42,647 bases of DNA from positions 1-42,647 of the IMG/VR virus record IMGVR_UViG_3300009103_000063; one strand, 5' to 3'. The translations under genes were made by a program, and so were the position numbers. This document shows, piece by piece, positions 1-42,647 of the stretch (within the stretch, counting starts at the first letter, position 1; each line of letters starts with the position of its first letter). The notes below the pieces were generated by a model. The model was not told the DNA's origin, did no database searches, and was given only the letters and a program-made list of their open reading frames with translations. Source of the stretch: a virus.

Positions 1-7
1 GTAAATT

Positions 8-910
8 ATGTTTAAGATTATGTTTCTGGTATTGCTGTTGACACTAACAACATCTTCAAAGGTTCAAGCAGACCCAGCCGATTGGCTGGCCACACAGACA
101 CTCAATGTTTGTCAAGAGGGTCTGGATCTTGGTCCCGTTGGAAGAGGTTCCATGAATGATCCAATCAACCCATTCTGGGGAAGACCTTGGGCAGAGGGAA
201 CCATTGGTGCAGAGACGCACGGAATGATTGTTCCACCAGAAAACTTTGAGACACTCGCACGATTGGACAGAACAGTCGGACCATTCAATAGTTTCCCCAA
301 CATCGTTCCCGTTGCTACTGGGTATTATTTCTATGCCGATCTTACAGGAAGCCGCATCCTTGCAGTGGGAACCGGGGAGCCGGACGAATCATACTCTGCA
401 TCATGCACCGAAACAGAAGCATGGAAGAATCCAGTTAATCACCTTGCCGATGGTGCAGCAGATGGAACACCTTTTCCATTCAGTCATATTGGATTTCGTA
501 CAACAGGCTATGGTGGGTATCCAGAAATCTATGTTATTCTTTTGGACACCACAACAGGAACTCCACTTCCGGTTACTGAAATTAGATTGAATAACCTTTG
601 TTGTAAAACTGCGTCGCAGCCCGCATGGGAAGACATCAAGATCACGCTGGAGCTTTTGATTGCTCCGGGTCTTGAAGAAGAAACCACAGGAACCTATATT
701 GCCGGGGACACTTCTTCCATGTTCAATAATACTGGAACAACCATTGACGATCTATGGGAAGAACAGGAAGGAATTGTGAGCGAAGAAACTGTTCCACTGT
801 CATCATACTCTGTCCTTGAACGGGCTGATTTGAATATGGATGGTGTCGTTGGTGGTCCAGATTTTACGCTCTTTGCAATAAATTTCGGAAAGGCAGTAGT
901 GGGGGAATAA
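8..910 (+). CDS. Secreted protein with C-terminal dockerin-like EF-hand
   Basis: A 300-residue protein with a clear signal peptide: a basic start, a Leu-rich core and a probable cleavage site after the Ala in KVQA near residue 21. The body has paired cysteines but no fold I recognise. The last 30 residues contain an acidic loop reading D-x-N-x-D-G-V-V followed by GGPDF, then a hydrophobic segment ending in FG. This is the pattern of a single dockerin or EF-hand calcium loop common in secreted proteins of environmental bacteria. The gene lies 12 bases before the PEP-CTERM-like gene, so the two may act together at a cell surface. The start could instead be the ATG at 20, because the window begins too close to show a ribosome site. 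Function unknown; export and calcium binding are inferences. Confidence 0.6.
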   Translation: MFKIMFLVLLLTLTTSSKVQADPADWLATQTLNVCQEGLDLGPVGRGSMNDPINPFWGRPWAEGTIGAETHGMIVPPENFETLARLDRTVGPFNSFPNIVPVATGYYFYADLTGSRILAVGTGEPDESYSASCTETEAWKNPVNHLADGAADGTPFPFSHIGFRTTGYGGYPEIYVILLDTTTGTPLPVTEIRLNNLCCKTASQPAWEDIKITLELLIAPGLEEETTGTYIAGDTSSMFNNTGTTIDDLWEEQEGIVSEETVPLSSYSVLERADLNMDGVVGGPDFTLFAINFGKAVVGE

Positions 911-922
911 TATCATTTCGAC

Positions 923-1414
923 ATGTATCCTAGAGAATATATCGTAAAGTTTCTACAAGAACCTAATCGCAAAACAGGGCAACAACCGGACATGTGGGAG
1001 TTCCAAGAATCCTCTGATATCACTCCAGGATCAGGTGATGGAGGTTGGAGCGATATCTATTGGATGGATGAATTTGTGGATCAAGTCCCATGCTCACTCT
1101 TCACAGGGCTCCCCTTTCCGGGAATCCCAGAACAACAACATGACCATCCAAACAATACTCAATGTTATTGGGTGCGAACATGGATTCATCCAGAAACGAA
1201 TTGGGTGAGAGCACGAGCAATCCAAGAGTATGATTCATCAAGTAGTAGTATTAGTAGTAGTAGTAGTAGTATTATTAGCAGTGAATGGAGCGAGCCAATC
1301 TGTGTCCCCGAGCCTTCGGCCTCCACACTCATATTAGTTGGGATATTTCTATACTGGCAACTGGTTAAAATAACAAAAAAAAGAATAAAAGTTAAAAAAC
1401 GGGCAGAAACATGA
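923..1414 (+). CDS. Protein with PEP-CTERM-like surface sorting tail
   Basis: A 163-residue protein rich in Trp, Pro and Cys, with a Ser-only tract near residues 105-117 encoded by an AGT repeat. The C-terminus has three parts in order: a V-P-E-P-S motif near residue 128, a hydrophobic stretch of about 17 residues, and a Lys/Arg-rich tail. That is the architecture of PEP-CTERM proteins, which exosortase handles in Gram-negative bacteria that make exopolysaccharide. No N-terminal signal peptide is obvious, which is odd for such a protein; the true start may differ, or it may depend on its neighbour. It directly follows the dockerin-like gene, and its stop codon overlaps the ATG of the next gene as ATGA. 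The sorting role is inferred from the motif only. Confidence 0.6.
   Translation: MYPREYIVKFLQEPNRKTGQQPDMWEFQESSDITPGSGDGGWSDIYWMDEFVDQVPCSLFTGLPFPGIPEQQHDHPNNTQCYWVRTWIHPETNWVRARAIQEYDSSSSSISSSSSSIISSEWSEPICVPEPSASTLILVGIFLYWQLVKITKKRIKVKKRAET
1241..1276 (+). repeat. AGT trinucleotide microsatellite
   Basis: A run of AGT units interrupted by ATT lies in frame in the PEP-CTERM-like gene and encodes a Ser/Ile tract just before the sorting tail. Length change by whole triplets would alter only the linker length. Confidence 0.85.
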
Positions 1415-1554
1415 TAAATGAAACTAAGTACGAAATCTTTATGATCCGAATATGGACAATCCTTGCAATTATGTTATGTGCAGTATTGGGGTATGGAGGG
1501 CTCTATCTGCTCATCAGTAAAGCATATGAACTGTATACTAAGGCCATGTTATAA
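1411..1554 (+). CDS. Small single-pass membrane protein
   Basis: A 47-residue protein with about 12 polar N-terminal residues and then one hydrophobic helix of roughly 22 residues (from about MIRIWTILAI to LYLLI). A short tail with Lys and Tyr follows. The ATG overlaps the TGA of the PEP-CTERM-like gene as ATGA, the usual sign of translational coupling, so I accept it despite its size. It may be a partner that anchors or presents the two secreted products upstream. A small holin-like or toxin role cannot be excluded. No family recognised. Confidence 0.5.
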   Translation: MINETKYEIFMIRIWTILAIMLCAVLGYGGLYLLISKAYELYTKAML

Positions 1555-1557
1555 ATA
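1550..1557 (+). promoter_or_regulatory. T4-type late promoter, TATAAATA
   Basis: An exact TATAAATA octamer starts within the stop region of the preceding small gene and lies about 115 bases before the gene at 1674. T4 late promoters consist essentially of this octamer, recognised by gp55 with gp33 and the sliding clamp. Confidence 0.55.
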
Positions 1558-1571
1558 GAACACAACAGAAC

Positions 1572-1629
1572 AGCAGTTTTTTTACTGCTACAGCAGCAGC
1601 AGTAGCAGCGGGAGCTCCTCCTCCTCCTC
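1572..1629 (+). repeat. Hairpin plus CAG and CTC microsatellites in a leader
   Basis: Between the late promoter and the next gene are a small hairpin (AGCAGT, six T, ACTGCT at 1572-1589), a CAG-rich run (1591-1608) and five CTC units (1615-1629). They lie in the presumed 5' leader, so length changes would alter the leader but not a protein. Confidence 0.7.
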
Positions 1630-1673
1630 ACATCTTTTACGAAATCAACACGAAAAAAAAGGAGAAAATAACA

Positions 1674-2120
1674 ATGAGTGGAACAAGTCTGCAAGCAAGA
1701 ATGTATAGAGAGCGTGTAACAGGATTGGATGAAGCACCTCAAAGTAATCTCCGCGAGGCGTATGGCAAGATAGGTGGAAGTAAGCTCCGAGGAGAGAAGA
1801 AAGTAGAAGGAACGACAGGGAGTCAAATATCGAAAGTTCTGAAAATTTTAGATGATCTGAGACGACCTTGGCAGGAAGAGACAACGCTACGCACGGGTGC
1901 GTTGCAGAACATTAACTTCATCATCAAAGACCTAAAGGCAATTGACCGTGATCGTCGAAAGTTCGAGCCTGGCGACGGTAAAGTCCAAATTAATGTATCT
2001 AAGACCATCAAACAATTAGAGACCACAGTGTCAGTTCTTAAACAACTGGGGAAAGATTCTACTAATGAGTATAAGCGACTAGATAAGGTTCTTGATAAGT
2101 GGCTGGATGAAAACGAATAA
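1674..2120 (+). CDS. Charged helical protein, unknown function
   Basis: A 148-residue hydrophilic protein. It has a basic N-terminal third (residues 1-50) and then Leu/Ile heptad-like spacing with many Lys, Asp and Glu (about residues 55-148), suggesting long helices or a coiled coil. No signal peptide, cysteine or catalytic motif is visible. AAGGAGAAAATAACA just before the ATG is a strong ribosome site, and an exact late-promoter octamer lies upstream. A small late virion or internal protein would fit, but no family is recognised. Confidence 0.65.
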   Translation: MSGTSLQARMYRERVTGLDEAPQSNLREAYGKIGGSKLRGEKKVEGTTGSQISKVLKILDDLRRPWQEETTLRTGALQNINFIIKDLKAIDRDRRKFEPGDGKVQINVSKTIKQLETTVSVLKQLGKDSTNEYKRLDKVLDKWLDENE

Positions 2121-2124
2121 CAAA

Positions 2125-2142
2125 AACAACAACAACAACAAC
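2125..2142 (+). repeat. AAC trinucleotide repeat, six units
   Basis: Six tandem AAC units begin right after the stop codon of the gene ending at 2120. They lie outside any gene I accept. Confidence 0.8.
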
Positions 2143-2552
2143 CCAAATATCAATAGAATGGGCAAAAGCATCAAAAAAGGTGATAATGTGTGTGAGAGAG
2201 ATACGAGACGTTGCGTATCGAAAAAAGAATGTAGCCTCTATAATGTAACCTTAGCGCGTCCTTTGAGGGATCTTAGCGTGTTCGCGAACGGCCGCCGAGT
2301 TCCGCCCCGGCCCCCAGTTTTTTTGTGGAAAACTCGATTTTTCGCTAAAGCTACGGCGACGTTGTAACGATAAGTATATTGTAAGAGGGAGAGAGTCAAA
2401 ATGGCTAAAAACGCGTTTAATATTGTCGTATTTATCTACTGTGTCGCGAATTATGTGGCCGCTTGCGTACTTTCACTGCCTTAATGTTTAATTAAAGTCT
2501 ATTTCCCCTGCGTTTTCGCGCACTTACGGGCGAACTATTTTCGCTCGACCCA
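2143..2552 (+). other. Intergenic stretch with little coding evidence
   Basis: Between the helical protein and the CobT promoter I see a hairpin (GATACG with CGTATC, 2200-2219), a repeated CTTAGCG word near 2250-2277, a C/G-rich block around 2285-2318 and T-runs nearby. A 91-codon open frame through 2092-2367 begins with poly-Asn from the AAC repeat. It has no ribosome site and looks non-coding. One 27-codon ORF with a ribosome site is listed separately. Confidence 0.5.
2401..2484 (+). CDS. Possible 27-residue membrane peptide
   Basis: A very short ORF preceded by GAGGGAGAGAG, a purine-rich ribosome-site candidate about 5-10 bases before the ATG. After a few polar residues it is almost entirely hydrophobic (VVFIYC to ACVLSL). 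It is too short to judge by composition and could be chance, but the ribosome site and the single clean hydrophobic segment make it worth recording. Confidence 0.3.
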   Translation: MAKNAFNIVVFIYCVANYVAACVLSLP

Positions 2553-2580
2553 TTGACATTCGCTCAGAATTGTCTATAAT
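2553..2580 (+). promoter_or_regulatory. Sigma70-type promoter for the CobT-like gene
   Basis: TTGACA at 2553-2558 and TATAAT at 2575-2580 are separated by 16 bases, a perfect match in both boxes. The spacer carries GCTCAG and the promoter ends in CTATAAT, features it shares with the promoter at 5154. Transcription should start near 2587, 16 bases before the small ORF at 2603. Confidence 0.8.
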
Positions 2581-2602
2581 TTGTACTGATCCGGGGGGCT
2601 AT

Positions 2603-2665
2603 ATGCCTTTGATTTACGCTGCGATTGCCATCGCGACTCTCATCCTCAAGGAGCTCTTCTCCTAA
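2603..2665 (+). CDS. 20-residue hydrophobic leader peptide coupled to the CobT-like gene
   Basis: A 20-codon ORF that is almost entirely hydrophobic (Leu, Ile, Ala) with one Lys-Glu pair near its end. Its TAA shares a base with the ATG of the CobT-like gene (TAATG). A G-run lies just upstream. Translation of this peptide would deliver ribosomes to the CobT start. It may be only a coupling leader, or it may be a tiny membrane partner. The CobS gene is preceded by a different small ORF arranged in the same way. Confidence 0.45.
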   Translation: MPLIYAAIAIATLILKELFS

Positions 2666-5070
2666 TGTCTATCTCTACTGTATCTGTCGGCGCCAAGTCT
2701 CGGCTTGCGAAGCTGCTGGCGAGTGAGAACATCACCGTCGAGCATCGCGAGGTCGAAACCGCGTACTTCGACGTAAAGCATCGGATTCTCTGCCTTCCCA
2801 TGTGGAAGGAGATGTCCGAGGACGTTTACGATATGCTGCTGGTCCACGAGACCGGTCACGCTTTGCACACTCCTATGGATGCATGGGAGCGTGCGGTCAT
2901 GGATCATGCTAACCCCTCGAAATTCAAGGGGTTTATCAATGTGTGTGAGGACGCGCGTGTCGATAAGCGCCAGAAGCGGAAGTACCCTGGGGCTCGGCGC
3001 TCCTACGCTTCTGCATTCAAGGTGCTCCGCGAAGCGGACTTCTTCCGTCTCGGTGATCGCGATCCCAACTCCATGGGGCTGGTCGACCGGATCAACCTGT
3101 TCCACAAAGGCTTCTCCGATGTGATCGTCTTCTCCGATGAGGAGAAGCTGTTCGTCGAGGCTGTGGCTGCGGCTGAATCCTTCAAGGATGCTGTCGCTGC
3201 GGCTGAAGCCATCTATGAGTACATGGCTTCCGATGAAGCGGAGACTGATACTCACTACGAGCCCGGCGATGCTGAGGCTGGCGAGTCCGATGAAGACGGC
3301 GAGAGTGGCGAGAGTGGTGAGTCCAAAGCTCCCTCGGGGGAGAATGATGATTCTCCGAGCTCCTCTACTGACGGCGATGGCGCTGGTGATTCCGACGAGG
3401 AAGGCGCCGATTCATCTGGCTCGGGGGAGGATGATGAATCCTCGAGCGATTCTAGCTCCGAGAGCGAATCTGAGGGAGATGAGGGAGAATCTTCGGATTC
3501 ATCAGATTCCCCTGAGGGAGCTTCCTCTTCTAATGGTCCTGGTGTTGGTGAGGGTGACGGTCCGACCTGCGAGACGGACGAAGCCCAGAGTGAGTCCGAG
3601 CGCGAGCTGGTGGCTGATACCAGTCGCGGCGATAATCGGCCTCCGATCTACACTTCCTTCCCTCGCGACGAGGCTTGGAATCTCGACAACCTGATCATCT
3701 CTCCTGACTATATCTATGGAGAGGTGGCGCGCCATATGAGCGACTATCGTGGGAGTGGCCACGAGGCTGCATATGATGCTACTGTAAAGCACATCGCGAA
3801 GGTCCACGACGAGTTTGTGAGTAAGAACAAGCCGATTGTGGCTTATCTCGCGAAGGAATTCGAGATGCGGAAGGCTGCTTCTGCGCGCCTCGGGGCTCGC
3901 ACTACGCGGTCCGGATCGCTCGATACCAATCGCCTTCATCGTCACAAGTGGGATGATGACGTATTCAAGCGGGCTGTGGAGCTCCCCAAGGGCAAGAATC
4001 ATGGCATGGTCATGTACGTTGACTGGTCTGGCTCTATGTCTATGAGTATCAATGCGGTGATCGACCAGGTCAAGGTGATGGCGATGTTCTGCAAGCGCAT
4101 TGGCATTCCGTTCGACGTGTATGCCTTCAGCGATGCTGCTTGTGGTGCTCCGATGTTCACCAATGCCGAAGGCGAATCGATCGACAGGCCGATCATCGAC
4201 CGCGAGAAGCTGGAGCGCGGCGACTATGTGGTTAACGAGGGCCGGCGCCGGCGGCAGTTCTCTCTGCTCCACCTGCTCTCCAGTTCGGTTCGTAACTCCA
4301 AGTTCAATGAGCATCTCCGCGGGCTGACCGCACTCCAGACTATGATGGGCTATGATGTCCCGATTGCTTCTCCTCGCTGGTTGGGCTTGTGTGGTACTCC
4401 TCTGTCGCAGGCGATCATGAGTGCGACGCCTGTGGTGAATCGCTTCCGCAAGGCGAATGGCTGTGAGATTGTTCACACCATCTTCCTGACTGATGGTGAA
4501 GGCTACTGCCCGTCGGCTGTATACGATCCTTCCGAAAATAGTGGTGAGAGGCGGCACTACGGCTATGGTCATGAGACTATTGTTCGCGACCATGCTTCTA
4601 AGCGTGAATGGAGTCTCAACGCCGACTTCCGCGATGCGGCCGCAGCCTTTGACCGTGCAGCCATTGAATACTTCAAGGTGCGCACCGGTTCGACGCTCTC
4701 GAACATGTTCCTGACTCCGGACAAGCGGTCCTTCAATAATGACATCGCGGCCGCTGTTCGCGATACGGATCATCCGCTTTGGGAAATGCTGAAGGAGAAC
4801 TTCAACGCCGCGGCTGTTAATACCGCCATTCGAGAGGAATGGAAACTCTGCAAGTCCGATGGTGGCGTTGTTTACTACCCCAAGGTCGGATGGAGCTCCT
4901 ACTTCCTGCTGCCCGTTAACACGATGGACGCTACGGCGAACACCGTTCTCGACGATAGCCTGACTGGTGCTCGCAAGGGAACGATCAAGAAGGCGTTCTC
5001 AAAGGCCAGCAGCGGAAAGGTCAAGAATCGGGTGATTCTGCGAAAATTCATCGAAATGGTGGCTGTTTGA
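2665..5070 (+). CDS. CobT-like protein: HExxH metallopeptidase motif, acidic linker, VWA domain
   Basis: An 801-residue protein in three parts. Residues about 1-190 contain H61-E-T-G-H65 plus E95 in a CEDARVD context, the zinc-site pattern of gluzincin-like metallopeptidases. Residues about 190-320 are an Asp/Glu/Ser/Gly linker of extreme acidity. From about 445 a von Willebrand A domain has a complete MIDAS: D453-W-S-G-S457, T578 and D610. CobT, the VWA subunit of cobaltochelatase, has a similar acidic middle and C-terminal VWA domain and works with the AAA+ CobS; the next large gene here is CobS-like. The HExxH domain is not part of classical CobT, so a MoxR/VWA-type proteolytic or remodelling machine is equally possible. 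The ribosome site AAGGAG lies 10 bases before the ATG. Codon use is GC-richer than in the replication genes. Confidence 0.8.
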   Translation: MSISTVSVGAKSRLAKLLASENITVEHREVETAYFDVKHRILCLPMWKEMSEDVYDMLLVHETGHALHTPMDAWERAVMDHANPSKFKGFINVCEDARVDKRQKRKYPGARRSYASAFKVLREADFFRLGDRDPNSMGLVDRINLFHKGFSDVIVFSDEEKLFVEAVAAAESFKDAVAAAEAIYEYMASDEAETDTHYEPGDAEAGESDEDGESGESGESKAPSGENDDSPSSSTDGDGAGDSDEEGADSSGSGEDDESSSDSSSESESEGDEGESSDSSDSPEGASSSNGPGVGEGDGPTCETDEAQSESERELVADTSRGDNRPPIYTSFPRDEAWNLDNLIISPDYIYGEVARHMSDYRGSGHEAAYDATVKHIAKVHDEFVSKNKPIVAYLAKEFEMRKAASARLGARTTRSGSLDTNRLHRHKWDDDVFKRAVELPKGKNHGMVMYVDWSGSMSMSINAVIDQVKVMAMFCKRIGIPFDVYAFSDAACGAPMFTNAEGESIDRPIIDREKLERGDYVVNEGRRRRQFSLLHLLSSSVRNSKFNEHLRGLTALQTMMGYDVPIASPRWLGLCGTPLSQAIMSATPVVNRFRKANGCEIVHTIFLTDGEGYCPSAVYDPSENSGERRHYGYGHETIVRDHASKREWSLNADFRDAAAAFDRAAIEYFKVRTGSTLSNMFLTPDKRSFNNDIAAAVRDTDHPLWEMLKENFNAAAVNTAIREEWKLCKSDGGVVYYPKVGWSSYFLLPVNTMDATANTVLDDSLTGARKGTIKKAFSKASSGKVKNRVILRKFIEMVAV

Positions 5071-5099
5071 ACACGGAAATTGTGACTTTTCGCCACTAT

Positions 5100-5144
5100 C
5101 TGACTGGTCAGCCAACTTTCTCGGTTATTTTACTGACCAGTCAG
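5100..5144. repeat. Two mirror-image 12-bp dyads, possible operator or hairpin
   Basis: CTGACTGGTCAG (5100-5111) and CTGACCAGTCAG (5133-5144) are each palindromic except for the central pair and are exact reverse complements of each other. Their centres are 33 bases apart, about three helix turns, and both are followed by CCA. They lie just upstream of the -35 box at 5154. They could be paired repressor sites for the CobS promoter, or the arms of a hairpin ending the CobT transcript. No T-run follows, which favours protein binding. Confidence 0.6.
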
Positions 5145-5153
5145 CCATTTCTA

Positions 5154-5181
5154 TTGACTTTTGCTCAGGAATGGCTATAAT
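5154..5181 (+). promoter_or_regulatory. Sigma70-type promoter for the lipoprotein/CobS pair
   Basis: TTGACT at 5154-5159 and TATAAT at 5176-5181 are separated by 16 bases. GCTCAG in the spacer and CTATAAT match the promoter at 2553. The expected start of transcription (5187-5189) falls on or next to the ATG of the small lipoprotein gene, so that message may be leaderless. Confidence 0.8.
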
Positions 5182-5188
5182 TAGGGTG

Positions 5189-5311
5189 ATGCTCCGAGTG
5201 ATTCTCTCTCTATTTTTGCTCCTCGCCTGCGACGGCGCCAAGCCGCGTCCCGCTCTCAGCGAGATTCTACTCGATCCTATTCACATTTCAATTGAGGAGA
5301 CTATAGTTTGA
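5189..5311 (+). CDS. Small predicted lipoprotein coupled to cobS
   Basis: A 40-residue product with one Arg, a Leu-rich core and a lipobox L-L-A-C with the cysteine at position 14, followed by Asp. Asp after the cysteine is the classical inner-membrane retention signal in Enterobacteria. The remaining 26 residues are short and acidic. The TGA overlaps the TTG start of cobS as TTGA. The ATG has no spaced ribosome site and sits at the predicted transcription start, so it may be read as a leaderless message or be partly a leader for cobS. The match to a lipoprotein signal is good. The role is unknown; a membrane tether for the AAA+/VWA pair or a lysis lipoprotein are guesses. Confidence 0.5.
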   Translation: MLRVILSLFLLLACDGAKPRPALSEILLDPIHISIEETIV

Positions 5312-6561
5312 TTCTGAAACCGAAGCAGGAAGCGTGGGTCCGCGCGGCTGAAGCCGCTGGCTACCCCGCTGGCTCGATTGTCGGCTATCCCGACATCGAC
5401 GCCATTTGTGAGTCCATGGGGGGCGTCACACGCCCTTGGTGGATGATCAATGACAAGGCTCACCGCGCTGGTCGCGGTAAGTTCCGCATCCCGAGTGCGG
5501 AAGCCTCTGAGGCGGCGCCGGTCGCGCCTCCCGTGCCGGTCGCGGCTGCTCCTGTAGCACCGCCTCCGGCTGCTGCGGTTGCACCGGTCATCCCGATGCA
5601 GCCTGCGCCCGAGGTGAAAAGCCCCGTGGCGCTCGCAAAGGTTGCGGCTGTCACCGAGTCGGCGATCCCCGACCTGTTCCCGAACTACGTTCCGTTCGGT
5701 CACTTCAAGGATGTGGTGACAATCGTTGAATCCCGCATGTTCTACCCGGTTTTCATCACGGGGCTTTCCGGAAACGGTAAGACTCTGATGGTCGAGCAGG
5801 CTTGCGCGAAGGCGAAGCGGGAATGCTTCCGTGTTCCTATCTCCAAGCTGACCGACGAGGAAGACCTGATCGGGGGCTTCCGCTTGGTTGACGGCGAGAC
5901 GGTCTGGTTCGACGGCCCTGTGCCTGAAGCCATGCGCCGCGGCGCTTTGCTCCTCCTCGATGAGGTCGACCAGGGCACTGAGAACCTGATGTGCCTCCAG
6001 GGCGTCCTTGAGGGCAAGCCGCTTCTCCTGAAGAAGATCAACGAGATTGTGAAGCCGACTCCCGGTTTCAATATCATCGCAACGGCGAACACCAAGGGCA
6101 AGGGCGATGAAGCTGGCCGCTTCATCGGTGCGAATATCATGAACGAAGCGTTCCTTGACCGCTACCCCATTACTCTCGAACAGGAGTATCCTTCGGTCGC
6201 GGTCGAAACCAAGATCATGAAGAAGGAGCTGGCTTCTCGGGGCGTGGCTGATGATGAGTTCGCAGCCAAGCTGGTCAATTGGGCTGACATCATCCGGAAG
6301 ACCTACTATGAGGGGGGTGTCGATGAGCTTATTGCTACGCGGCGCCTCGTCCACATCGTGGGTGCGTATGCCATGTTCCGTGATAAGATGAAGGCTATCA
6401 CGCTCGGGCTGTCTCGCTTCGATGAGGAGACTAAGGCTTCCTTCCTCGACCTCTACACCAAGGTGGATGAAACGGCTGGTGTTCCTGAGGAGGCTGTAGA
6501 GAGTGTGCCTGTGGTCGAGGAGGAGAGCAACGCAAAGGATGAGGAGCTGATCCCGTTCTAG
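5308..6561 (+). CDS. cobS: CobS-like AAA+ ATPase (MoxR group)
   Basis: A 417-residue AAA+ ATPase. Residues 1-60 form a small N-terminal domain, 64-105 are a Pro/Ala/Val linker, and the ATPase follows with Walker A GLSGNGKT (152-159) and Walker B LLLLDEVD (214-221). CobS is the ATPase subunit of aerobic cobaltochelatase and works with a VWA protein, CobT; a CobT-like gene is directly upstream. CobS homologues are frequent in marine T4-like phages. The start is TTG at 5308, supported by GAGGAG 8 bases upstream and by the TTGA overlap with the lipoprotein stop. Whether it supports B12 insertion or remodels a phage or host complex cannot be told from sequence. G/C-ending codons dominate. Confidence 0.85.
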   Translation: MILKPKQEAWVRAAEAAGYPAGSIVGYPDIDAICESMGGVTRPWWMINDKAHRAGRGKFRIPSAEASEAAPVAPPVPVAAAPVAPPPAAAVAPVIPMQPAPEVKSPVALAKVAAVTESAIPDLFPNYVPFGHFKDVVTIVESRMFYPVFITGLSGNGKTLMVEQACAKAKRECFRVPISKLTDEEDLIGGFRLVDGETVWFDGPVPEAMRRGALLLLDEVDQGTENLMCLQGVLEGKPLLLKKINEIVKPTPGFNIIATANTKGKGDEAGRFIGANIMNEAFLDRYPITLEQEYPSVAVETKIMKKELASRGVADDEFAAKLVNWADIIRKTYYEGGVDELIATRRLVHIVGAYAMFRDKMKAITLGLSRFDEETKASFLDLYTKVDETAGVPEEAVESVPVVEEESNAKDEELIPF

Positions 6562-6567
6562 CGTCTC

Positions 6568-6698
6568 GCCAGTCGCACGGTAATCGTGTGTAAGCCGCCA
6601 CTGCTCTAGCAGGGTGCAGCCGTGTGACTGGCTTTGGTGTATACGGCTCGCGGCATGCCGCGTGATGGGTTAACCGTGACACCCCTAGCCGTTAACCC
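6568..6698. repeat. Structured GC-rich stretch with three dyads after cobS
   Basis: Three symmetrical elements occur in 130 bases. A 13-bp stem with one G-U pair joins 6568-6580 with 6620-6632 and encloses a CTGCT/AGCAG hairpin (6601-6612). A perfect 14-bp palindrome CGCGGCATGCCGCG lies at 6649-6662. GGGTTAAC (6667-6674) pairs with GTTAACCC (6691-6698). No long T-run follows directly, so a simple terminator is not clear. It may be a structured 3' end, a small RNA or a protein-binding region between cobS and the tRNAs. The remaining 100 bases up to the tRNA gene are T/A-rich with no gene seen. Confidence 0.55.
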
Positions 6699-6801
6699 CC
6701 TAATACTATTGGGAAAAGAGGTATATTCAAGTTGCCGTCTATTTTTTTCCCTCGGATCCATTTTTTTCCTGGAGCAAAAATCACTTTATTCACGGAATTT
6801 T

Positions 6802-6878
6802 CGGGGATTGGCTCAGTTTGGTAGAGCATTCGCTTTGGGAGCGAAGGGTCGCAGGTTCAAATCCTGCATCCCCGACCA
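6802..6878 (+). tRNA. tRNA-Pro (UGG)
   Basis: A complete cloverleaf: acceptor CGGGGAT/ATCCCCG, D arm GCTCAG...GAGC, anticodon stem TTCGC/GCGAA with TGG in the loop, and a T arm GCAGG-TTCAAAT-CCTGC. The 3' CCA is encoded. It reads CCA and probably other Pro codons. Confidence 0.95.
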
Positions 6879-6888
6879 TTTGTACCTT

Positions 6889-6966
6889 GGTGGACGTAGC
6901 TCAATTGGTTAGAGCGCCAGATTGTGATTCTGGAAGTTGGGGGTTCGATTCCCCTCGTTCACCCCA
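6889..6966 (+). tRNA. tRNA-His (GUG)
   Basis: A complete cloverleaf with acceptor GTGGACG/CGTTCAC, anticodon GTG in the loop between CCAGA and TCTGG, T arm GGGGG-TTCGATT-CCCCT and an encoded CCA. The extra G at 6889 opposite C73 is the His identity base G-1. It starts 10 bases after the Pro tRNA. Confidence 0.95.
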
Positions 6967-7008
6967 TTTCAATGAAAGAACAATAACCTTTGCATGGAGC
7001 AAAAAAAT

Positions 7009-7203
7009 ATGAAATTTGGATTTAAGCATAATAGCGAAACTGAAAAGTATGAAGTTTTTGAATATGATGAAAAAGCCTTGAACATTGGGTTGTATAAGAT
7101 CAAGCGTGACGTTGCCGAGTTTGATTGGTATCACGAAGCTCTGGTGTCCTGCGAGGCACTGAATATTGATTGGAATGAAAAGAACAGACAGAAAGAAATA
7201 TAA
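7009..7203 (+). CDS. Small acidic hypothetical protein
   Basis: A 64-residue hydrophilic protein rich in Glu, Lys and aromatic residues. No motif is recognised. GGAG lies 10 bases before the ATG at 7009; an upstream ATG at 6994 would add five residues but overlaps that ribosome site. Its TAA shares a base with the next ATG (TAATG), so it heads a small coupled run of genes after the tRNAs. Confidence 0.6.
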   Translation: MKFGFKHNSETEKYEVFEYDEKALNIGLYKIKRDVAEFDWYHEALVSCEALNIDWNEKNRQKEI

Positions 7204-7388
7204 TGGAAAGTATCACATCATCATCATCATCATCTGAACAGGTTGCTGCACGGCGCCGCCACGGTTTCCTTGCAGAAGCACTCTTGGAAGTGCGCGAGTT
7301 GGTTCCGTCGGGAAGCGAAGCAATGCACATCATCGACGAAGCTCTCGGCCAGGTTGGAATTGAGCCGTGGAAGAATCATGTTTCCTGA
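7203..7388 (+). CDS. Small hypothetical protein with poly-Ser N-terminus
   Basis: A 61-residue protein starting MESIT and then six serines encoded by a TCA repeat (7218-7235). A helical segment of about 45 residues with alternating Ala, Leu and Glu follows. The start overlaps the previous stop (TAATG), and its end overlaps the next gene by 11 bases. No family recognised; the helix could be a protein-interaction segment. Confidence 0.55.
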   Translation: MESITSSSSSSEQVAARRRHGFLAEALLEVRELVPSGSEAMHIIDEALGQVGIEPWKNHVS

Positions 7389-7659
7389 TCCCCCTATTAT
7401 AGAAAGAAACCGTATCGAGCTGATCATGGGAATCCTTGCAGACCGTGGTGGTGTCGTGTGTTCTTCCTGTAACGAACCGCAGAGGACTGTTATGAAGATG
7501 CGAGAATGGTTGCGTCTCGCATACGCGTCTTACGATACATCCGGCGAGTCTAATTCGGGTATGGCTGATCCGAATCGTCTGCGAGTGCGGATCAAGTGTA
7601 TGCTCTGTGGTCATACTGGAGAGCATGTGTTTCGCCCAAATCCTCTAGTGGCGATCTAA
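7378..7659 (+). CDS. Zinc-ribbon hypothetical protein
   Basis: A 93-residue protein with two CxxC knuckles, CSSC near residue 29 and CMLC near residue 77, separated by about 45 residues that include a helical stretch. This fits one treble-clef or ribbon zinc site. The frame stays open further upstream, but the ATG at 7378 is chosen because it gives a short overlap with the preceding gene instead of a long one. One of several small zinc-binding proteins in this part of the genome; partner unknown. Confidence 0.6.
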   Translation: MFPDPPIIERNRIELIMGILADRGGVVCSSCNEPQRTVMKMREWLRLAYASYDTSGESNSGMADPNRLRVRIKCMLCGHTGEHVFRPNPLVAI

Positions 7660-7696
7660 AGATATACAATATTTGAAAGTGCGAAAAGATAATCAT

Positions 7697-8035
7697 ATGC
7701 TCAAAGTTTACCTGGACGACGAACGTACCCCGCCCGACGGCTCTTGGGTGTTGGTGAAGACACCAGCGCAGGCGATTGCGCTTCTGGAAACAGAAATGGT
7801 GTCGCACATTTCGCTCGACCACGACCTCGGGGACGACGATGGTATCGGTACTGGCTACGATGTTGTTCTGTGGATGGAAGAACATGCATTCAGTGGTGAT
7901 ATTTCTCTTCCGAGTGTGATCAAGGTTCACTCTGCGAATGTTTCTGCGCGTGTGAAAATGGAACAAGGAATTGAATCGATTTTTCGAGAAGTTGTCACCA
8001 GTAACAAGTCGAGAATTTATAGGAGTGTTATATAA
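7697..8035 (+). CDS. Receiver-like protein resembling the cREC domain
   Basis: A 112-residue protein beginning with a hydrophobic strand and YLDDERTPP, followed later by ISLDHDLGDDD, TGYDVVLWMEE, then VHSAN and a helix with Arg. These words match a receiver-related family described as a cyclic-phosphate-processing receiver domain, often found in phages. The acidic pair in LDDER and the D-H-D cluster would form the metal-binding pocket. The ATG at 7697 starts directly on the first strand; the frame extends 8 codons upstream to a TTG. Its stop overlaps the next ATG (TAATG). Biochemical role unproven; an action on nucleic acid ends or phosphorelay mimicry are the options. Confidence 0.6.
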   Translation: MLKVYLDDERTPPDGSWVLVKTPAQAIALLETEMVSHISLDHDLGDDDGIGTGYDVVLWMEEHAFSGDISLPSVIKVHSANVSARVKMEQGIESIFREVVTSNKSRIYRSVI

Positions 8036-8619
8036 TGAAGCATCGACGACGAGCAGAGTGTGTTGTGAAATCCGCGAATCCGTTTCGTGTCGTGGAAACG
8101 AATGTCCCTTTGTCGCAATCCAACGTCTTCTACAGTGACTATCACCAGAAGGTGCTGCCGACTGAGTTCGTAGTCGATGGTATTCGCGACCTTCCTGATG
8201 TCGAAGACTTCTCGATCATGCGCTTCGCCACAGCGGGTCTGTATCGGAATCCATTCATGTTCAAGGATGACATGGAAATTCGCGAATGGCTCGACTATAC
8301 GCAGCTTGTCGAAGAGTACGAAAAGGCTGGCGAGCCCTTCAGCGGCACGTGGTCGCAGGAAAAGCTGTGGTTCATCGAGCAATGGGTCGACAACGGTTCC
8401 GATGGTCACGTCGAGTGGGTTCATGCTTCAAATGTGCATGTTCGTGTCATTGTGTCTTCTGCTGCTGCTGCTGCTGCTGCTGTGGGGCGTCGTGATTCTC
8501 CTCGAGGTGTCGAGGTTTTGAAATCGGCGTCGGGCAGTCAGATTCAGGAGTGGCTCGCAGAGGCGATTCGTGCGTATGATGACGAAGGTTCTCGTGGCGT
8601 GATACAGGGGAAGAAATAG
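8035..8619 (+). CDS. Hypothetical protein with poly-Ala tract
   Basis: A 194-residue soluble protein with Trp-rich central sequence and seven consecutive Ala near residues 143-149 encoded by GCT repeats. The last 35 residues form an amphipathic helix around EWLAEAIRAYDDEG. A similar short helix, EWLRLAYASYD, occurs in the zinc-ribbon protein at 7378, which suggests a shared interaction module in this gene run. It starts by TAATG overlap with the receiver-like gene and is followed directly by another zinc-ribbon gene. Function unknown. Confidence 0.6.
   Translation: MKHRRRAECVVKSANPFRVVETNVPLSQSNVFYSDYHQKVLPTEFVVDGIRDLPDVEDFSIMRFATAGLYRNPFMFKDDMEIREWLDYTQLVEEYEKAGEPFSGTWSQEKLWFIEQWVDNGSDGHVEWVHASNVHVRVIVSSAAAAAAAVGRRDSPRGVEVLKSASGSQIQEWLAEAIRAYDDEGSRGVIQGKK
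8461..8481 (+). repeat. GCT trinucleotide repeat, seven units
   Basis: Seven tandem GCT codons encode the poly-Ala tract inside the gene at 8035-8619. It is an in-frame microsatellite like those at 1241 and 7218. Confidence 0.9.
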
Positions 8620-8850
8620 ATGGAAGAATTGCAGAATCAACAACCGAAGTTCGTTTGTTCCAAATGTGGAGAGCGGATCGCTCTTTCATGGCACTTTGCA
8701 GACCGAGACTGCACACTAGCCTTGGTTGAGTGTCTGAAATGCAATCATTCCGGTCAGATTAGATTCCGTGGGGGATGGGATTCTGATGCTTTTGCTGTCG
8801 CTTACCGGGGATCGGGCGCGGCCGGGCCGTTGAGGCAGGGGGAATCCTAA
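8620..8850 (+). CDS. Small zinc-ribbon protein
   Basis: A 76-residue protein with CSKC near residue 13 and CLKC near residue 38, the two knuckles of a zinc ribbon; a glycine-rich tail follows. The ATG comes directly after the stop of the previous gene. It belongs to the run of small zinc-binding proteins at 7378, 8620, 10139, 11260, 12074 and 13132. Nucleic-acid or protein binding is likely, but the target is unknown. Confidence 0.6.
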   Translation: MEELQNQQPKFVCSKCGERIALSWHFADRDCTLALVECLKCNHSGQIRFRGGWDSDAFAVAYRGSGAAGPLRQGES

Positions 8851-8889
8851 TGTAGAAGAATATTACTCAAAATGGTATTAAAGAATCCA

Positions 8890-8918
8890 TTGACTTCTGT
8901 CGATAAGTAATATATAAT
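8890..8918 (+). promoter_or_regulatory. Sigma70-type promoter
   Basis: TTGACT (8890-8895), 17 bases, TATAAT (8913-8918). It is located 36 bases before the ATG at 8954 in a 100-base gap, so it very likely drives that gene and the group after it. Confidence 0.75.
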
Positions 8919-8953
8919 CTGAGACATACGCTGTTCTAAAAATAAGGAGAATA

Positions 8954-9433
8954 ATGATGCGTATTGGCCATATGGCTTTGTTGGCACTGACCGCGTGTAC
9001 GGTCACGATGTACTGTGAGGAAGCTCACTCTTCTGAGCCGTCTGCCGGCGAGGTGATCGGTGAGGTGGTTGAGAAGCAGGGGCGCGAGGTCGCTCGTGGT
9101 GTTGCTGTGGCTGCGGATGCTGGCGCAGATACGTTGGATGGTCTGACGTATAGCGGTTGCACTCTCGCAAAGTGGGCGGTTGGTGATCGTCGGGATCGCA
9201 CGCCGTCAGTCGGTAACTCGATTGTCGCATTGGTGTTTCGTCTCCCTGTGTCGCTGATTGGCGGTACGGTGTGTGCAACCTCTGCGGTTCTCGCGATGCC
9301 GACCAAGGGAATCGGCTACGGTTTCGATAAGTTGGCGAATAGTGGAGAAGCTCCGCAGAATCATGATTCGTATTCGCCCGAAGATCGTCGGCGCCTGAAG
9401 GGTATGACGGTCGAAGACTTGGCGAAGAACTAA
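8954..9433 (+). CDS. Predicted exported protein, possibly a lipoprotein
   Basis: A 159-residue protein with a hydrophobic N-terminus ending in L-T-A-C (cysteine 15), a fair lipobox, although a signal peptidase I site further on is also possible. A second hydrophobic segment lies near residues 95-115 (VALVFRLPVSLIGGTV). The rest is rich in Val, Ala and Gly before the middle and charged at the end. AAGGAGAATA precedes the ATG. It is the first gene after a strong sigma70-type promoter, which suggests early expression. An envelope-located function such as modifying the infected cell is an inference. Confidence 0.6.
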   Translation: MMRIGHMALLALTACTVTMYCEEAHSSEPSAGEVIGEVVEKQGREVARGVAVAADAGADTLDGLTYSGCTLAKWAVGDRRDRTPSVGNSIVALVFRLPVSLIGGTVCATSAVLAMPTKGIGYGFDKLANSGEAPQNHDSYSPEDRRRLKGMTVEDLAKN

Positions 9434-9453
9434 ACAAAAGAGGTATGATCTAT

Positions 9454-9738
9454 ATGGATCCGTTTACACATCCGTTTCAGTTTCCTATGCTTCCTGTAGG
9501 AACACAGGTCGAGTATATTTGGCGTGAGTGGGACCTGAATAAGTTCATTCCAGGTGAGGTCATTGGTCACAACACGGACGAACGGGATTGCCCCGTATAC
9601 GAGGTGTTGGTCGATCTGGACGGGACGAACCCTGAAGGCATCGAAGGACCTGAGACCGTTCTGATTTCTGAAAATCAGATGGTTCGCCACAACAAGGAAA
9701 TGTACACCGATATGTTCGGTGAATACTTTTCCAACTAA
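9454..9738 (+). CDS. Hypothetical protein, SH3-like composition
   Basis: A 94-residue beta-rich looking protein: LPVGTQVEYIWREWD, then PGEVIGH and VYEVLVDLDG. The spacing resembles small SH3-like or Tudor-like barrels, but I cannot assign a family. The ribosome site AAGAGG favours the ATG at 9454; the ATG at 9445 is too close to it. A strong hairpin terminator follows, so this probably ends the unit that starts at the promoter at 8890. Confidence 0.6.
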   Translation: MDPFTHPFQFPMLPVGTQVEYIWREWDLNKFIPGEVIGHNTDERDCPVYEVLVDLDGTNPEGIEGPETVLISENQMVRHNKEMYTDMFGEYFSN

Positions 9739-9741
9739 TAC

Positions 9742-9774
9742 GGGGGGTCTTTATGGCCCCCCCATCTTTTTTTA
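9742..9774 (+). terminator. Rho-independent terminator
   Basis: A GGGGGG run (9742-9747) pairs with a seven-C run (9757-9763) around a 9-base loop, followed by TCTTTTTTTAT. It lies directly after the stop at 9738. Confidence 0.85.
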
Positions 9775-9785
9775 TCGGAGTATGA

Positions 9786-10133
9786 ATGGCGGGAAGTAGC
9801 CTATTCGTGGCGGCTGATGTTGCGAGTACGTTTGGTGCGGATTCCACGCAAGACGTTGAAGTGCGAAACATCGCATTCAAATTTGAGAACGGCCTTACCT
9901 TCAGCATGGCCGTAGGGCGAGGGTCATATTCTTCCGATCGCGAAATTGATATTAGCGAAAAGCCTAAGACTTCGGTCGAAGTAGCATTGTATGACGATAA
10001 TGGTGTGTGGTACACCAAATCATTCTGGGCATATGCGTATGGCACTGATCCGGGTGATGACGTAGCCGGTAATGTATCTGTAGATGAGATTCCGTATCTA
10101 CTAATGGTAGCCAAAACTTGGGAGATATCATAA
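9786..10133 (+). CDS. Hypothetical protein
   Basis: A 115-residue protein without cysteine or signal peptide and with alternating hydrophobic and polar strands, suggesting a beta fold. CGGAG precedes the ATG by a short gap. An overlapping ATG four bases upstream gives only a five-codon frame and is rejected. It starts a second run of small genes after the terminator. Not recognised. Confidence 0.55.
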   Translation: MAGSSLFVAADVASTFGADSTQDVEVRNIAFKFENGLTFSMAVGRGSYSSDREIDISEKPKTSVEVALYDDNGVWYTKSFWAYAYGTDPGDDVAGNVSVDEIPYLLMVAKTWEIS

Positions 10134-10138
10134 TATAT

Positions 10139-10420
10139 ATGAATGATGGCGATGTCAAAAAGCCCGTTGTCAAGTTCCTTTGCTCCAATTGCAAAGACGA
10201 CAAAGATATCGTGTACCGCTATTTGAGTGGCGCGCCTCCTATCTATGAGCATGGCGCCAAAGGGCAAGGCACGGTTGTCCGTAAACGGCAAGTGCTTCGC
10301 GTGTACTGTAAGCCCTGCAAGCGGGCTAAAGATGTCACCATTGATGCAAATGCAGTAGTCGGTAATGGTGTGCAAATATCCCTAGAACATAAGCCCGCCA
10401 AAGTAGTTGGGACGCCTTAA
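10139..10420 (+). CDS. Zinc-ribbon protein
   Basis: A 93-residue protein with CSNC near residue 15 and CKPC near residue 59. Basic residues around both knuckles suggest binding to nucleic acid. The frame is open to a TTG at 10118 that overlaps the previous gene. I prefer the ATG at 10139, which has GGGAGA about 13 bases upstream, a rather long spacing. Its TAA overlaps the next ATG (TAATG). Function unknown. Confidence 0.55.
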   Translation: MNDGDVKKPVVKFLCSNCKDDKDIVYRYLSGAPPIYEHGAKGQGTVVRKRQVLRVYCKPCKRAKDVTIDANAVVGNGVQISLEHKPAKVVGTP

Positions 10421-10593
10421 TGCGATTAAGAGGTATCATGATGAAGAAAAGATGGTTTCATGATATAGATTGGTATGATGTTGAACAAAAAGCATTAGAT
10501 GTTTTTTATACCGTATACAATGATCCGCTGGTGATGATATTCATGGTAATTATTTTTATTGATTTTATTTGGAGACATATCTTTGGAGGATAG
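10420..10593 (+). CDS. Small membrane protein
   Basis: A 57-residue protein with a basic N-terminus, a middle helix and a C-terminal hydrophobic segment of about 17 residues (from LVMIFMVIIF) ending near the stop. This is a tail-anchored layout. It is coupled to the zinc-ribbon gene by TAATG. The start could be the ATG at 10438 or 10441, which AAGAGG fits better. Not recognised. Confidence 0.5.
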   Translation: MRLRGIMMKKRWFHDIDWYDVEQKALDVFYTVYNDPLVMIFMVIIFIDFIWRHIFGG

Positions 10594-10597
10594 GGTG

Positions 10598-10828
10598 ATG
10601 GGATTCAAGGCAGTAACAGTGGACTTTCCTGCTGGCGAGGAAAGCGAGGAGTGGCTCGCATCGTACATAAAGGATCTTTATGCCGCTCTAATGTTCAACA
10701 AGAAAGAAAATGAAGAAAGTTCGTGCTGGAATCTTATGAGTGCCCTGACCGACGCATACGGAGAAGCCACCGGGATGGAGCCATCAGAAGTATGCGATAC
10801 ACTTCTACCCGGATGGGAGGACGAGTGA
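10598..10828 (+). CDS. Small acidic hypothetical protein
   Basis: A 76-residue acidic protein with a probable helical middle (about residues 20-60) and a Cys near each end of it. GGAGGA lies 7 bases before the ATG at 10598, so I reject the longer frame from TTG at 10559. Its TGA overlaps a 14-codon ORF (10828-10872) that may only carry ribosomes to the pentapeptide gene. Not recognised. Confidence 0.55.
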   Translation: MGFKAVTVDFPAGEESEEWLASYIKDLYAALMFNKKENEESSCWNLMSALTDAYGEATGMEPSEVCDTLLPGWEDE

Positions 10829-10873
10829 TGGATAATTTAACTCCGGCACACCCCAATACGAAAGGAAAGTAAA

Positions 10874-11263
10874 ATGGAAACTTGTGATAATCAGACCTAT
10901 AAGGATGCCAAGAATCTGCTAATTCGGCAGCATAAGCTGTGGCTAGAGTCGCAGGGTAAAGAGGGGCATCAGTTCGATTTCTCTAAGGAGTGTTTGACTG
11001 ATGCCAACTTTGCAAGTGCATCTATGGACTATTGTAATTTCGAATCGGCTCAGTTGACTGGATCGAATTTTCATGATGCGTTTATGATCGAATGTAATAT
11101 GCAGAACATTACGGCTACGAGTTCAGATTTCACAGACGCATGGCTGCGTTTTTGCAATCTATCAAATGCCGATATTACTGGCTGTAGTTTCGATTTCGAT
11201 CATTCACCAAAACGAAATATTGGTGATGTGATGGAGCCCTTTGTGTGGCCTCGGGAGAATTGA
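10874..11263 (+). CDS. Pentapeptide-repeat protein
   Basis: A 129-residue protein. After an N-terminal helix of about 35 residues come roughly 13 degenerate A(N/D)xxx-type pentapeptides (residues 38-108): CLTDANF, ASASMDYCNF, AQLTGSNF, SNADITGCSF and others. Such repeats fold into a right-handed square beta-helix whose shape and charge can mimic DNA; MfpA and Qnr proteins protect gyrase this way. AAAGGAAAG precedes the ATG. A role in guarding or inhibiting a DNA enzyme is plausible but unproven. Its stop overlaps a TTG start of the next gene (TTGA). Confidence 0.75.
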   Translation: METCDNQTYKDAKNLLIRQHKLWLESQGKEGHQFDFSKECLTDANFASASMDYCNFESAQLTGSNFHDAFMIECNMQNITATSSDFTDAWLRFCNLSNADITGCSFDFDHSPKRNIGDVMEPFVWPREN

Positions 11264-11463
11264 GTTTGGCGCAGTGTAAGGTTTGCGAAGAGGAATTTTC
11301 AGCTAAACGACAAGCTCTTGGTTACGATACTTGCTTGGATTGCGGTGGGCGCATTGCCAATAAACAAGCTGCACTCAAGTCCAAACAGGTTGCACCGGCA
11401 TTCAATAAAGGTGCATATCAGTATATCACGAGCATGAATATGGCAAAGGATATTGGACGATGA
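11260..11463 (+). CDS. Small zinc-ribbon protein
   Basis: A 67-residue protein with CKVC near residue 6 and CLDCGG near residue 25, a compact zinc ribbon followed by a Lys-rich tail. The start is uncertain. TTG at 11260 overlaps the previous stop as TTGA and TTG at 11266 has GGGAG suitably placed; a GTG at 11245 would overlap more. Its TGA overlaps the ATG of a small membrane protein (ATGA). Confidence 0.6.
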   Translation: MSLAQCKVCEEEFSAKRQALGYDTCLDCGGRIANKQAALKSKQVAPAFNKGAYQYITSMNMAKDIGR

Positions 11464-11579
11464 ATGATGATAATGATCCCGATCCCGAAGATTCTGGCAT
11501 AATCATGATTGTGTCTATGTTGGTATATACAGTCGTGCTTCTCTGGTTTTTCTGTTCGTCATATCTATTGTCTTCCTGA
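11460..11579 (+). CDS. Small membrane protein with acidic N-terminus
   Basis: A 39-residue protein: about 12 Asp/Asn/Pro/Glu residues and then one hydrophobic helix of 24 residues rich in Val, Leu, Trp and Phe. The start overlaps the preceding stop as ATGA. The acidic outside end suggests an N-out orientation, as in some holins and signal-arrest proteins. No family recognised. Confidence 0.45.
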   Translation: MNDDNDPDPEDSGIIMIVSMLVYTVVLLWFFCSSYLLSS

Positions 11580-11582
11580 TAT

Positions 11583-11590
11583 TATAAATA
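11583..11590 (+). promoter_or_regulatory. T4-type late promoter, TATAAATA
   Basis: An exact octamer 34 bases before the ATG at 11624 and just after the stop of the small membrane gene. Confidence 0.6.
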
Positions 11591-11623
11591 GATTATTCCA
11601 ACAAAGTACGAGGCATCAAATTC

Positions 11624-11833
11624 ATGGTATCTACCATACATGTAGAAGATATGTCAGATAAACTAGAGGCTGTGCTTTCCGAAGCAGCCAAACATATAAC
11701 CGAAGACTATCATACACATCTTTCCTGTTCGTCGGATTCTCAACATTGCACCTGTAGAAGTGATTTCGAGAAGGATATTAGAGAGATTCTAGTTGCTAGA
11801 GTCTATATCCCTATGATGGATATCTCAAAATAG
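11624..11833 (+). CDS. Small hypothetical protein, late promoter upstream
   Basis: A 69-residue protein with an amphipathic helical first half and a Cys/His-containing middle (CSSDSQHCTC) that might bind a metal. No obvious ribosome site is visible, which lowers confidence, but the exact late-promoter octamer 34 bases upstream supports it. Followed by about 140 bases with no convincing gene. Confidence 0.45.
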   Translation: MVSTIHVEDMSDKLEAVLSEAAKHITEDYHTHLSCSSDSQHCTCRSDFEKDIREILVARVYIPMMDISK

Positions 11834-11902
11834 GCGCCGGCGTGAGCGGTCTCTCAGGGCGGTTCTGTTGAGCATTAGAGTCAATACACAGACCTATACA
11901 GA

Positions 11903-11946
11903 AAAAGCCCGGAGAGGGCGACCTCCGCCGCGTCACATAGGCTTTT
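11903..11946 (+). terminator. Possible hairpin terminator
   Basis: AAAAGCC (11903-11909) pairs with GGCTTTT (11940-11946), with an inner GGAG/CTCC stem (11911-11914 with 11923-11926). The right arm ends in T residues. It could close transcription of the gene ending at 11833; the interior loop makes this uncertain. Confidence 0.4.
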
Positions 11947-11979
11947 AGCTCCGAGATTCTGGGGATTGGATCTGATCAT

Positions 11980-12111
11980 ATGAGACGCAAAAGGCTATAT
12001 AATAGAGACGGATTTTGGATCGGATTGATTCTCTTTCTCTGGTGGAGGAGGAGACGGAAGAAAAGGAAACAGGATGGCTCCAACATACGATTATATATGC
12101 CAGAAGTGTGA
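11980..12111 (+). CDS. Possible 43-residue membrane peptide
   Basis: A short ORF with a basic start, a hydrophobic segment of about 11 residues (FWIGLILFLWW) and then a run of Arg and Lys. It overlaps the start of the FmdB-like gene by 38 bases in another frame, and its Arg/Lys codons come partly from the purine-rich ribosome site of that gene. That could be chance, so confidence is low. Confidence 0.25.
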   Translation: MRRKRLYNRDGFWIGLILFLWWRRRRKKRKQDGSNIRLYMPEV

Positions 12112-12274
12112 GCATGAATTTGAAGCCATTCAGAAAATTACCGAAGAGCCTTTGACCGATTGTCCAGAATGCGGATCCAATAAAGCGAAAAGATGTATTT
12201 CTGCATCCACCTTTGTTCTTAAAGGTGGAGGTTGGTATTCAGATGGTTATGCATCCTCTAATAAAAAGGATTGA
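12074..12274 (+). CDS. FmdB-family zinc-ribbon protein
   Basis: A 66-residue protein beginning MAPTYDYICQKC, with a second knuckle CPECG near residue 34 and then a conserved-looking tail FVLKGGGWYSDGY. The Y-x-Y-x-C-xx-C start and the GGGWY tail are typical of the FmdB family of small putative regulatory proteins, found across bacteria and in many phages. An Arg/Gly purine tract (AAAAGGAAACAGG) supplies the ribosome site. Probable role is a transcription-associated zinc protein; the target is unknown. Confidence 0.8.
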   Translation: MAPTYDYICQKCEHEFEAIQKITEEPLTDCPECGSNKAKRCISASTFVLKGGGWYSDGYASSNKKD

Positions 12275-12276
12275 TA

Positions 12277-12555
12277 ATGGATTTCGATCATACATTTTGG
12301 GCAGATAGACCTTGGGATTTCAAAAAGCAATTTATCGATCAAGTTGGTCATATCGTATATGCAATTTTAGTTCTACTTCCTGTGATAGTTATACCCGATC
12401 AAGTGATAGGTTGTATTGGTAGTGCAGCGATTTGCGGAACGATCAGAGAATGGGAACAGTGGAAGAAAAGGCGACGATTGCATCTGTTTGATAGGTCGAT
12501 TGATGTTGTATTTTTCGGAATCGGTGGAGCTATGATTGGAATGTGGAGTATTTAA
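12277..12555 (+). CDS. Two-pass membrane protein
   Basis: A 92-residue protein with two hydrophobic segments (about residues 24-52 and 75-92) separated by a strongly basic loop EWEQWKKRRRL. This predicts both ends outside and the loop in the cytoplasm. AAGGA lies 6 bases before the ATG at 12277; a TTG at 12271 is less likely. It sits between an FmdB-like gene and a nuclease gene. A holin- or superinfection-type membrane function is possible; no family is recognised. Confidence 0.6.
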   Translation: MDFDHTFWADRPWDFKKQFIDQVGHIVYAILVLLPVIVIPDQVIGCIGSAAICGTIREWEQWKKRRRLHLFDRSIDVVFFGIGGAMIGMWSI

Positions 12556-12557
12556 TT

Positions 12558-13010
12558 ATGGACAAGACGTTTATTTACCATAACGTAACTCTCGATAGAA
12601 TTGTAGATGCAGATACATTGGATTTTAATTTAGATTTGGGTTTTCATATTTTCGTAAAACATAGATTTCGATTAGCAGGAATTAATGCACCAGAAATTCG
12701 AGGAGATGAACGTGCATATGGTTTGATTGCTAAAAATCGAGTAGAGTCTCTGCTAAACGAATGTCCAATATCGCGTATCATCACCTTTAAGGCAGATAGC
12801 TTTGGTAGGTGGTTGGCTGATGTTTATCTTAAACAAGAAGATAACACATTTGAAAGTAATATACCTCGTATGATTGAGGTTAGAATACAAGATATTTTAC
12901 TACGAGAAGGCATAGTCGCCGCTTGGGATGGTAAAGGAAAGAATCCTAGACCATGGCTCAATGAAGAGTATCCATTAACGCCAATACATGTATCCCATCC
13001 AGGTCATTAA
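12558..13010 (+). CDS. Staphylococcal-nuclease-like (thermonuclease) protein
   Basis: A 150-residue SNase-fold protein. Landmarks line up with S. aureus nuclease: D19 in VDADT, R38 in RFRLAG, E46 in NAPEI, and R84 in DSFGRW, the residues equivalent to D21, R35, E43 and R87. The calcium ligand D40 is replaced by N43, which may alter metal use. A C-terminal DGKGKNPRPW motif is typical of bacterial and phage members. It has no signal peptide, so it would act inside the cell, perhaps on host DNA or RNA. The ATG at 12558 has GGAG 9 bases upstream. It ends 10 bases before a tRNA gene. Confidence 0.85.
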   Translation: MDKTFIYHNVTLDRIVDADTLDFNLDLGFHIFVKHRFRLAGINAPEIRGDERAYGLIAKNRVESLLNECPISRIITFKADSFGRWLADVYLKQEDNTFESNIPRMIEVRIQDILLREGIVAAWDGKGKNPRPWLNEEYPLTPIHVSHPGH

Positions 13011-13020
13011 TTAATTTTTA

Positions 13021-13107
13021 GCCGGGTTGGCGGAATTGGTATACGCAGGAGACTTAAAATCTCCCGACCGTATGGTCTTGCGGGTTCGAGTCCCGCACCC
13101 GGTACCA
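13021..13107 (+). tRNA. tRNA-Leu (UAA)
   Basis: A class II tRNA with a long variable arm. Acceptor GCCGGGT/ACCCGGT has one G-U pair at the end, D arm GCGGAA...ACGC, anticodon TAA between GGAGA and TCTCC, variable arm with GACCG...TGGTC, T arm CGGG-TTCGAGT-CCCG, and CCA encoded. Confidence 0.95.
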
Positions 13108-13131
13108 TTTTTCAAATAAAAGAGATAGATT

Positions 13132-13290
13132 ATGTACGAATGTTGGTGTAAAGATTGCGATGAATGGCAAGACACACAATCCGTAGAGTTTATTGATGTT
13201 CAAGAAAACGCATACGGTGAGGACAGTTTCACTTTTGTTTGTCCTTTGTGTGACACAACGCAAACCTCTTTGGTGAGGGGTAGGTACTAA
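13132..13290 (+). CDS. Small zinc-ribbon protein between tRNAs
   Basis: A 52-residue acidic protein with C4-W-C6 and C9 near the start and CPLC (37-40) further on, the two knuckles of a zinc ribbon. AGAGATAGATT precedes the ATG. It lies alone between the Leu and Arg tRNA genes, with 24 and 7 bases on either side. Not recognised beyond the zinc ribbon. Confidence 0.5.
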   Translation: MYECWCKDCDEWQDTQSVEFIDVQENAYGEDSFTFVCPLCDTTQTSLVRGRY

Positions 13291-13297
13291 TATATAT

Positions 13298-13374
13298 GCA
13301 CCTGTAGCTCAGTTGGATAGAGCGGCTGCCTTCTAAGCAGCGGGTCGCAGGTTCAAGTCCTGCCAGGTGCACCA
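13298..13374 (+). tRNA. tRNA-Arg (UCU)
   Basis: Acceptor GCACCTG/CAGGTGC, D arm GCTCAG...GAGC, anticodon TCT between GCTGC and GCAGC, T arm GCAGG-TTCAAGT-CCTGC, and CCA encoded. Reads AGA, a codon common in AT-rich phages. Confidence 0.95.
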
Positions 13375-13377
13375 CGT

Positions 13378-13454
13378 GGGCCCCTAGCTCAATAGGCTAG
13401 AGCAACGGGCTCTTAACCCGTAGGTTCTCGGTTCGATTCCGAGGGGGCCCACCA
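13378..13454 (+). tRNA. tRNA-Lys (CUU)
   Basis: Acceptor GGGCCCC/GGGGCCC, anticodon stem ACGGG/CCCGT with CTT in the loop, T arm CTCGG-TTCGATT-CCGAG, and CCA encoded. With C in the wobble position it should read only AAG, unusual for an AT-rich phage. Confidence 0.93.
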
Positions 13455-13464
13455 AAAAAATTTT

Positions 13465-13539
13465 GCCTTCTTAGCTCAGTGGTAGAGCAGCTCACTCGTA
13501 ATGAGCAGGTCATCCGTTCAAGTCGGATAGAAGGCTCCA
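13465..13539 (+). tRNA. tRNA-Thr (CGU)
   Basis: Acceptor GCCTTCT/AGAAGGC, anticodon stem GCTCA/TGAGC with CGT in the loop, T arm ATCCG-TTCAAGT-CGGAT, and CCA encoded. It should read only ACG. Confidence 0.93.
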
Positions 13540-13601
13540 TTTTCATTCTGAAGTAAACTGGTATACTTCTTTTATTTCCTGCTATTATACATATCCTTAT
13601 A

Positions 13602-13688
13602 GTCATTGAGGGCCCTAGGCCTTAATGTTATATCATTAACCAGGTCGTTGACGCGAACGCAGTGAGCGTCAACAATCGCGAAGCGATT
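13602..13688. repeat. Three consecutive hairpins upstream of the glycosyltransferase gene
   Basis: CATTGAGG pairs with CCTTAATG (13602-13625, one G-U). GTTGACGC pairs with GCGTCAAC over an 11-base loop (13647-13673). AATCGC pairs with GCGATT over a GAA loop (13674-13688). They follow the tRNA cluster and end just before the ribosome site AAGGTGA at 13695. They may trim or stabilise the tRNA transcript end or regulate the gene at 13706. Confidence 0.6.
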
Positions 13689-13705
13689 TATATTAAGGTG
13701 ATTTG

Positions 13706-14731
13706 ATGCAGAAGTCTATTCCTATTTCCGAATTACAAAAACGATCTATCTTTGTTGCAACACCAATGTATGGTGGCCAGTGTCATGGGATGTATGCAAA
13801 ATCTTGTGTGGATCTATCCATGCTCGCACAACAACATGGCATTGAGTGCAAGTTCTTTTATCTGTTTAACGAATCACTAATTACTCGTGCTAGAAACTAT
13901 CTGGTTGATGAGTTTCTACGATCAAATATGACACATTTGATGTTTATCGATTCGGATATCAGTTTTAATCCCAATGATGTTTTAGCACTACTCGCACTAT
14001 CAGAGCCAGGTAATGATATGCCTATTATTGGTGCACCATATCCTAAAAAGTGTATTGCATGGGAGAGAATTGCACATGCAGTAAAGACTGGATATGCAGA
14101 TCAGGATCCAGCTAGGCTTGAGCGATTGGTTGGTGACTTTGTATTCAATCCAGCACAGGGTACTAATGAAATTCGATTAGGCGAACCGGTTGAAGTATTA
14201 GAAACTGGTACAGGCTTTATGATGATTCAGCGTGAAGCACTACTCAAATGGAAAGAAGCATATCCAGAGTTTGAATATCGTCCCGATCATAATCGTTCTG
14301 AACATTTTGATGGTAAGAGAATGATTCATGCATTTTTCGATACTGTCATTTGTCCAGACACACAAAGGTATCTATCAGAAGATTACATGTTCTGTCAGTG
14401 GGCTCGAAAGATTGGTATTAAGACTTGGTTGTGCCCATGGATGGAAACAATTCATATTGGCACATACAACTTCTCTGGTACATTGTCTGCATTAGCTGAA
14501 GTTCCTGGTGCGACACATGGTGGGTTGATTGATCAGGAAGCAGCTAAAGTTGGATACGATAAGCCTCAAGGAGCACCTTTGAATATTCCTGCGCCGCCAC
14601 CTGCTCCACCACTGTCTTTGCCTAATATTGGAGAGCAATCAGATGAATTAAAGAATCGCGCGCAGAGACGAAGGGAAGAAATGTTAAAGCGAAAAGAGGA
14701 ACGAAAGAAGAAGAAGGCTGCATCGTCTTGA
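13706..14731 (+). CDS. GT-A-type glycosyltransferase
   Basis: A 341-residue protein with FVATPMYGGQCHG near the N-terminus, then FIDSDISF near residue 90 (the metal-binding D-x-D of GT-A nucleotide-sugar transferases), then GAPYPKK and a late SEDYMFCQWARKIG segment typical of this fold. From about residue 285 the chain turns Pro-rich, then strongly Arg/Lys/Glu-rich with helical character. The family occurs in marine T4-like phages, sometimes annotated Anp1-like. It could modify DNA bases, virion proteins or host surface sugars; the substrate is unknown. ATG at 13706 has AAGGTGA upstream. The stop overlaps the TTG of the next gene (TTGA). Confidence 0.75.
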   Translation: MQKSIPISELQKRSIFVATPMYGGQCHGMYAKSCVDLSMLAQQHGIECKFFYLFNESLITRARNYLVDEFLRSNMTHLMFIDSDISFNPNDVLALLALSEPGNDMPIIGAPYPKKCIAWERIAHAVKTGYADQDPARLERLVGDFVFNPAQGTNEIRLGEPVEVLETGTGFMMIQREALLKWKEAYPEFEYRPDHNRSEHFDGKRMIHAFFDTVICPDTQRYLSEDYMFCQWARKIGIKTWLCPWMETIHIGTYNFSGTLSALAEVPGATHGGLIDQEAAKVGYDKPQGAPLNIPAPPPAPPLSLPNIGEQSDELKNRAQRRREEMLKRKEERKKKKAASS

Positions 14732-14988
14732 AGTATAACGAAAAGGCTATTCTCAAAGAAATTGAGAATTACATAGAGTCAACATACGGGCAACACTATG
14801 TTGGTAAGAATGAAGTCCAGATACAGGATCTACTTCATTCTATTGATATTGCTGTGCCATTTTGCCAAGCCAATGCGATTAAGTACCTTTCTCGATATGG
14901 TAAGAAAAAAGGTCATAATAGACTTGACCTGGTTAAGGCAGCCCACTACATTATACTGCTAATGCATTTTAGTGATACGGAGCATTGA
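14728..14988 (+). CDS. DUF3310-like protein (phage nucleotide-kinase-annotated family)
   Basis: An 86-residue protein whose second half reads F-C-x-A-N-A-I-K-Y-L-S-R-Y-G-K-K, then a conserved LVKAAHYI helix. This is the signature of the DUF3310 family in many phages, sometimes called nucleotide-kinase-like without a visible P-loop. The start is TTG overlapping the preceding stop. Its end overlaps the -35 box of the clamp promoter. Function unproven. Confidence 0.7.
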   Translation: MKYNEKAILKEIENYIESTYGQHYVGKNEVQIQDLLHSIDIAVPFCQANAIKYLSRYGKKKGHNRLDLVKAAHYIILLMHFSDTEH

Positions 14989-15013
14989 CAGGACCTCTTA
15001 TTTTTGATATAAT
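14985..15013 (+). promoter_or_regulatory. Consensus sigma70 promoter for the replication operon
   Basis: TTGACA (14985-14990), 17 bases, TATAAT (15008-15013): a perfect match in both boxes and ideal spacing. It sits immediately before the sliding-clamp gene and probably drives 45, 44 and the genes after them early or in the middle of infection. Confidence 0.85.
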
Positions 15014-15034
15014 ATTATTTTCAATGTAGAGATT

Positions 15035-15046
15035 TTGACAAGTCAA
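15035..15046. promoter_or_regulatory. TTGACAAGTCAA dyad in the clamp leader
   Basis: A 12-base dyad TTGAC-AA-GTCAA lies between the predicted transcription start and the ribosome site of the clamp gene. Its TGAC-N2-GTCA core is the same as in the two dyads at 5100 and 5133, so a shared DNA-binding protein is possible. Confidence 0.45.
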
Positions 15047-15062
15047 AGAAAAGGAATAGTAA

Positions 15063-15755
15063 ATGAAGATTAGTAATGACACATTGAATATTATGAGTAG
15101 CTTTACCGATTTGAATACGCAGATTCAAGTAAAGCCTGGTTCTAACATTGTTACGGTATCAAGTACCAATTCAGTTTTGGCTAATGCAAAGGTCGAAGAG
15201 ACTTTCGATACTGAGTTTTGCATTTATGACCTGAGCCAGTTTCTTGGTGCAGTTAGTATGTTTGATTCGCCAGAGTTTGAGTTTAGTGATAAGTCCGTTA
15301 AGGTGTCTAACGGCAATGGATCGTATTTCAATTATGTGTATGCAGATCCGCGAACTATTACAGTTCCGCCTAAGGATCGTTTGGAGCTTGATGGCGATAA
15401 GGTGACGTTTACCTTGACGAACGATAAGATGAAGTCCTTGCAGAAGGCATCGGCTGTTCTTAGTTTGCCTAATCTTGTCATTCGGAATCATGATAGTGAT
15501 GGGATTGAGATTTCTGTCGAAGATGTCAAGAACCCTACGAGCAATAAGTTCGCTGGTGGTACTATCGATTCTATGCGACCAGATAATGTCGAATTTCAGT
15601 TTGTGTTTAAGGTTGATAATATCAAGATTTTGAGTTTTGATTACAATGTCGAGATTTATCCAGATAAGAAGGTTGCACATTTCCAATCGACCAATGATGT
15701 GGTAGAATATTGGATCGCTCTTGAGCATAACGATACGTTTTACAATCAAGGATAA
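15063..15755 (+). CDS. 45: Sliding clamp (gp45)
   Basis: A 230-residue protein matching T4 gp45 in length and position, immediately before the clamp-loader ATPase. Visible features include the N-terminal beta-rich repeat, KVSNGNGSYFNYVYADP in the middle and a C-terminal strand pattern ending with an acidic segment. It forms a ring that tethers DNA polymerase, and in T4 it also activates late transcription, which fits the TATAAATA late promoters in this window. AAAAGGAATAGTAA supplies the ribosome site, and a consensus sigma70 promoter is 50 bases upstream. Identification rests on gene order plus overall sequence pattern. Confidence 0.85.
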   Translation: MKISNDTLNIMSSFTDLNTQIQVKPGSNIVTVSSTNSVLANAKVEETFDTEFCIYDLSQFLGAVSMFDSPEFEFSDKSVKVSNGNGSYFNYVYADPRTITVPPKDRLELDGDKVTFTLTNDKMKSLQKASAVLSLPNLVIRNHDSDGIEISVEDVKNPTSNKFAGGTIDSMRPDNVEFQFVFKVDNIKILSFDYNVEIYPDKKVAHFQSTNDVVEYWIALEHNDTFYNQG

Positions 15756-15758
15756 TTG

Positions 15759-16703
15759 ATGAAAATTCGTGATGAGTTTCTATTCGTTGAGAAGTATCGA
15801 CCAACGGCAATAGACGACTGTATTCTTCCGCAGAGCATTAAGGATACATTTCAAGAATTTGTAGATCAGCAATCGATTCCTAATCTACTTTTGAGTGGTG
15901 GGCCGGGTGTCGGTAAGACGACTGTTGCGCGTGCTTTGTGTGACCAGATTAATGCTGACTATATTATGATTAATGGCAGTGACGAGTCTGGGATCGACGT
16001 TCTACGAACTAAGATCAAAGACTTTGCATCTACCGTTAGCTTTAGTGGTGGGAGAAAGATTGTTATCATTGATGAGGCTGATTATCTAAATCCTCAATCG
16101 ACGCAACCTGCAATGCGTGGGTTCATCGAACAGTTCTCTGGTAACTGTGGTTTCATCTTTACTTGTAATTTCAAGAATCGAATTATCGCACCGATTCATT
16201 CTCGGTGTTCGGTTATTGATTTCAAGATTGTCAATGGTGATAGGCAGACGATGGCTGCCATGTTCATGCGCCGCATTATTGAGATTCTGGAAAACGAGAA
16301 TATTACTTACGATAAGAAGGTAGTGGCTGAACTAATCACTCGATACTTTCCCGATTTTCGTCGTGTTCTCAATGAGCTTCAAAGGTATTCATCGAGCGGA
16401 ACAATTGACACAGGAATTCTAACGCAGATTTCCGATGTCAATATGAAAGATTTGATGGGTGCATTGAAAGAAAAGAATTTCAAAGAGATGCGTAAGTGGG
16501 TTGCATTGAATATCGATAATGATCCTCAAAAGATATATCGAAAGATTTATGATTCGATGTATGATTACTTGGCACCGTCTTCAATTCCTCAGACGGTAAT
16601 TACATTGGCAGATTATCAGTATAAGTCTGCGTTTGTTGCAGACCAAGAAGTAAATTTGGTTGCATGTTTGACTGAGTTGATGGTTGAGGGGGAGTTTAAG
16701 TAA
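15759..16703 (+). CDS. 44: Clamp loader large subunit (gp44)
   Basis: A 314-residue AAA+ ATPase of the T4 gp44/RFC type. Walker A GGPGVGKTT (47-55), Walker B with IIDEAD, and the SRC arginine-finger motif (HSRCSVIDF) are all present. It loads the gp45 ring together with gp62. The ATG at 15759 is preferred over TTG at 15756. Its TAA overlaps the next ATG (TAATG). In T4, gene 62 would follow directly; here four other genes intervene. Confidence 0.93.
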   Translation: MKIRDEFLFVEKYRPTAIDDCILPQSIKDTFQEFVDQQSIPNLLLSGGPGVGKTTVARALCDQINADYIMINGSDESGIDVLRTKIKDFASTVSFSGGRKIVIIDEADYLNPQSTQPAMRGFIEQFSGNCGFIFTCNFKNRIIAPIHSRCSVIDFKIVNGDRQTMAAMFMRRIIEILENENITYDKKVVAELITRYFPDFRRVLNELQRYSSSGTIDTGILTQISDVNMKDLMGALKEKNFKEMRKWVALNIDNDPQKIYRKIYDSMYDYLAPSSIPQTVITLADYQYKSAFVADQEVNLVACLTELMVEGEFK

Positions 16704-17377
16704 TGGACGACTTGCTTTTCAATAATATGTTAATGGAGCATCAAATCAAGTCGGCCAATAATCTTCAGTTTCGATATGTCGTTGGGCTTAGAAATGATAT
16801 GGATTATAAAATGTTAAGGGAGGAGATCGATCCGGCTGTATATATTATTGCTGTAACATCTTCGACGATTCCTATTAGTTGGGCAGATGTGGTCGAACAG
16901 GCAAGGGATGGGAAGTTGATATTTCATAAGGTTGGTATATCGAATACAAATTCAGATCCAACATTTTATGATCATAAAAATGGCGCCAAACGCCCGGCAA
17001 TGAAAAAAACTTCTTTGTTTTCTCGTATGCAAAGATATGTTCATCCCAGCAACGAATCTGAGTATTTGTTGTTACAGGAGCATATAGGTTTAGGTGATAC
17101 TGCTATTGCAATAATAAATTGTGTTAAGGATTACACCGAAGAAACTCGCGGGCAAATTGTTCACAAATACGAGCAAGAGGTTCTAGGAATGATTGTTGAT
17201 AATTTTGGTTATCATCCAGCGGGAAGTAGAAGAGAAGGATCTGTTAATAGTTATATTCAAGAAAATTCACTTTCAAATATAAGAAGGCTCGAAATACGAA
17301 AAGAGAGGGAAAATGGTCTGGGAACACTGGAACATTTTTTTAAGAAACATTTTCTTGATAAGGAGCGTGATAAGTAA
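16703..17377 (+). CDS. Unknown protein, possibly GIY-YIG-like, within the clamp-loader operon
   Basis: A 224-residue protein. Residues about 45-110 read VYIIAV, then HKVGISN, then LFSRMQRY, and a later helix has HKYEQEVL. This order (strand with Tyr, strand K-V/I-G-I-S, helix with Arg, helix with Glu) resembles the GIY-YIG nuclease or T5orf172 domain, but with an insertion of about 20 residues and weak similarity. It is translationally coupled on both sides by TAATG. If the match holds it could be a homing or DNA-processing nuclease resident in the operon. I call it only a candidate. Confidence 0.5.
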   Translation: MDDLLFNNMLMEHQIKSANNLQFRYVVGLRNDMDYKMLREEIDPAVYIIAVTSSTIPISWADVVEQARDGKLIFHKVGISNTNSDPTFYDHKNGAKRPAMKKTSLFSRMQRYVHPSNESEYLLLQEHIGLGDTAIAIINCVKDYTEETRGQIVHKYEQEVLGMIVDNFGYHPAGSRREGSVNSYIQENSLSNIRRLEIRKERENGLGTLEHFFKKHFLDKERDK

Positions 17378-17706
17378 TGCCGTATATTCATAAGAAAGAC
17401 CGTGAGTTGATTGACGGACCCTCGGACTTTACTGTCAAAGTTGGTCTGGATTCTTTTCTTCATAAAATGACTCGCCTGTGTGATGATTATTGTAGAGGAA
17501 AGGAAGATTGGCCATGTAAACCGGGTACGTTGAATTATATTATCACACGATTGGTTCATTGGTATCTGGGCGACAACCCAAACTACGAAAGATACAATGC
17601 TGCCATTGGCGTGCTTGAGTGTGCCAAGCAGGAACTCTATCGGAGACAGATTGCTCCATATGAAGATGAGAAGTGTAAAGAAAATGGAGATGTTTATCAT
17701 GAGTAA
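17377..17706 (+). CDS. Conserved phage protein, DUF6899-like
   Basis: A 109-residue protein with the pattern MPYIxxxDRxxID, then PGTLNYIITRLVHWYL, then NAAIGVLECAKQELYRR and APYEDxKxxENGDVY. I recognise this as a small conserved family in tailed phages (named DUF6899, from memory). Mostly helical, no catalytic motif seen. The start is coupled to the previous gene by TAATG, and its end overlaps the next start by 8 bases. Function unknown; its place in the replication operon suggests an accessory role there. Confidence 0.7.
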   Translation: MPYIHKKDRELIDGPSDFTVKVGLDSFLHKMTRLCDDYCRGKEDWPCKPGTLNYIITRLVHWYLGDNPNYERYNAAIGVLECAKQELYRRQIAPYEDEKCKENGDVYHE

Positions 17707-18085
17707 GCCTGTCGTATATGTTGCTGGCGTTTTTAGTAATGGGGACACTCTTCCCAAGAAAGAGCAGGATAAGAATCGTAATCTTTTGCGATACTATAGT
17801 TTGCTTTTTATGAAGAAGGGTTATGCAGTCATTTCGCCTATTGAAAATGATCAATGGGCATATGATCTGGGTCTTCTTACATATGATGATGTGATTGAGT
17901 CGGATCTTGCAGTGATCGCAAAGTGTGATTATATCTTTTTTGTTCCCGGTTGGGAAGATGGTCATGGAACAGTGATTGAGCATAAGTTTGCCGAAGACAA
18001 TGATATTCCGATTTGGTATGAGGTTCCAAAGTTGGAAGGTCATCAGATATCTGCACATATTGGAAGAGAAAGAGAGAGAATCTGA
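17699..18085 (+). CDS. DUF4406 / nucleoside-deoxyribosyltransferase-like protein
   Basis: A 128-residue Rossmann-like protein starting MSKPVVYVAGVFSNGD. It has a central SDLAVIAKCDYIFFVPGWE segment and then GTVIEHKFAEDNDIPIWY. This is the pattern of the DUF4406 and nucleoside 2-deoxyribosyltransferase group, which in phages may handle nucleosides or modified bases. The Glu in IEHKFA corresponds in position to the nucleophile region of the family. The ATG at 17699 overlaps the preceding stop, with GGAG upstream; ATG at 17690 is possible. Enzyme activity is inferred only. Confidence 0.7.
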   Translation: MSKPVVYVAGVFSNGDTLPKKEQDKNRNLLRYYSLLFMKKGYAVISPIENDQWAYDLGLLTYDDVIESDLAVIAKCDYIFFVPGWEDGHGTVIEHKFAEDNDIPIWYEVPKLEGHQISAHIGRERERI

Positions 18086-18098
18086 GGGGGGTTTGTCT

Positions 18099-18251
18099 GT
18101 GGATGATGTAATACTGTTGATTGTTGGTTTGATGTTCTATAGTATTGTTGCGTATTATGGAACTACATTTAAAATCTATTGGGATGCAAGTTTGGGAGTT
18201 AAGAGAAGCATCAAAGGATATAAGAAGTATTGGAAAGATATTAATGGCTAA
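18099..18251 (+). CDS. Small membrane protein in the replication operon
   Basis: A 50-residue protein with an N-terminal hydrophobic helix (about 4-24) and a basic C-terminal half containing KRSIKGYKKYWK. The predicted start is GTG at 18099 with GAGGGGGG 7 bases upstream; TTG at 18093 is possible. It overlaps the gp62 start by 8 bases. A membrane anchor for the replication complex is an idea, not evidence. Confidence 0.45.
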   Translation: MDDVILLIVGLMFYSIVAYYGTTFKIYWDASLGVKRSIKGYKKYWKDING

Positions 18252-18633
18252 TCTTGGTGATTTTTTAAAGACGATCAATTCAGAGAAAGTGAATTTGATT
18301 GATGAAGATCCGAATACTGAGAAGGAGTATCTTCCTTTTATCGTAAATCGAACTTTGTCGTATCAGCCAGATTGTATTCCGTGGGTTCAAGATATGAACC
18401 AAAGGCCATTTGCGGATAACAAGATGCAGTTTGATTTTCTGTTGAACTCTATTAGAAAGAAGAAGCGATTCGCTAAGTGGGTAAAGCCAGAAAAGAATGC
18501 CGATCTAGATTTGGTTAAAAAGTTTTACGGTTACAATAACAAAAAAGCAATGGAAGCATTGACAATTCTGTCTGATGATCAATTGAAGTCTATGCGTAAG
18601 TCCATGTCAACGGGAGGAATTAAAAAGAAGTGA
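18244..18633 (+). CDS. 62: Clamp loader small subunit (gp62)
   Basis: A 129-residue protein with PFIVNRTLSYQPD near residue 30, then MQFDFLLNSIRKKKRF, then a C-terminal KFYGYNNKKAMEALTILSDDQL. This matches the T4-type gp62 subunit that, with gp44, loads the gp45 clamp. It is shorter than T4 gp62 (187 residues), as usual for marine relatives. The ATG at 18244 is chosen because the family homology begins there. Four extra genes separate it from gene 44. Confidence 0.8.
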   Translation: MANLGDFLKTINSEKVNLIDEDPNTEKEYLPFIVNRTLSYQPDCIPWVQDMNQRPFADNKMQFDFLLNSIRKKKRFAKWVKPEKNADLDLVKKFYGYNNKKAMEALTILSDDQLKSMRKSMSTGGIKKK

Positions 18634-18635
18634 TT

Positions 18636-18643
18636 TATAAATA
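18636..18643 (+). promoter_or_regulatory. T4-type late promoter, TATAAATA
   Basis: An exact octamer three bases after the gp62 stop and 35 bases before the regA start. Confidence 0.5.
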
Positions 18644-18677
18644 TTCAACATGAATATTCATTTTGAGGTTGATTGTG

Positions 18678-19121
18678 ATGAATGAAATAAAAGTTGATGA
18701 TGTGAGGAAAAAAGAACGTGTTGTAGTAAATATTAGAATTAGTGATTTGCTTGAAGTCGAATTAAATGATCCTGATGATTTTTTAAAAGTTCGTGAAACA
18801 CTTACTCGTATAGGTGTTGCAAGTCGAAAAGATAAGACGCTATATCAATCGTGTCACATTCTTCATAAGAAATCGAAATATTATATAGTTCACTTCAAAG
18901 AGTTGTTTGCTCTTGATGGTAAGCCTACAAATATAGAAGAGAATGATATTGCTAGAAGAAACACTATAGCAAATCTATTAGCCGAGTGGGGTTTACTGTC
19001 ATTAGTAGATGTGAAAAAAAGTTCTGATCCTGTTGTTCCTGTGAGGCAGTTCAAAATATTGAGTCACAAGAATAAGCATGAGTGGAATTTAGTTGCCAAA
19101 TATAATATAGGAAAAAAGTGA
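18678..19121 (+). CDS. regA: RegA translational repressor
   Basis: A 147-residue protein. The central block FLKVRETLTRIGVASRKDKT, followed by LYQSCHILHKKSKYYIVHFKELFALDGK and then RRNTIANLLAEWGL, is highly characteristic of T4 RegA. RegA binds early mRNAs near their start codons, including those for 45, 44 and itself, and shuts off translation. It lies after gp62 as in T4. ATG at 18678 has GAGG about 10 bases upstream; the TTG further upstream is rejected. An exact late octamer also precedes it. Confidence 0.93.
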   Translation: MNEIKVDDVRKKERVVVNIRISDLLEVELNDPDDFLKVRETLTRIGVASRKDKTLYQSCHILHKKSKYYIVHFKELFALDGKPTNIEENDIARRNTIANLLAEWGLLSLVDVKKSSDPVVPVRQFKILSHKNKHEWNLVAKYNIGKK

Positions 19122-19122
19122 T

Positions 19123-19656
19123 ATGCGAAGAGTTGGCGATTCTGTTACTTCGGTAAAGATTGGTTATTATAAAGTAGAGTCAGATGTTCGTTCTCCAGAA
19201 TTTTCGACATATGGATCTGCATGTTTTGATCTGTTTGCGTATCTACCTGAAGGTTCGGTTATCAAAGCATATGATTCCTGGAATGTTAATAGAGATGTTG
19301 TGGTTGGTGATGATAAATGTATTACACTGGTCGCAAATGAGACTGCATTAATTCCTACTGGAATTATTTTTGATATTCCGAATAAGTGGTCAGTTCGATT
19401 ACATGCTCGCTCTGGTCTTTCGTTAAAGAGGGGGCTGGTGTTGCAAAATTCTGAAGGTGTAATTGATAGTGATTATGTGGATCCTGTATATGTGATGGTG
19501 CGAAATTCTAGAGATGCTCCTTTGCTTATTACTAATAATATGAAGTTGTGTCAGGCAGAGGCAATGCAGAATGCTTCGTATGGTCTTGGTGAAATAGATA
19601 TTCCGCCCGGACAAAAAACAAATCGAGTTGGTGGATTTGGTTCTACTGGATATTAA
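19123..19656 (+). CDS. dut: dUTPase
   Basis: A 177-residue trimeric-type dUTP pyrophosphatase with all five motifs in order: SACFDLFA (about 32-39), ARSGLS, GVIDSDY, KLCQAE and the C-terminal RVGGFGSTG. It converts dUTP to dUMP, keeping uracil out of phage DNA and supplying substrate for ThyX encoded at 37851. It lies one base after the regA stop. Motif four has LCQ where many members have AQ. A long insertion before motif two (KAYDSWNVNRDVV) is unusual. Confidence 0.93.
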   Translation: MRRVGDSVTSVKIGYYKVESDVRSPEFSTYGSACFDLFAYLPEGSVIKAYDSWNVNRDVVVGDDKCITLVANETALIPTGIIFDIPNKWSVRLHARSGLSLKRGLVLQNSEGVIDSDYVDPVYVMVRNSRDAPLLITNNMKLCQAEAMQNASYGLGEIDIPPGQKTNRVGGFGSTGY

Positions 19657-19687
19657 TTTTTGGCAGCCTCGATTTTGTGTAATTGTG

Positions 19688-19695
19688 TATAAATA
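19688..19695 (+). promoter_or_regulatory. T4-type late promoter, TATAAATA
   Basis: An exact octamer in the 110-base gap before the hsp20 gene, 72 bases before its ATG. Confidence 0.6.
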
Positions 19696-19766
19696 AAAAT
19701 GAGAGTGCTGATGTTCAGGCTCTCGTAAATTAAATAATTTGTCTTGCTTTTGAAAGGAGACACGGT

Positions 19767-20258
19767 ATGGTTACCCGATCTACGTCTATTTCTCTTCCTA
19801 CGGTTTTTAATGAACTCCGAAACGATCCTTGGCTTGTTGGATTCGATCAGCTTTTTGATCGTCTGGTATCTTCAAGTGTCGGAACAGCACAACACGCATC
19901 TTATCCCCCCTATAATCTCGTGAAAGAGAATGATAATACTTTTTTTATCGAACTTGCTTTGGCTGGATTTAAGGAAAATGAGATTAATGTTACTGTGACT
20001 GATGATACACTCACCGTTGAGTCTATTCGTGATACTCCTTCTTGGGAGGATCCATCAACGTACCTTCATCAAGGAATTGCGCGAAGGTCTTTTAGTCGGT
20101 CTTGGACACTTAGCCCGACTGTGGAAGTTTCTGGGGCCGAATTTAAGAACGGTCTTCTGGTCATTGAGCTAAATAATGTTCTTCCTGAAGAAAATAAGCC
20201 TCGTGTGATTCCTATTAATGGAAATGAATCTGGTGATGCAGAATTGCTGAACGAGTAA
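19767..20258 (+). CDS. hsp20: Hsp20 small heat-shock chaperone
   Basis: A 163-residue alpha-crystallin-type protein. The domain starts with YPPYNLVKENDNTFFIELALAGFKENEI and ends with the conserved G-L-L-V-I-E-L strand; a short IxI-like tail follows (PRVIPI). Small heat-shock proteins hold unfolding proteins in solution. hsp20 is a recurring auxiliary gene in marine T4-like phages, perhaps aiding virion assembly. AAAGGAGACACGGT is a strong ribosome site, and an exact late promoter and a strong terminator frame it as a single-gene unit. Confidence 0.93.
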   Translation: MVTRSTSISLPTVFNELRNDPWLVGFDQLFDRLVSSSVGTAQHASYPPYNLVKENDNTFFIELALAGFKENEINVTVTDDTLTVESIRDTPSWEDPSTYLHQGIARRSFSRSWTLSPTVEVSGAEFKNGLLVIELNNVLPEENKPRVIPINGNESGDAELLNE

Positions 20259-20264
20259 AAAAAC

Positions 20265-20294
20265 AAGAAGGAGGGCCCTAGGGCCCTCCTTCTT
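20265..20294. terminator. Perfect 30-bp palindrome, terminator
   Basis: Two 15-base arms, AAGAAGGAGGGCCCT and its exact complement, meet with no spacer 7 bases after the hsp20 stop, followed by TTTATAT. A-runs before and T-runs after make it a good bidirectional intrinsic terminator. Confidence 0.85.
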
Positions 20295-20308
20295 TTATAT
20301 ATAAGTAT

Positions 20309-21055
20309 ATGAATAAATATACTTTCGTAAAACCGAATCGCGATGTTCGTAAAGTGTTTCTGCATTGCTCTGCATCGTCCAATCCTGATCATGATGATGT
20401 AGCTGTTATCCGTGAATGGCATTTAGATAGAGGATGGAGTGATGTTGGGTATCATTTTTTTATTACCACTAATGGAACATTACAAAAAGGTAGATCGTTA
20501 GAAGAAATACCTGCTGCTCAGGCTGGATATAACACCGGTAGTATTGCTATTTGTTTACATGGATTAGAATCAAATACATTTCGTGTCGCACAAATGGCAG
20601 CATTACAAAATCTTGCTCAACAAATAAATAGTGCATATAAGGGTGAGATTACATTCCATGGTCATTGTGAGGTTTCCGATAAGCGATGTCCAGTTTTCAG
20701 CTATAAAGAAATATTATCATTGGATAGTCTAGGGTATTTGACTAAGAAAAGTTTAGTTGGTCCAAACATTCTACAAATATTCGACAGAGGTATGGATGTC
20801 GTATCGGTTCAGATCGCATTGAATCGTTATTATGTTGAGAATAGAGACGAATGGAATCGAACATACGATAGCGAAGATCCGGATAATTATTATCCGATAA
20901 GGGTCGCTAATATATTTCCATTAGAAGTTGATGGGATATTTGGTGCATCTACACAGAGAGCAGTGATGTTTTTTCAGAAAGAGAATGACTTAGAGCCAGA
21001 TGGTATTATTGGTCCTCTCACTCGTTTGAAATTGCCTTCAAGACCTGGAATATAA
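20309..21055 (+). CDS. Endolysin: T7-lysozyme-like amidase with peptidoglycan-binding domain
   Basis: A 248-residue N-acetylmuramoyl-L-alanine amidase. The catalytic pattern of T7 lysozyme is complete: zinc ligands H19, H119 and C127, with Y48 and K125 in the catalytic positions (T7 H17, H122, C130, Y46, K128). Residues about 160-245 form a peptidoglycan-binding domain of the DGIFGASTQRAVMFFQ type with a second DGIIGPLT repeat. No signal peptide, so it would need a holin; a candidate is at 26953. It starts just after the hsp20 terminator, and no good ribosome site is visible, which is odd. Confidence 0.9.
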   Translation: MNKYTFVKPNRDVRKVFLHCSASSNPDHDDVAVIREWHLDRGWSDVGYHFFITTNGTLQKGRSLEEIPAAQAGYNTGSIAICLHGLESNTFRVAQMAALQNLAQQINSAYKGEITFHGHCEVSDKRCPVFSYKEILSLDSLGYLTKKSLVGPNILQIFDRGMDVVSVQIALNRYYVENRDEWNRTYDSEDPDNYYPIRVANIFPLEVDGIFGASTQRAVMFFQKENDLEPDGIIGPLTRLKLPSRPGI

Positions 21056-21058
21056 AAT

Positions 21059-23620
21059 ATGTTTTATACTAATGTTGTGATGTCTGGTGACTATCTCTTG
21101 GTCCGTGGTGTAGACGACCGCGGAAAGAGATATAAGGATCGTGTGCGCTATCATCCCACTCATTTTGTGACGAGTGGTGATTCTGATTCAAAATATAGAA
21201 CACTAGACGGCCTTCCTGTTGAGAGTGTTCAGCCTGGATCGATTAAGGATTGTAGAAGATTTGCCGAGAGATATGATGGTGTAGATAATTTTCAAATCTA
21301 CGGTAACAGCAATTATAATTATTGTTATATCTCGGATGAATATCCTAATGATGTAGCATATGATAAAGACTCTCTGGTCATTGCCAATATTGATATTGAA
21401 GTGGATTCGCGAAATGGTTTTCCTGAACCCGAGCACGCGAGCGAAACTGTTGTCTCTATCGCATCGAAAACTAATGATGGTCAGATTTGGGTAGTCGGCC
21501 TCAAGCCTTTGGAGCGACCACTTGAGCCTATTGGTAAAGTGCATTATATTATGTGCGAAGATGAGGAACATCTTTTATCTACATTCATCGAATACTGGAA
21601 TGATATTGAGCCTGATATTGTTACTGGTTGGAATGTACAGTTCTTTGATATTCCTTATTTGATTAATCGTATTATAAATGTTCTAGGAGAGAAAGAAGCA
21701 AAACGTCTTTCTCCTTGGAAGAGATTTACGACTCGTAATACGATTATACACGGTAAGCAGCATCAAGCTATGAATTTGCTTGGTGTGTCTATACTCGATT
21801 ATCTTGAGATGTATAAGAAGTTTACTTACACTCAACAAGAGAGCTATCGATTGGATCATATTGGGCATGTTGAGGTGGGTGAACGAAAGCTAGACTATAG
21901 TGAGTTTTCTAATCTACATACACTGTACGATAATGATTTTCAGACATTTATCGAATACAATATTCGTGACGTTGAGTTGGTCGATAAGATCGATAACAAA
22001 ATGAAGTTTATCGATATGGTTCTCGCTTTGGCGTATTCGGCTAAGGTGAATTATAATGACGTGTTCGCTCAAGTTCGCATGTGGGATACGATGATATACA
22101 ATCATCTAAAAACTAAGAATATTGTAATTCCACCAAAAGATAATTCGGAAAAGAACACACAGTATGAAGGTGCATATGTGAAGGAACCTATTTTGGGTAT
22201 GCATAAGTGGATTGTATCGTTTGATTTGAATTCGCTCTATCCGCATTTGATCATGCAGTATAATGTTTCGCCTGAGACTTTGGTTGATAGGTCGAATGTA
22301 TCAAAAGACATTACTAGTAATTTTGATTTGGGCCCGCATAAAACAGTGGCACGAATTGAAAATTGTATTGAGAGAATGTTCGATACTGAAGTGCTGAAGA
22401 GTAATGATTTAACAGTGACACCAAACTATCAATTCTTTAGTACCAAGAATCGAGGATTTCTTCCTGAGATGATGGAAGAGTTGTATGAGCAGAGAAAGAA
22501 GTATAAGAGACTGATGATCGAAACTCAGAAAAAGCAAGAGAACGATAAGAGCGTCGATTATTCAAACGATATTTCTAGGTATAACAATATTCAGTTGGCC
22601 AGAAAGGTTCAGCTTAATTCGGCTTATGGTGCATTGGGTAATCAATACTTTCGATATTATGATATTCGTCAGGCAGAAGCAATTACCAAAGCTGGTCAGT
22701 TGTCGATTCGATGGATTGAAGATAGGGTAAATCGATATTTGAATAAGTTGCTGAAGACTGATGATGTAGATTATGTAATTGCGTCCGATACAGATTCAAT
22801 TTATGTCACAATGGAAAAATTAGTAGATAAGATATTTCCAGAGGGGGCATTTTCATTAGAGTCGATAGATAAGATTGTTAATTTTCTTGATAAGGTTGCC
22901 ACAGAAAAACTTGAACCGTTTATTGATTCGTGTTATGATGAATTGGCTGATTATATGAATGCATATGAACAGAAGATGTCTATGACGCGAGAGGTAATTG
23001 CAGATAAGGGATTGTGGACTGCAAAGAAGCGTTACATTCTAAATGTGCACGATAGCGAGGGCGTACGTTATAAGAATCCTAAGCTAAAGATGATGGGCAT
23101 CGAAACAGTAAAATCGTCCACACCAGCAGTTTGTCGAGAGAAGTTGACTGAAGTTTTGGGTTTGGTGATGAATAGCACACAAGAGGCTGTGTATGAATAT
23201 ATTGATTCATTTAAGAAGGAGTTTTACACTTTGAGCTTTGAGGATGTTTCTTTTCCTCGGGGTGTGAATGGTTTGGAGAAATATAAAGGTACAGTTACGT
23301 TGTGTGTCAAGCACACTCCAATTCATGTTCGCGGCGCATTGATTTATAACGACCTATTGGCAAAACATGGTTTAACTAAGGCTTTTCCAATGATTCAGAA
23401 TGGCGATAAAATCAAGTTTTCGTATTTGAAGATTCCAAATTTGGCAAAGGATAAAGTGATTTCGATTGTAGATAAACTCCCTGATGAGTTTGGTTTGTCT
23501 GATTTTATTGATTATGACCTTCAATTCCAAAAGACATTTTTAGATCCGTTGAATGTAATTTTGGAATCTATTGGGTGGAGTTCAGAGCGTAAGGCTACTT
23601 TGGAACATCTATTTTCTTGA
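21059..23620 (+). CDS. 43: Family B DNA polymerase (gp43)
   Basis: An 853-residue T4-type replicative polymerase, uninterrupted. Exonuclease motifs: D-I-E (112-114), N192 with D197, and YNIRD (300-304). Polymerase motifs: DLNSLYP (389-395), K516xxxNSAYG (520-524) and DTDS (577-580). All catalytic carboxylates are present, so synthesis and proofreading should both work. It is slightly shorter than T4 gp43 (898). It starts four bases after the endolysin stop, so an upstream message may read through. Confidence 0.96.
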   Translation: MFYTNVVMSGDYLLVRGVDDRGKRYKDRVRYHPTHFVTSGDSDSKYRTLDGLPVESVQPGSIKDCRRFAERYDGVDNFQIYGNSNYNYCYISDEYPNDVAYDKDSLVIANIDIEVDSRNGFPEPEHASETVVSIASKTNDGQIWVVGLKPLERPLEPIGKVHYIMCEDEEHLLSTFIEYWNDIEPDIVTGWNVQFFDIPYLINRIINVLGEKEAKRLSPWKRFTTRNTIIHGKQHQAMNLLGVSILDYLEMYKKFTYTQQESYRLDHIGHVEVGERKLDYSEFSNLHTLYDNDFQTFIEYNIRDVELVDKIDNKMKFIDMVLALAYSAKVNYNDVFAQVRMWDTMIYNHLKTKNIVIPPKDNSEKNTQYEGAYVKEPILGMHKWIVSFDLNSLYPHLIMQYNVSPETLVDRSNVSKDITSNFDLGPHKTVARIENCIERMFDTEVLKSNDLTVTPNYQFFSTKNRGFLPEMMEELYEQRKKYKRLMIETQKKQENDKSVDYSNDISRYNNIQLARKVQLNSAYGALGNQYFRYYDIRQAEAITKAGQLSIRWIEDRVNRYLNKLLKTDDVDYVIASDTDSIYVTMEKLVDKIFPEGAFSLESIDKIVNFLDKVATEKLEPFIDSCYDELADYMNAYEQKMSMTREVIADKGLWTAKKRYILNVHDSEGVRYKNPKLKMMGIETVKSSTPAVCREKLTEVLGLVMNSTQEAVYEYIDSFKKEFYTLSFEDVSFPRGVNGLEKYKGTVTLCVKHTPIHVRGALIYNDLLAKHGLTKAFPMIQNGDKIKFSYLKIPNLAKDKVISIVDKLPDEFGLSDFIDYDLQFQKTFLDPLNVILESIGWSSERKATLEHLFS

Positions 23621-23627
23621 ATGTGAG

Positions 23628-23635
23628 TATAAGTA
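23628..23635 (+). promoter_or_regulatory. Possible late promoter variant, TATAAGTA
   Basis: A one-base variant of the late octamer, 20 bases before the ClpP-like start. Weak evidence on its own. Confidence 0.3.
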
Positions 23636-23654
23636 GTATTGTAAGGAGATTAGT

Positions 23655-24197
23655 ATGACCTATGATGATGTTACGCTAGAGAAAGGTGGAATACACTATC
23701 TCTGTGGAGACATTAATGACGAGACTGCGCGCATAGCTGTTGAGTGGATATTGAGAAATGAATTGGTAGATGAGCCTTTTGTCGAATTGAAGTTGCTTAT
23801 CAATTCTTGTGGTGGATCTCTGACTGACGCATTTGCCTTAATTGATATAATGAAAGGTGCGACTGCAAAAATATCTACTGTAGGTATTGGTGAAGTGTCG
23901 AGCGCCGGCTTGGCAATTTTTATGGCTGGTGAGAGAGATATGAGAATACTAACACCGAATACGGCTATACTGTCGCATCAGTATTCTTGGGGAACTTACG
24001 GAAAAGAACACGAATTGGTTGCAGCAAAACGTGGATTTGATTTGACTACAAATATGATGATGAGTCATTATAAGAAGTGTACCGGTTTGACGGAAAAAAA
24101 GATTCGAGAGTTTTTATTGCCTGCGTCTGATGTTTGGTTGAGTGCTAAAGATGCATTGGAGCTTGGTATTTGTGATGAAATTAAGAGGGTCTATTAA
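23655..24197 (+). CDS. clpP: ClpP-like serine protease
   Basis: A 180-residue ClpP-fold protein with a full catalytic triad by alignment to E. coli ClpP: S83 in GEVSSAG, H108 in LSHQY and D159 in SDVWLSA. NSCGGS (50-55) is the conserved substrate-binding loop. Cellular ClpP works with a Clp ATPase; no partner is in this window. Marine T4-like phages sometimes carry such a gene. The prohead protease is another possible role, but placement between polymerase and uvsX argues against it. AAGGAGATTAGT is the ribosome site, and the stop overlaps the uvsX start (TAATG). Confidence 0.88.
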
Positions 24198-25246
24198 TGG
24201 ATTATTTCGATAAAATTGTCAGTGATGTTCGTTCTGCAAATGAGTTTGTGGATACTTACGCTGATGTGGATCGATATATTGATACTGGATCTTATATATT
24301 GAATGCATTGTTATCTGGTTCGATTTATAAAGGTCTTCCTGGTAATAAGATTACTGCATTTGCTGGTGAGTCTTCCACGGGTAAGACATTCTTTACTTTG
24401 GGCGTTGTTGGTCAATTTTTAAAGAATAATCCAGATGGTGGTGTGATTTATTTTGAGAGCGAGTCTGCAATCACGAGAAAGATGATTGAGGAAAGAAATA
24501 TTGATTCCAAAAGATTGATTATTATTCCTGTATCTACTGTCCAAGAGTTTCGACATCAGGCGCTCATGGTATTGAATAAGTATCTTGAAGATAAGCCGGA
24601 TGATCGCCCACCGATGATGTTGTGTCTTGATAGTTTAGGAATGCTTTCGACTACGAAAGAGATGACCGATAGTGCAGAAGGCAAAGAGACTAAGGACATG
24701 ACCCGGAGCCAGATTCTCAAGGCTGCATTTCGTGTACTTACGCTGAAGCTCGGTCAGGCTCGTGTTCCTATGGTGGTAACGAATCACACATATGACGTTA
24801 TTGGTTCGATGTTCCCCACTAAGGAGATGGGCGGTGGTTCTGGTTTAAAGTATGCTGCGGACTATATCATCTATCTGTCTCGCAAGAAGGAGAAAGATGG
24901 TAAGGAAGTTGTTGGGCATGTCATTCATTGTAAAAACCACAAGTCGAGATTGACGAAAGAGAATAAAATTGTCGATGTTCTTTTGAGGTATGATTCTGGT
25001 TTGCATCGTTATTATGGTCTTGTTGATCTTGCGGTAGATTGTGGAGTGTTTAATAGAAGTGCGGGTCGAATTGAATTGCCCGATGGATCTAAGCAGTTTG
25101 AGAAGCGAATTTATGCTGACCCTACTAAATATTTTACTGATGATATTCTAAAGAAAATTGATGAGTATTGTGAGCGAGAATTTACATATGGTGACAATAC
25201 TGGAGAAATTGTAGATGCTGATGACTACGAGCAAGACGATAGCTGA
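24197..25246 (+). CDS. uvsX: UvsX RecA-like recombinase
   Basis: A 349-residue RecA-fold recombinase. Walker A GESSTGKT (57-64), a FESES segment, Walker B in MMLCLDSLG, the long [13 protein letters not shown] loop and TNHTYD are the T4 UvsX pattern. It promotes strand exchange for recombination-dependent replication and repair. It is coupled to the ClpP-like gene by TAATG, and its C-terminus overlaps the next gene. The acidic C-terminal tail is typical for the family. Confidence 0.93.
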
Positions 25247-25631
25247 TATTTATGAACTTGTGGAAAATCCTATGGATGAGAAAGATGACCATTGGTGTGT
25301 CTTAATAAAGGAAACAAAATTCTCAGGTTTGCTTTATAAGTATAATGAAGTGTCGTTTGTTGGTGATGAAACTAAAGATGCAAAAATAACTTTACGATTT
25401 ACTTATGATGTATTAGATATTCCTTCATCACTGCAAGGAAATAACTTAAACGAGCAGGAAGAAACAGATTTTAAGAATCTGCTTGGCGATGTTTTGGTGC
25501 ATATTATAGAGCAAGATTTTGATAAAAGTGAAGAGGAAGTAGATGACGGATCGCGTAGAGTTAGTTATACTGAAAAATCTGACACAGAACGAGTCGTATA
25601 CCAGAAGAGTAATCCCGTTTCTAAAGTCTGA
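25221..25631 (+). CDS. Conserved small protein between uvsX and 41
   Basis: A 136-residue protein starting within the uvsX 3' end and ending 89 bases inside the helicase gene. It begins with [27 protein letters not shown] and [13 protein letters not shown], a pattern I recall between uvsX and 41 in other marine T4-like phages, which supports a real gene. It is acidic with beta-strand character; the C-terminal 29 residues are read in overlap with gp41. ATG at 25215 is an alternative start. A single-strand-binding or mediator role would suit the position but is not shown. Confidence 0.65.
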
Positions 25632-26910
25632 TTATTTTCAAGATTCTTCAGAGAGAATCATATTTGATTCGATCTATAATTTCATCGACAGTTATAATGA
25701 TCTTCCTACCAAGGAAGCATTGTCGATTGGAATTGAAAACTTGACAACAATTAAGCAATCCGAGCTTGATATGGTTCATGGTTTGCTTGATGATGTGTTT
25801 AAGGAAGCCGAATCTACAAATGAAGAGTGGCTGATTGAACATACGGAAAAGTTTTGTCAAGATCGATCAATCTATAATGCGATCATGGAATCTATTAAGA
25901 TCATTGATAATGATTCCAAGAAAGATAAAGGAGCCATTCCTGATATATTGAGTGGTGCTTTATCGGTTTCTTTCGATACTCATATTGGTCATGATTATCT
26001 AGAAGATTCTGATGAGCGATATGATTTTTATCATAGGCGAGAGAGTCATACTCCATTTGACTTGGAGTATTTCAATAAGATTACTGACGGTGGTATTTGT
26101 GATAAGACTCTGAATGTATTAATGGCTGGTCCTGGTGTCGGTAAGACTCTAGCGATGTGTCATTTTGCTGCATCGTATCTTAGTCAAGGTAAGAATGTAT
26201 TATACATTACATTAGAAATGGCAGAGGAAAGAATCTCTGAGAGAATTGATGCGAATCTATTAAATGTGGCACTGCAAGATTTGAAAGATTTACCAAAAGA
26301 ATCATATGACAAAAAAGTCGAGCGCGTTCGATCTGGGACAAGCGGTAAACTAATTGTTAAAGAATATCCGACAGCTCAAGCTGGTGTTTCGCATTTTAGA
26401 CATTTGCTAAATGAGTTGAATCTTAAAAAGAACTTTCAGCCAGATGTTTTGATTATCGATTATATCAATATTTGTATCTCGAATCGAGTTAAGCCTGGTG
26501 GGAACGTCAATTCATATGCATATATTAAGAGTATTGCAGAAGAATTGAGAGGGTTTGCAGTTGAGAGAACAATTCCGATAATTACTGCTACACAGATTAA
26601 TCGAGAAGGTTTTTCTAGTTCTGATGTTGGGATGGAAAATGTTGCTGAGAGTTTTGGCTTGCCTGCTACTGCTGATTTGTTTTTGGCTCTTATTACAAGC
26701 GAGGAGCTTGAACAATTGAATCAAATTATGGTTAAGCAATTGAAGAATCGATATAGTGATTTGGCGACTAATCGAAGATTTGTTGTTGGTGTTGATCGTG
26801 CTAAGATGAGGTTGTACGATTGTGATGATTCTGCACAGGAAGACATTATGGATGACTCCACTTCTTCATCACATAATGGCAAAAGAGATTACTCTGGAAT
26901 TAAAGTATAA
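25543..26910 (+). CDS. 41: Replicative helicase (gp41)
   Basis: A 455-residue DnaB-like hexameric helicase of the T4 gp41 type. Walker A GPGVGKT (196-202), then YITLEMAEERISERIDANLL, Walker B VLIIDYINI, ATQIN and SFGLPATADLFLA are conserved in order. Its N-terminus aligns with T4 gp41 from the first residues, so the start at 25543 is right even though it lies 89 bases inside the previous gene. It partners with the gp61 primase encoded at 36831. The last 30 residues are Ser/Asp rich. Confidence 0.95.
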   Translation: MTDRVELVILKNLTQNESYTRRVIPFLKSDYFQDSSERIIFDSIYNFIDSYNDLPTKEALSIGIENLTTIKQSELDMVHGLLDDVFKEAESTNEEWLIEHTEKFCQDRSIYNAIMESIKIIDNDSKKDKGAIPDILSGALSVSFDTHIGHDYLEDSDERYDFYHRRESHTPFDLEYFNKITDGGICDKTLNVLMAGPGVGKTLAMCHFAASYLSQGKNVLYITLEMAEERISERIDANLLNVALQDLKDLPKESYDKKVERVRSGTSGKLIVKEYPTAQAGVSHFRHLLNELNLKKNFQPDVLIIDYINICISNRVKPGGNVNSYAYIKSIAEELRGFAVERTIPIITATQINREGFSSSDVGMENVAESFGLPATADLFLALITSEELEQLNQIMVKQLKNRYSDLATNRRFVVGVDRAKMRLYDCDDSAQEDIMDDSTSSSHNGKRDYSGIKV

Positions 26911-26914
26911 TACA

Positions 26915-26922
26915 TATAAATA
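26915..26922 (+). promoter_or_regulatory. T4-type late promoter, TATAAATA
   Basis: An exact octamer 5 bases after the helicase stop and 31 bases before the holin-like gene. Confidence 0.65.
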
Positions 26923-26952
26923 ATATTTGTTTTATGTAAAGGAGAAATCTAA

Positions 26953-27132
26953 ATGGAATGGTTAATTGAAAATGTAAATGTAGTATACGATATCGTAGTT
27001 CAGGTAGTTGGTGTCGCTGCTTTGGTTGCGACTCTGACGCCCAACGAGAGTGATAATAAGGTTGTTGATGCGGTGCTAAAATTTGTCAATTTACTCGGTG
27101 CCAATTTCGGTAGAGCGACGAACGCATCGTAG
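26953..27132 (+). CDS. Small membrane protein, holin candidate
   Basis: A 59-residue protein. After about 10 residues comes one hydrophobic helix rich in Val and Ala ending at ATLTPNESDNK, then an amphipathic helix VVDAVLKFVNLLGANFG. The layout (helix, TP-x-D-D/N-K turn, ALNxG-type second helix) is a familiar small phage membrane protein, sometimes found with lysis genes. It has a strong ribosome site AAAGGAGAAA and its own exact late promoter, which fits a late lysis function such as a holin for the amidase at 20309. No experimental basis here. Confidence 0.6.
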   Translation: MEWLIENVNVVYDIVVQVVGVAALVATLTPNESDNKVVDAVLKFVNLLGANFGRATNAS

Positions 27133-27231
27133 TTTGATTTATAACGATTGATAACGATCAGTCGGGTAGGCGATCTGCAAGTCGCCTGGGAACTATATTG
27201 GATCTGTGGTGGGGCTAATCCTTTTTATATT

Positions 27232-27654
27232 ATGCCGAATTATGTGAATTATTTAGAGACACTATCTTTGGTTGCAGAAGATATTGATATTAGTCAGATG
27301 AGTAATCGTGCTCGTCTGGCTGCTGGTTTGGTGTATCGAAATAAAATAATTGCCATAGGTACGAACCAGAAAAAGAGTCATCCGTTTCAGAAGAAGTATG
27401 GTAAGAATGAAAATTCAATATATCTCCATGCTGAAATATGTGCTATAGTCAATGCACTGAAAAGAGTAGACGAGAGAATTTTGTCTAAGTCTTCCCTTTA
27501 TGTTTGTCGCGTTAAACATCCAACACACTTTGATCCTACCTTTACTTGGGGAATGGCAAAACCATGTGTTGGCTGTCAGAGGGCGATTGCTGCCTTTGGT
27601 ATCCGTAAGGTGTATTATAGTTGCGAAGGCATAGGGAACTATGATATATTATAA
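27232..27654 (+). CDS. Cytidine/deoxycytidylate deaminase-like protein
   Basis: A 140-residue deaminase with HAEICAI (about residues 73-79) and PCVGC (about 119-123), the zinc site and catalytic Glu of the family. dCMP deaminase would supply dUMP to ThyX; the missing long insert makes it shorter than T4 Cd. The start is uncertain: ATG at 27232 lacks a clear ribosome site, and TTG at 27148 would add 28 residues. A small AGGCGA/TCGCCT hairpin lies upstream near 27170-27190. The first 25 residues before SNRARLAAG are unlike standard family members. Confidence 0.75.
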   Translation: MPNYVNYLETLSLVAEDIDISQMSNRARLAAGLVYRNKIIAIGTNQKKSHPFQKKYGKNENSIYLHAEICAIVNALKRVDERILSKSSLYVCRVKHPTHFDPTFTWGMAKPCVGCQRAIAAFGIRKVYYSCEGIGNYDIL

Positions 27655-27657
27655 ATA
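27650..27657 (+). promoter_or_regulatory. T4-type late promoter, TATAAATA
   Basis: An exact octamer overlapping the deaminase stop region, 32 bases before the start at 27689. Confidence 0.6.
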
Positions 27658-27688
27658 TTAGAATTAAACATAAATATGGGGTGCTGAT

Positions 27689-28594
27689 GTGAATATGAAA
27701 GACCTTGAAAAATTTTTAGTTAGGTATGGCAAAACTAAAAAAATATCATCGAAGCGTATTGCTGTTCTTACTTCTGATAATCGTGTTGATCTATTGAAAA
27801 CAATAGTGAACGATATACCAGGAGCAAAGTATGATAGTACGCCAACAGGTGCTTCTAGTGCTGGATCTGTTAAAGTCGAGTCGTTTACAATATTGGCCAA
27901 GCCGGCATCGAAGCAGGGAAACAAATCTGCTGGTATTGAAAATGAAATAGTGATGATAAAATCTATTAATGATATTATTGCGGAAAATGAAGGCGATCCA
28001 ATTGATATTACAATTAAAGCTGGTACGAAAAAACAAGTCATAAGAAATGTCGTTAATTGTAAAGAGATGGGAAGAGATACGACAGGAAGAAAGAAAGCGG
28101 ATATTATATTAGAGACAACTAGAAACGATTATCCAATATCAATCAAGAAAGATAATGCAGAAATTTGGGAATCAGCCGATTCATATTGGCACAAATATGC
28201 AGAAATATTGATCGATGAGCTTGTTGCTGCTGACAGAATTGAATTGAGAAAAAGCGGTCCAGTGTACTCGTTGTCTCCCAATTTTGCAAGGAAGGCTTCA
28301 AAAAAGGAAGCAAAAGAAGTTGTGTTCGGTTCCGATCTTTTGGTTGGTAATAGGGGAAGCGTAGTTCAGAAAACATTCAGTCAAGATGATTTTAATATGG
28401 ATTATGATAAAAATATGCTAACAATTAAGGTATCCAGTATCATTAGAAAACCTGAAGATGTTAAGGGTGATCATACTGTTTGGTTTTTGGTAAGAAACGA
28501 CAGAACACGAAAGACTATTAAAGAATATCCTGGCATTAGAGTTCTAGCTGTGTATGAAAAAAGAATTAATCCTAATGTTTTGAGGGTTCGATAA
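27689..28594 (+). CDS. Unknown protein with PD-(D/E)XK-like motif
   Basis: A 301-residue basic protein. In the middle, near residues 135-155, it reads KADIILETTRNDYPISIKKD, an Asp on a strand followed by a second strand with S-I-K-K. That is the core spacing of PD-(D/E)XK nucleases; an acidic or polar helix with ES and Trp/His follows. An N-terminal KDLEKFL helix and a C-terminal beta region flank it. It is the first gene after an exact late promoter and is coupled to the next by TAATG. ATG at 27695 is an alternative start. A nuclease role, for example at packaging or DNA ends, is only inferred. Confidence 0.5.
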   Translation: MNMKDLEKFLVRYGKTKKISSKRIAVLTSDNRVDLLKTIVNDIPGAKYDSTPTGASSAGSVKVESFTILAKPASKQGNKSAGIENEIVMIKSINDIIAENEGDPIDITIKAGTKKQVIRNVVNCKEMGRDTTGRKKADIILETTRNDYPISIKKDNAEIWESADSYWHKYAEILIDELVAADRIELRKSGPVYSLSPNFARKASKKEAKEVVFGSDLLVGNRGSVVQKTFSQDDFNMDYDKNMLTIKVSSIIRKPEDVKGDHTVWFLVRNDRTRKTIKEYPGIRVLAVYEKRINPNVLRVR

Positions 28595-29607
28595 TGCCTC
28601 ATAGTTTTAAAAAATATATTAGAGATTTGTCGGAAGCAAAAAAAAGAAAAAAAACAAGAGGGGCTCTTAATACCGCTGGGGCGGATGTTAATGAAATTCT
28701 TCTAGGATATTATATGTTAGGTGGTAAGTGGACAGGATTTCAGGACTCGAAATATGTAAAGGGACAGTTAGAAAAAAGAAAAAAACAGATAGGAGAAGAT
28801 GAGTACGCAATACAGTCTTTAAGAGCGGAACAGATGGCAAAAGAAGTTAAAATATGGACATCGAGCCGGTTAGAATATTCTAAAAGTAAGCCAGTGAAAG
28901 TTTGGTGGACTGCACGACCTGGTGTTTTGTCGAAGGCATTCGGGAAGGCGGTTGATTCTCGAAAAAATCCTACTGATACGTTAGTTCAGTATGATAATGG
29001 TGTGTTTTTAGGATTGTCGGCAAAATCAACAAAGGCTACTGAACCAGGATTCAAAAATCCAGGTATGGGCACTATAGAAAAGGCACTTGGTGTTGATTTG
29101 AGATCCGTTTTAGATAAAGAGCAGAATAAATTTATTAAGAAACACAATCTTTCTACTGTTCAGAGTAAAAGAAAAACAGAGATTAGGGCAGATAGTGATT
29201 TGGTTGCTGCCTCTGCCGCTGCCCGAGACATTACATTGAGAAAACTGCGTGATGCACTTATGAATGAATTGAAAAGCATATCTCAAGATAAATTAAAAGA
29301 ACATTTAAATAGTAATTGGATGGATGTAGATATTATTGGTCCTCCATATATTAAAGTTACTGGTAAAGGCGTTAAGCTGCCATTCACCGCAAAAATTATG
29401 GATCCTTTAGAAAAGCACGCTAAAATTAATTGGGATTATTATGCACATATGAAAAAAGTTGGAAATGATGGTATTGGAATATTCATGTCATATTCAAGTA
29501 GTGAGAATTCGGAGCATCGTTTACCCATATTAAAAATGCGTGTTAAGTATGGATCGCAGGCTATGGCATCTCCTATAAAATTCAGTGGAGAAGATTGGAA
29601 AGGATGA
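28594..29607 (+). CDS. Unknown protein, possibly nuclease-related
   Basis: A 337-residue protein with a very basic start (KKRKKTRG near residue 20), then DVNEILLGYYMLGG, then a central DTLVQYDNGVFLGLSAKST where an Asp precedes a strand ending S-A-K, weakly like a PD-(D/E)XK core. A long helical region (residues 175-240) and a C-terminal beta part follow. It is coupled to the previous gene by TAATG. It may act with that gene; both carry a D...SxK signature. No family recognised with confidence. Confidence 0.45.
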   Translation: MPHSFKKYIRDLSEAKKRKKTRGALNTAGADVNEILLGYYMLGGKWTGFQDSKYVKGQLEKRKKQIGEDEYAIQSLRAEQMAKEVKIWTSSRLEYSKSKPVKVWWTARPGVLSKAFGKAVDSRKNPTDTLVQYDNGVFLGLSAKSTKATEPGFKNPGMGTIEKALGVDLRSVLDKEQNKFIKKHNLSTVQSKRKTEIRADSDLVAASAAARDITLRKLRDALMNELKSISQDKLKEHLNSNWMDVDIIGPPYIKVTGKGVKLPFTAKIMDPLEKHAKINWDYYAHMKKVGNDGIGIFMSYSSSENSEHRLPILKMRVKYGSQAMASPIKFSGEDWKG

Positions 29608-29611
29608 AAAA

Positions 29612-30871
29612 ATGAAATCATTCTATCAGCATATAATATCTGAGGCCGCATCACCCGGGAAGAATCTTCACCTTGAGCATATTGAGGATGAAATTCTAAA
29701 CTTTGGTGTTAAAGGTGGCCGCGCGTCTATTAATTTTTTGCAAGAGCTTCGCGATATGTTAGCGGGCAATTCATCCAAGAAGGTGAATGTGACTGTAAAG
29801 TGGGATGGAGCGCCTGCTGTATTTGCTGGCATTGATCCTTCTGATGGAAAGTTTTTTGTTGGAACCAAAGGTGTCTTTGCTAAGAATCCTAAGATCGTTA
29901 AAACGACTGCCGATTTAGATACTTATGGATATAGCGGTGGATTACGAGAGAAGCTATCACTAGCACTGAAAGAGTTACCAAAGCTCGGTATTACTGGTGT
30001 GCTTCAGGGTGATATGATGTTTTCTTCTGATGACCTAGAAATTAAAACTATCGACGGGCAAGAATATATCACATTTCAGCCAAACACGATTGTTTATGCG
30101 ATTCCTACGGGTAGCGATTTAGCTAAGACAATACAAAAAGCAAAGATGGGAATTATATTTCATACGACATATGAGGGAGGTCCAACTCTTGCTGATATGA
30201 CTGCATCGTTTGGTGCGAATGTTTCTGGTCTTAGAAGCACTCCCTCTGTTTGGTTCGATAATGCAGATTATCAAGATGTATCGGGTAAGGTTTTGTTTAC
30301 CGATAAAGAGACGATTGAATTGACTCGTTATCTTTCTCGCGCCGAATCAGTTTTCCAAAAAATCAATACTAAGTCTCTTGACGAATTCATTCGCGCACAA
30401 TCTCAATTAGCATCTGCTGCTGGTTCGTCTTTTAAGACCTATAATAACAGTTTTATTCGAGCTGGAAAGGCGATTAAAGATCCCAGAAAACACAGCATGG
30501 ATTATTTGAGGTATTTTGAGGATTGGTGGCAGACAAAGGCAATCGGAAAAGTAAAGACTGAAAAAACTAAAGAAGCCAAACGACAGAAGATGCAAGAGCA
30601 TATGAGAATCATACAGAAAAATTTGAAAACGATTCAACAGATTACGGAATTTCAAATTCATTTGGTAGATGCCAAAAGTATGATTGTAAAAAAGCTAAAT
30701 AGTGGAGCGGGTGCGATGAAAACATTTGTGCAAACGCCCACGGGTTTCAAGGTAGTTGGTGACGAAGGCTATGTTGCAGTGGACCGATTAGGTAAAAATG
30801 CCGTTAAATTAGTTGACCGCCTTGAGTTTTCATATAATAACTTCACTGCTCAAAAAAATTGGAGTAAGTAA
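29612..30871 (+). CDS. Ligase-like nucleotidyltransferase candidate (DUF6267-like)
   Basis: A 419-residue protein. N-terminal HLEHIEDEILNFGVKGG leads to VTVKWDGAPAVFAG with K63-W-D-G, the KxDG pattern of motif I in ATP-dependent DNA/RNA ligases, where the Lys would be adenylated. Later LQGDMMF and IIFHTTYEG may be equivalents of motifs III-IV. The C-terminal 150 residues are helical and Lys-rich. I recall the family in T4-like phages as DUF6267. Ligase or other covalent-nucleotidyl transfer is plausible; the motif set is incomplete by eye. GGAAAGGATG precedes the ATG at 29612. Confidence 0.6.
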   Translation: MKSFYQHIISEAASPGKNLHLEHIEDEILNFGVKGGRASINFLQELRDMLAGNSSKKVNVTVKWDGAPAVFAGIDPSDGKFFVGTKGVFAKNPKIVKTTADLDTYGYSGGLREKLSLALKELPKLGITGVLQGDMMFSSDDLEIKTIDGQEYITFQPNTIVYAIPTGSDLAKTIQKAKMGIIFHTTYEGGPTLADMTASFGANVSGLRSTPSVWFDNADYQDVSGKVLFTDKETIELTRYLSRAESVFQKINTKSLDEFIRAQSQLASAAGSSFKTYNNSFIRAGKAIKDPRKHSMDYLRYFEDWWQTKAIGKVKTEKTKEAKRQKMQEHMRIIQKNLKTIQQITEFQIHLVDAKSMIVKKLNSGAGAMKTFVQTPTGFKVVGDEGYVAVDRLGKNAVKLVDRLEFSYNNFTAQKNWSK

Positions 30872-31216
30872 ATGTTATCATTCGTTGAGTGGGCAGAGTT
30901 GGATGAGGTTCTGACCGCACAGCAAAGAAAGAAGCGCGGAATTCAAATGAAACGAAATCGCGCAAAATTACGCCGCGGTCGAAAGCGCGCCCGCCAGCGT
31001 GTCGCCGGTACTGGTGTTCTTCAGAGAAGGGCAAAGAGACAGGCTAGAAGAGATGTCTTTCGTAAGCTGACTAGAGGAAAGAATCCGTCTGATGTGAATC
31101 CAGCATTTAGACGGGCAATTGAATTGAGAGTGAAAAAGAAACAAGGTTTGATTGGACGAAAGACTAAACAGTTAGTTAGAGTTAAAAAGAGGGAAGATGT
31201 AGCGCGACGTAGATGA
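30872..31216 (+). CDS. Very basic small protein, nucleic-acid binding candidate
   Basis: A 114-residue protein in which about 40 percent of residues are Arg or Lys after the first 17. The N-terminal segment LSFVEWAELDEVLT is acidic and hydrophobic; the remainder is helical with repeated RR/KR blocks. It starts directly after the ligase-like stop with no gap. A DNA- or RNA-condensing or internal head protein is possible. I recall a similar small basic gene next to the ligase-like gene in other T4-like marine phages. Confidence 0.55.
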   Translation: MLSFVEWAELDEVLTAQQRKKRGIQMKRNRAKLRRGRKRARQRVAGTGVLQRRAKRQARRDVFRKLTRGKNPSDVNPAFRRAIELRVKKKQGLIGRKTKQLVRVKKREDVARRR

Positions 31217-31256
31217 ATAAATAATATATTGGCAGTTAGGCTAAGGGAAACCTGCT

Positions 31257-32543
31257 ATGGCAAGAAAAGATACAGTAGTTATTGCTTGGGGTCGATTTAA
31301 TCCCCCAACAACAGGTCATGAGGTTGTATTTCGTCGTGTCGCCAAAGAGGCTCGTTCCCAAAATGCTGATTATTTGGTCTACCCAACCAAATCTGTAGAT
31401 CGAAAAAAGAATCCTCTCACCTTCAAGCAGAAGGTTCGATTTATGAAGAGGATGTTTCCGGATCATTCTAAAAACATTTCATCCGACGTATCTGTGAATA
31501 CTGTGATAAAGGCTGCACAGAAATCGGAAAGTCAAGGTTATTCTAATCTGGTGTTAGTGGTTGGTGCAGATAGAGTAAAGGAGTTTGAGGATTTATTGAA
31601 TCGATATAATGGAAAAGATTATGATTTCGATTCAATTGATATTGTGAGTGCGGGTGAGAGGGATCCTGATGCGGATGATGTTACCGGAATGTCTGCATCT
31701 AAGATGAGAGCAGCCGCATTTTCTGGAGACTATGCTTCGTTTTCAAAAGGTTTGCCTCGAGGATATAAAGGTGGTAAGGACTTATTTAATGCGGTGCGAA
31801 GTGGTATGGGGATTAAAGAAGATTATCAGTATGTATCTGAAGATTTAAGGTCTGGTGGTATTGGTGGACCAAGATTTAATAAGTTGCTTAGGTTTGGATT
31901 AGCAGTAGATGGTCAGGCTGATATACCATTAACCAAAAGAGCATTTAATAATTTCAAAAAGTCGCAATCCGATCCTACGATGCGACGAAAAGTTTATCAG
32001 ACAACAGATAAGCTATTTGATTTTGTGATAGATGATGACATTATATACCATAGATTACTTATGCTGTTGCATAAAGACCAAATATATGGAGATAAAGAGA
32101 TGACTAATGAGGTTAAAAAAGTAGTTGCAAAATTGCAAGAGAAGTCCGAAAAATCTGGTATCTCGTATGATGTTCTTGAGGAAGTGTTTTTAAGGGGCAT
32201 TGATTCTTGGGAAGCGGGTGATTGTTTAAGCGAGATGGATGTATATCAATGGTCGTTCTCTAGAGTTAATTCGTTTATATCTAATGGTAAATCTAGAAAA
32301 GTATTAGATGAAGATTTGTCGATAGAATACAATAGCAGTGTAATAGACGAAGACTTTGAAACCTTCATTTCAGAAAAAGATTATCAGGGTCGGTTATCAC
32401 CAGACAAGATTGCGAATAGAAGAAGACAGTTGGCACAAAAGACACAAGCAGTTAGAATGAGGGCTGCTGATAAGATTAGACAATTACGTCAAAAGGCGCA
32501 GGACCGAGAAGATCGTCAGCGCAGAAGCAGGAGTGTTGTATAA
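31257..32543 (+). CDS. HIGH-motif nucleotidyltransferase (NMN adenylyltransferase-like) with C-terminal extension
   Basis: A 428-residue protein. The first 190 residues form a cytidylyltransferase-type domain: GRFNPPTTGH (12-21, a HIGH-like T-x-G-H), LVVGADR and a late GMSASKMR. These are typical of NadM/NadD and related enzymes, and phage versions may make NAD. The remaining 230 residues are helical and charged, with no recognised domain, and end in a long Arg-rich coiled segment. Such fusions occur in marine T4-like phages. GGGAAACCTGCT precedes the ATG at moderate distance. Substrate unknown. Confidence 0.75.
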   Translation: MARKDTVVIAWGRFNPPTTGHEVVFRRVAKEARSQNADYLVYPTKSVDRKKNPLTFKQKVRFMKRMFPDHSKNISSDVSVNTVIKAAQKSESQGYSNLVLVVGADRVKEFEDLLNRYNGKDYDFDSIDIVSAGERDPDADDVTGMSASKMRAAAFSGDYASFSKGLPRGYKGGKDLFNAVRSGMGIKEDYQYVSEDLRSGGIGGPRFNKLLRFGLAVDGQADIPLTKRAFNNFKKSQSDPTMRRKVYQTTDKLFDFVIDDDIIYHRLLMLLHKDQIYGDKEMTNEVKKVVAKLQEKSEKSGISYDVLEEVFLRGIDSWEAGDCLSEMDVYQWSFSRVNSFISNGKSRKVLDEDLSIEYNSSVIDEDFETFISEKDYQGRLSPDKIANRRRQLAQKTQAVRMRAADKIRQLRQKAQDREDRQRRSRSVV

Positions 32544-34042
32544 TGAGCAACGATAAGAAGACTACAGGTTTTACTGGTGTCGAGAGTCTAGACCAAGACT
32601 TACTTGATGCTGTTTCTGGTGTTGTTGATACCGAAGATAAAATTAGAATGAATGATCAGGATCAGTATGTGGATCGTGTTACTGCAAATCTTCCGAAGAA
32701 TGATTTAGAGTTGATTTCTGAAGATGAGGATAGTGATTATGAGCCTGCTGATTCAATGGGTAGGCATCGAGGAGCGCATAGACTTAAAGTAAAGCCTATT
32801 AAGTATACTGCGGCAGATGAGAAAAGAGATCGTGAAGAACACAAACAGCGACAGAAAGAGATTCGACAACAGCGAGCGCAACGAAAGGCTTCTGGGGAAT
32901 GGGATCGGGGTGCAGGTGCGGCTCGTCGAGATAAGGAACGAATGAGGAAGTTTCAACAACAGCAAGCCGCGAAGGCTAAAAAGGAATCTTTCGATGAACT
33001 GACTGATGAAGATATTGATAATCTTCTAGAGATGTTTATACACGAGGGTGGTCTTGATAGTGTGAACAAGAAGGCACTCAAGAAGAATTTTAAAAACCGA
33101 AATGACAAAGACATCGATAACGATGGTGACGTTGACGGTTCTGATGAGTATCTACACAACCGACGAAAGAAGATTGCATCTAAAGTGAAGGAAGGTAAGA
33201 ACGGAAAGAAAGATCCTGTTGTTATTAATCCTACGGTAGAGTCTGTTGATTGGGAAGAAGCTCAATATTGGGATGAAGAGACTGTGGCTGACTTCCTCAA
33301 GCGAGGCGGAAAGATTACAAAGCTCAAGCCTCGTGTTGCTCGTGGTGCTAAGAAGAAGCAAACTATGAAGGTTAGGGGTGGTCGTCCAGGATCTAAAGAG
33401 TTGGCTCGCAAAGCTGAGAAGAAGATGCATGGCGAAGGATGGGAGGCACAGGCCAGTCCAGCAGAAAAGGCTAGGCGAGCACACCTAAAAGATAAAGGCT
33501 CGACAACTAAACGAATGTCTCAGGCTGGCACTAAGGACAGTCGTCCAATTCATATACCCAACAGAGAAACTGGTTCTGGGGGAATTGGTAGTAGAACTGG
33601 TCCTAGCACAAAGACTCAAAAGTACATTCGGGCTAATCCCCAGAGTGTGCGAAGAGAAGAAGCTGAGAAGTTTGACATCAAAGCATTTGTGAAGGGGCTT
33701 AAAGAAGGTGTCGTAGAGTGGGGAACAGACGAGGGCGCGAATAGATATAAGGATATGACTCCAGGACAAACTCCAGGCACTAACAATGTGCAGGGATTTG
33801 GATCCGATAAGCCTGATTTAGAAGAAGCTGGAGCCCGAGATCATTTTCGACAGTTTCAGAAAAAATTTAAGACTATGCCAAAAATTGATACTAAAGAATA
33901 TCCAGATATTCGAGGATTAGAAGGACCTTTTAGATTCAAGAATGGTGCTATATTATATTATGATCCAAAGGAAGGAAAGTATTACGACAATAAGAAAGAC
34001 ATGTATGTTGAGAAATTGCCAGAGGGTTGGGAGATCGAGTAA
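32543..34042 (+). CDS. Large charged protein with one EF-hand-like loop
   Basis: A 499-residue hydrophilic protein dominated by Lys, Arg, Asp, Glu and Gln. Residues about 190-205 read DKDIDNDGDVDGSDEYL, a near-ideal calcium-binding EF-hand loop followed by a helix. A Lys-rich block (about 285-320) and a C-terminal region with YYDPKEGKYYDNKKDM follow. It is coupled to the nucleotidyltransferase gene by TAATG. I recall similar genes in marine T4-like phages without known function; a virion or scaffolding role is possible. Confidence 0.55.
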   Translation: MSNDKKTTGFTGVESLDQDLLDAVSGVVDTEDKIRMNDQDQYVDRVTANLPKNDLELISEDEDSDYEPADSMGRHRGAHRLKVKPIKYTAADEKRDREEHKQRQKEIRQQRAQRKASGEWDRGAGAARRDKERMRKFQQQQAAKAKKESFDELTDEDIDNLLEMFIHEGGLDSVNKKALKKNFKNRNDKDIDNDGDVDGSDEYLHNRRKKIASKVKEGKNGKKDPVVINPTVESVDWEEAQYWDEETVADFLKRGGKITKLKPRVARGAKKKQTMKVRGGRPGSKELARKAEKKMHGEGWEAQASPAEKARRAHLKDKGSTTKRMSQAGTKDSRPIHIPNRETGSGGIGSRTGPSTKTQKYIRANPQSVRREEAEKFDIKAFVKGLKEGVVEWGTDEGANRYKDMTPGQTPGTNNVQGFGSDKPDLEEAGARDHFRQFQKKFKTMPKIDTKEYPDIRGLEGPFRFKNGAILYYDPKEGKYYDNKKDMYVEKLPEGWEIE

Positions 34043-34630
34043 GTGAAGACGTACAATCAGTTGTTGGTTGAAGTGAGAAGCGACTCGCCTATTATTATGT
34101 TGGATATGGATGGAGTGGTTGCTGATTATGCCAGAGGCGTGAAAGAGCTATGTGGAATGTCTATTGAAGATTGGAAAAAGCGATGCAAAAAAATGATTGA
34201 CTCGAAAGGTAATGTTCCTCCTGAGGTGTCTAACAATAAGTTACACAAAATGATTGAGGATGCTGGTATTGAGTTTTGGGAGAATCTTAATTGGACGAAA
34301 GATGGAAAGCAGTTGTGGAATTTTCTAAAAAAGCATGATGTCGAGATTTTGTCTGCATACAAAAAGAAGCGAAATGATCCAAAAGGATATAGTCATGATG
34401 GAAAGTTGCTTTGGTTAGATCGAAATATGAGACTTCCTAAGAATAAGATTAACTTAGTAATGAGGGAAGATAAACAGAAGTATGCGTTAAATGCAGCCGG
34501 TAAGCCTAATATTCTAGTTGACGACTACATCAAGAATATTAGAGAATTTGAAGCTGCTGGTGGTATTGGGGTGCATCATACTTCAGCAAGTAAAACAATC
34601 GCAAAGCTCAAGAAGTTGGGTTTTGTATAA
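34043..34630 (+). CDS. HAD-family phosphatase, 5'-nucleotidase-like
   Basis: A 195-residue HAD hydrolase with the nucleophile motif D21-M-D23-G-V-V, a Ser in ILSAYKK, a Lys in REDKQK and the acidic NILVDD motif. The order and small cap match 5'(3')-deoxyribonucleotidase-like phage enzymes. It would dephosphorylate nucleotides or a nucleic-acid end. The start is GTG right after the previous stop. The N-terminal KTYNQLLVE segment looks like the end-tags seen on several genes in this group. Confidence 0.75.
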   Translation: MKTYNQLLVEVRSDSPIIMLDMDGVVADYARGVKELCGMSIEDWKKRCKKMIDSKGNVPPEVSNNKLHKMIEDAGIEFWENLNWTKDGKQLWNFLKKHDVEILSAYKKKRNDPKGYSHDGKLLWLDRNMRLPKNKINLVMREDKQKYALNAAGKPNILVDDYIKNIREFEAAGGIGVHHTSASKTIAKLKKLGFV

Positions 34631-34633
34631 ATA
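34626..34633 (+). promoter_or_regulatory. T4-type late promoter, TATAAATA
   Basis: An exact octamer at the HAD gene stop, 43 bases before the structural gene at 34676. Confidence 0.7.
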
Positions 34634-34675
34634 GATTAAAGGAATAGGTATCACATTACCGAAGGGAGAATTGAT

Positions 34676-35566
34676 ATGCCACTCTGGGGATTAGGCAAAG
34701 GAACCGGCAGCCAAATAGACAAATTACCTACTTGGTTGAAGAATCGAAATACATCCAATGGAGCGAGTGTAACTGCTGCTCCATGGAATCCAGGTGATGT
34801 TGATACTACAAATCGTGGTCGACCATTTACCAATGATGTTGGTGCTACATATATTACTGCAAATAGTATATCAAATAAAGGAACTGGTTTTGTTCATGAA
34901 CAGAGATATACAGACAATTTGGGTAACAGCCGAGTCCGTCGAGAGGTTCTTGTGGCTACTAGTAGTGGTACCACAAATAGTAGTCTCGACATCGTTGGTA
35001 GAACGAATCCGATCAATACTGCAAATATCGTTTCCGTTGCATTTGATAAACAGACATATAATGAAAATGATGTGATTCAAGTTAAAGTTTCGTTTGATCG
35101 CGAAGTTATTGTGGCTGGCGCAACATTCTATACTGGTCCAAATATCAAGATGGCAAATTCGAGCGGTGTATCTCCTGGTTCTGTTGGTTCGGCCGGGATA
35201 GCGTATGCCGTATATGGTGGCCATGCTGGCCACTATGGTGGGCTTAACAGTCCTGGTACACAGACTATTGGTGAAGCATATGGAAATAACACAAATACTT
35301 TAGTCTTTGAAGTGACTGCAAACGCAACTCACGGAATTGGCACTGGTAATATTACTACTGCTTTTGCTACCGCTGGCGACGGCGGCATCGGCGGCGCGGA
35401 TCCGAGCGTCGCGACCAAATTTTGGCCATCATTCTTGGCTATTCGTTTGAAAGATAATCCAACGGATATTACATGTAATGTGAATACTCATTTTGCCACA
35501 ACTTCGGCAGGAGGTCCAGCATCGGCATTTATCACCACTGCTAATGTTTATGTAATTCCTGCATGA
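34676..35566 (+). CDS. Late virion structural protein candidate
   Basis: A 296-residue Gly/Ser/Thr/Asn-rich beta protein starting MPLWGLGKGTGSQIDKLPTWLK, a beginning shared by structural proteins of marine T4-like phages. The middle IVSVAFDKQTYNENDVIQVKVSF resembles a bacterial Ig-like strand pair. Few Lys or Glu residues, many turns, and no signal peptide. It has its own exact late promoter and a strong ribosome site GAAGGGAGAATTGAT. A capsid-decoration or tail protein is likely, but the exact component is not assigned. Confidence 0.65.
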   Translation: MPLWGLGKGTGSQIDKLPTWLKNRNTSNGASVTAAPWNPGDVDTTNRGRPFTNDVGATYITANSISNKGTGFVHEQRYTDNLGNSRVRREVLVATSSGTTNSSLDIVGRTNPINTANIVSVAFDKQTYNENDVIQVKVSFDREVIVAGATFYTGPNIKMANSSGVSPGSVGSAGIAYAVYGGHAGHYGGLNSPGTQTIGEAYGNNTNTLVFEVTANATHGIGTGNITTAFATAGDGGIGGADPSVATKFWPSFLAIRLKDNPTDITCNVNTHFATTSAGGPASAFITTANVYVIPA

Positions 35567-35629
35567 TAGTATGGTTTTAAATGCTATATAAGAGAAGTGA
35601 GGATTGAAAATAGAAAAGTGTGATTTTTT

Positions 35630-36022
35630 ATGTTATTTGATGTGTTGACTGATCAGAATGTTGATATATTTGCGTTAAAGGCCTACGACAATCCCCAGTG
35701 TTCTGGCGTTGACGAATTTTATGATGATATGAAGCGCATCAAGTATATCAAGAGGTTATTTAATCGCTATACACAGACTGGTGAATTGAAGGACCGTTTG
35801 ATACTGAATCACATTATTATTTTGTATAATGTATTTCCTGTTGAAGCAGCTACTAGAATATTGTTCTTTAAAATTGATGTAGATGATTATTCTTTATTGA
35901 AGACGTTTTTAATCTATTTAGGATTTATGCCAGAAGTGGTAAGGGGCGTTAGAGGAAGAGATATCGTAAGTAGTGACATATCACTAGATTCTGTTGTAAT
36001 AACCAAATTGAGGAAAATATAG
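35630..36022 (+). CDS. Conserved T4-like phage protein, DUF7207-like
   Basis: A 130-residue helical protein: MLFDVLTDQNVDIFALKAYDNPQC, then DMKRIKYIKRLFNRYTQTGELKDRLILNHIIILYNVFPVEAATRILFFKI. This pattern is strongly conserved in marine T4-like phages as I recall (DUF7207). No catalytic motif. Location before small genes and the primase suggests a replication- or transcription-related accessory. The ribosome site is weak. Confidence 0.65.
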   Translation: MLFDVLTDQNVDIFALKAYDNPQCSGVDEFYDDMKRIKYIKRLFNRYTQTGELKDRLILNHIIILYNVFPVEAATRILFFKIDVDDYSLLKTFLIYLGFMPEVVRGVRGRDIVSSDISLDSVVITKLRKI

Positions 36023-36400
36023 ATGAAGACATTTTCTAATATCGATTTTCAGTTCAACCGATTCATTAGAGAAGAAGGCACCGCGGTGTCGTCTGTTGCG
36101 GGTCTTACTGGTGAGCCTCCAGGGCCCAGGAATAGGACGAAACCCTTAAAGAGAAAAAAGTTTAATGGTTGTGAGGTTTTTACTATTCCAAGTGAATCGT
36201 ATAGTAGATGTGCTTCGGCTAAAATGAAGAGTGAGCGTTTTGCGAAATATATTCAAGATGAAGAAATTGGAAATGATGTTAGAGAATATGCGAGACTAAA
36301 TCCTAGTAAGTCTATAATTATTGAAGATGAAGTAACTGGTGCTATGACCTATTTGAAAATTGGTAAAAATGATCCAATTGCTAAATTGTATGGAAGATAA
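36023..36400 (+). CDS. Hypothetical protein
   Basis: A 125-residue protein that begins directly after the previous stop. It has a flexible N-terminal part with GLTGEPPGPRNRTKP, then a small mixed domain with CEVFTIPSESYSRC and a C-terminal IIIEDEVTGAMTYLKI. No motif is recognised. An identical layout (N-terminal tail with Gly-Leu-Thr-Gly-Pro-Pro) appears in small proteins of other T4-like marine phages as I recall, so it is probably a conserved gene. Confidence 0.55.
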   Translation: MKTFSNIDFQFNRFIREEGTAVSSVAGLTGEPPGPRNRTKPLKRKKFNGCEVFTIPSESYSRCASAKMKSERFAKYIQDEEIGNDVREYARLNPSKSIIIEDEVTGAMTYLKIGKNDPIAKLYGR

Positions 36401-36402
36401 GA

Positions 36403-36624
36403 ATGACTACTAATTTAATGATTGTTGGTGGAATTTTTGTTGTAATATTTGGTCTGATATATGGATTGGTTCGAGTTTCTAAAAAGGCGAGTGCCCTTCA
36501 AAAAGAAAATGAGCAATTAGGAGAGGTGATTAATAATGCAAAAGAGGCAATTGAAGCACTCAATGAGCCGATTACTCTTGGTGAAGATTTGCTTGATGAT
36601 ATTCGTGATCGTAGCGGGTTGTAA
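36403..36624 (+). CDS. Membrane protein with coiled coil, inner-membrane spanin candidate
   Basis: A 73-residue protein with an N-terminal transmembrane helix (about 5-25) and then a Lys-rich turn and a long helix with heptads (SALQKENEQLGEVINNAKEAIEALNE). This is the shape of a small i-spanin (Rz-type): N-terminal anchor, periplasmic coiled coil. A lipoprotein gene overlaps its 3' end in another frame, as in Rz/Rz1 pairs. It is short for an i-spanin. Alternative: a small structural membrane protein. Confidence 0.55.
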   Translation: MTTNLMIVGGIFVVIFGLIYGLVRVSKKASALQKENEQLGEVINNAKEAIEALNEPITLGEDLLDDIRDRSGL

Positions 36625-36829
36625 GCATTTTGCCCCAGATCCTATTCAAATAAGATGTCCTGGATGGTCACCAAAAGCATATTTTGAGTTTGGTGAATTG
36701 CTGCAAATGCAGAAGAATGGTCAATTAGATATAAGAAATCTAGAACTACATATTGCAGAGACAGAGCGAATGTGTCGTGCTTTAGATAAAGTTGTTTGTG
36801 GTGAGGATTGCCCTACTCTTAGGAATTAG
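36563..36829 (+). CDS. Lipoprotein, outer-membrane spanin candidate
   Basis: An 88-residue lipoprotein whose signal ends in V-A-G-C with cysteine near residue 20, followed by Lys-His. Its start lies inside the previous gene in another frame (62 bases of overlap), the classic embedded or overlapping Rz1 layout. The mature part contains three further Cys and a helical middle; it is less Pro-rich than most o-spanins. ATG at 36536 would add nine residues. It ends one base before the primase ATG. The pair would complete outer-membrane lysis with the amidase at 20309. Confidence 0.55.
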   Translation: MSRLLLVKICLMIFVIVAGCKHFAPDPIQIRCPGWSPKAYFEFGELLQMQKNGQLDIRNLELHIAETERMCRALDKVVCGEDCPTLRN

Positions 36830-36830
36830 A

Positions 36831-37847
36831 ATGTCTTATGTAGATCATAAGTTTATTAAACTTGTGTCCCCAAAGCTAGATCGTTTTCAGCAAAAGAATA
36901 ATAATCTCTATAATTTTCGTTGCCCGTTTTGTGGTGATTCTGAAAAGAACGCATACAAGGCGAGAGGCTACGTTTATGAATTGAAAGACTCTTTAATTTT
37001 TAAGTGTCATAATTGTTCGGTAGGATGCTCTTTGGCTAATCTGTTGAAGCATGTAGATGTGTCATTGTATAATTCATATGTTATGGAAAGATTTAAAGGT
37101 AATAGAACATTTGAAAATAAAAAGGAAGAAGAGATTGTGTCATACAATTTTGGAGCTCCTAAATTTCATAGCGTAGATCCTTTGACTAAGATTGGATCAA
37201 TTAAATTGTCGAAATGTGATATTAGTCATTCGGCAATGAAATTTGCGAAGAGTAGAAAAATCTCATCTGATCATTATGGTTATATGTATTATTTGGACGA
37301 TGAAGAGAAGTTGGAAGAATTGTCAGACAAATATAAGGACAGAATAGCGGGGCATTCTGCTAGAATACTTTTTCCATATTATAACGAGCATAGTGAGTTG
37401 ATCGGTTTGACTGGTAGAGCAATTGATCCTAAAAATAATCTAAGGTATTTGACGTTGAAGCTATCTGATCATCCTATGATTTATGGATTGGATCGTGTGG
37501 ATAAGAGTCAAAAGATATATGTGGTAGAAGGTCCAATCGATTCGTTGTTTTTGAAGAATGGTATTGCGGTGTCTGGTGCTGATTTTGCTAAATTAGATAG
37601 CGTTGTTCCTAAAGATAAATGCGTATTAGTGTTTGACAATGAGCCGAGAAATAAGGAAGTATTGTCTCAACAGTTGAAGATGATTGAAGCTGGATATTCG
37701 GTTTGTATTTGGCCAGAAAATGTTTATGAGAAAGACATAAATGATATGGTGCTTGCTGATTGGAAATATGTTGCCGATATTATAGATAGTAATACACATA
37801 AAGGCATATCTGCTGTGGCTGCATTTCATAATTGGAAGAAGGTTTGA
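36831..37847 (+). CDS. 61: DNA primase (gp61)
   Basis: A 338-residue T4-type primase. The N-terminal zinc ribbon has CPFCGD (about 32-37) and CHNC (about 61-64). A TOPRIM core has VVEGPIDSLF (catalytic Glu) and FDNEPRN (Asp-x-Glu-like). It makes RNA primers for lagging-strand synthesis and rides with gp41. In T4 the gene lies close to 41; here about 10 kb separates them. The ATG at 36831 has AGGAATTAGA before it. A longer frame from TTG at 36792 overlaps the lipoprotein and is rejected. Confidence 0.92.
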   Translation: MSYVDHKFIKLVSPKLDRFQQKNNNLYNFRCPFCGDSEKNAYKARGYVYELKDSLIFKCHNCSVGCSLANLLKHVDVSLYNSYVMERFKGNRTFENKKEEEIVSYNFGAPKFHSVDPLTKIGSIKLSKCDISHSAMKFAKSRKISSDHYGYMYYLDDEEKLEELSDKYKDRIAGHSARILFPYYNEHSELIGLTGRAIDPKNNLRYLTLKLSDHPMIYGLDRVDKSQKIYVVEGPIDSLFLKNGIAVSGADFAKLDSVVPKDKCVLVFDNEPRNKEVLSQQLKMIEAGYSVCIWPENVYEKDINDMVLADWKYVADIIDSNTHKGISAVAAFHNWKKV

Positions 37848-37850
37848 TCT

Positions 37851-38564
37851 ATGAATGAGAAAATGAGTGTTGAGTTGGTTGATCATATGGGGAGCGATCT
37901 GACTGTAGTGAATGCTGCCAGAGTGAGCCATAATAAACATGTCGATGAATTAGACGATAAAGACGAAAAGCTAATCAGATATTTGGCTAAAAATGGGCAT
38001 TGGACTCCGTTCGGTCATGCTATGATTACATTACGAGAAACTGTACCTATTTTTGTGGCTCGACAGAGATTCAAGCACACCGTTGGCTTTTGTTATAATG
38101 AAGTATCTAGACGATATGTTAAGGACGAACCGACCTTTTATTTACCTGATCAGTGGAGAGCTTCTGCCAAAAATGTGAAGCAAGGATCTTCTCAGACAGA
38201 TTTTATAGAAAAAATGTCTTCCACGATGAAAGGAGGAAAAATAGACTATGATGATGATTTTATGGTATCTTCAAAAGTAGATTGGATATATAATACATCT
38301 TTGAGTGTATATAATGAGATGTTAGAATCAGGAATTTGTGCAGAGCAAGCCCGAATGATTTTGCCGCAAGGAATGATGACCTCATATTATGTGACTGGTT
38401 CTTTGGCTGCTTGGGCAAGAGCATATCATTTGAGAGCTGAGGAGACTGCACAAAAAGAGATTCGTGATTTGGCTTCTATGTGGAACGAAAAAATTAATCC
38501 TATTTTTCCTAAATCCTGGGAAGCATTAGTTTTAGAAGGAAGTAATGATGATGCAGAAGACTGA
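37851..38564 (+). CDS. thyX: Flavin-dependent thymidylate synthase (ThyX)
   Basis: A 237-residue ThyX. Key words: AARVSHNKH, GHWTPFGHAMITLR, FVARQRFKHTVGFCYNEVSRRYV (the region of the RHRx7S signature, here R-Q-R and S of SRRY) and ILPQGMMTSYYVTGSLAAWARAYHLR. It makes dTMP from dUMP with FAD and NADPH, using dUMP from Dut (19123) and perhaps the deaminase (27232). The middle His of RHR is Gln, and an insertion lies before NEVS, as in many marine phage versions. It overlaps the reductase start by 20 bases. Confidence 0.92.
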   Translation: MNEKMSVELVDHMGSDLTVVNAARVSHNKHVDELDDKDEKLIRYLAKNGHWTPFGHAMITLRETVPIFVARQRFKHTVGFCYNEVSRRYVKDEPTFYLPDQWRASAKNVKQGSSQTDFIEKMSSTMKGGKIDYDDDFMVSSKVDWIYNTSLSVYNEMLESGICAEQARMILPQGMMTSYYVTGSLAAWARAYHLRAEETAQKEIRDLASMWNEKINPIFPKSWEALVLEGSNDDAED

Positions 38565-40473
38565 AGTTGAATTGCCCACCTTATATCAACAATTTATACA
38601 TTTATCGCGATATGCCAGATGGTTGCCTGAGCAAGGTAGAAGAGAAACTTGGAACGAAACTGTTGCGAGATATTTTGATTTTTTTGAATGGCAGTTGCAA
38701 GAGAATACTAAAGGTAAACTATCTAAGGCAGATAGAGAAGAATTAGAGAATGCAGTATTGGTGCTTGATGTGATGCCATCTATGCGTTGTCTAATGACCG
38801 CGGGAGAGGCATTGGCGCGAGAGAATATTGCAGGTTATAATTGTTCTTTTGTTGCGATTGACAATCCTCGTTCTTTTGATGAGATATTGTATATTCTAAT
38901 GAATGGAACTGGTGTTGGGTTTTCTGTAGAGAGACAGTTTACAAATTCGTTGCCGGTTGTGGCCGAAGAATTTCATTCAACAGAAACTACAATTATCGTT
39001 GCAGATTCTAAATTGGGTTGGGCAAAGGCCCTTAAAGAGTTGATCGCAATGTTATATACTGGTCAGATCCCAAGTTGGAATTTGAGCAAGATTCGACCTG
39101 CTGGTGCTCCATTGAAGACTTTTGGTGGACGAGCATCTGGCCCCGAGCCATTGGATGATCTTTTTCATTTTTGTGTTCGGATTTTTTCCGGTGCTTCTGG
39201 TCGTAAGTTGACTTCGATTGAATGTCATGATTTGGTTTGTAAGATTGCTGAAATTGTGGTTGTTGGTGGTGTGCGTCGTTCTGCGTTACTTTCGCTGTCT
39301 AATTTGTCAGACGAACGAATGCGACACGCGAAGAGTGGTGAATGGCACATTGCAAATTCTCAGCGTGCGCTTTCAAACAATTCTGCTGCATATACAGAGA
39401 AGCCTGATATTGGAATCTTTATGGCAGAGTGGCTTTCGTTGTATGAGAGTAAGAGTGGTGAGCGAGGAATTTTTTCACGAAAAGCGTCGCAGAACAAAGC
39501 CATTGAGGGTGGAAGAAGAGATCCTGATCACCAGTTTGGAACTAATCCGTGTAGTGAGATTGTTCTGCGGTCGAAGCAGTTTTGCAATTTGTCTGAAGTT
39601 ATTGCTCGCCCAAGTGATTCTATGGAAGAGTTGGAGCGTAAGGTTCGTTTGGCAACAATACTTGGTACGATGCAATCGACACTGACATCATTTCGATATG
39701 TTGGTAGTGCTTGGAAACGAAATTGTGAGGAGGAGAGATTACTTGGTGTCAGTTTAACTGGAATTATGGATAGTGAATTGACTAATGGTAAGAAGAAGAA
39801 TCTAGAAGATCGACTTAGAGCACTGCGTCAAGTTGCAGTTGATACCAATAAAGAATGGGCTAAAAAGTTAGGCATTAATCAATCGACAGCGATTACATGT
39901 GTTAAGCCGAGCGGCACAGTGTCTCAGTTGGTTGATGCTGCAAGTGGAATTCATGCGAGACATAATCCATTTTACATTCGTACCGTTCGTGGTGATAAGA
40001 AAGATCCTCTTGCGAAGATGATGGTCGATGTTGGTTTTCCAGTTGAAGATGACATCATGCAGCCTACACACAATTGGGTATTTTCGTTTCCGGTGAAGGC
40101 TCCCTCGAACGCTATCTTCAGAAAAGATATGAGTGCGATTGAGCAATTGGAACATTGGTTGGTGTATCAGAGAGCATGGTGTGAGCATAAACCTTCTTGC
40201 ACAGTATCGGTAAAAGAGGACGAATGGTTTGAAGTTGGTGCTTGGGTATATAAGCATTTTGATGAGATTAGTGGAATATCTTTCTTGCCTTTCTCGGATC
40301 ACATTTACAAGCAAGCTCCGTATACAGATTGTTCAAAAGAAGAATATAACGAACAATCAAAGAGAATGCCTAAGTCGGTGGATTGGTCAGAATTGGCAAG
40401 ATATGAAAATACCGATCAGACGTTAGGCTCACAAGAATTGGCATGTGCTGCTGGAGAATGTGAAATTGTTTAG
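38545..40473 (+). CDS. nrdJ: Class II (adenosylcobalamin-dependent) ribonucleotide reductase, monomeric type
   Basis: A 642-residue class II reductase like Lactobacillus RTPR (739). Matching residues: thiyl C336 with E338 in NPCSEI, redox partners C100 and C347, N334, GGVRRSA (241-247), and a C-terminal C634-x4-C639 pair that re-reduces the enzyme. It lacks about 100 residues, partly between C100 and C336, where RTPR has its allosteric B12-side insert, so regulation may be simplified. It needs B12 but no second subunit and no oxygen. Glutaredoxin is encoded nearby. AGAAGGA upstream lets any of three tandem ATGs serve. Confidence 0.93.
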   Translation: MMMQKTEVELPTLYQQFIHLSRYARWLPEQGRRETWNETVARYFDFFEWQLQENTKGKLSKADREELENAVLVLDVMPSMRCLMTAGEALARENIAGYNCSFVAIDNPRSFDEILYILMNGTGVGFSVERQFTNSLPVVAEEFHSTETTIIVADSKLGWAKALKELIAMLYTGQIPSWNLSKIRPAGAPLKTFGGRASGPEPLDDLFHFCVRIFSGASGRKLTSIECHDLVCKIAEIVVVGGVRRSALLSLSNLSDERMRHAKSGEWHIANSQRALSNNSAAYTEKPDIGIFMAEWLSLYESKSGERGIFSRKASQNKAIEGGRRDPDHQFGTNPCSEIVLRSKQFCNLSEVIARPSDSMEELERKVRLATILGTMQSTLTSFRYVGSAWKRNCEEERLLGVSLTGIMDSELTNGKKKNLEDRLRALRQVAVDTNKEWAKKLGINQSTAITCVKPSGTVSQLVDAASGIHARHNPFYIRTVRGDKKDPLAKMMVDVGFPVEDDIMQPTHNWVFSFPVKAPSNAIFRKDMSAIEQLEHWLVYQRAWCEHKPSCTVSVKEDEWFEVGAWVYKHFDEISGISFLPFSDHIYKQAPYTDCSKEEYNEQSKRMPKSVDWSELARYENTDQTLGSQELACAAGECEIV

Positions 40474-40484
40474 GAGTGTTGTGT

Positions 40485-40658
40485 ATGCCGATTGATTTTG
40501 AAGAAGATGAGCCGATATTAGAATTAAATTTACAATGCCAAGAGTGTGATATTGAATATTCAGTATGCACTAGAATGGATGGGTATTTAGAGCAAGCTAG
40601 ATATTGTCCTTTTTGTGGAACGTATAACATAGATTATGATTTAGAAGAGGAGGAATAG
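40485..40658 (+). CDS. Small acidic zinc-ribbon protein
   Basis: A 57-residue very acidic protein with CQEC (about 18-21) and CPFCG (about 41-45), a zinc ribbon flanked by Asp/Glu tails. AGGAG lies 8 bases before the ATG at 40485. It sits between the reductase and the RuvC-like gene, one base from the latter. Possibly a partner of one of them; not recognised. Confidence 0.6.
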   Translation: MPIDFEEDEPILELNLQCQECDIEYSVCTRMDGYLEQARYCPFCGTYNIDYDLEEEE

Positions 40659-40659
40659 A

Positions 40660-41220
40660 GTGCCAATATATGCTGGAATAGATTACTCTCTGACTTCTCC
40701 TTCCATTTGTATATCAGACGAAAAAATCATTGACTTCTCGTCTGTGACGTGCTATTTTCTATCTAACTTAGCGCGATTCGAGAAATATAAAGAGTCAAAC
40801 ATAAACGGAAATACACATGAGCAATTTGAGTCGGATCAAGATAGGTATGATATAATATCTTCTTGGGCGTTGGATGCTCTTGAAGAACATGAAGTGGATT
40901 ATGTTTGTATTGAAGGATATTCGTTCGGTTCGACTGGTAGAGTATTTAATATTGCAGAGAACACCGGAATATTAAAAGATCGAATATGGGAGTTTGGTCT
41001 TAAATTTGAAGTTGCTGCACCTTCGGCGATTAAAAAATATGCTACAGGTAAAGGTAATGCAAACAAAGAACAAATGTATGAAAAATTTTGCGAGGATAAT
41101 CCTAAGGTAGATTTGAAAGGGCTGTTGACGCCTAGAGCATCAAAGGTTATTAATCCAGTTTCGGATATTGTAGATTCGTATTATATATTAAAGTATATTA
41201 TAGACAAGAAGGAAAATTAA
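40660..41220 (+). CDS. RuvC-like Holliday junction resolvase
   Basis: A 186-residue RNase H-fold nuclease. D8 in YAGIDYS, E in VCIEGYSFG, and the D/D pair in SDIVDSYY are the four acids of the RuvC type; ENTGILKDRI, APSAIKKYATGKGNANKEQM and NPVSD are conserved in phage members. It would cut branched DNA before packaging, the job of endonuclease VII (gp49) in T4. The start is GTG one base after the zinc-ribbon stop. Confidence 0.85.
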   Translation: MPIYAGIDYSLTSPSICISDEKIIDFSSVTCYFLSNLARFEKYKESNINGNTHEQFESDQDRYDIISSWALDALEEHEVDYVCIEGYSFGSTGRVFNIAENTGILKDRIWEFGLKFEVAAPSAIKKYATGKGNANKEQMYEKFCEDNPKVDLKGLLTPRASKVINPVSDIVDSYYILKYIIDKKEN

Positions 41221-41221
41221 T

Positions 41222-41398
41222 ATGGCAGATCGAAATAAGGCTGTTGTTGTTGGAACAATTGTTCCTGGTGCGAATATGAATATTAAACATTGGATGGATT
41301 GTATTCGGAAAACGTATGAAGCTCCGGATCAATACGGAAAGAAAAAGTCTGTGGAATTTGACGTTCATGAAACTTTTATAGATTTTTGGGTGTCTTGA
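41222..41398 (+). CDS. Small hypothetical protein
   Basis: A 58-residue protein starting MADRNKAVVVGTIVPGANMN and ending in FIDFWVS. Beta strand plus helix pattern; no Cys pair or membrane segment. It lies between the resolvase and glutaredoxin with one base on either side, and its frame is open with good spacing to GGAAAAT upstream. Not recognised. Confidence 0.55.
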   Translation: MADRNKAVVVGTIVPGANMNIKHWMDCIRKTYEAPDQYGKKKSVEFDVHETFIDFWVS

Positions 41399-41399
41399 T

Positions 41400-41657
41400 A
41401 TGTTGACTATAGTTGGAACTAAAAATTGTATTTGGTGTGTTAGGGTAAAAGATATATTATCTGATCATAATATTCCTTTTGAGGTAGTTAGTATTCCAGA
41501 AAAGCTATCTCCTATGGAATTTCATGAATTGGCAAATAAGCATGAGATGAGTAAAACTGTTCCTAAGATTTTTGATGGCAATCAACTGATTGGCGGATAT
41601 GATGAATTGATGGAATGGATTGAAAACCATTCTGGAGGATATGGAGAACATTTTTAG
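41400..41657 (+). CDS. grx: Glutaredoxin
   Basis: An 85-residue glutaredoxin with the redox motif C10-I-W-C13, T-V-P and a G-G-Y-D-E substrate loop. It can supply electrons to the C-terminal CX4C of the class II reductase at 38545, as T4 NrdC does for its own enzyme. It starts one base after the previous stop. Complete length for the family. Confidence 0.92.
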   Translation: MLTIVGTKNCIWCVRVKDILSDHNIPFEVVSIPEKLSPMEFHELANKHEMSKTVPKIFDGNQLIGGYDELMEWIENHSGGYGEHF

Positions 41658-41777
41658 AAAATGGAAGCAAGATTTTCAGTATAGTATATCTATATATTGA
41701 TGTATGTATTTGAGAGTGAGTCGGCGATTCTCAATATACTTTTTATTATGAGCCGATATAATAGGAAATTGTAAATT

Positions 41778-41996
41778 ATGGCATTTCGTCCTGGTAGTAA
41801 GACTCGCAAGGTTGTTGATTATCTTGCAAACGGTGGTACTTTGACCGAGGCTGAGGCGCGCGCCCGCTTTGGTGTTAAGAACTTCCGCGCTCAGATTTCT
41901 CATATCAAGAGCACGGTTGAGGCGTATGGTAACTGGGAGGTTACTCAGGAGCCTACGGCTACTAGCACCGCGCGCTACGGTATGGTGCAGAACTAG
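41778..41996 (+). CDS. Small DNA-binding candidate
   Basis: A 72-residue basic protein. Residues 9-50 (TRKVVDYLANGGTLTEAEARARFGVKNFRAQISHIK) read as a helix-turn-helix: helix, turn with TEAEA, recognition helix. I recall a near-identical small gene in other marine T4-like phages. Codons are G/C-ending, unlike neighbours, as for a highly expressed gene. A 120-base leader and a terminator frame it as a single unit. Role in transcription control is inferred. Confidence 0.65.
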   Translation: MAFRPGSKTRKVVDYLANGGTLTEAEARARFGVKNFRAQISHIKSTVEAYGNWEVTQEPTATSTARYGMVQN

Positions 41997-42025
41997 TCAT
42001 CACACAACCATATAATAGCGGACGG

Positions 42026-42061
42026 AAAGGGCGGCGAGGATTTATTTCCTTGTCGCCTTTT
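42026..42061 (+). terminator. Rho-independent terminator
   Basis: AAAGGGCGGCGAGGA pairs with TCCTTGTCGCCTTT (two G-U pairs, 6-base loop), followed by a T-rich stretch TCTCTATTTT. It separates the small DNA-binding gene from the next transcript. Confidence 0.8.
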
Positions 42062-42081
42062 CTCTATTTTAGGAGAAAATT

Positions 42082-42647
42082 ATGTCGGAATTCTCATTAG
42101 ATATAGTCGATGATAGTGCAGATATTAAATTTGATTTGACGAAGAATATGGTCAATTCTAATGCAAAGGGCGGCACTGAGCTTCTATTGGAAGAATTGTA
42201 TTCGCACCTTCCTGCTGATCTTTGGAAAGAGTTTAACATTATACAGTCGCGTGTTCGCGATGAGTTTTTTGATGGGCGTCCTAATATTTTGTGGTTGCAT
42301 GATCTTCCTGGTGATCCTGAATCTGAGCATTTAAAGGATCCTGAATCTCGAAAACGATTTGAGAAGATTGTGTTTGTGTCGCATTGGCAGCAGGATAAGT
42401 ATTTTCGATATTTAGGTATACCTTATGAAGAAGGGATTGTAATCAAAAACGCAATCAATGAAATTCCTGCACACGAAAAACCAAAAGACGGAAAGATCAA
42501 GTTAATCTATTTTTCTACACCACATCGTGGATTGAACATACTAGAAGCTGCGGTTCGGTCTTTGTCTCAGAAGAGAGATGATTTTGAAGTTGATGTCTTT
42601 TCTAGCTTTAAGTTGTATGGTAACGAAGAAGCTGACGAACAGTTTCA
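42082..42647 (+). CDS. GT4-like glycosyltransferase, 3' end outside the window
   Basis: The first 188 residues of a protein that runs off the end. NSNAKGGTELL is the donor-side Gly-rich loop of GT-B enzymes; NILWLHDLPGDPE, VFVSHWQQDKYF and IYFSTPHRGLNILEAA are typical of GT4 glycosyltransferases. TTTTAGGAGAAAATT is the ribosome site. A T4-like marine phage may use it on DNA or surface sugars. It is unlike the GT-A enzyme at 13706. Confidence 0.8.
   Translation, partial: MSEFSLDIVDDSADIKFDLTKNMVNSNAKGGTELLLEELYSHLPADLWKEFNIIQSRVRDEFFDGRPNILWLHDLPGDPESEHLKDPESRKRFEKIVFVSHWQQDKYFRYLGIPYEEGIVIKNAINEIPAHEKPKDGKIKLIYFSTPHRGLNILEAAVRSLSQKRDDFEVDVFSSFKLYGNEEADEQF

Follow-up and report, generated by a model that had tools for sequence, protein, structure and literature searches.

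A MoxR/VWA gene pair with a predicted zinc metallopeptidase domain in the replication block of a T4-like phage

Results

Two adjacent genes in a 42,647-nt stretch of viral DNA (the window; IMG/VR record IMGVR_UViG_3300009103_000063) are best read as encoding a MoxR/VWA machine and not a cobaltochelatase. At a rough probability of 0.55, the pair is a two-part machine with a zinc metallopeptidase domain, acting early, with a replication-linked protein or a host protein as its target. Both open reading frames were found at the positions and on the strand given in the preliminary description, together with the HExxH motif, E95, acidic linker and intact MIDAS that it had reported for the first protein. 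The pair is not new, as such a pair was described by Iyer et al. 2021 (PMC7824862) and named cobST by Liu et al. 2021 (PMC8651126); the new elements here are evidence on the disagreement between these two reports and a sign that the N-domain of CobT is a degenerate one. The features are listed in Table 1.

Table 1. Positions of the gene pair, its predicted sites and associated elements in the window
Feature	Position	Strand	Basis
Sigma70-type promoter P1 (TTGACA-16-TATAAT), 84 nt before the metallopeptidase-VWA gene	2553..2581	+	12/12 consensus match
Metallopeptidase-VWA protein, 801 aa	2665..5070	+	PHROG 459 'peptidase', E 4.6e-164; 49 aligned homologues
N-terminal zincin-like domain (residues 1-195)	2665..3249	+	AF2 domain model, fold matches and invariant motif
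H61-E62-T63-G64-H65 codons, predicted zinc-binding/catalytic motif	2845..2859	+	H61, E62 and H65 invariant in 49/49
E95-D96-A97-R98 codons; E95 as predicted third zinc ligand	2947..2958	+	E95, D96 and R98 invariant in 49/49
Acidic linker, disordered (about residues 196-335)	3250..3669	+	pLDDT <50 at residues 195-296; charge composition
Helical stalk and C-terminal VWA domain	3763..5067	+	Foldseek: NorD VWA in NorQD (9qhe/9qh6); midasin MIDAS (8ql1)
MIDAS DWSGS (D453, S455, S457), completed by T578 and D610	4021..4035	+	All five residues invariant in 49/49
Perfect 12-bp inverted repeat CTGACTGGTCAG...CTGACCAGTCAG between both genes	5100..5144	+	Repeat search; fold z -4.2
Sigma70-type promoter P2 (TTGACT-16-TATAAT), before the ATPase gene	5154..5182	+	Matches P1
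MoxR/CobS-type AAA+ ATPase, 417 aa, TTG start	5308..6561	+	PHROG 249, E 6e-107; AAA_5, E 8e-19
B12-dependent (class II) ribonucleotide reductase	38545-40473		PHROG 367, E 8e-189

The HExxH motif of the 801-aa protein (H61-E62-x-x-H65) is followed downstream by E95-D96-x-R98, and H61, E62, H65 and E95 were unchanged throughout the aligned homologues at a mean column identity of 33%; the conservation on which the preliminary description had made its reading depend was thereby borne out for the HExxH residues. In the AF2 model of the N-domain (mean pLDDT 87.9, pTM 0.83), HExxH lies in helix 52-68 and E95 in the adjacent helix 84-106, as in gluzincins, and the gluzincin arrangement of HExxH with a Glu ligand in the following helix was accordingly recognised from the model helices and the alignment. 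The top 16 fold matches of the model in the PDB were all zincins, with weak E-values from 0.18 to 1.1 and, for the best of them (E 0.18), a TM-score normalised by query of about 0.25; the zincins matched were the minigluzincins abylysin/jannalysin and selecase, ArdC, IrrE/PprI, a Zn-peptidase and BlaR1. By family profiles, the one Pfam match of the protein, DUF2201_N at E 0.16, did not reach the cut-off, NCBIfam recognised no family in it, and the search of PDB sequences with the peptidase profile returned low-complexity linker matches only. PF13203 (DUF2201_N), traced into 100 genomes, seldom matched in the phylum concerned. Judged from its conserved residues and predicted fold, the N-domain is probably an active zinc peptidase.

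Residues 180-335, covering the linker of the window protein, contain 32% D+E and 3% K+R, and the linker is acidic in all homologues (D+E 21-39%). The best Foldseek matches of the VWA domain were the NorD VWA in complex with NorQ and the midasin MIDAS. In the ATPase, Walker A (GLSGNGKT), Walker B (D218-E219), sensor-1 (N261) and the arginines (R285/R330/R345) are intact and were kept in 51/51 aligned sequences, T159 of Walker A being T in 49 and S in 2. Its Pfam matches were AAA_5 and, weakly, CbbQ_C, and its family profile matched in the PDB a CobS chain (9ujv, E 1.6e-51), NorQ (9qh4, E 9e-24) and midasin chains. The TTG start is supported by the colinear homologue L003, which has ATG at this place; the small ORFs directly upstream of both genes were not apparent in L003. 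The features expected of a MoxR/VWA system were thus found, namely a MoxR/CobS-clade AAA+ protein with intact Walker A/B, sensor and arginines, an adjacent VWA protein with a complete MIDAS (DxSxS-T-D) and, at the weak fold-match E-values given above, an N-terminal metallopeptidase domain on that protein.

The spacers of P1 and P2 were identical at 12 of 16 bases, and the extended pattern of the two promoters was absent elsewhere in the window and from all shuffles (0/100), in keeping with the dedicated regulation claimed in the preliminary description. Among 48 IMG/VR loci, promoter-like sites were found before the peptidase gene in 30 and before the ATPase gene in 36 (background 0.145 per 250 nt), and a T4-type late promoter (TATAAATA box) was found upstream of neither gene in any of them; the loci share common ancestry, so these promoter counts and the conservation counts are not counts of independent events. 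A further promoter copy was present in one 171-kb relative ahead of a 78-aa ORF of unknown function. A promoter private to the pair was rejected on account of this copy before another ORF, and the element is probably a rare early promoter and not a private operator. The inverted repeat between the genes is possibly a terminator or an operator.

Described at first as an unusual phage-borne curiosity, the pair turned out to be a core feature of T4-like cyanophages, with both halves already published (PMC7824862, PMC8651126, PMC3037559). Its families, PHROG 459 and 249, are present together in some 450 T4-like cyanophages and pelagiphages, near gp46 and gp45, and the phage-record counts were equal for the two proteins (365 Synechococcus, 61 Cyanophage and 24 Prochlorococcus each). 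Related IMG/VR loci were retrieved by using the ATPase as query; the peptidase alone as query gave no loci in IMG/VR. Wherever an IMG/VR or phage locus contained both genes (78/78), they shared a strand, usually with a gap of <200 nt, and they remain adjacent in loci with swapped gene order (L002 and L017). The site of the pair in cyanophages is the replication block, with gp46 on one side and gp45 on the other. The window pair lies upstream of gp45, gp44, gp62, regA and gp43, an 8.5-kb stretch of small ORFs and tRNAs separating it from gp45. Membership in a defence system was rejected, since PADLOC (anti-phage/conflict systems) gave no match for the pair.

By profile and gp46-gp45 position, the window genes are orthologous to the T4-like cyanophage 'peptidase' (T4-GC 146 / PHROG 459) and cobS (T4-GC 150 / PHROG 249). 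The 801-aa protein differs from the cyanophage peptidases, with 24-40% identity over the full protein, and the window adds the stretch before gp45 and the class II reductase.

With respect to cobaltochelatase, the ATPase scored 81.9 bits with TIGR01650 (CobS), far under the equivalog cut-off of 558.55 bits, and the 801-aa protein matched neither TIGR01651 nor Pfam PF06213/PF11775 (CobT). The zinc site, never lost in the phage family (49/49), was found in 0/30 N-domains of true CobT, where DAYALR replaces HExxH. A search for CobN had been proposed in the preliminary description; CobN was absent from 5 relatives, of which 3 are complete phages (the window itself being a 42.6-kb fragment), and was detected by tblastn in 2/50,697 phage records, neither of them a cyanophage. 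The B12-dependent reductase claimed for the same genome was found (322 bits with TIGR02505, just below the 340-bit cut-off), but the suggested cofactor link failed across relatives: NrdJ-like genes occur in 11 Synechococcus phage records versus 365 with the pair, and in relatives with the pair the class II reductase family was matched only weakly and in part.

Discussion

In the mechanism that we propose, the 417-aa protein would, by homology, assemble into an AAA+ ring, on which the 801-aa protein would dock through its VWA domain, as the contacts in the NorQ-NorD and CobS-CobT structures suggest, and its MIDAS would hold a client. The flexible acidic linker would bear the predicted gluzincin-type zinc metallopeptidase (HExxH and E95), and a pull or twist on the client, powered by ATP hydrolysis, would let the peptidase cut it or would change its shape. 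Early timing is inferred from the promoter consensus; the same host-type promoter before both genes, together with the replication/recombination neighbourhood, makes early action on a replication-linked or host protein most likely.

A non-proteolytic MoxR/VWA chaperone, in which the N-domain metal is structural only and the pair serves in metal insertion or client remodelling, like NorQD with nitric oxide reductase, is unlikely. NorQ-NorD (PDB 9qh6, 9qhe) supplies the closest fold match of the VWA domain and has the same layout of N-domain, disordered linker and VWA, and NorQD works by linker twisting (PMC13036017). The task of NorD, however, is to load iron into nitric oxide reductase, and the NorD-like protein inspected carries a comparable motif that lacks the catalytic Glu (HMAAH...EDARVE), whereas E62 is invariant in the phage family, unlike in that protein and in CobT; this strict retention argues for catalysis. 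A search for a NorD-like protein in 41 alphaproteobacterial genomes found none.

Assembly and trimming of virion structural proteins by the pair, as proposed by Iyer et al. 2021 (PMC7824862) for jumbo phages, is quite improbable. The group 2.2 jumbo phages have a MoxR AAA+ gene and a gene for a vWA partner with a metallopeptidase domain at its N-terminus, which by its described architecture equals the present pair, and the same paper cites a MoxR-VWA pair required in tail assembly of an archaeal virus. The window pair, in contrast, belongs to a T4-like, Kyanoviridae-related phage and has matched early-type promoters; its place in the replication block, the host sigma70 type of the promoter-like sites and the lack of the late box upstream of both genes in the 48 loci are suggestive of another role.

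By the reading of Liu et al. 2021 (PMC8651126), viral and haloarchaeal cobST are a single two-gene cluster of wide occurrence, the cyanophage pair included, the peptidase annotation is a mistake, and the pair stands in for CobS and CobT, inserting cobalt with host CobN and raising cobalamin, for example for a phage B12-dependent reductase. CobS-CobT (PDB 9uka and relatives) indeed combines a MoxR-clade ATPase related to the phage family with a VWA protein in the order N-domain, acidic linker and VWA, the VWA domains can be aligned with each other (E 9e-5, probability 60%), and a class II reductase gene is present in this phage. CobT works with CobN, however, and the phage pair is far from the NCBIfam cut-offs. 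The pair also occurs in pelagiphages. To our knowledge, SAR11 has no de novo B12 synthesis, which counts further against this reading. Since the zinc site is invariant and CobN is almost wholly lacking in phage records, the pair is very unlikely to be CobST in that sense. A MoxR/VWA protease or remodelling complex, to which the preliminary description had already likened the pair, agrees better with the invariant zinc site, the CobN, CobS and CobT results and the NorD-VWA/midasin fold.

Of the auxiliary metabolic genes in marine viruses, cobS is one of the best known, and its presence is routinely quoted as a sign of phages boosting vitamin B12. Should its constant partner be a zinc protease-VWA protein with no CobN alongside, that interpretation probably does not hold for T4-like marine phages. 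Simple mutants and assays can then tell the two published readings, virion assembly and cobaltochelatase, apart directly.

As judged from sequence comparison, there is a sign that the CobT N-domain may be a degenerate version of the zincin-like N-domain. When the profiles of the phage N-domain and of true CobT N-domains were aligned directly, the match was not significant alone (probability 3%, E 0.013), and the link appears only via PHROG 1576 intermediates. In distinct mobile elements, a MoxR gene with a zincin/CobT-like VWA partner is kept beside replication or recombination genes. It is conceivable, if doubtful, that an ancestral machine of mobile elements (T4-like phages, phage-plasmids and integrative elements) consisted of a MoxR ring and an active zincin-VWA protease working on replication-linked or host proteins, and that CobT and NorD are later versions that would have lost the N-domain protease site and been re-used for metal insertion. 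Some PHROG 1576 cousins have lost the zinc site, with SEIAK in hairong and QEVAK in an Acinetobacter plasmid, from which it follows that the machine can exist without peptidase activity.

Conserved putative zinc site and predicted motor

On the favoured reading, the pair is a MoxR/VWA motor whose zinc peptidase domain is probably active, proteolysis included (probability about 0.55). Both ORFs were recovered at exactly the coordinates claimed in the preliminary description. General libraries barely detected the larger one (E 0.16 to DUF2201_N, which Pfam lists as a putative metallopeptidase domain) and assigned the other to AAA_5, with a weak CbbQ/NirQ/NorQ match at its C-terminus.

Coordinates and profile matches of the features discussed
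Feature	Source	Position	Match
Metallopeptidase-VWA ORF	window	2665-5070	PHROG 459 'peptidase', E 4.6e-164
40-aa ORF	window	5189-5311	
ATPase ORF	window	5308-6561	PHROG 249 'porphyrin biosynthesis' (phage CobS), E 6e-107
gp45-like clamp	window	15063	
Adjoining large ORFs	window	29585-34042	PHROG 455 and cytidyltransferase families
Adenosylcobalamin-dependent ribonucleotide reductase	window	38545-40473	
Promoter copy and 78-aa ORF	L165 (171-kb relative G161)	1217-1516	
Integrative-element-like locus	L115 (Marinobacter salinexigens)	3860-11435	

The HExxH and E95 claimed as a zinc site proved strictly conserved, with H61, E62, H65, E95, D96 and R98 invariant across 49 aligned homologues at a mean column identity of 33%. 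The N-domain was modelled with AlphaFold from 48 sequences (pLDDT 87.9, pTM 0.83). HExxH falls within helix 52-68 of the model and E95 within helix 84-106, an arrangement of the gluzincin type. Foldseek against the PDB gave no strong match to this domain (best E 0.18); each of the top 16 was nonetheless a zincin metallopeptidase, with the minigluzincins jannalysin and abylysin ranking first, followed by ArdC, IrrE/PprI, selecase and BlaR1.

The MIDAS, previously described as intact, was likewise invariant among these homologues (D453, S455, S457, T578 and D610). Among PDB folds, the full model best matched the NorD VWA in NorQ-NorD complexes and the midasin MIDAS, and the ATPase profile matched CobS chains (E 1.6e-51), NorQ, CbbQ and midasin. 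In NorQD, a VWA finger inside the AAA+ pore is reported to twist a linker (PMC13036017, PMC9976466). The larger phage protein is likewise built of an N-domain, a disordered linker and a VWA, and its contact with the phage ATPase is therefore inferred by homology. A chaperone of the MoxR/VWA type acting without proteolysis, which the NorD fold match would also suit, is considered unlikely given the invariant E62.

Promoter-like sites and timing

Dedicated regulation of the pair, as proposed, agreed with promoter-like sites upstream of the peptidase gene (TTGACATTCGCTCAGAATTGTCTATAATT) and the ATPase gene (TTGACTTTTGCTCAGGAATGGCTATAATT). The pattern occurred nowhere else in the window (0 expected from shuffles); it was derived from the two sites themselves, so all that the shuffle tells is that no other site is like them. 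At a threshold of at least 10/12 positions, sites preceded the peptidase gene in 30 and the ATPase gene in 36 of 48 relatives, against a background of 0.145 per 250 nt; the loci are related to one another, and binomial values overstate significance. Within one phage, the two sites often had a common spacer sequence. A 60.7-kb relative carried exactly two copies, one upstream of each gene, and a 171-kb relative had a strict copy before the peptidase gene, a diverged one before the ATPase gene and another elsewhere. The last is identical to the peptidase-gene promoter and lies before a 78-aa ORF, possibly a co-regulated small protein. In the related locus L003, a hairpin with a T-run was found upstream of each promoter. 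Thus disposed, the pair would be transcribed from host-type promoters and would likely act early on a replication-linked or host protein.

Such pairs are already known in jumbo phages, where virion assembly was proposed (Iyer et al. 2021, PMC7824862). That role is improbable here, more so than the chaperone; a search of 48 loci found no TATAAATA late box before either gene. The proteolytic, chaperone and virion-assembly readings together make up the MoxR/VWA remodelling machines. What is new is evidence that helps to tell these published readings apart, together with the tie to an apparently degenerate domain in CobT.

Linkage and genomic setting

By tblastn (E 1e-5), the peptidase was matched in 463 phage records and the ATPase in 576, with equal cyanophage counts (365 Synechococcus, 61 'Cyanophage' and 24 Prochlorococcus each). 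The order gp46, peptidase, cobS, gp45, small ORFs aside, was found in S-PM2, S-CAM1 and S-SSM7; three small ORFs separate the pair in P-SSM2, and pelagiphages HTVC008M and Mosig also carry it. Among 80 IMG/VR loci retrieved with the ATPase as query, the peptidase was found by profile in 73. Six of the other seven had the ATPase within ~2 kb of the upstream contig end; in the seventh, L074, ~5.9 kb upstream of the ATPase gave no match to the profile. Both genes were on the same strand in all 78 loci having both by phmmer, and in two (L002 and L017) the order was reversed with the genes still adjacent.

The window, a virus record of 42.6 kb, encodes T4-type replication proteins (gp45-like clamp, gp44 and gp62 clamp loaders, RegA, gp43 polymerase, UvsX and a DnaB-like helicase), its polymerase being nearest to those of cyanophages (~52% identity). 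The 40-aa ORF has a lipoprotein-like leader (MLRVILSLFLLLACDG...), and ends on the ATPase gene's TTG start; no counterpart was apparent in L003. Elsewhere, the PHROG 455 profile spans two of the adjoining large ORFs.

The cobaltochelatase reading

Liu et al. 2021 named the pair cobST and considered the peptidase label mistaken (PMC8651126). Our tests point in the other direction, and a viral CobST is the least probable reading: the ATPase scored 82 against a CobS equivalog cut-off of 559, no CobT family was matched by the pair, and a CobN-like gene, whose search had been suggested, occurred in just 2 of 50,697 phage records, neither a cyanophage. The pair is accordingly more MoxR/VWA-like than cobaltochelatase-like, as first described. 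HExxH was also absent from the CobT N-domain in 30 proteins from alphaproteobacterial genomes, a count leaving out one HEPAH, which stands at residue 264 in a 951-aa reading with an extended start.

As to a B12 cofactor role, the window reductase is real, and its link to the pair did not hold among relatives: NrdJ-like genes were found in 11 Synechococcus phage records versus 365 with the pair. Larger pair-bearing relatives gave no match or a weak partial match to the B12-dependent family, and their reductases were read as class I enzymes. The window reductase is nearest (~64%) to those of Puniceispirillum phage HMO-2011 and roseophages, an affinity unusual beside a cyanophage-like polymerase; the host may be a marine alphaproteobacterium.

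CobT (PF06213) was present in 27 of 41 alphaproteobacterial genomes (G003, G011-G050), and no CobN (PF02514) was found in 12 of the 27, which may be incomplete; the named control Caulobacter vibrioides has CobT and lacks CobN. Cellular CobST may have a further role besides cobalt insertion.

Related versions and the CobT N-domain

Cousins of the pair were found in Rhizobium phage RHph_Y2_17_1, Pseudomonas phage hairong and ICP2, and on Shinella and Sinorhizobium plasmids resembling phage-plasmids; their neighbours, where seen, included DNA polymerase, ligase, primase or recombination genes. The Marinobacter locus, likewise matched in L117 and L114, reads YqaJ recombinase, MoxR AAA+, unknown, DUF3150, zincin-VWA (HEAAH/ED) and Toprim primase; in this version DUF3150 may serve as a third component.

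The PHROG 1576 N-domain aligned with the window family (probability 98%, E 3e-14) and that group with true CobT (probability 49%, E 1.8e-4). At the HExxH columns of the joint alignment, most mobile-element versions keep the motif and two have SEIAK or QEVAK instead, whereas a NorD-like protein reads HMAAH and CobT has a DAYALR-type sequence; most versions continued with an ED/EQ-x-R-x-E-like helix and then PG. From these common columns, the CobT N-domain therefore looks like a degenerate form of the phage zincin domain, no direction of change being implied. The NorD-like protein (L149, genome G157), weakly matched by PHROG 459 (E 7e-4), reads HMAAH...LIEDARVE...FPG, the phage zincin signature minus the catalytic Glu.
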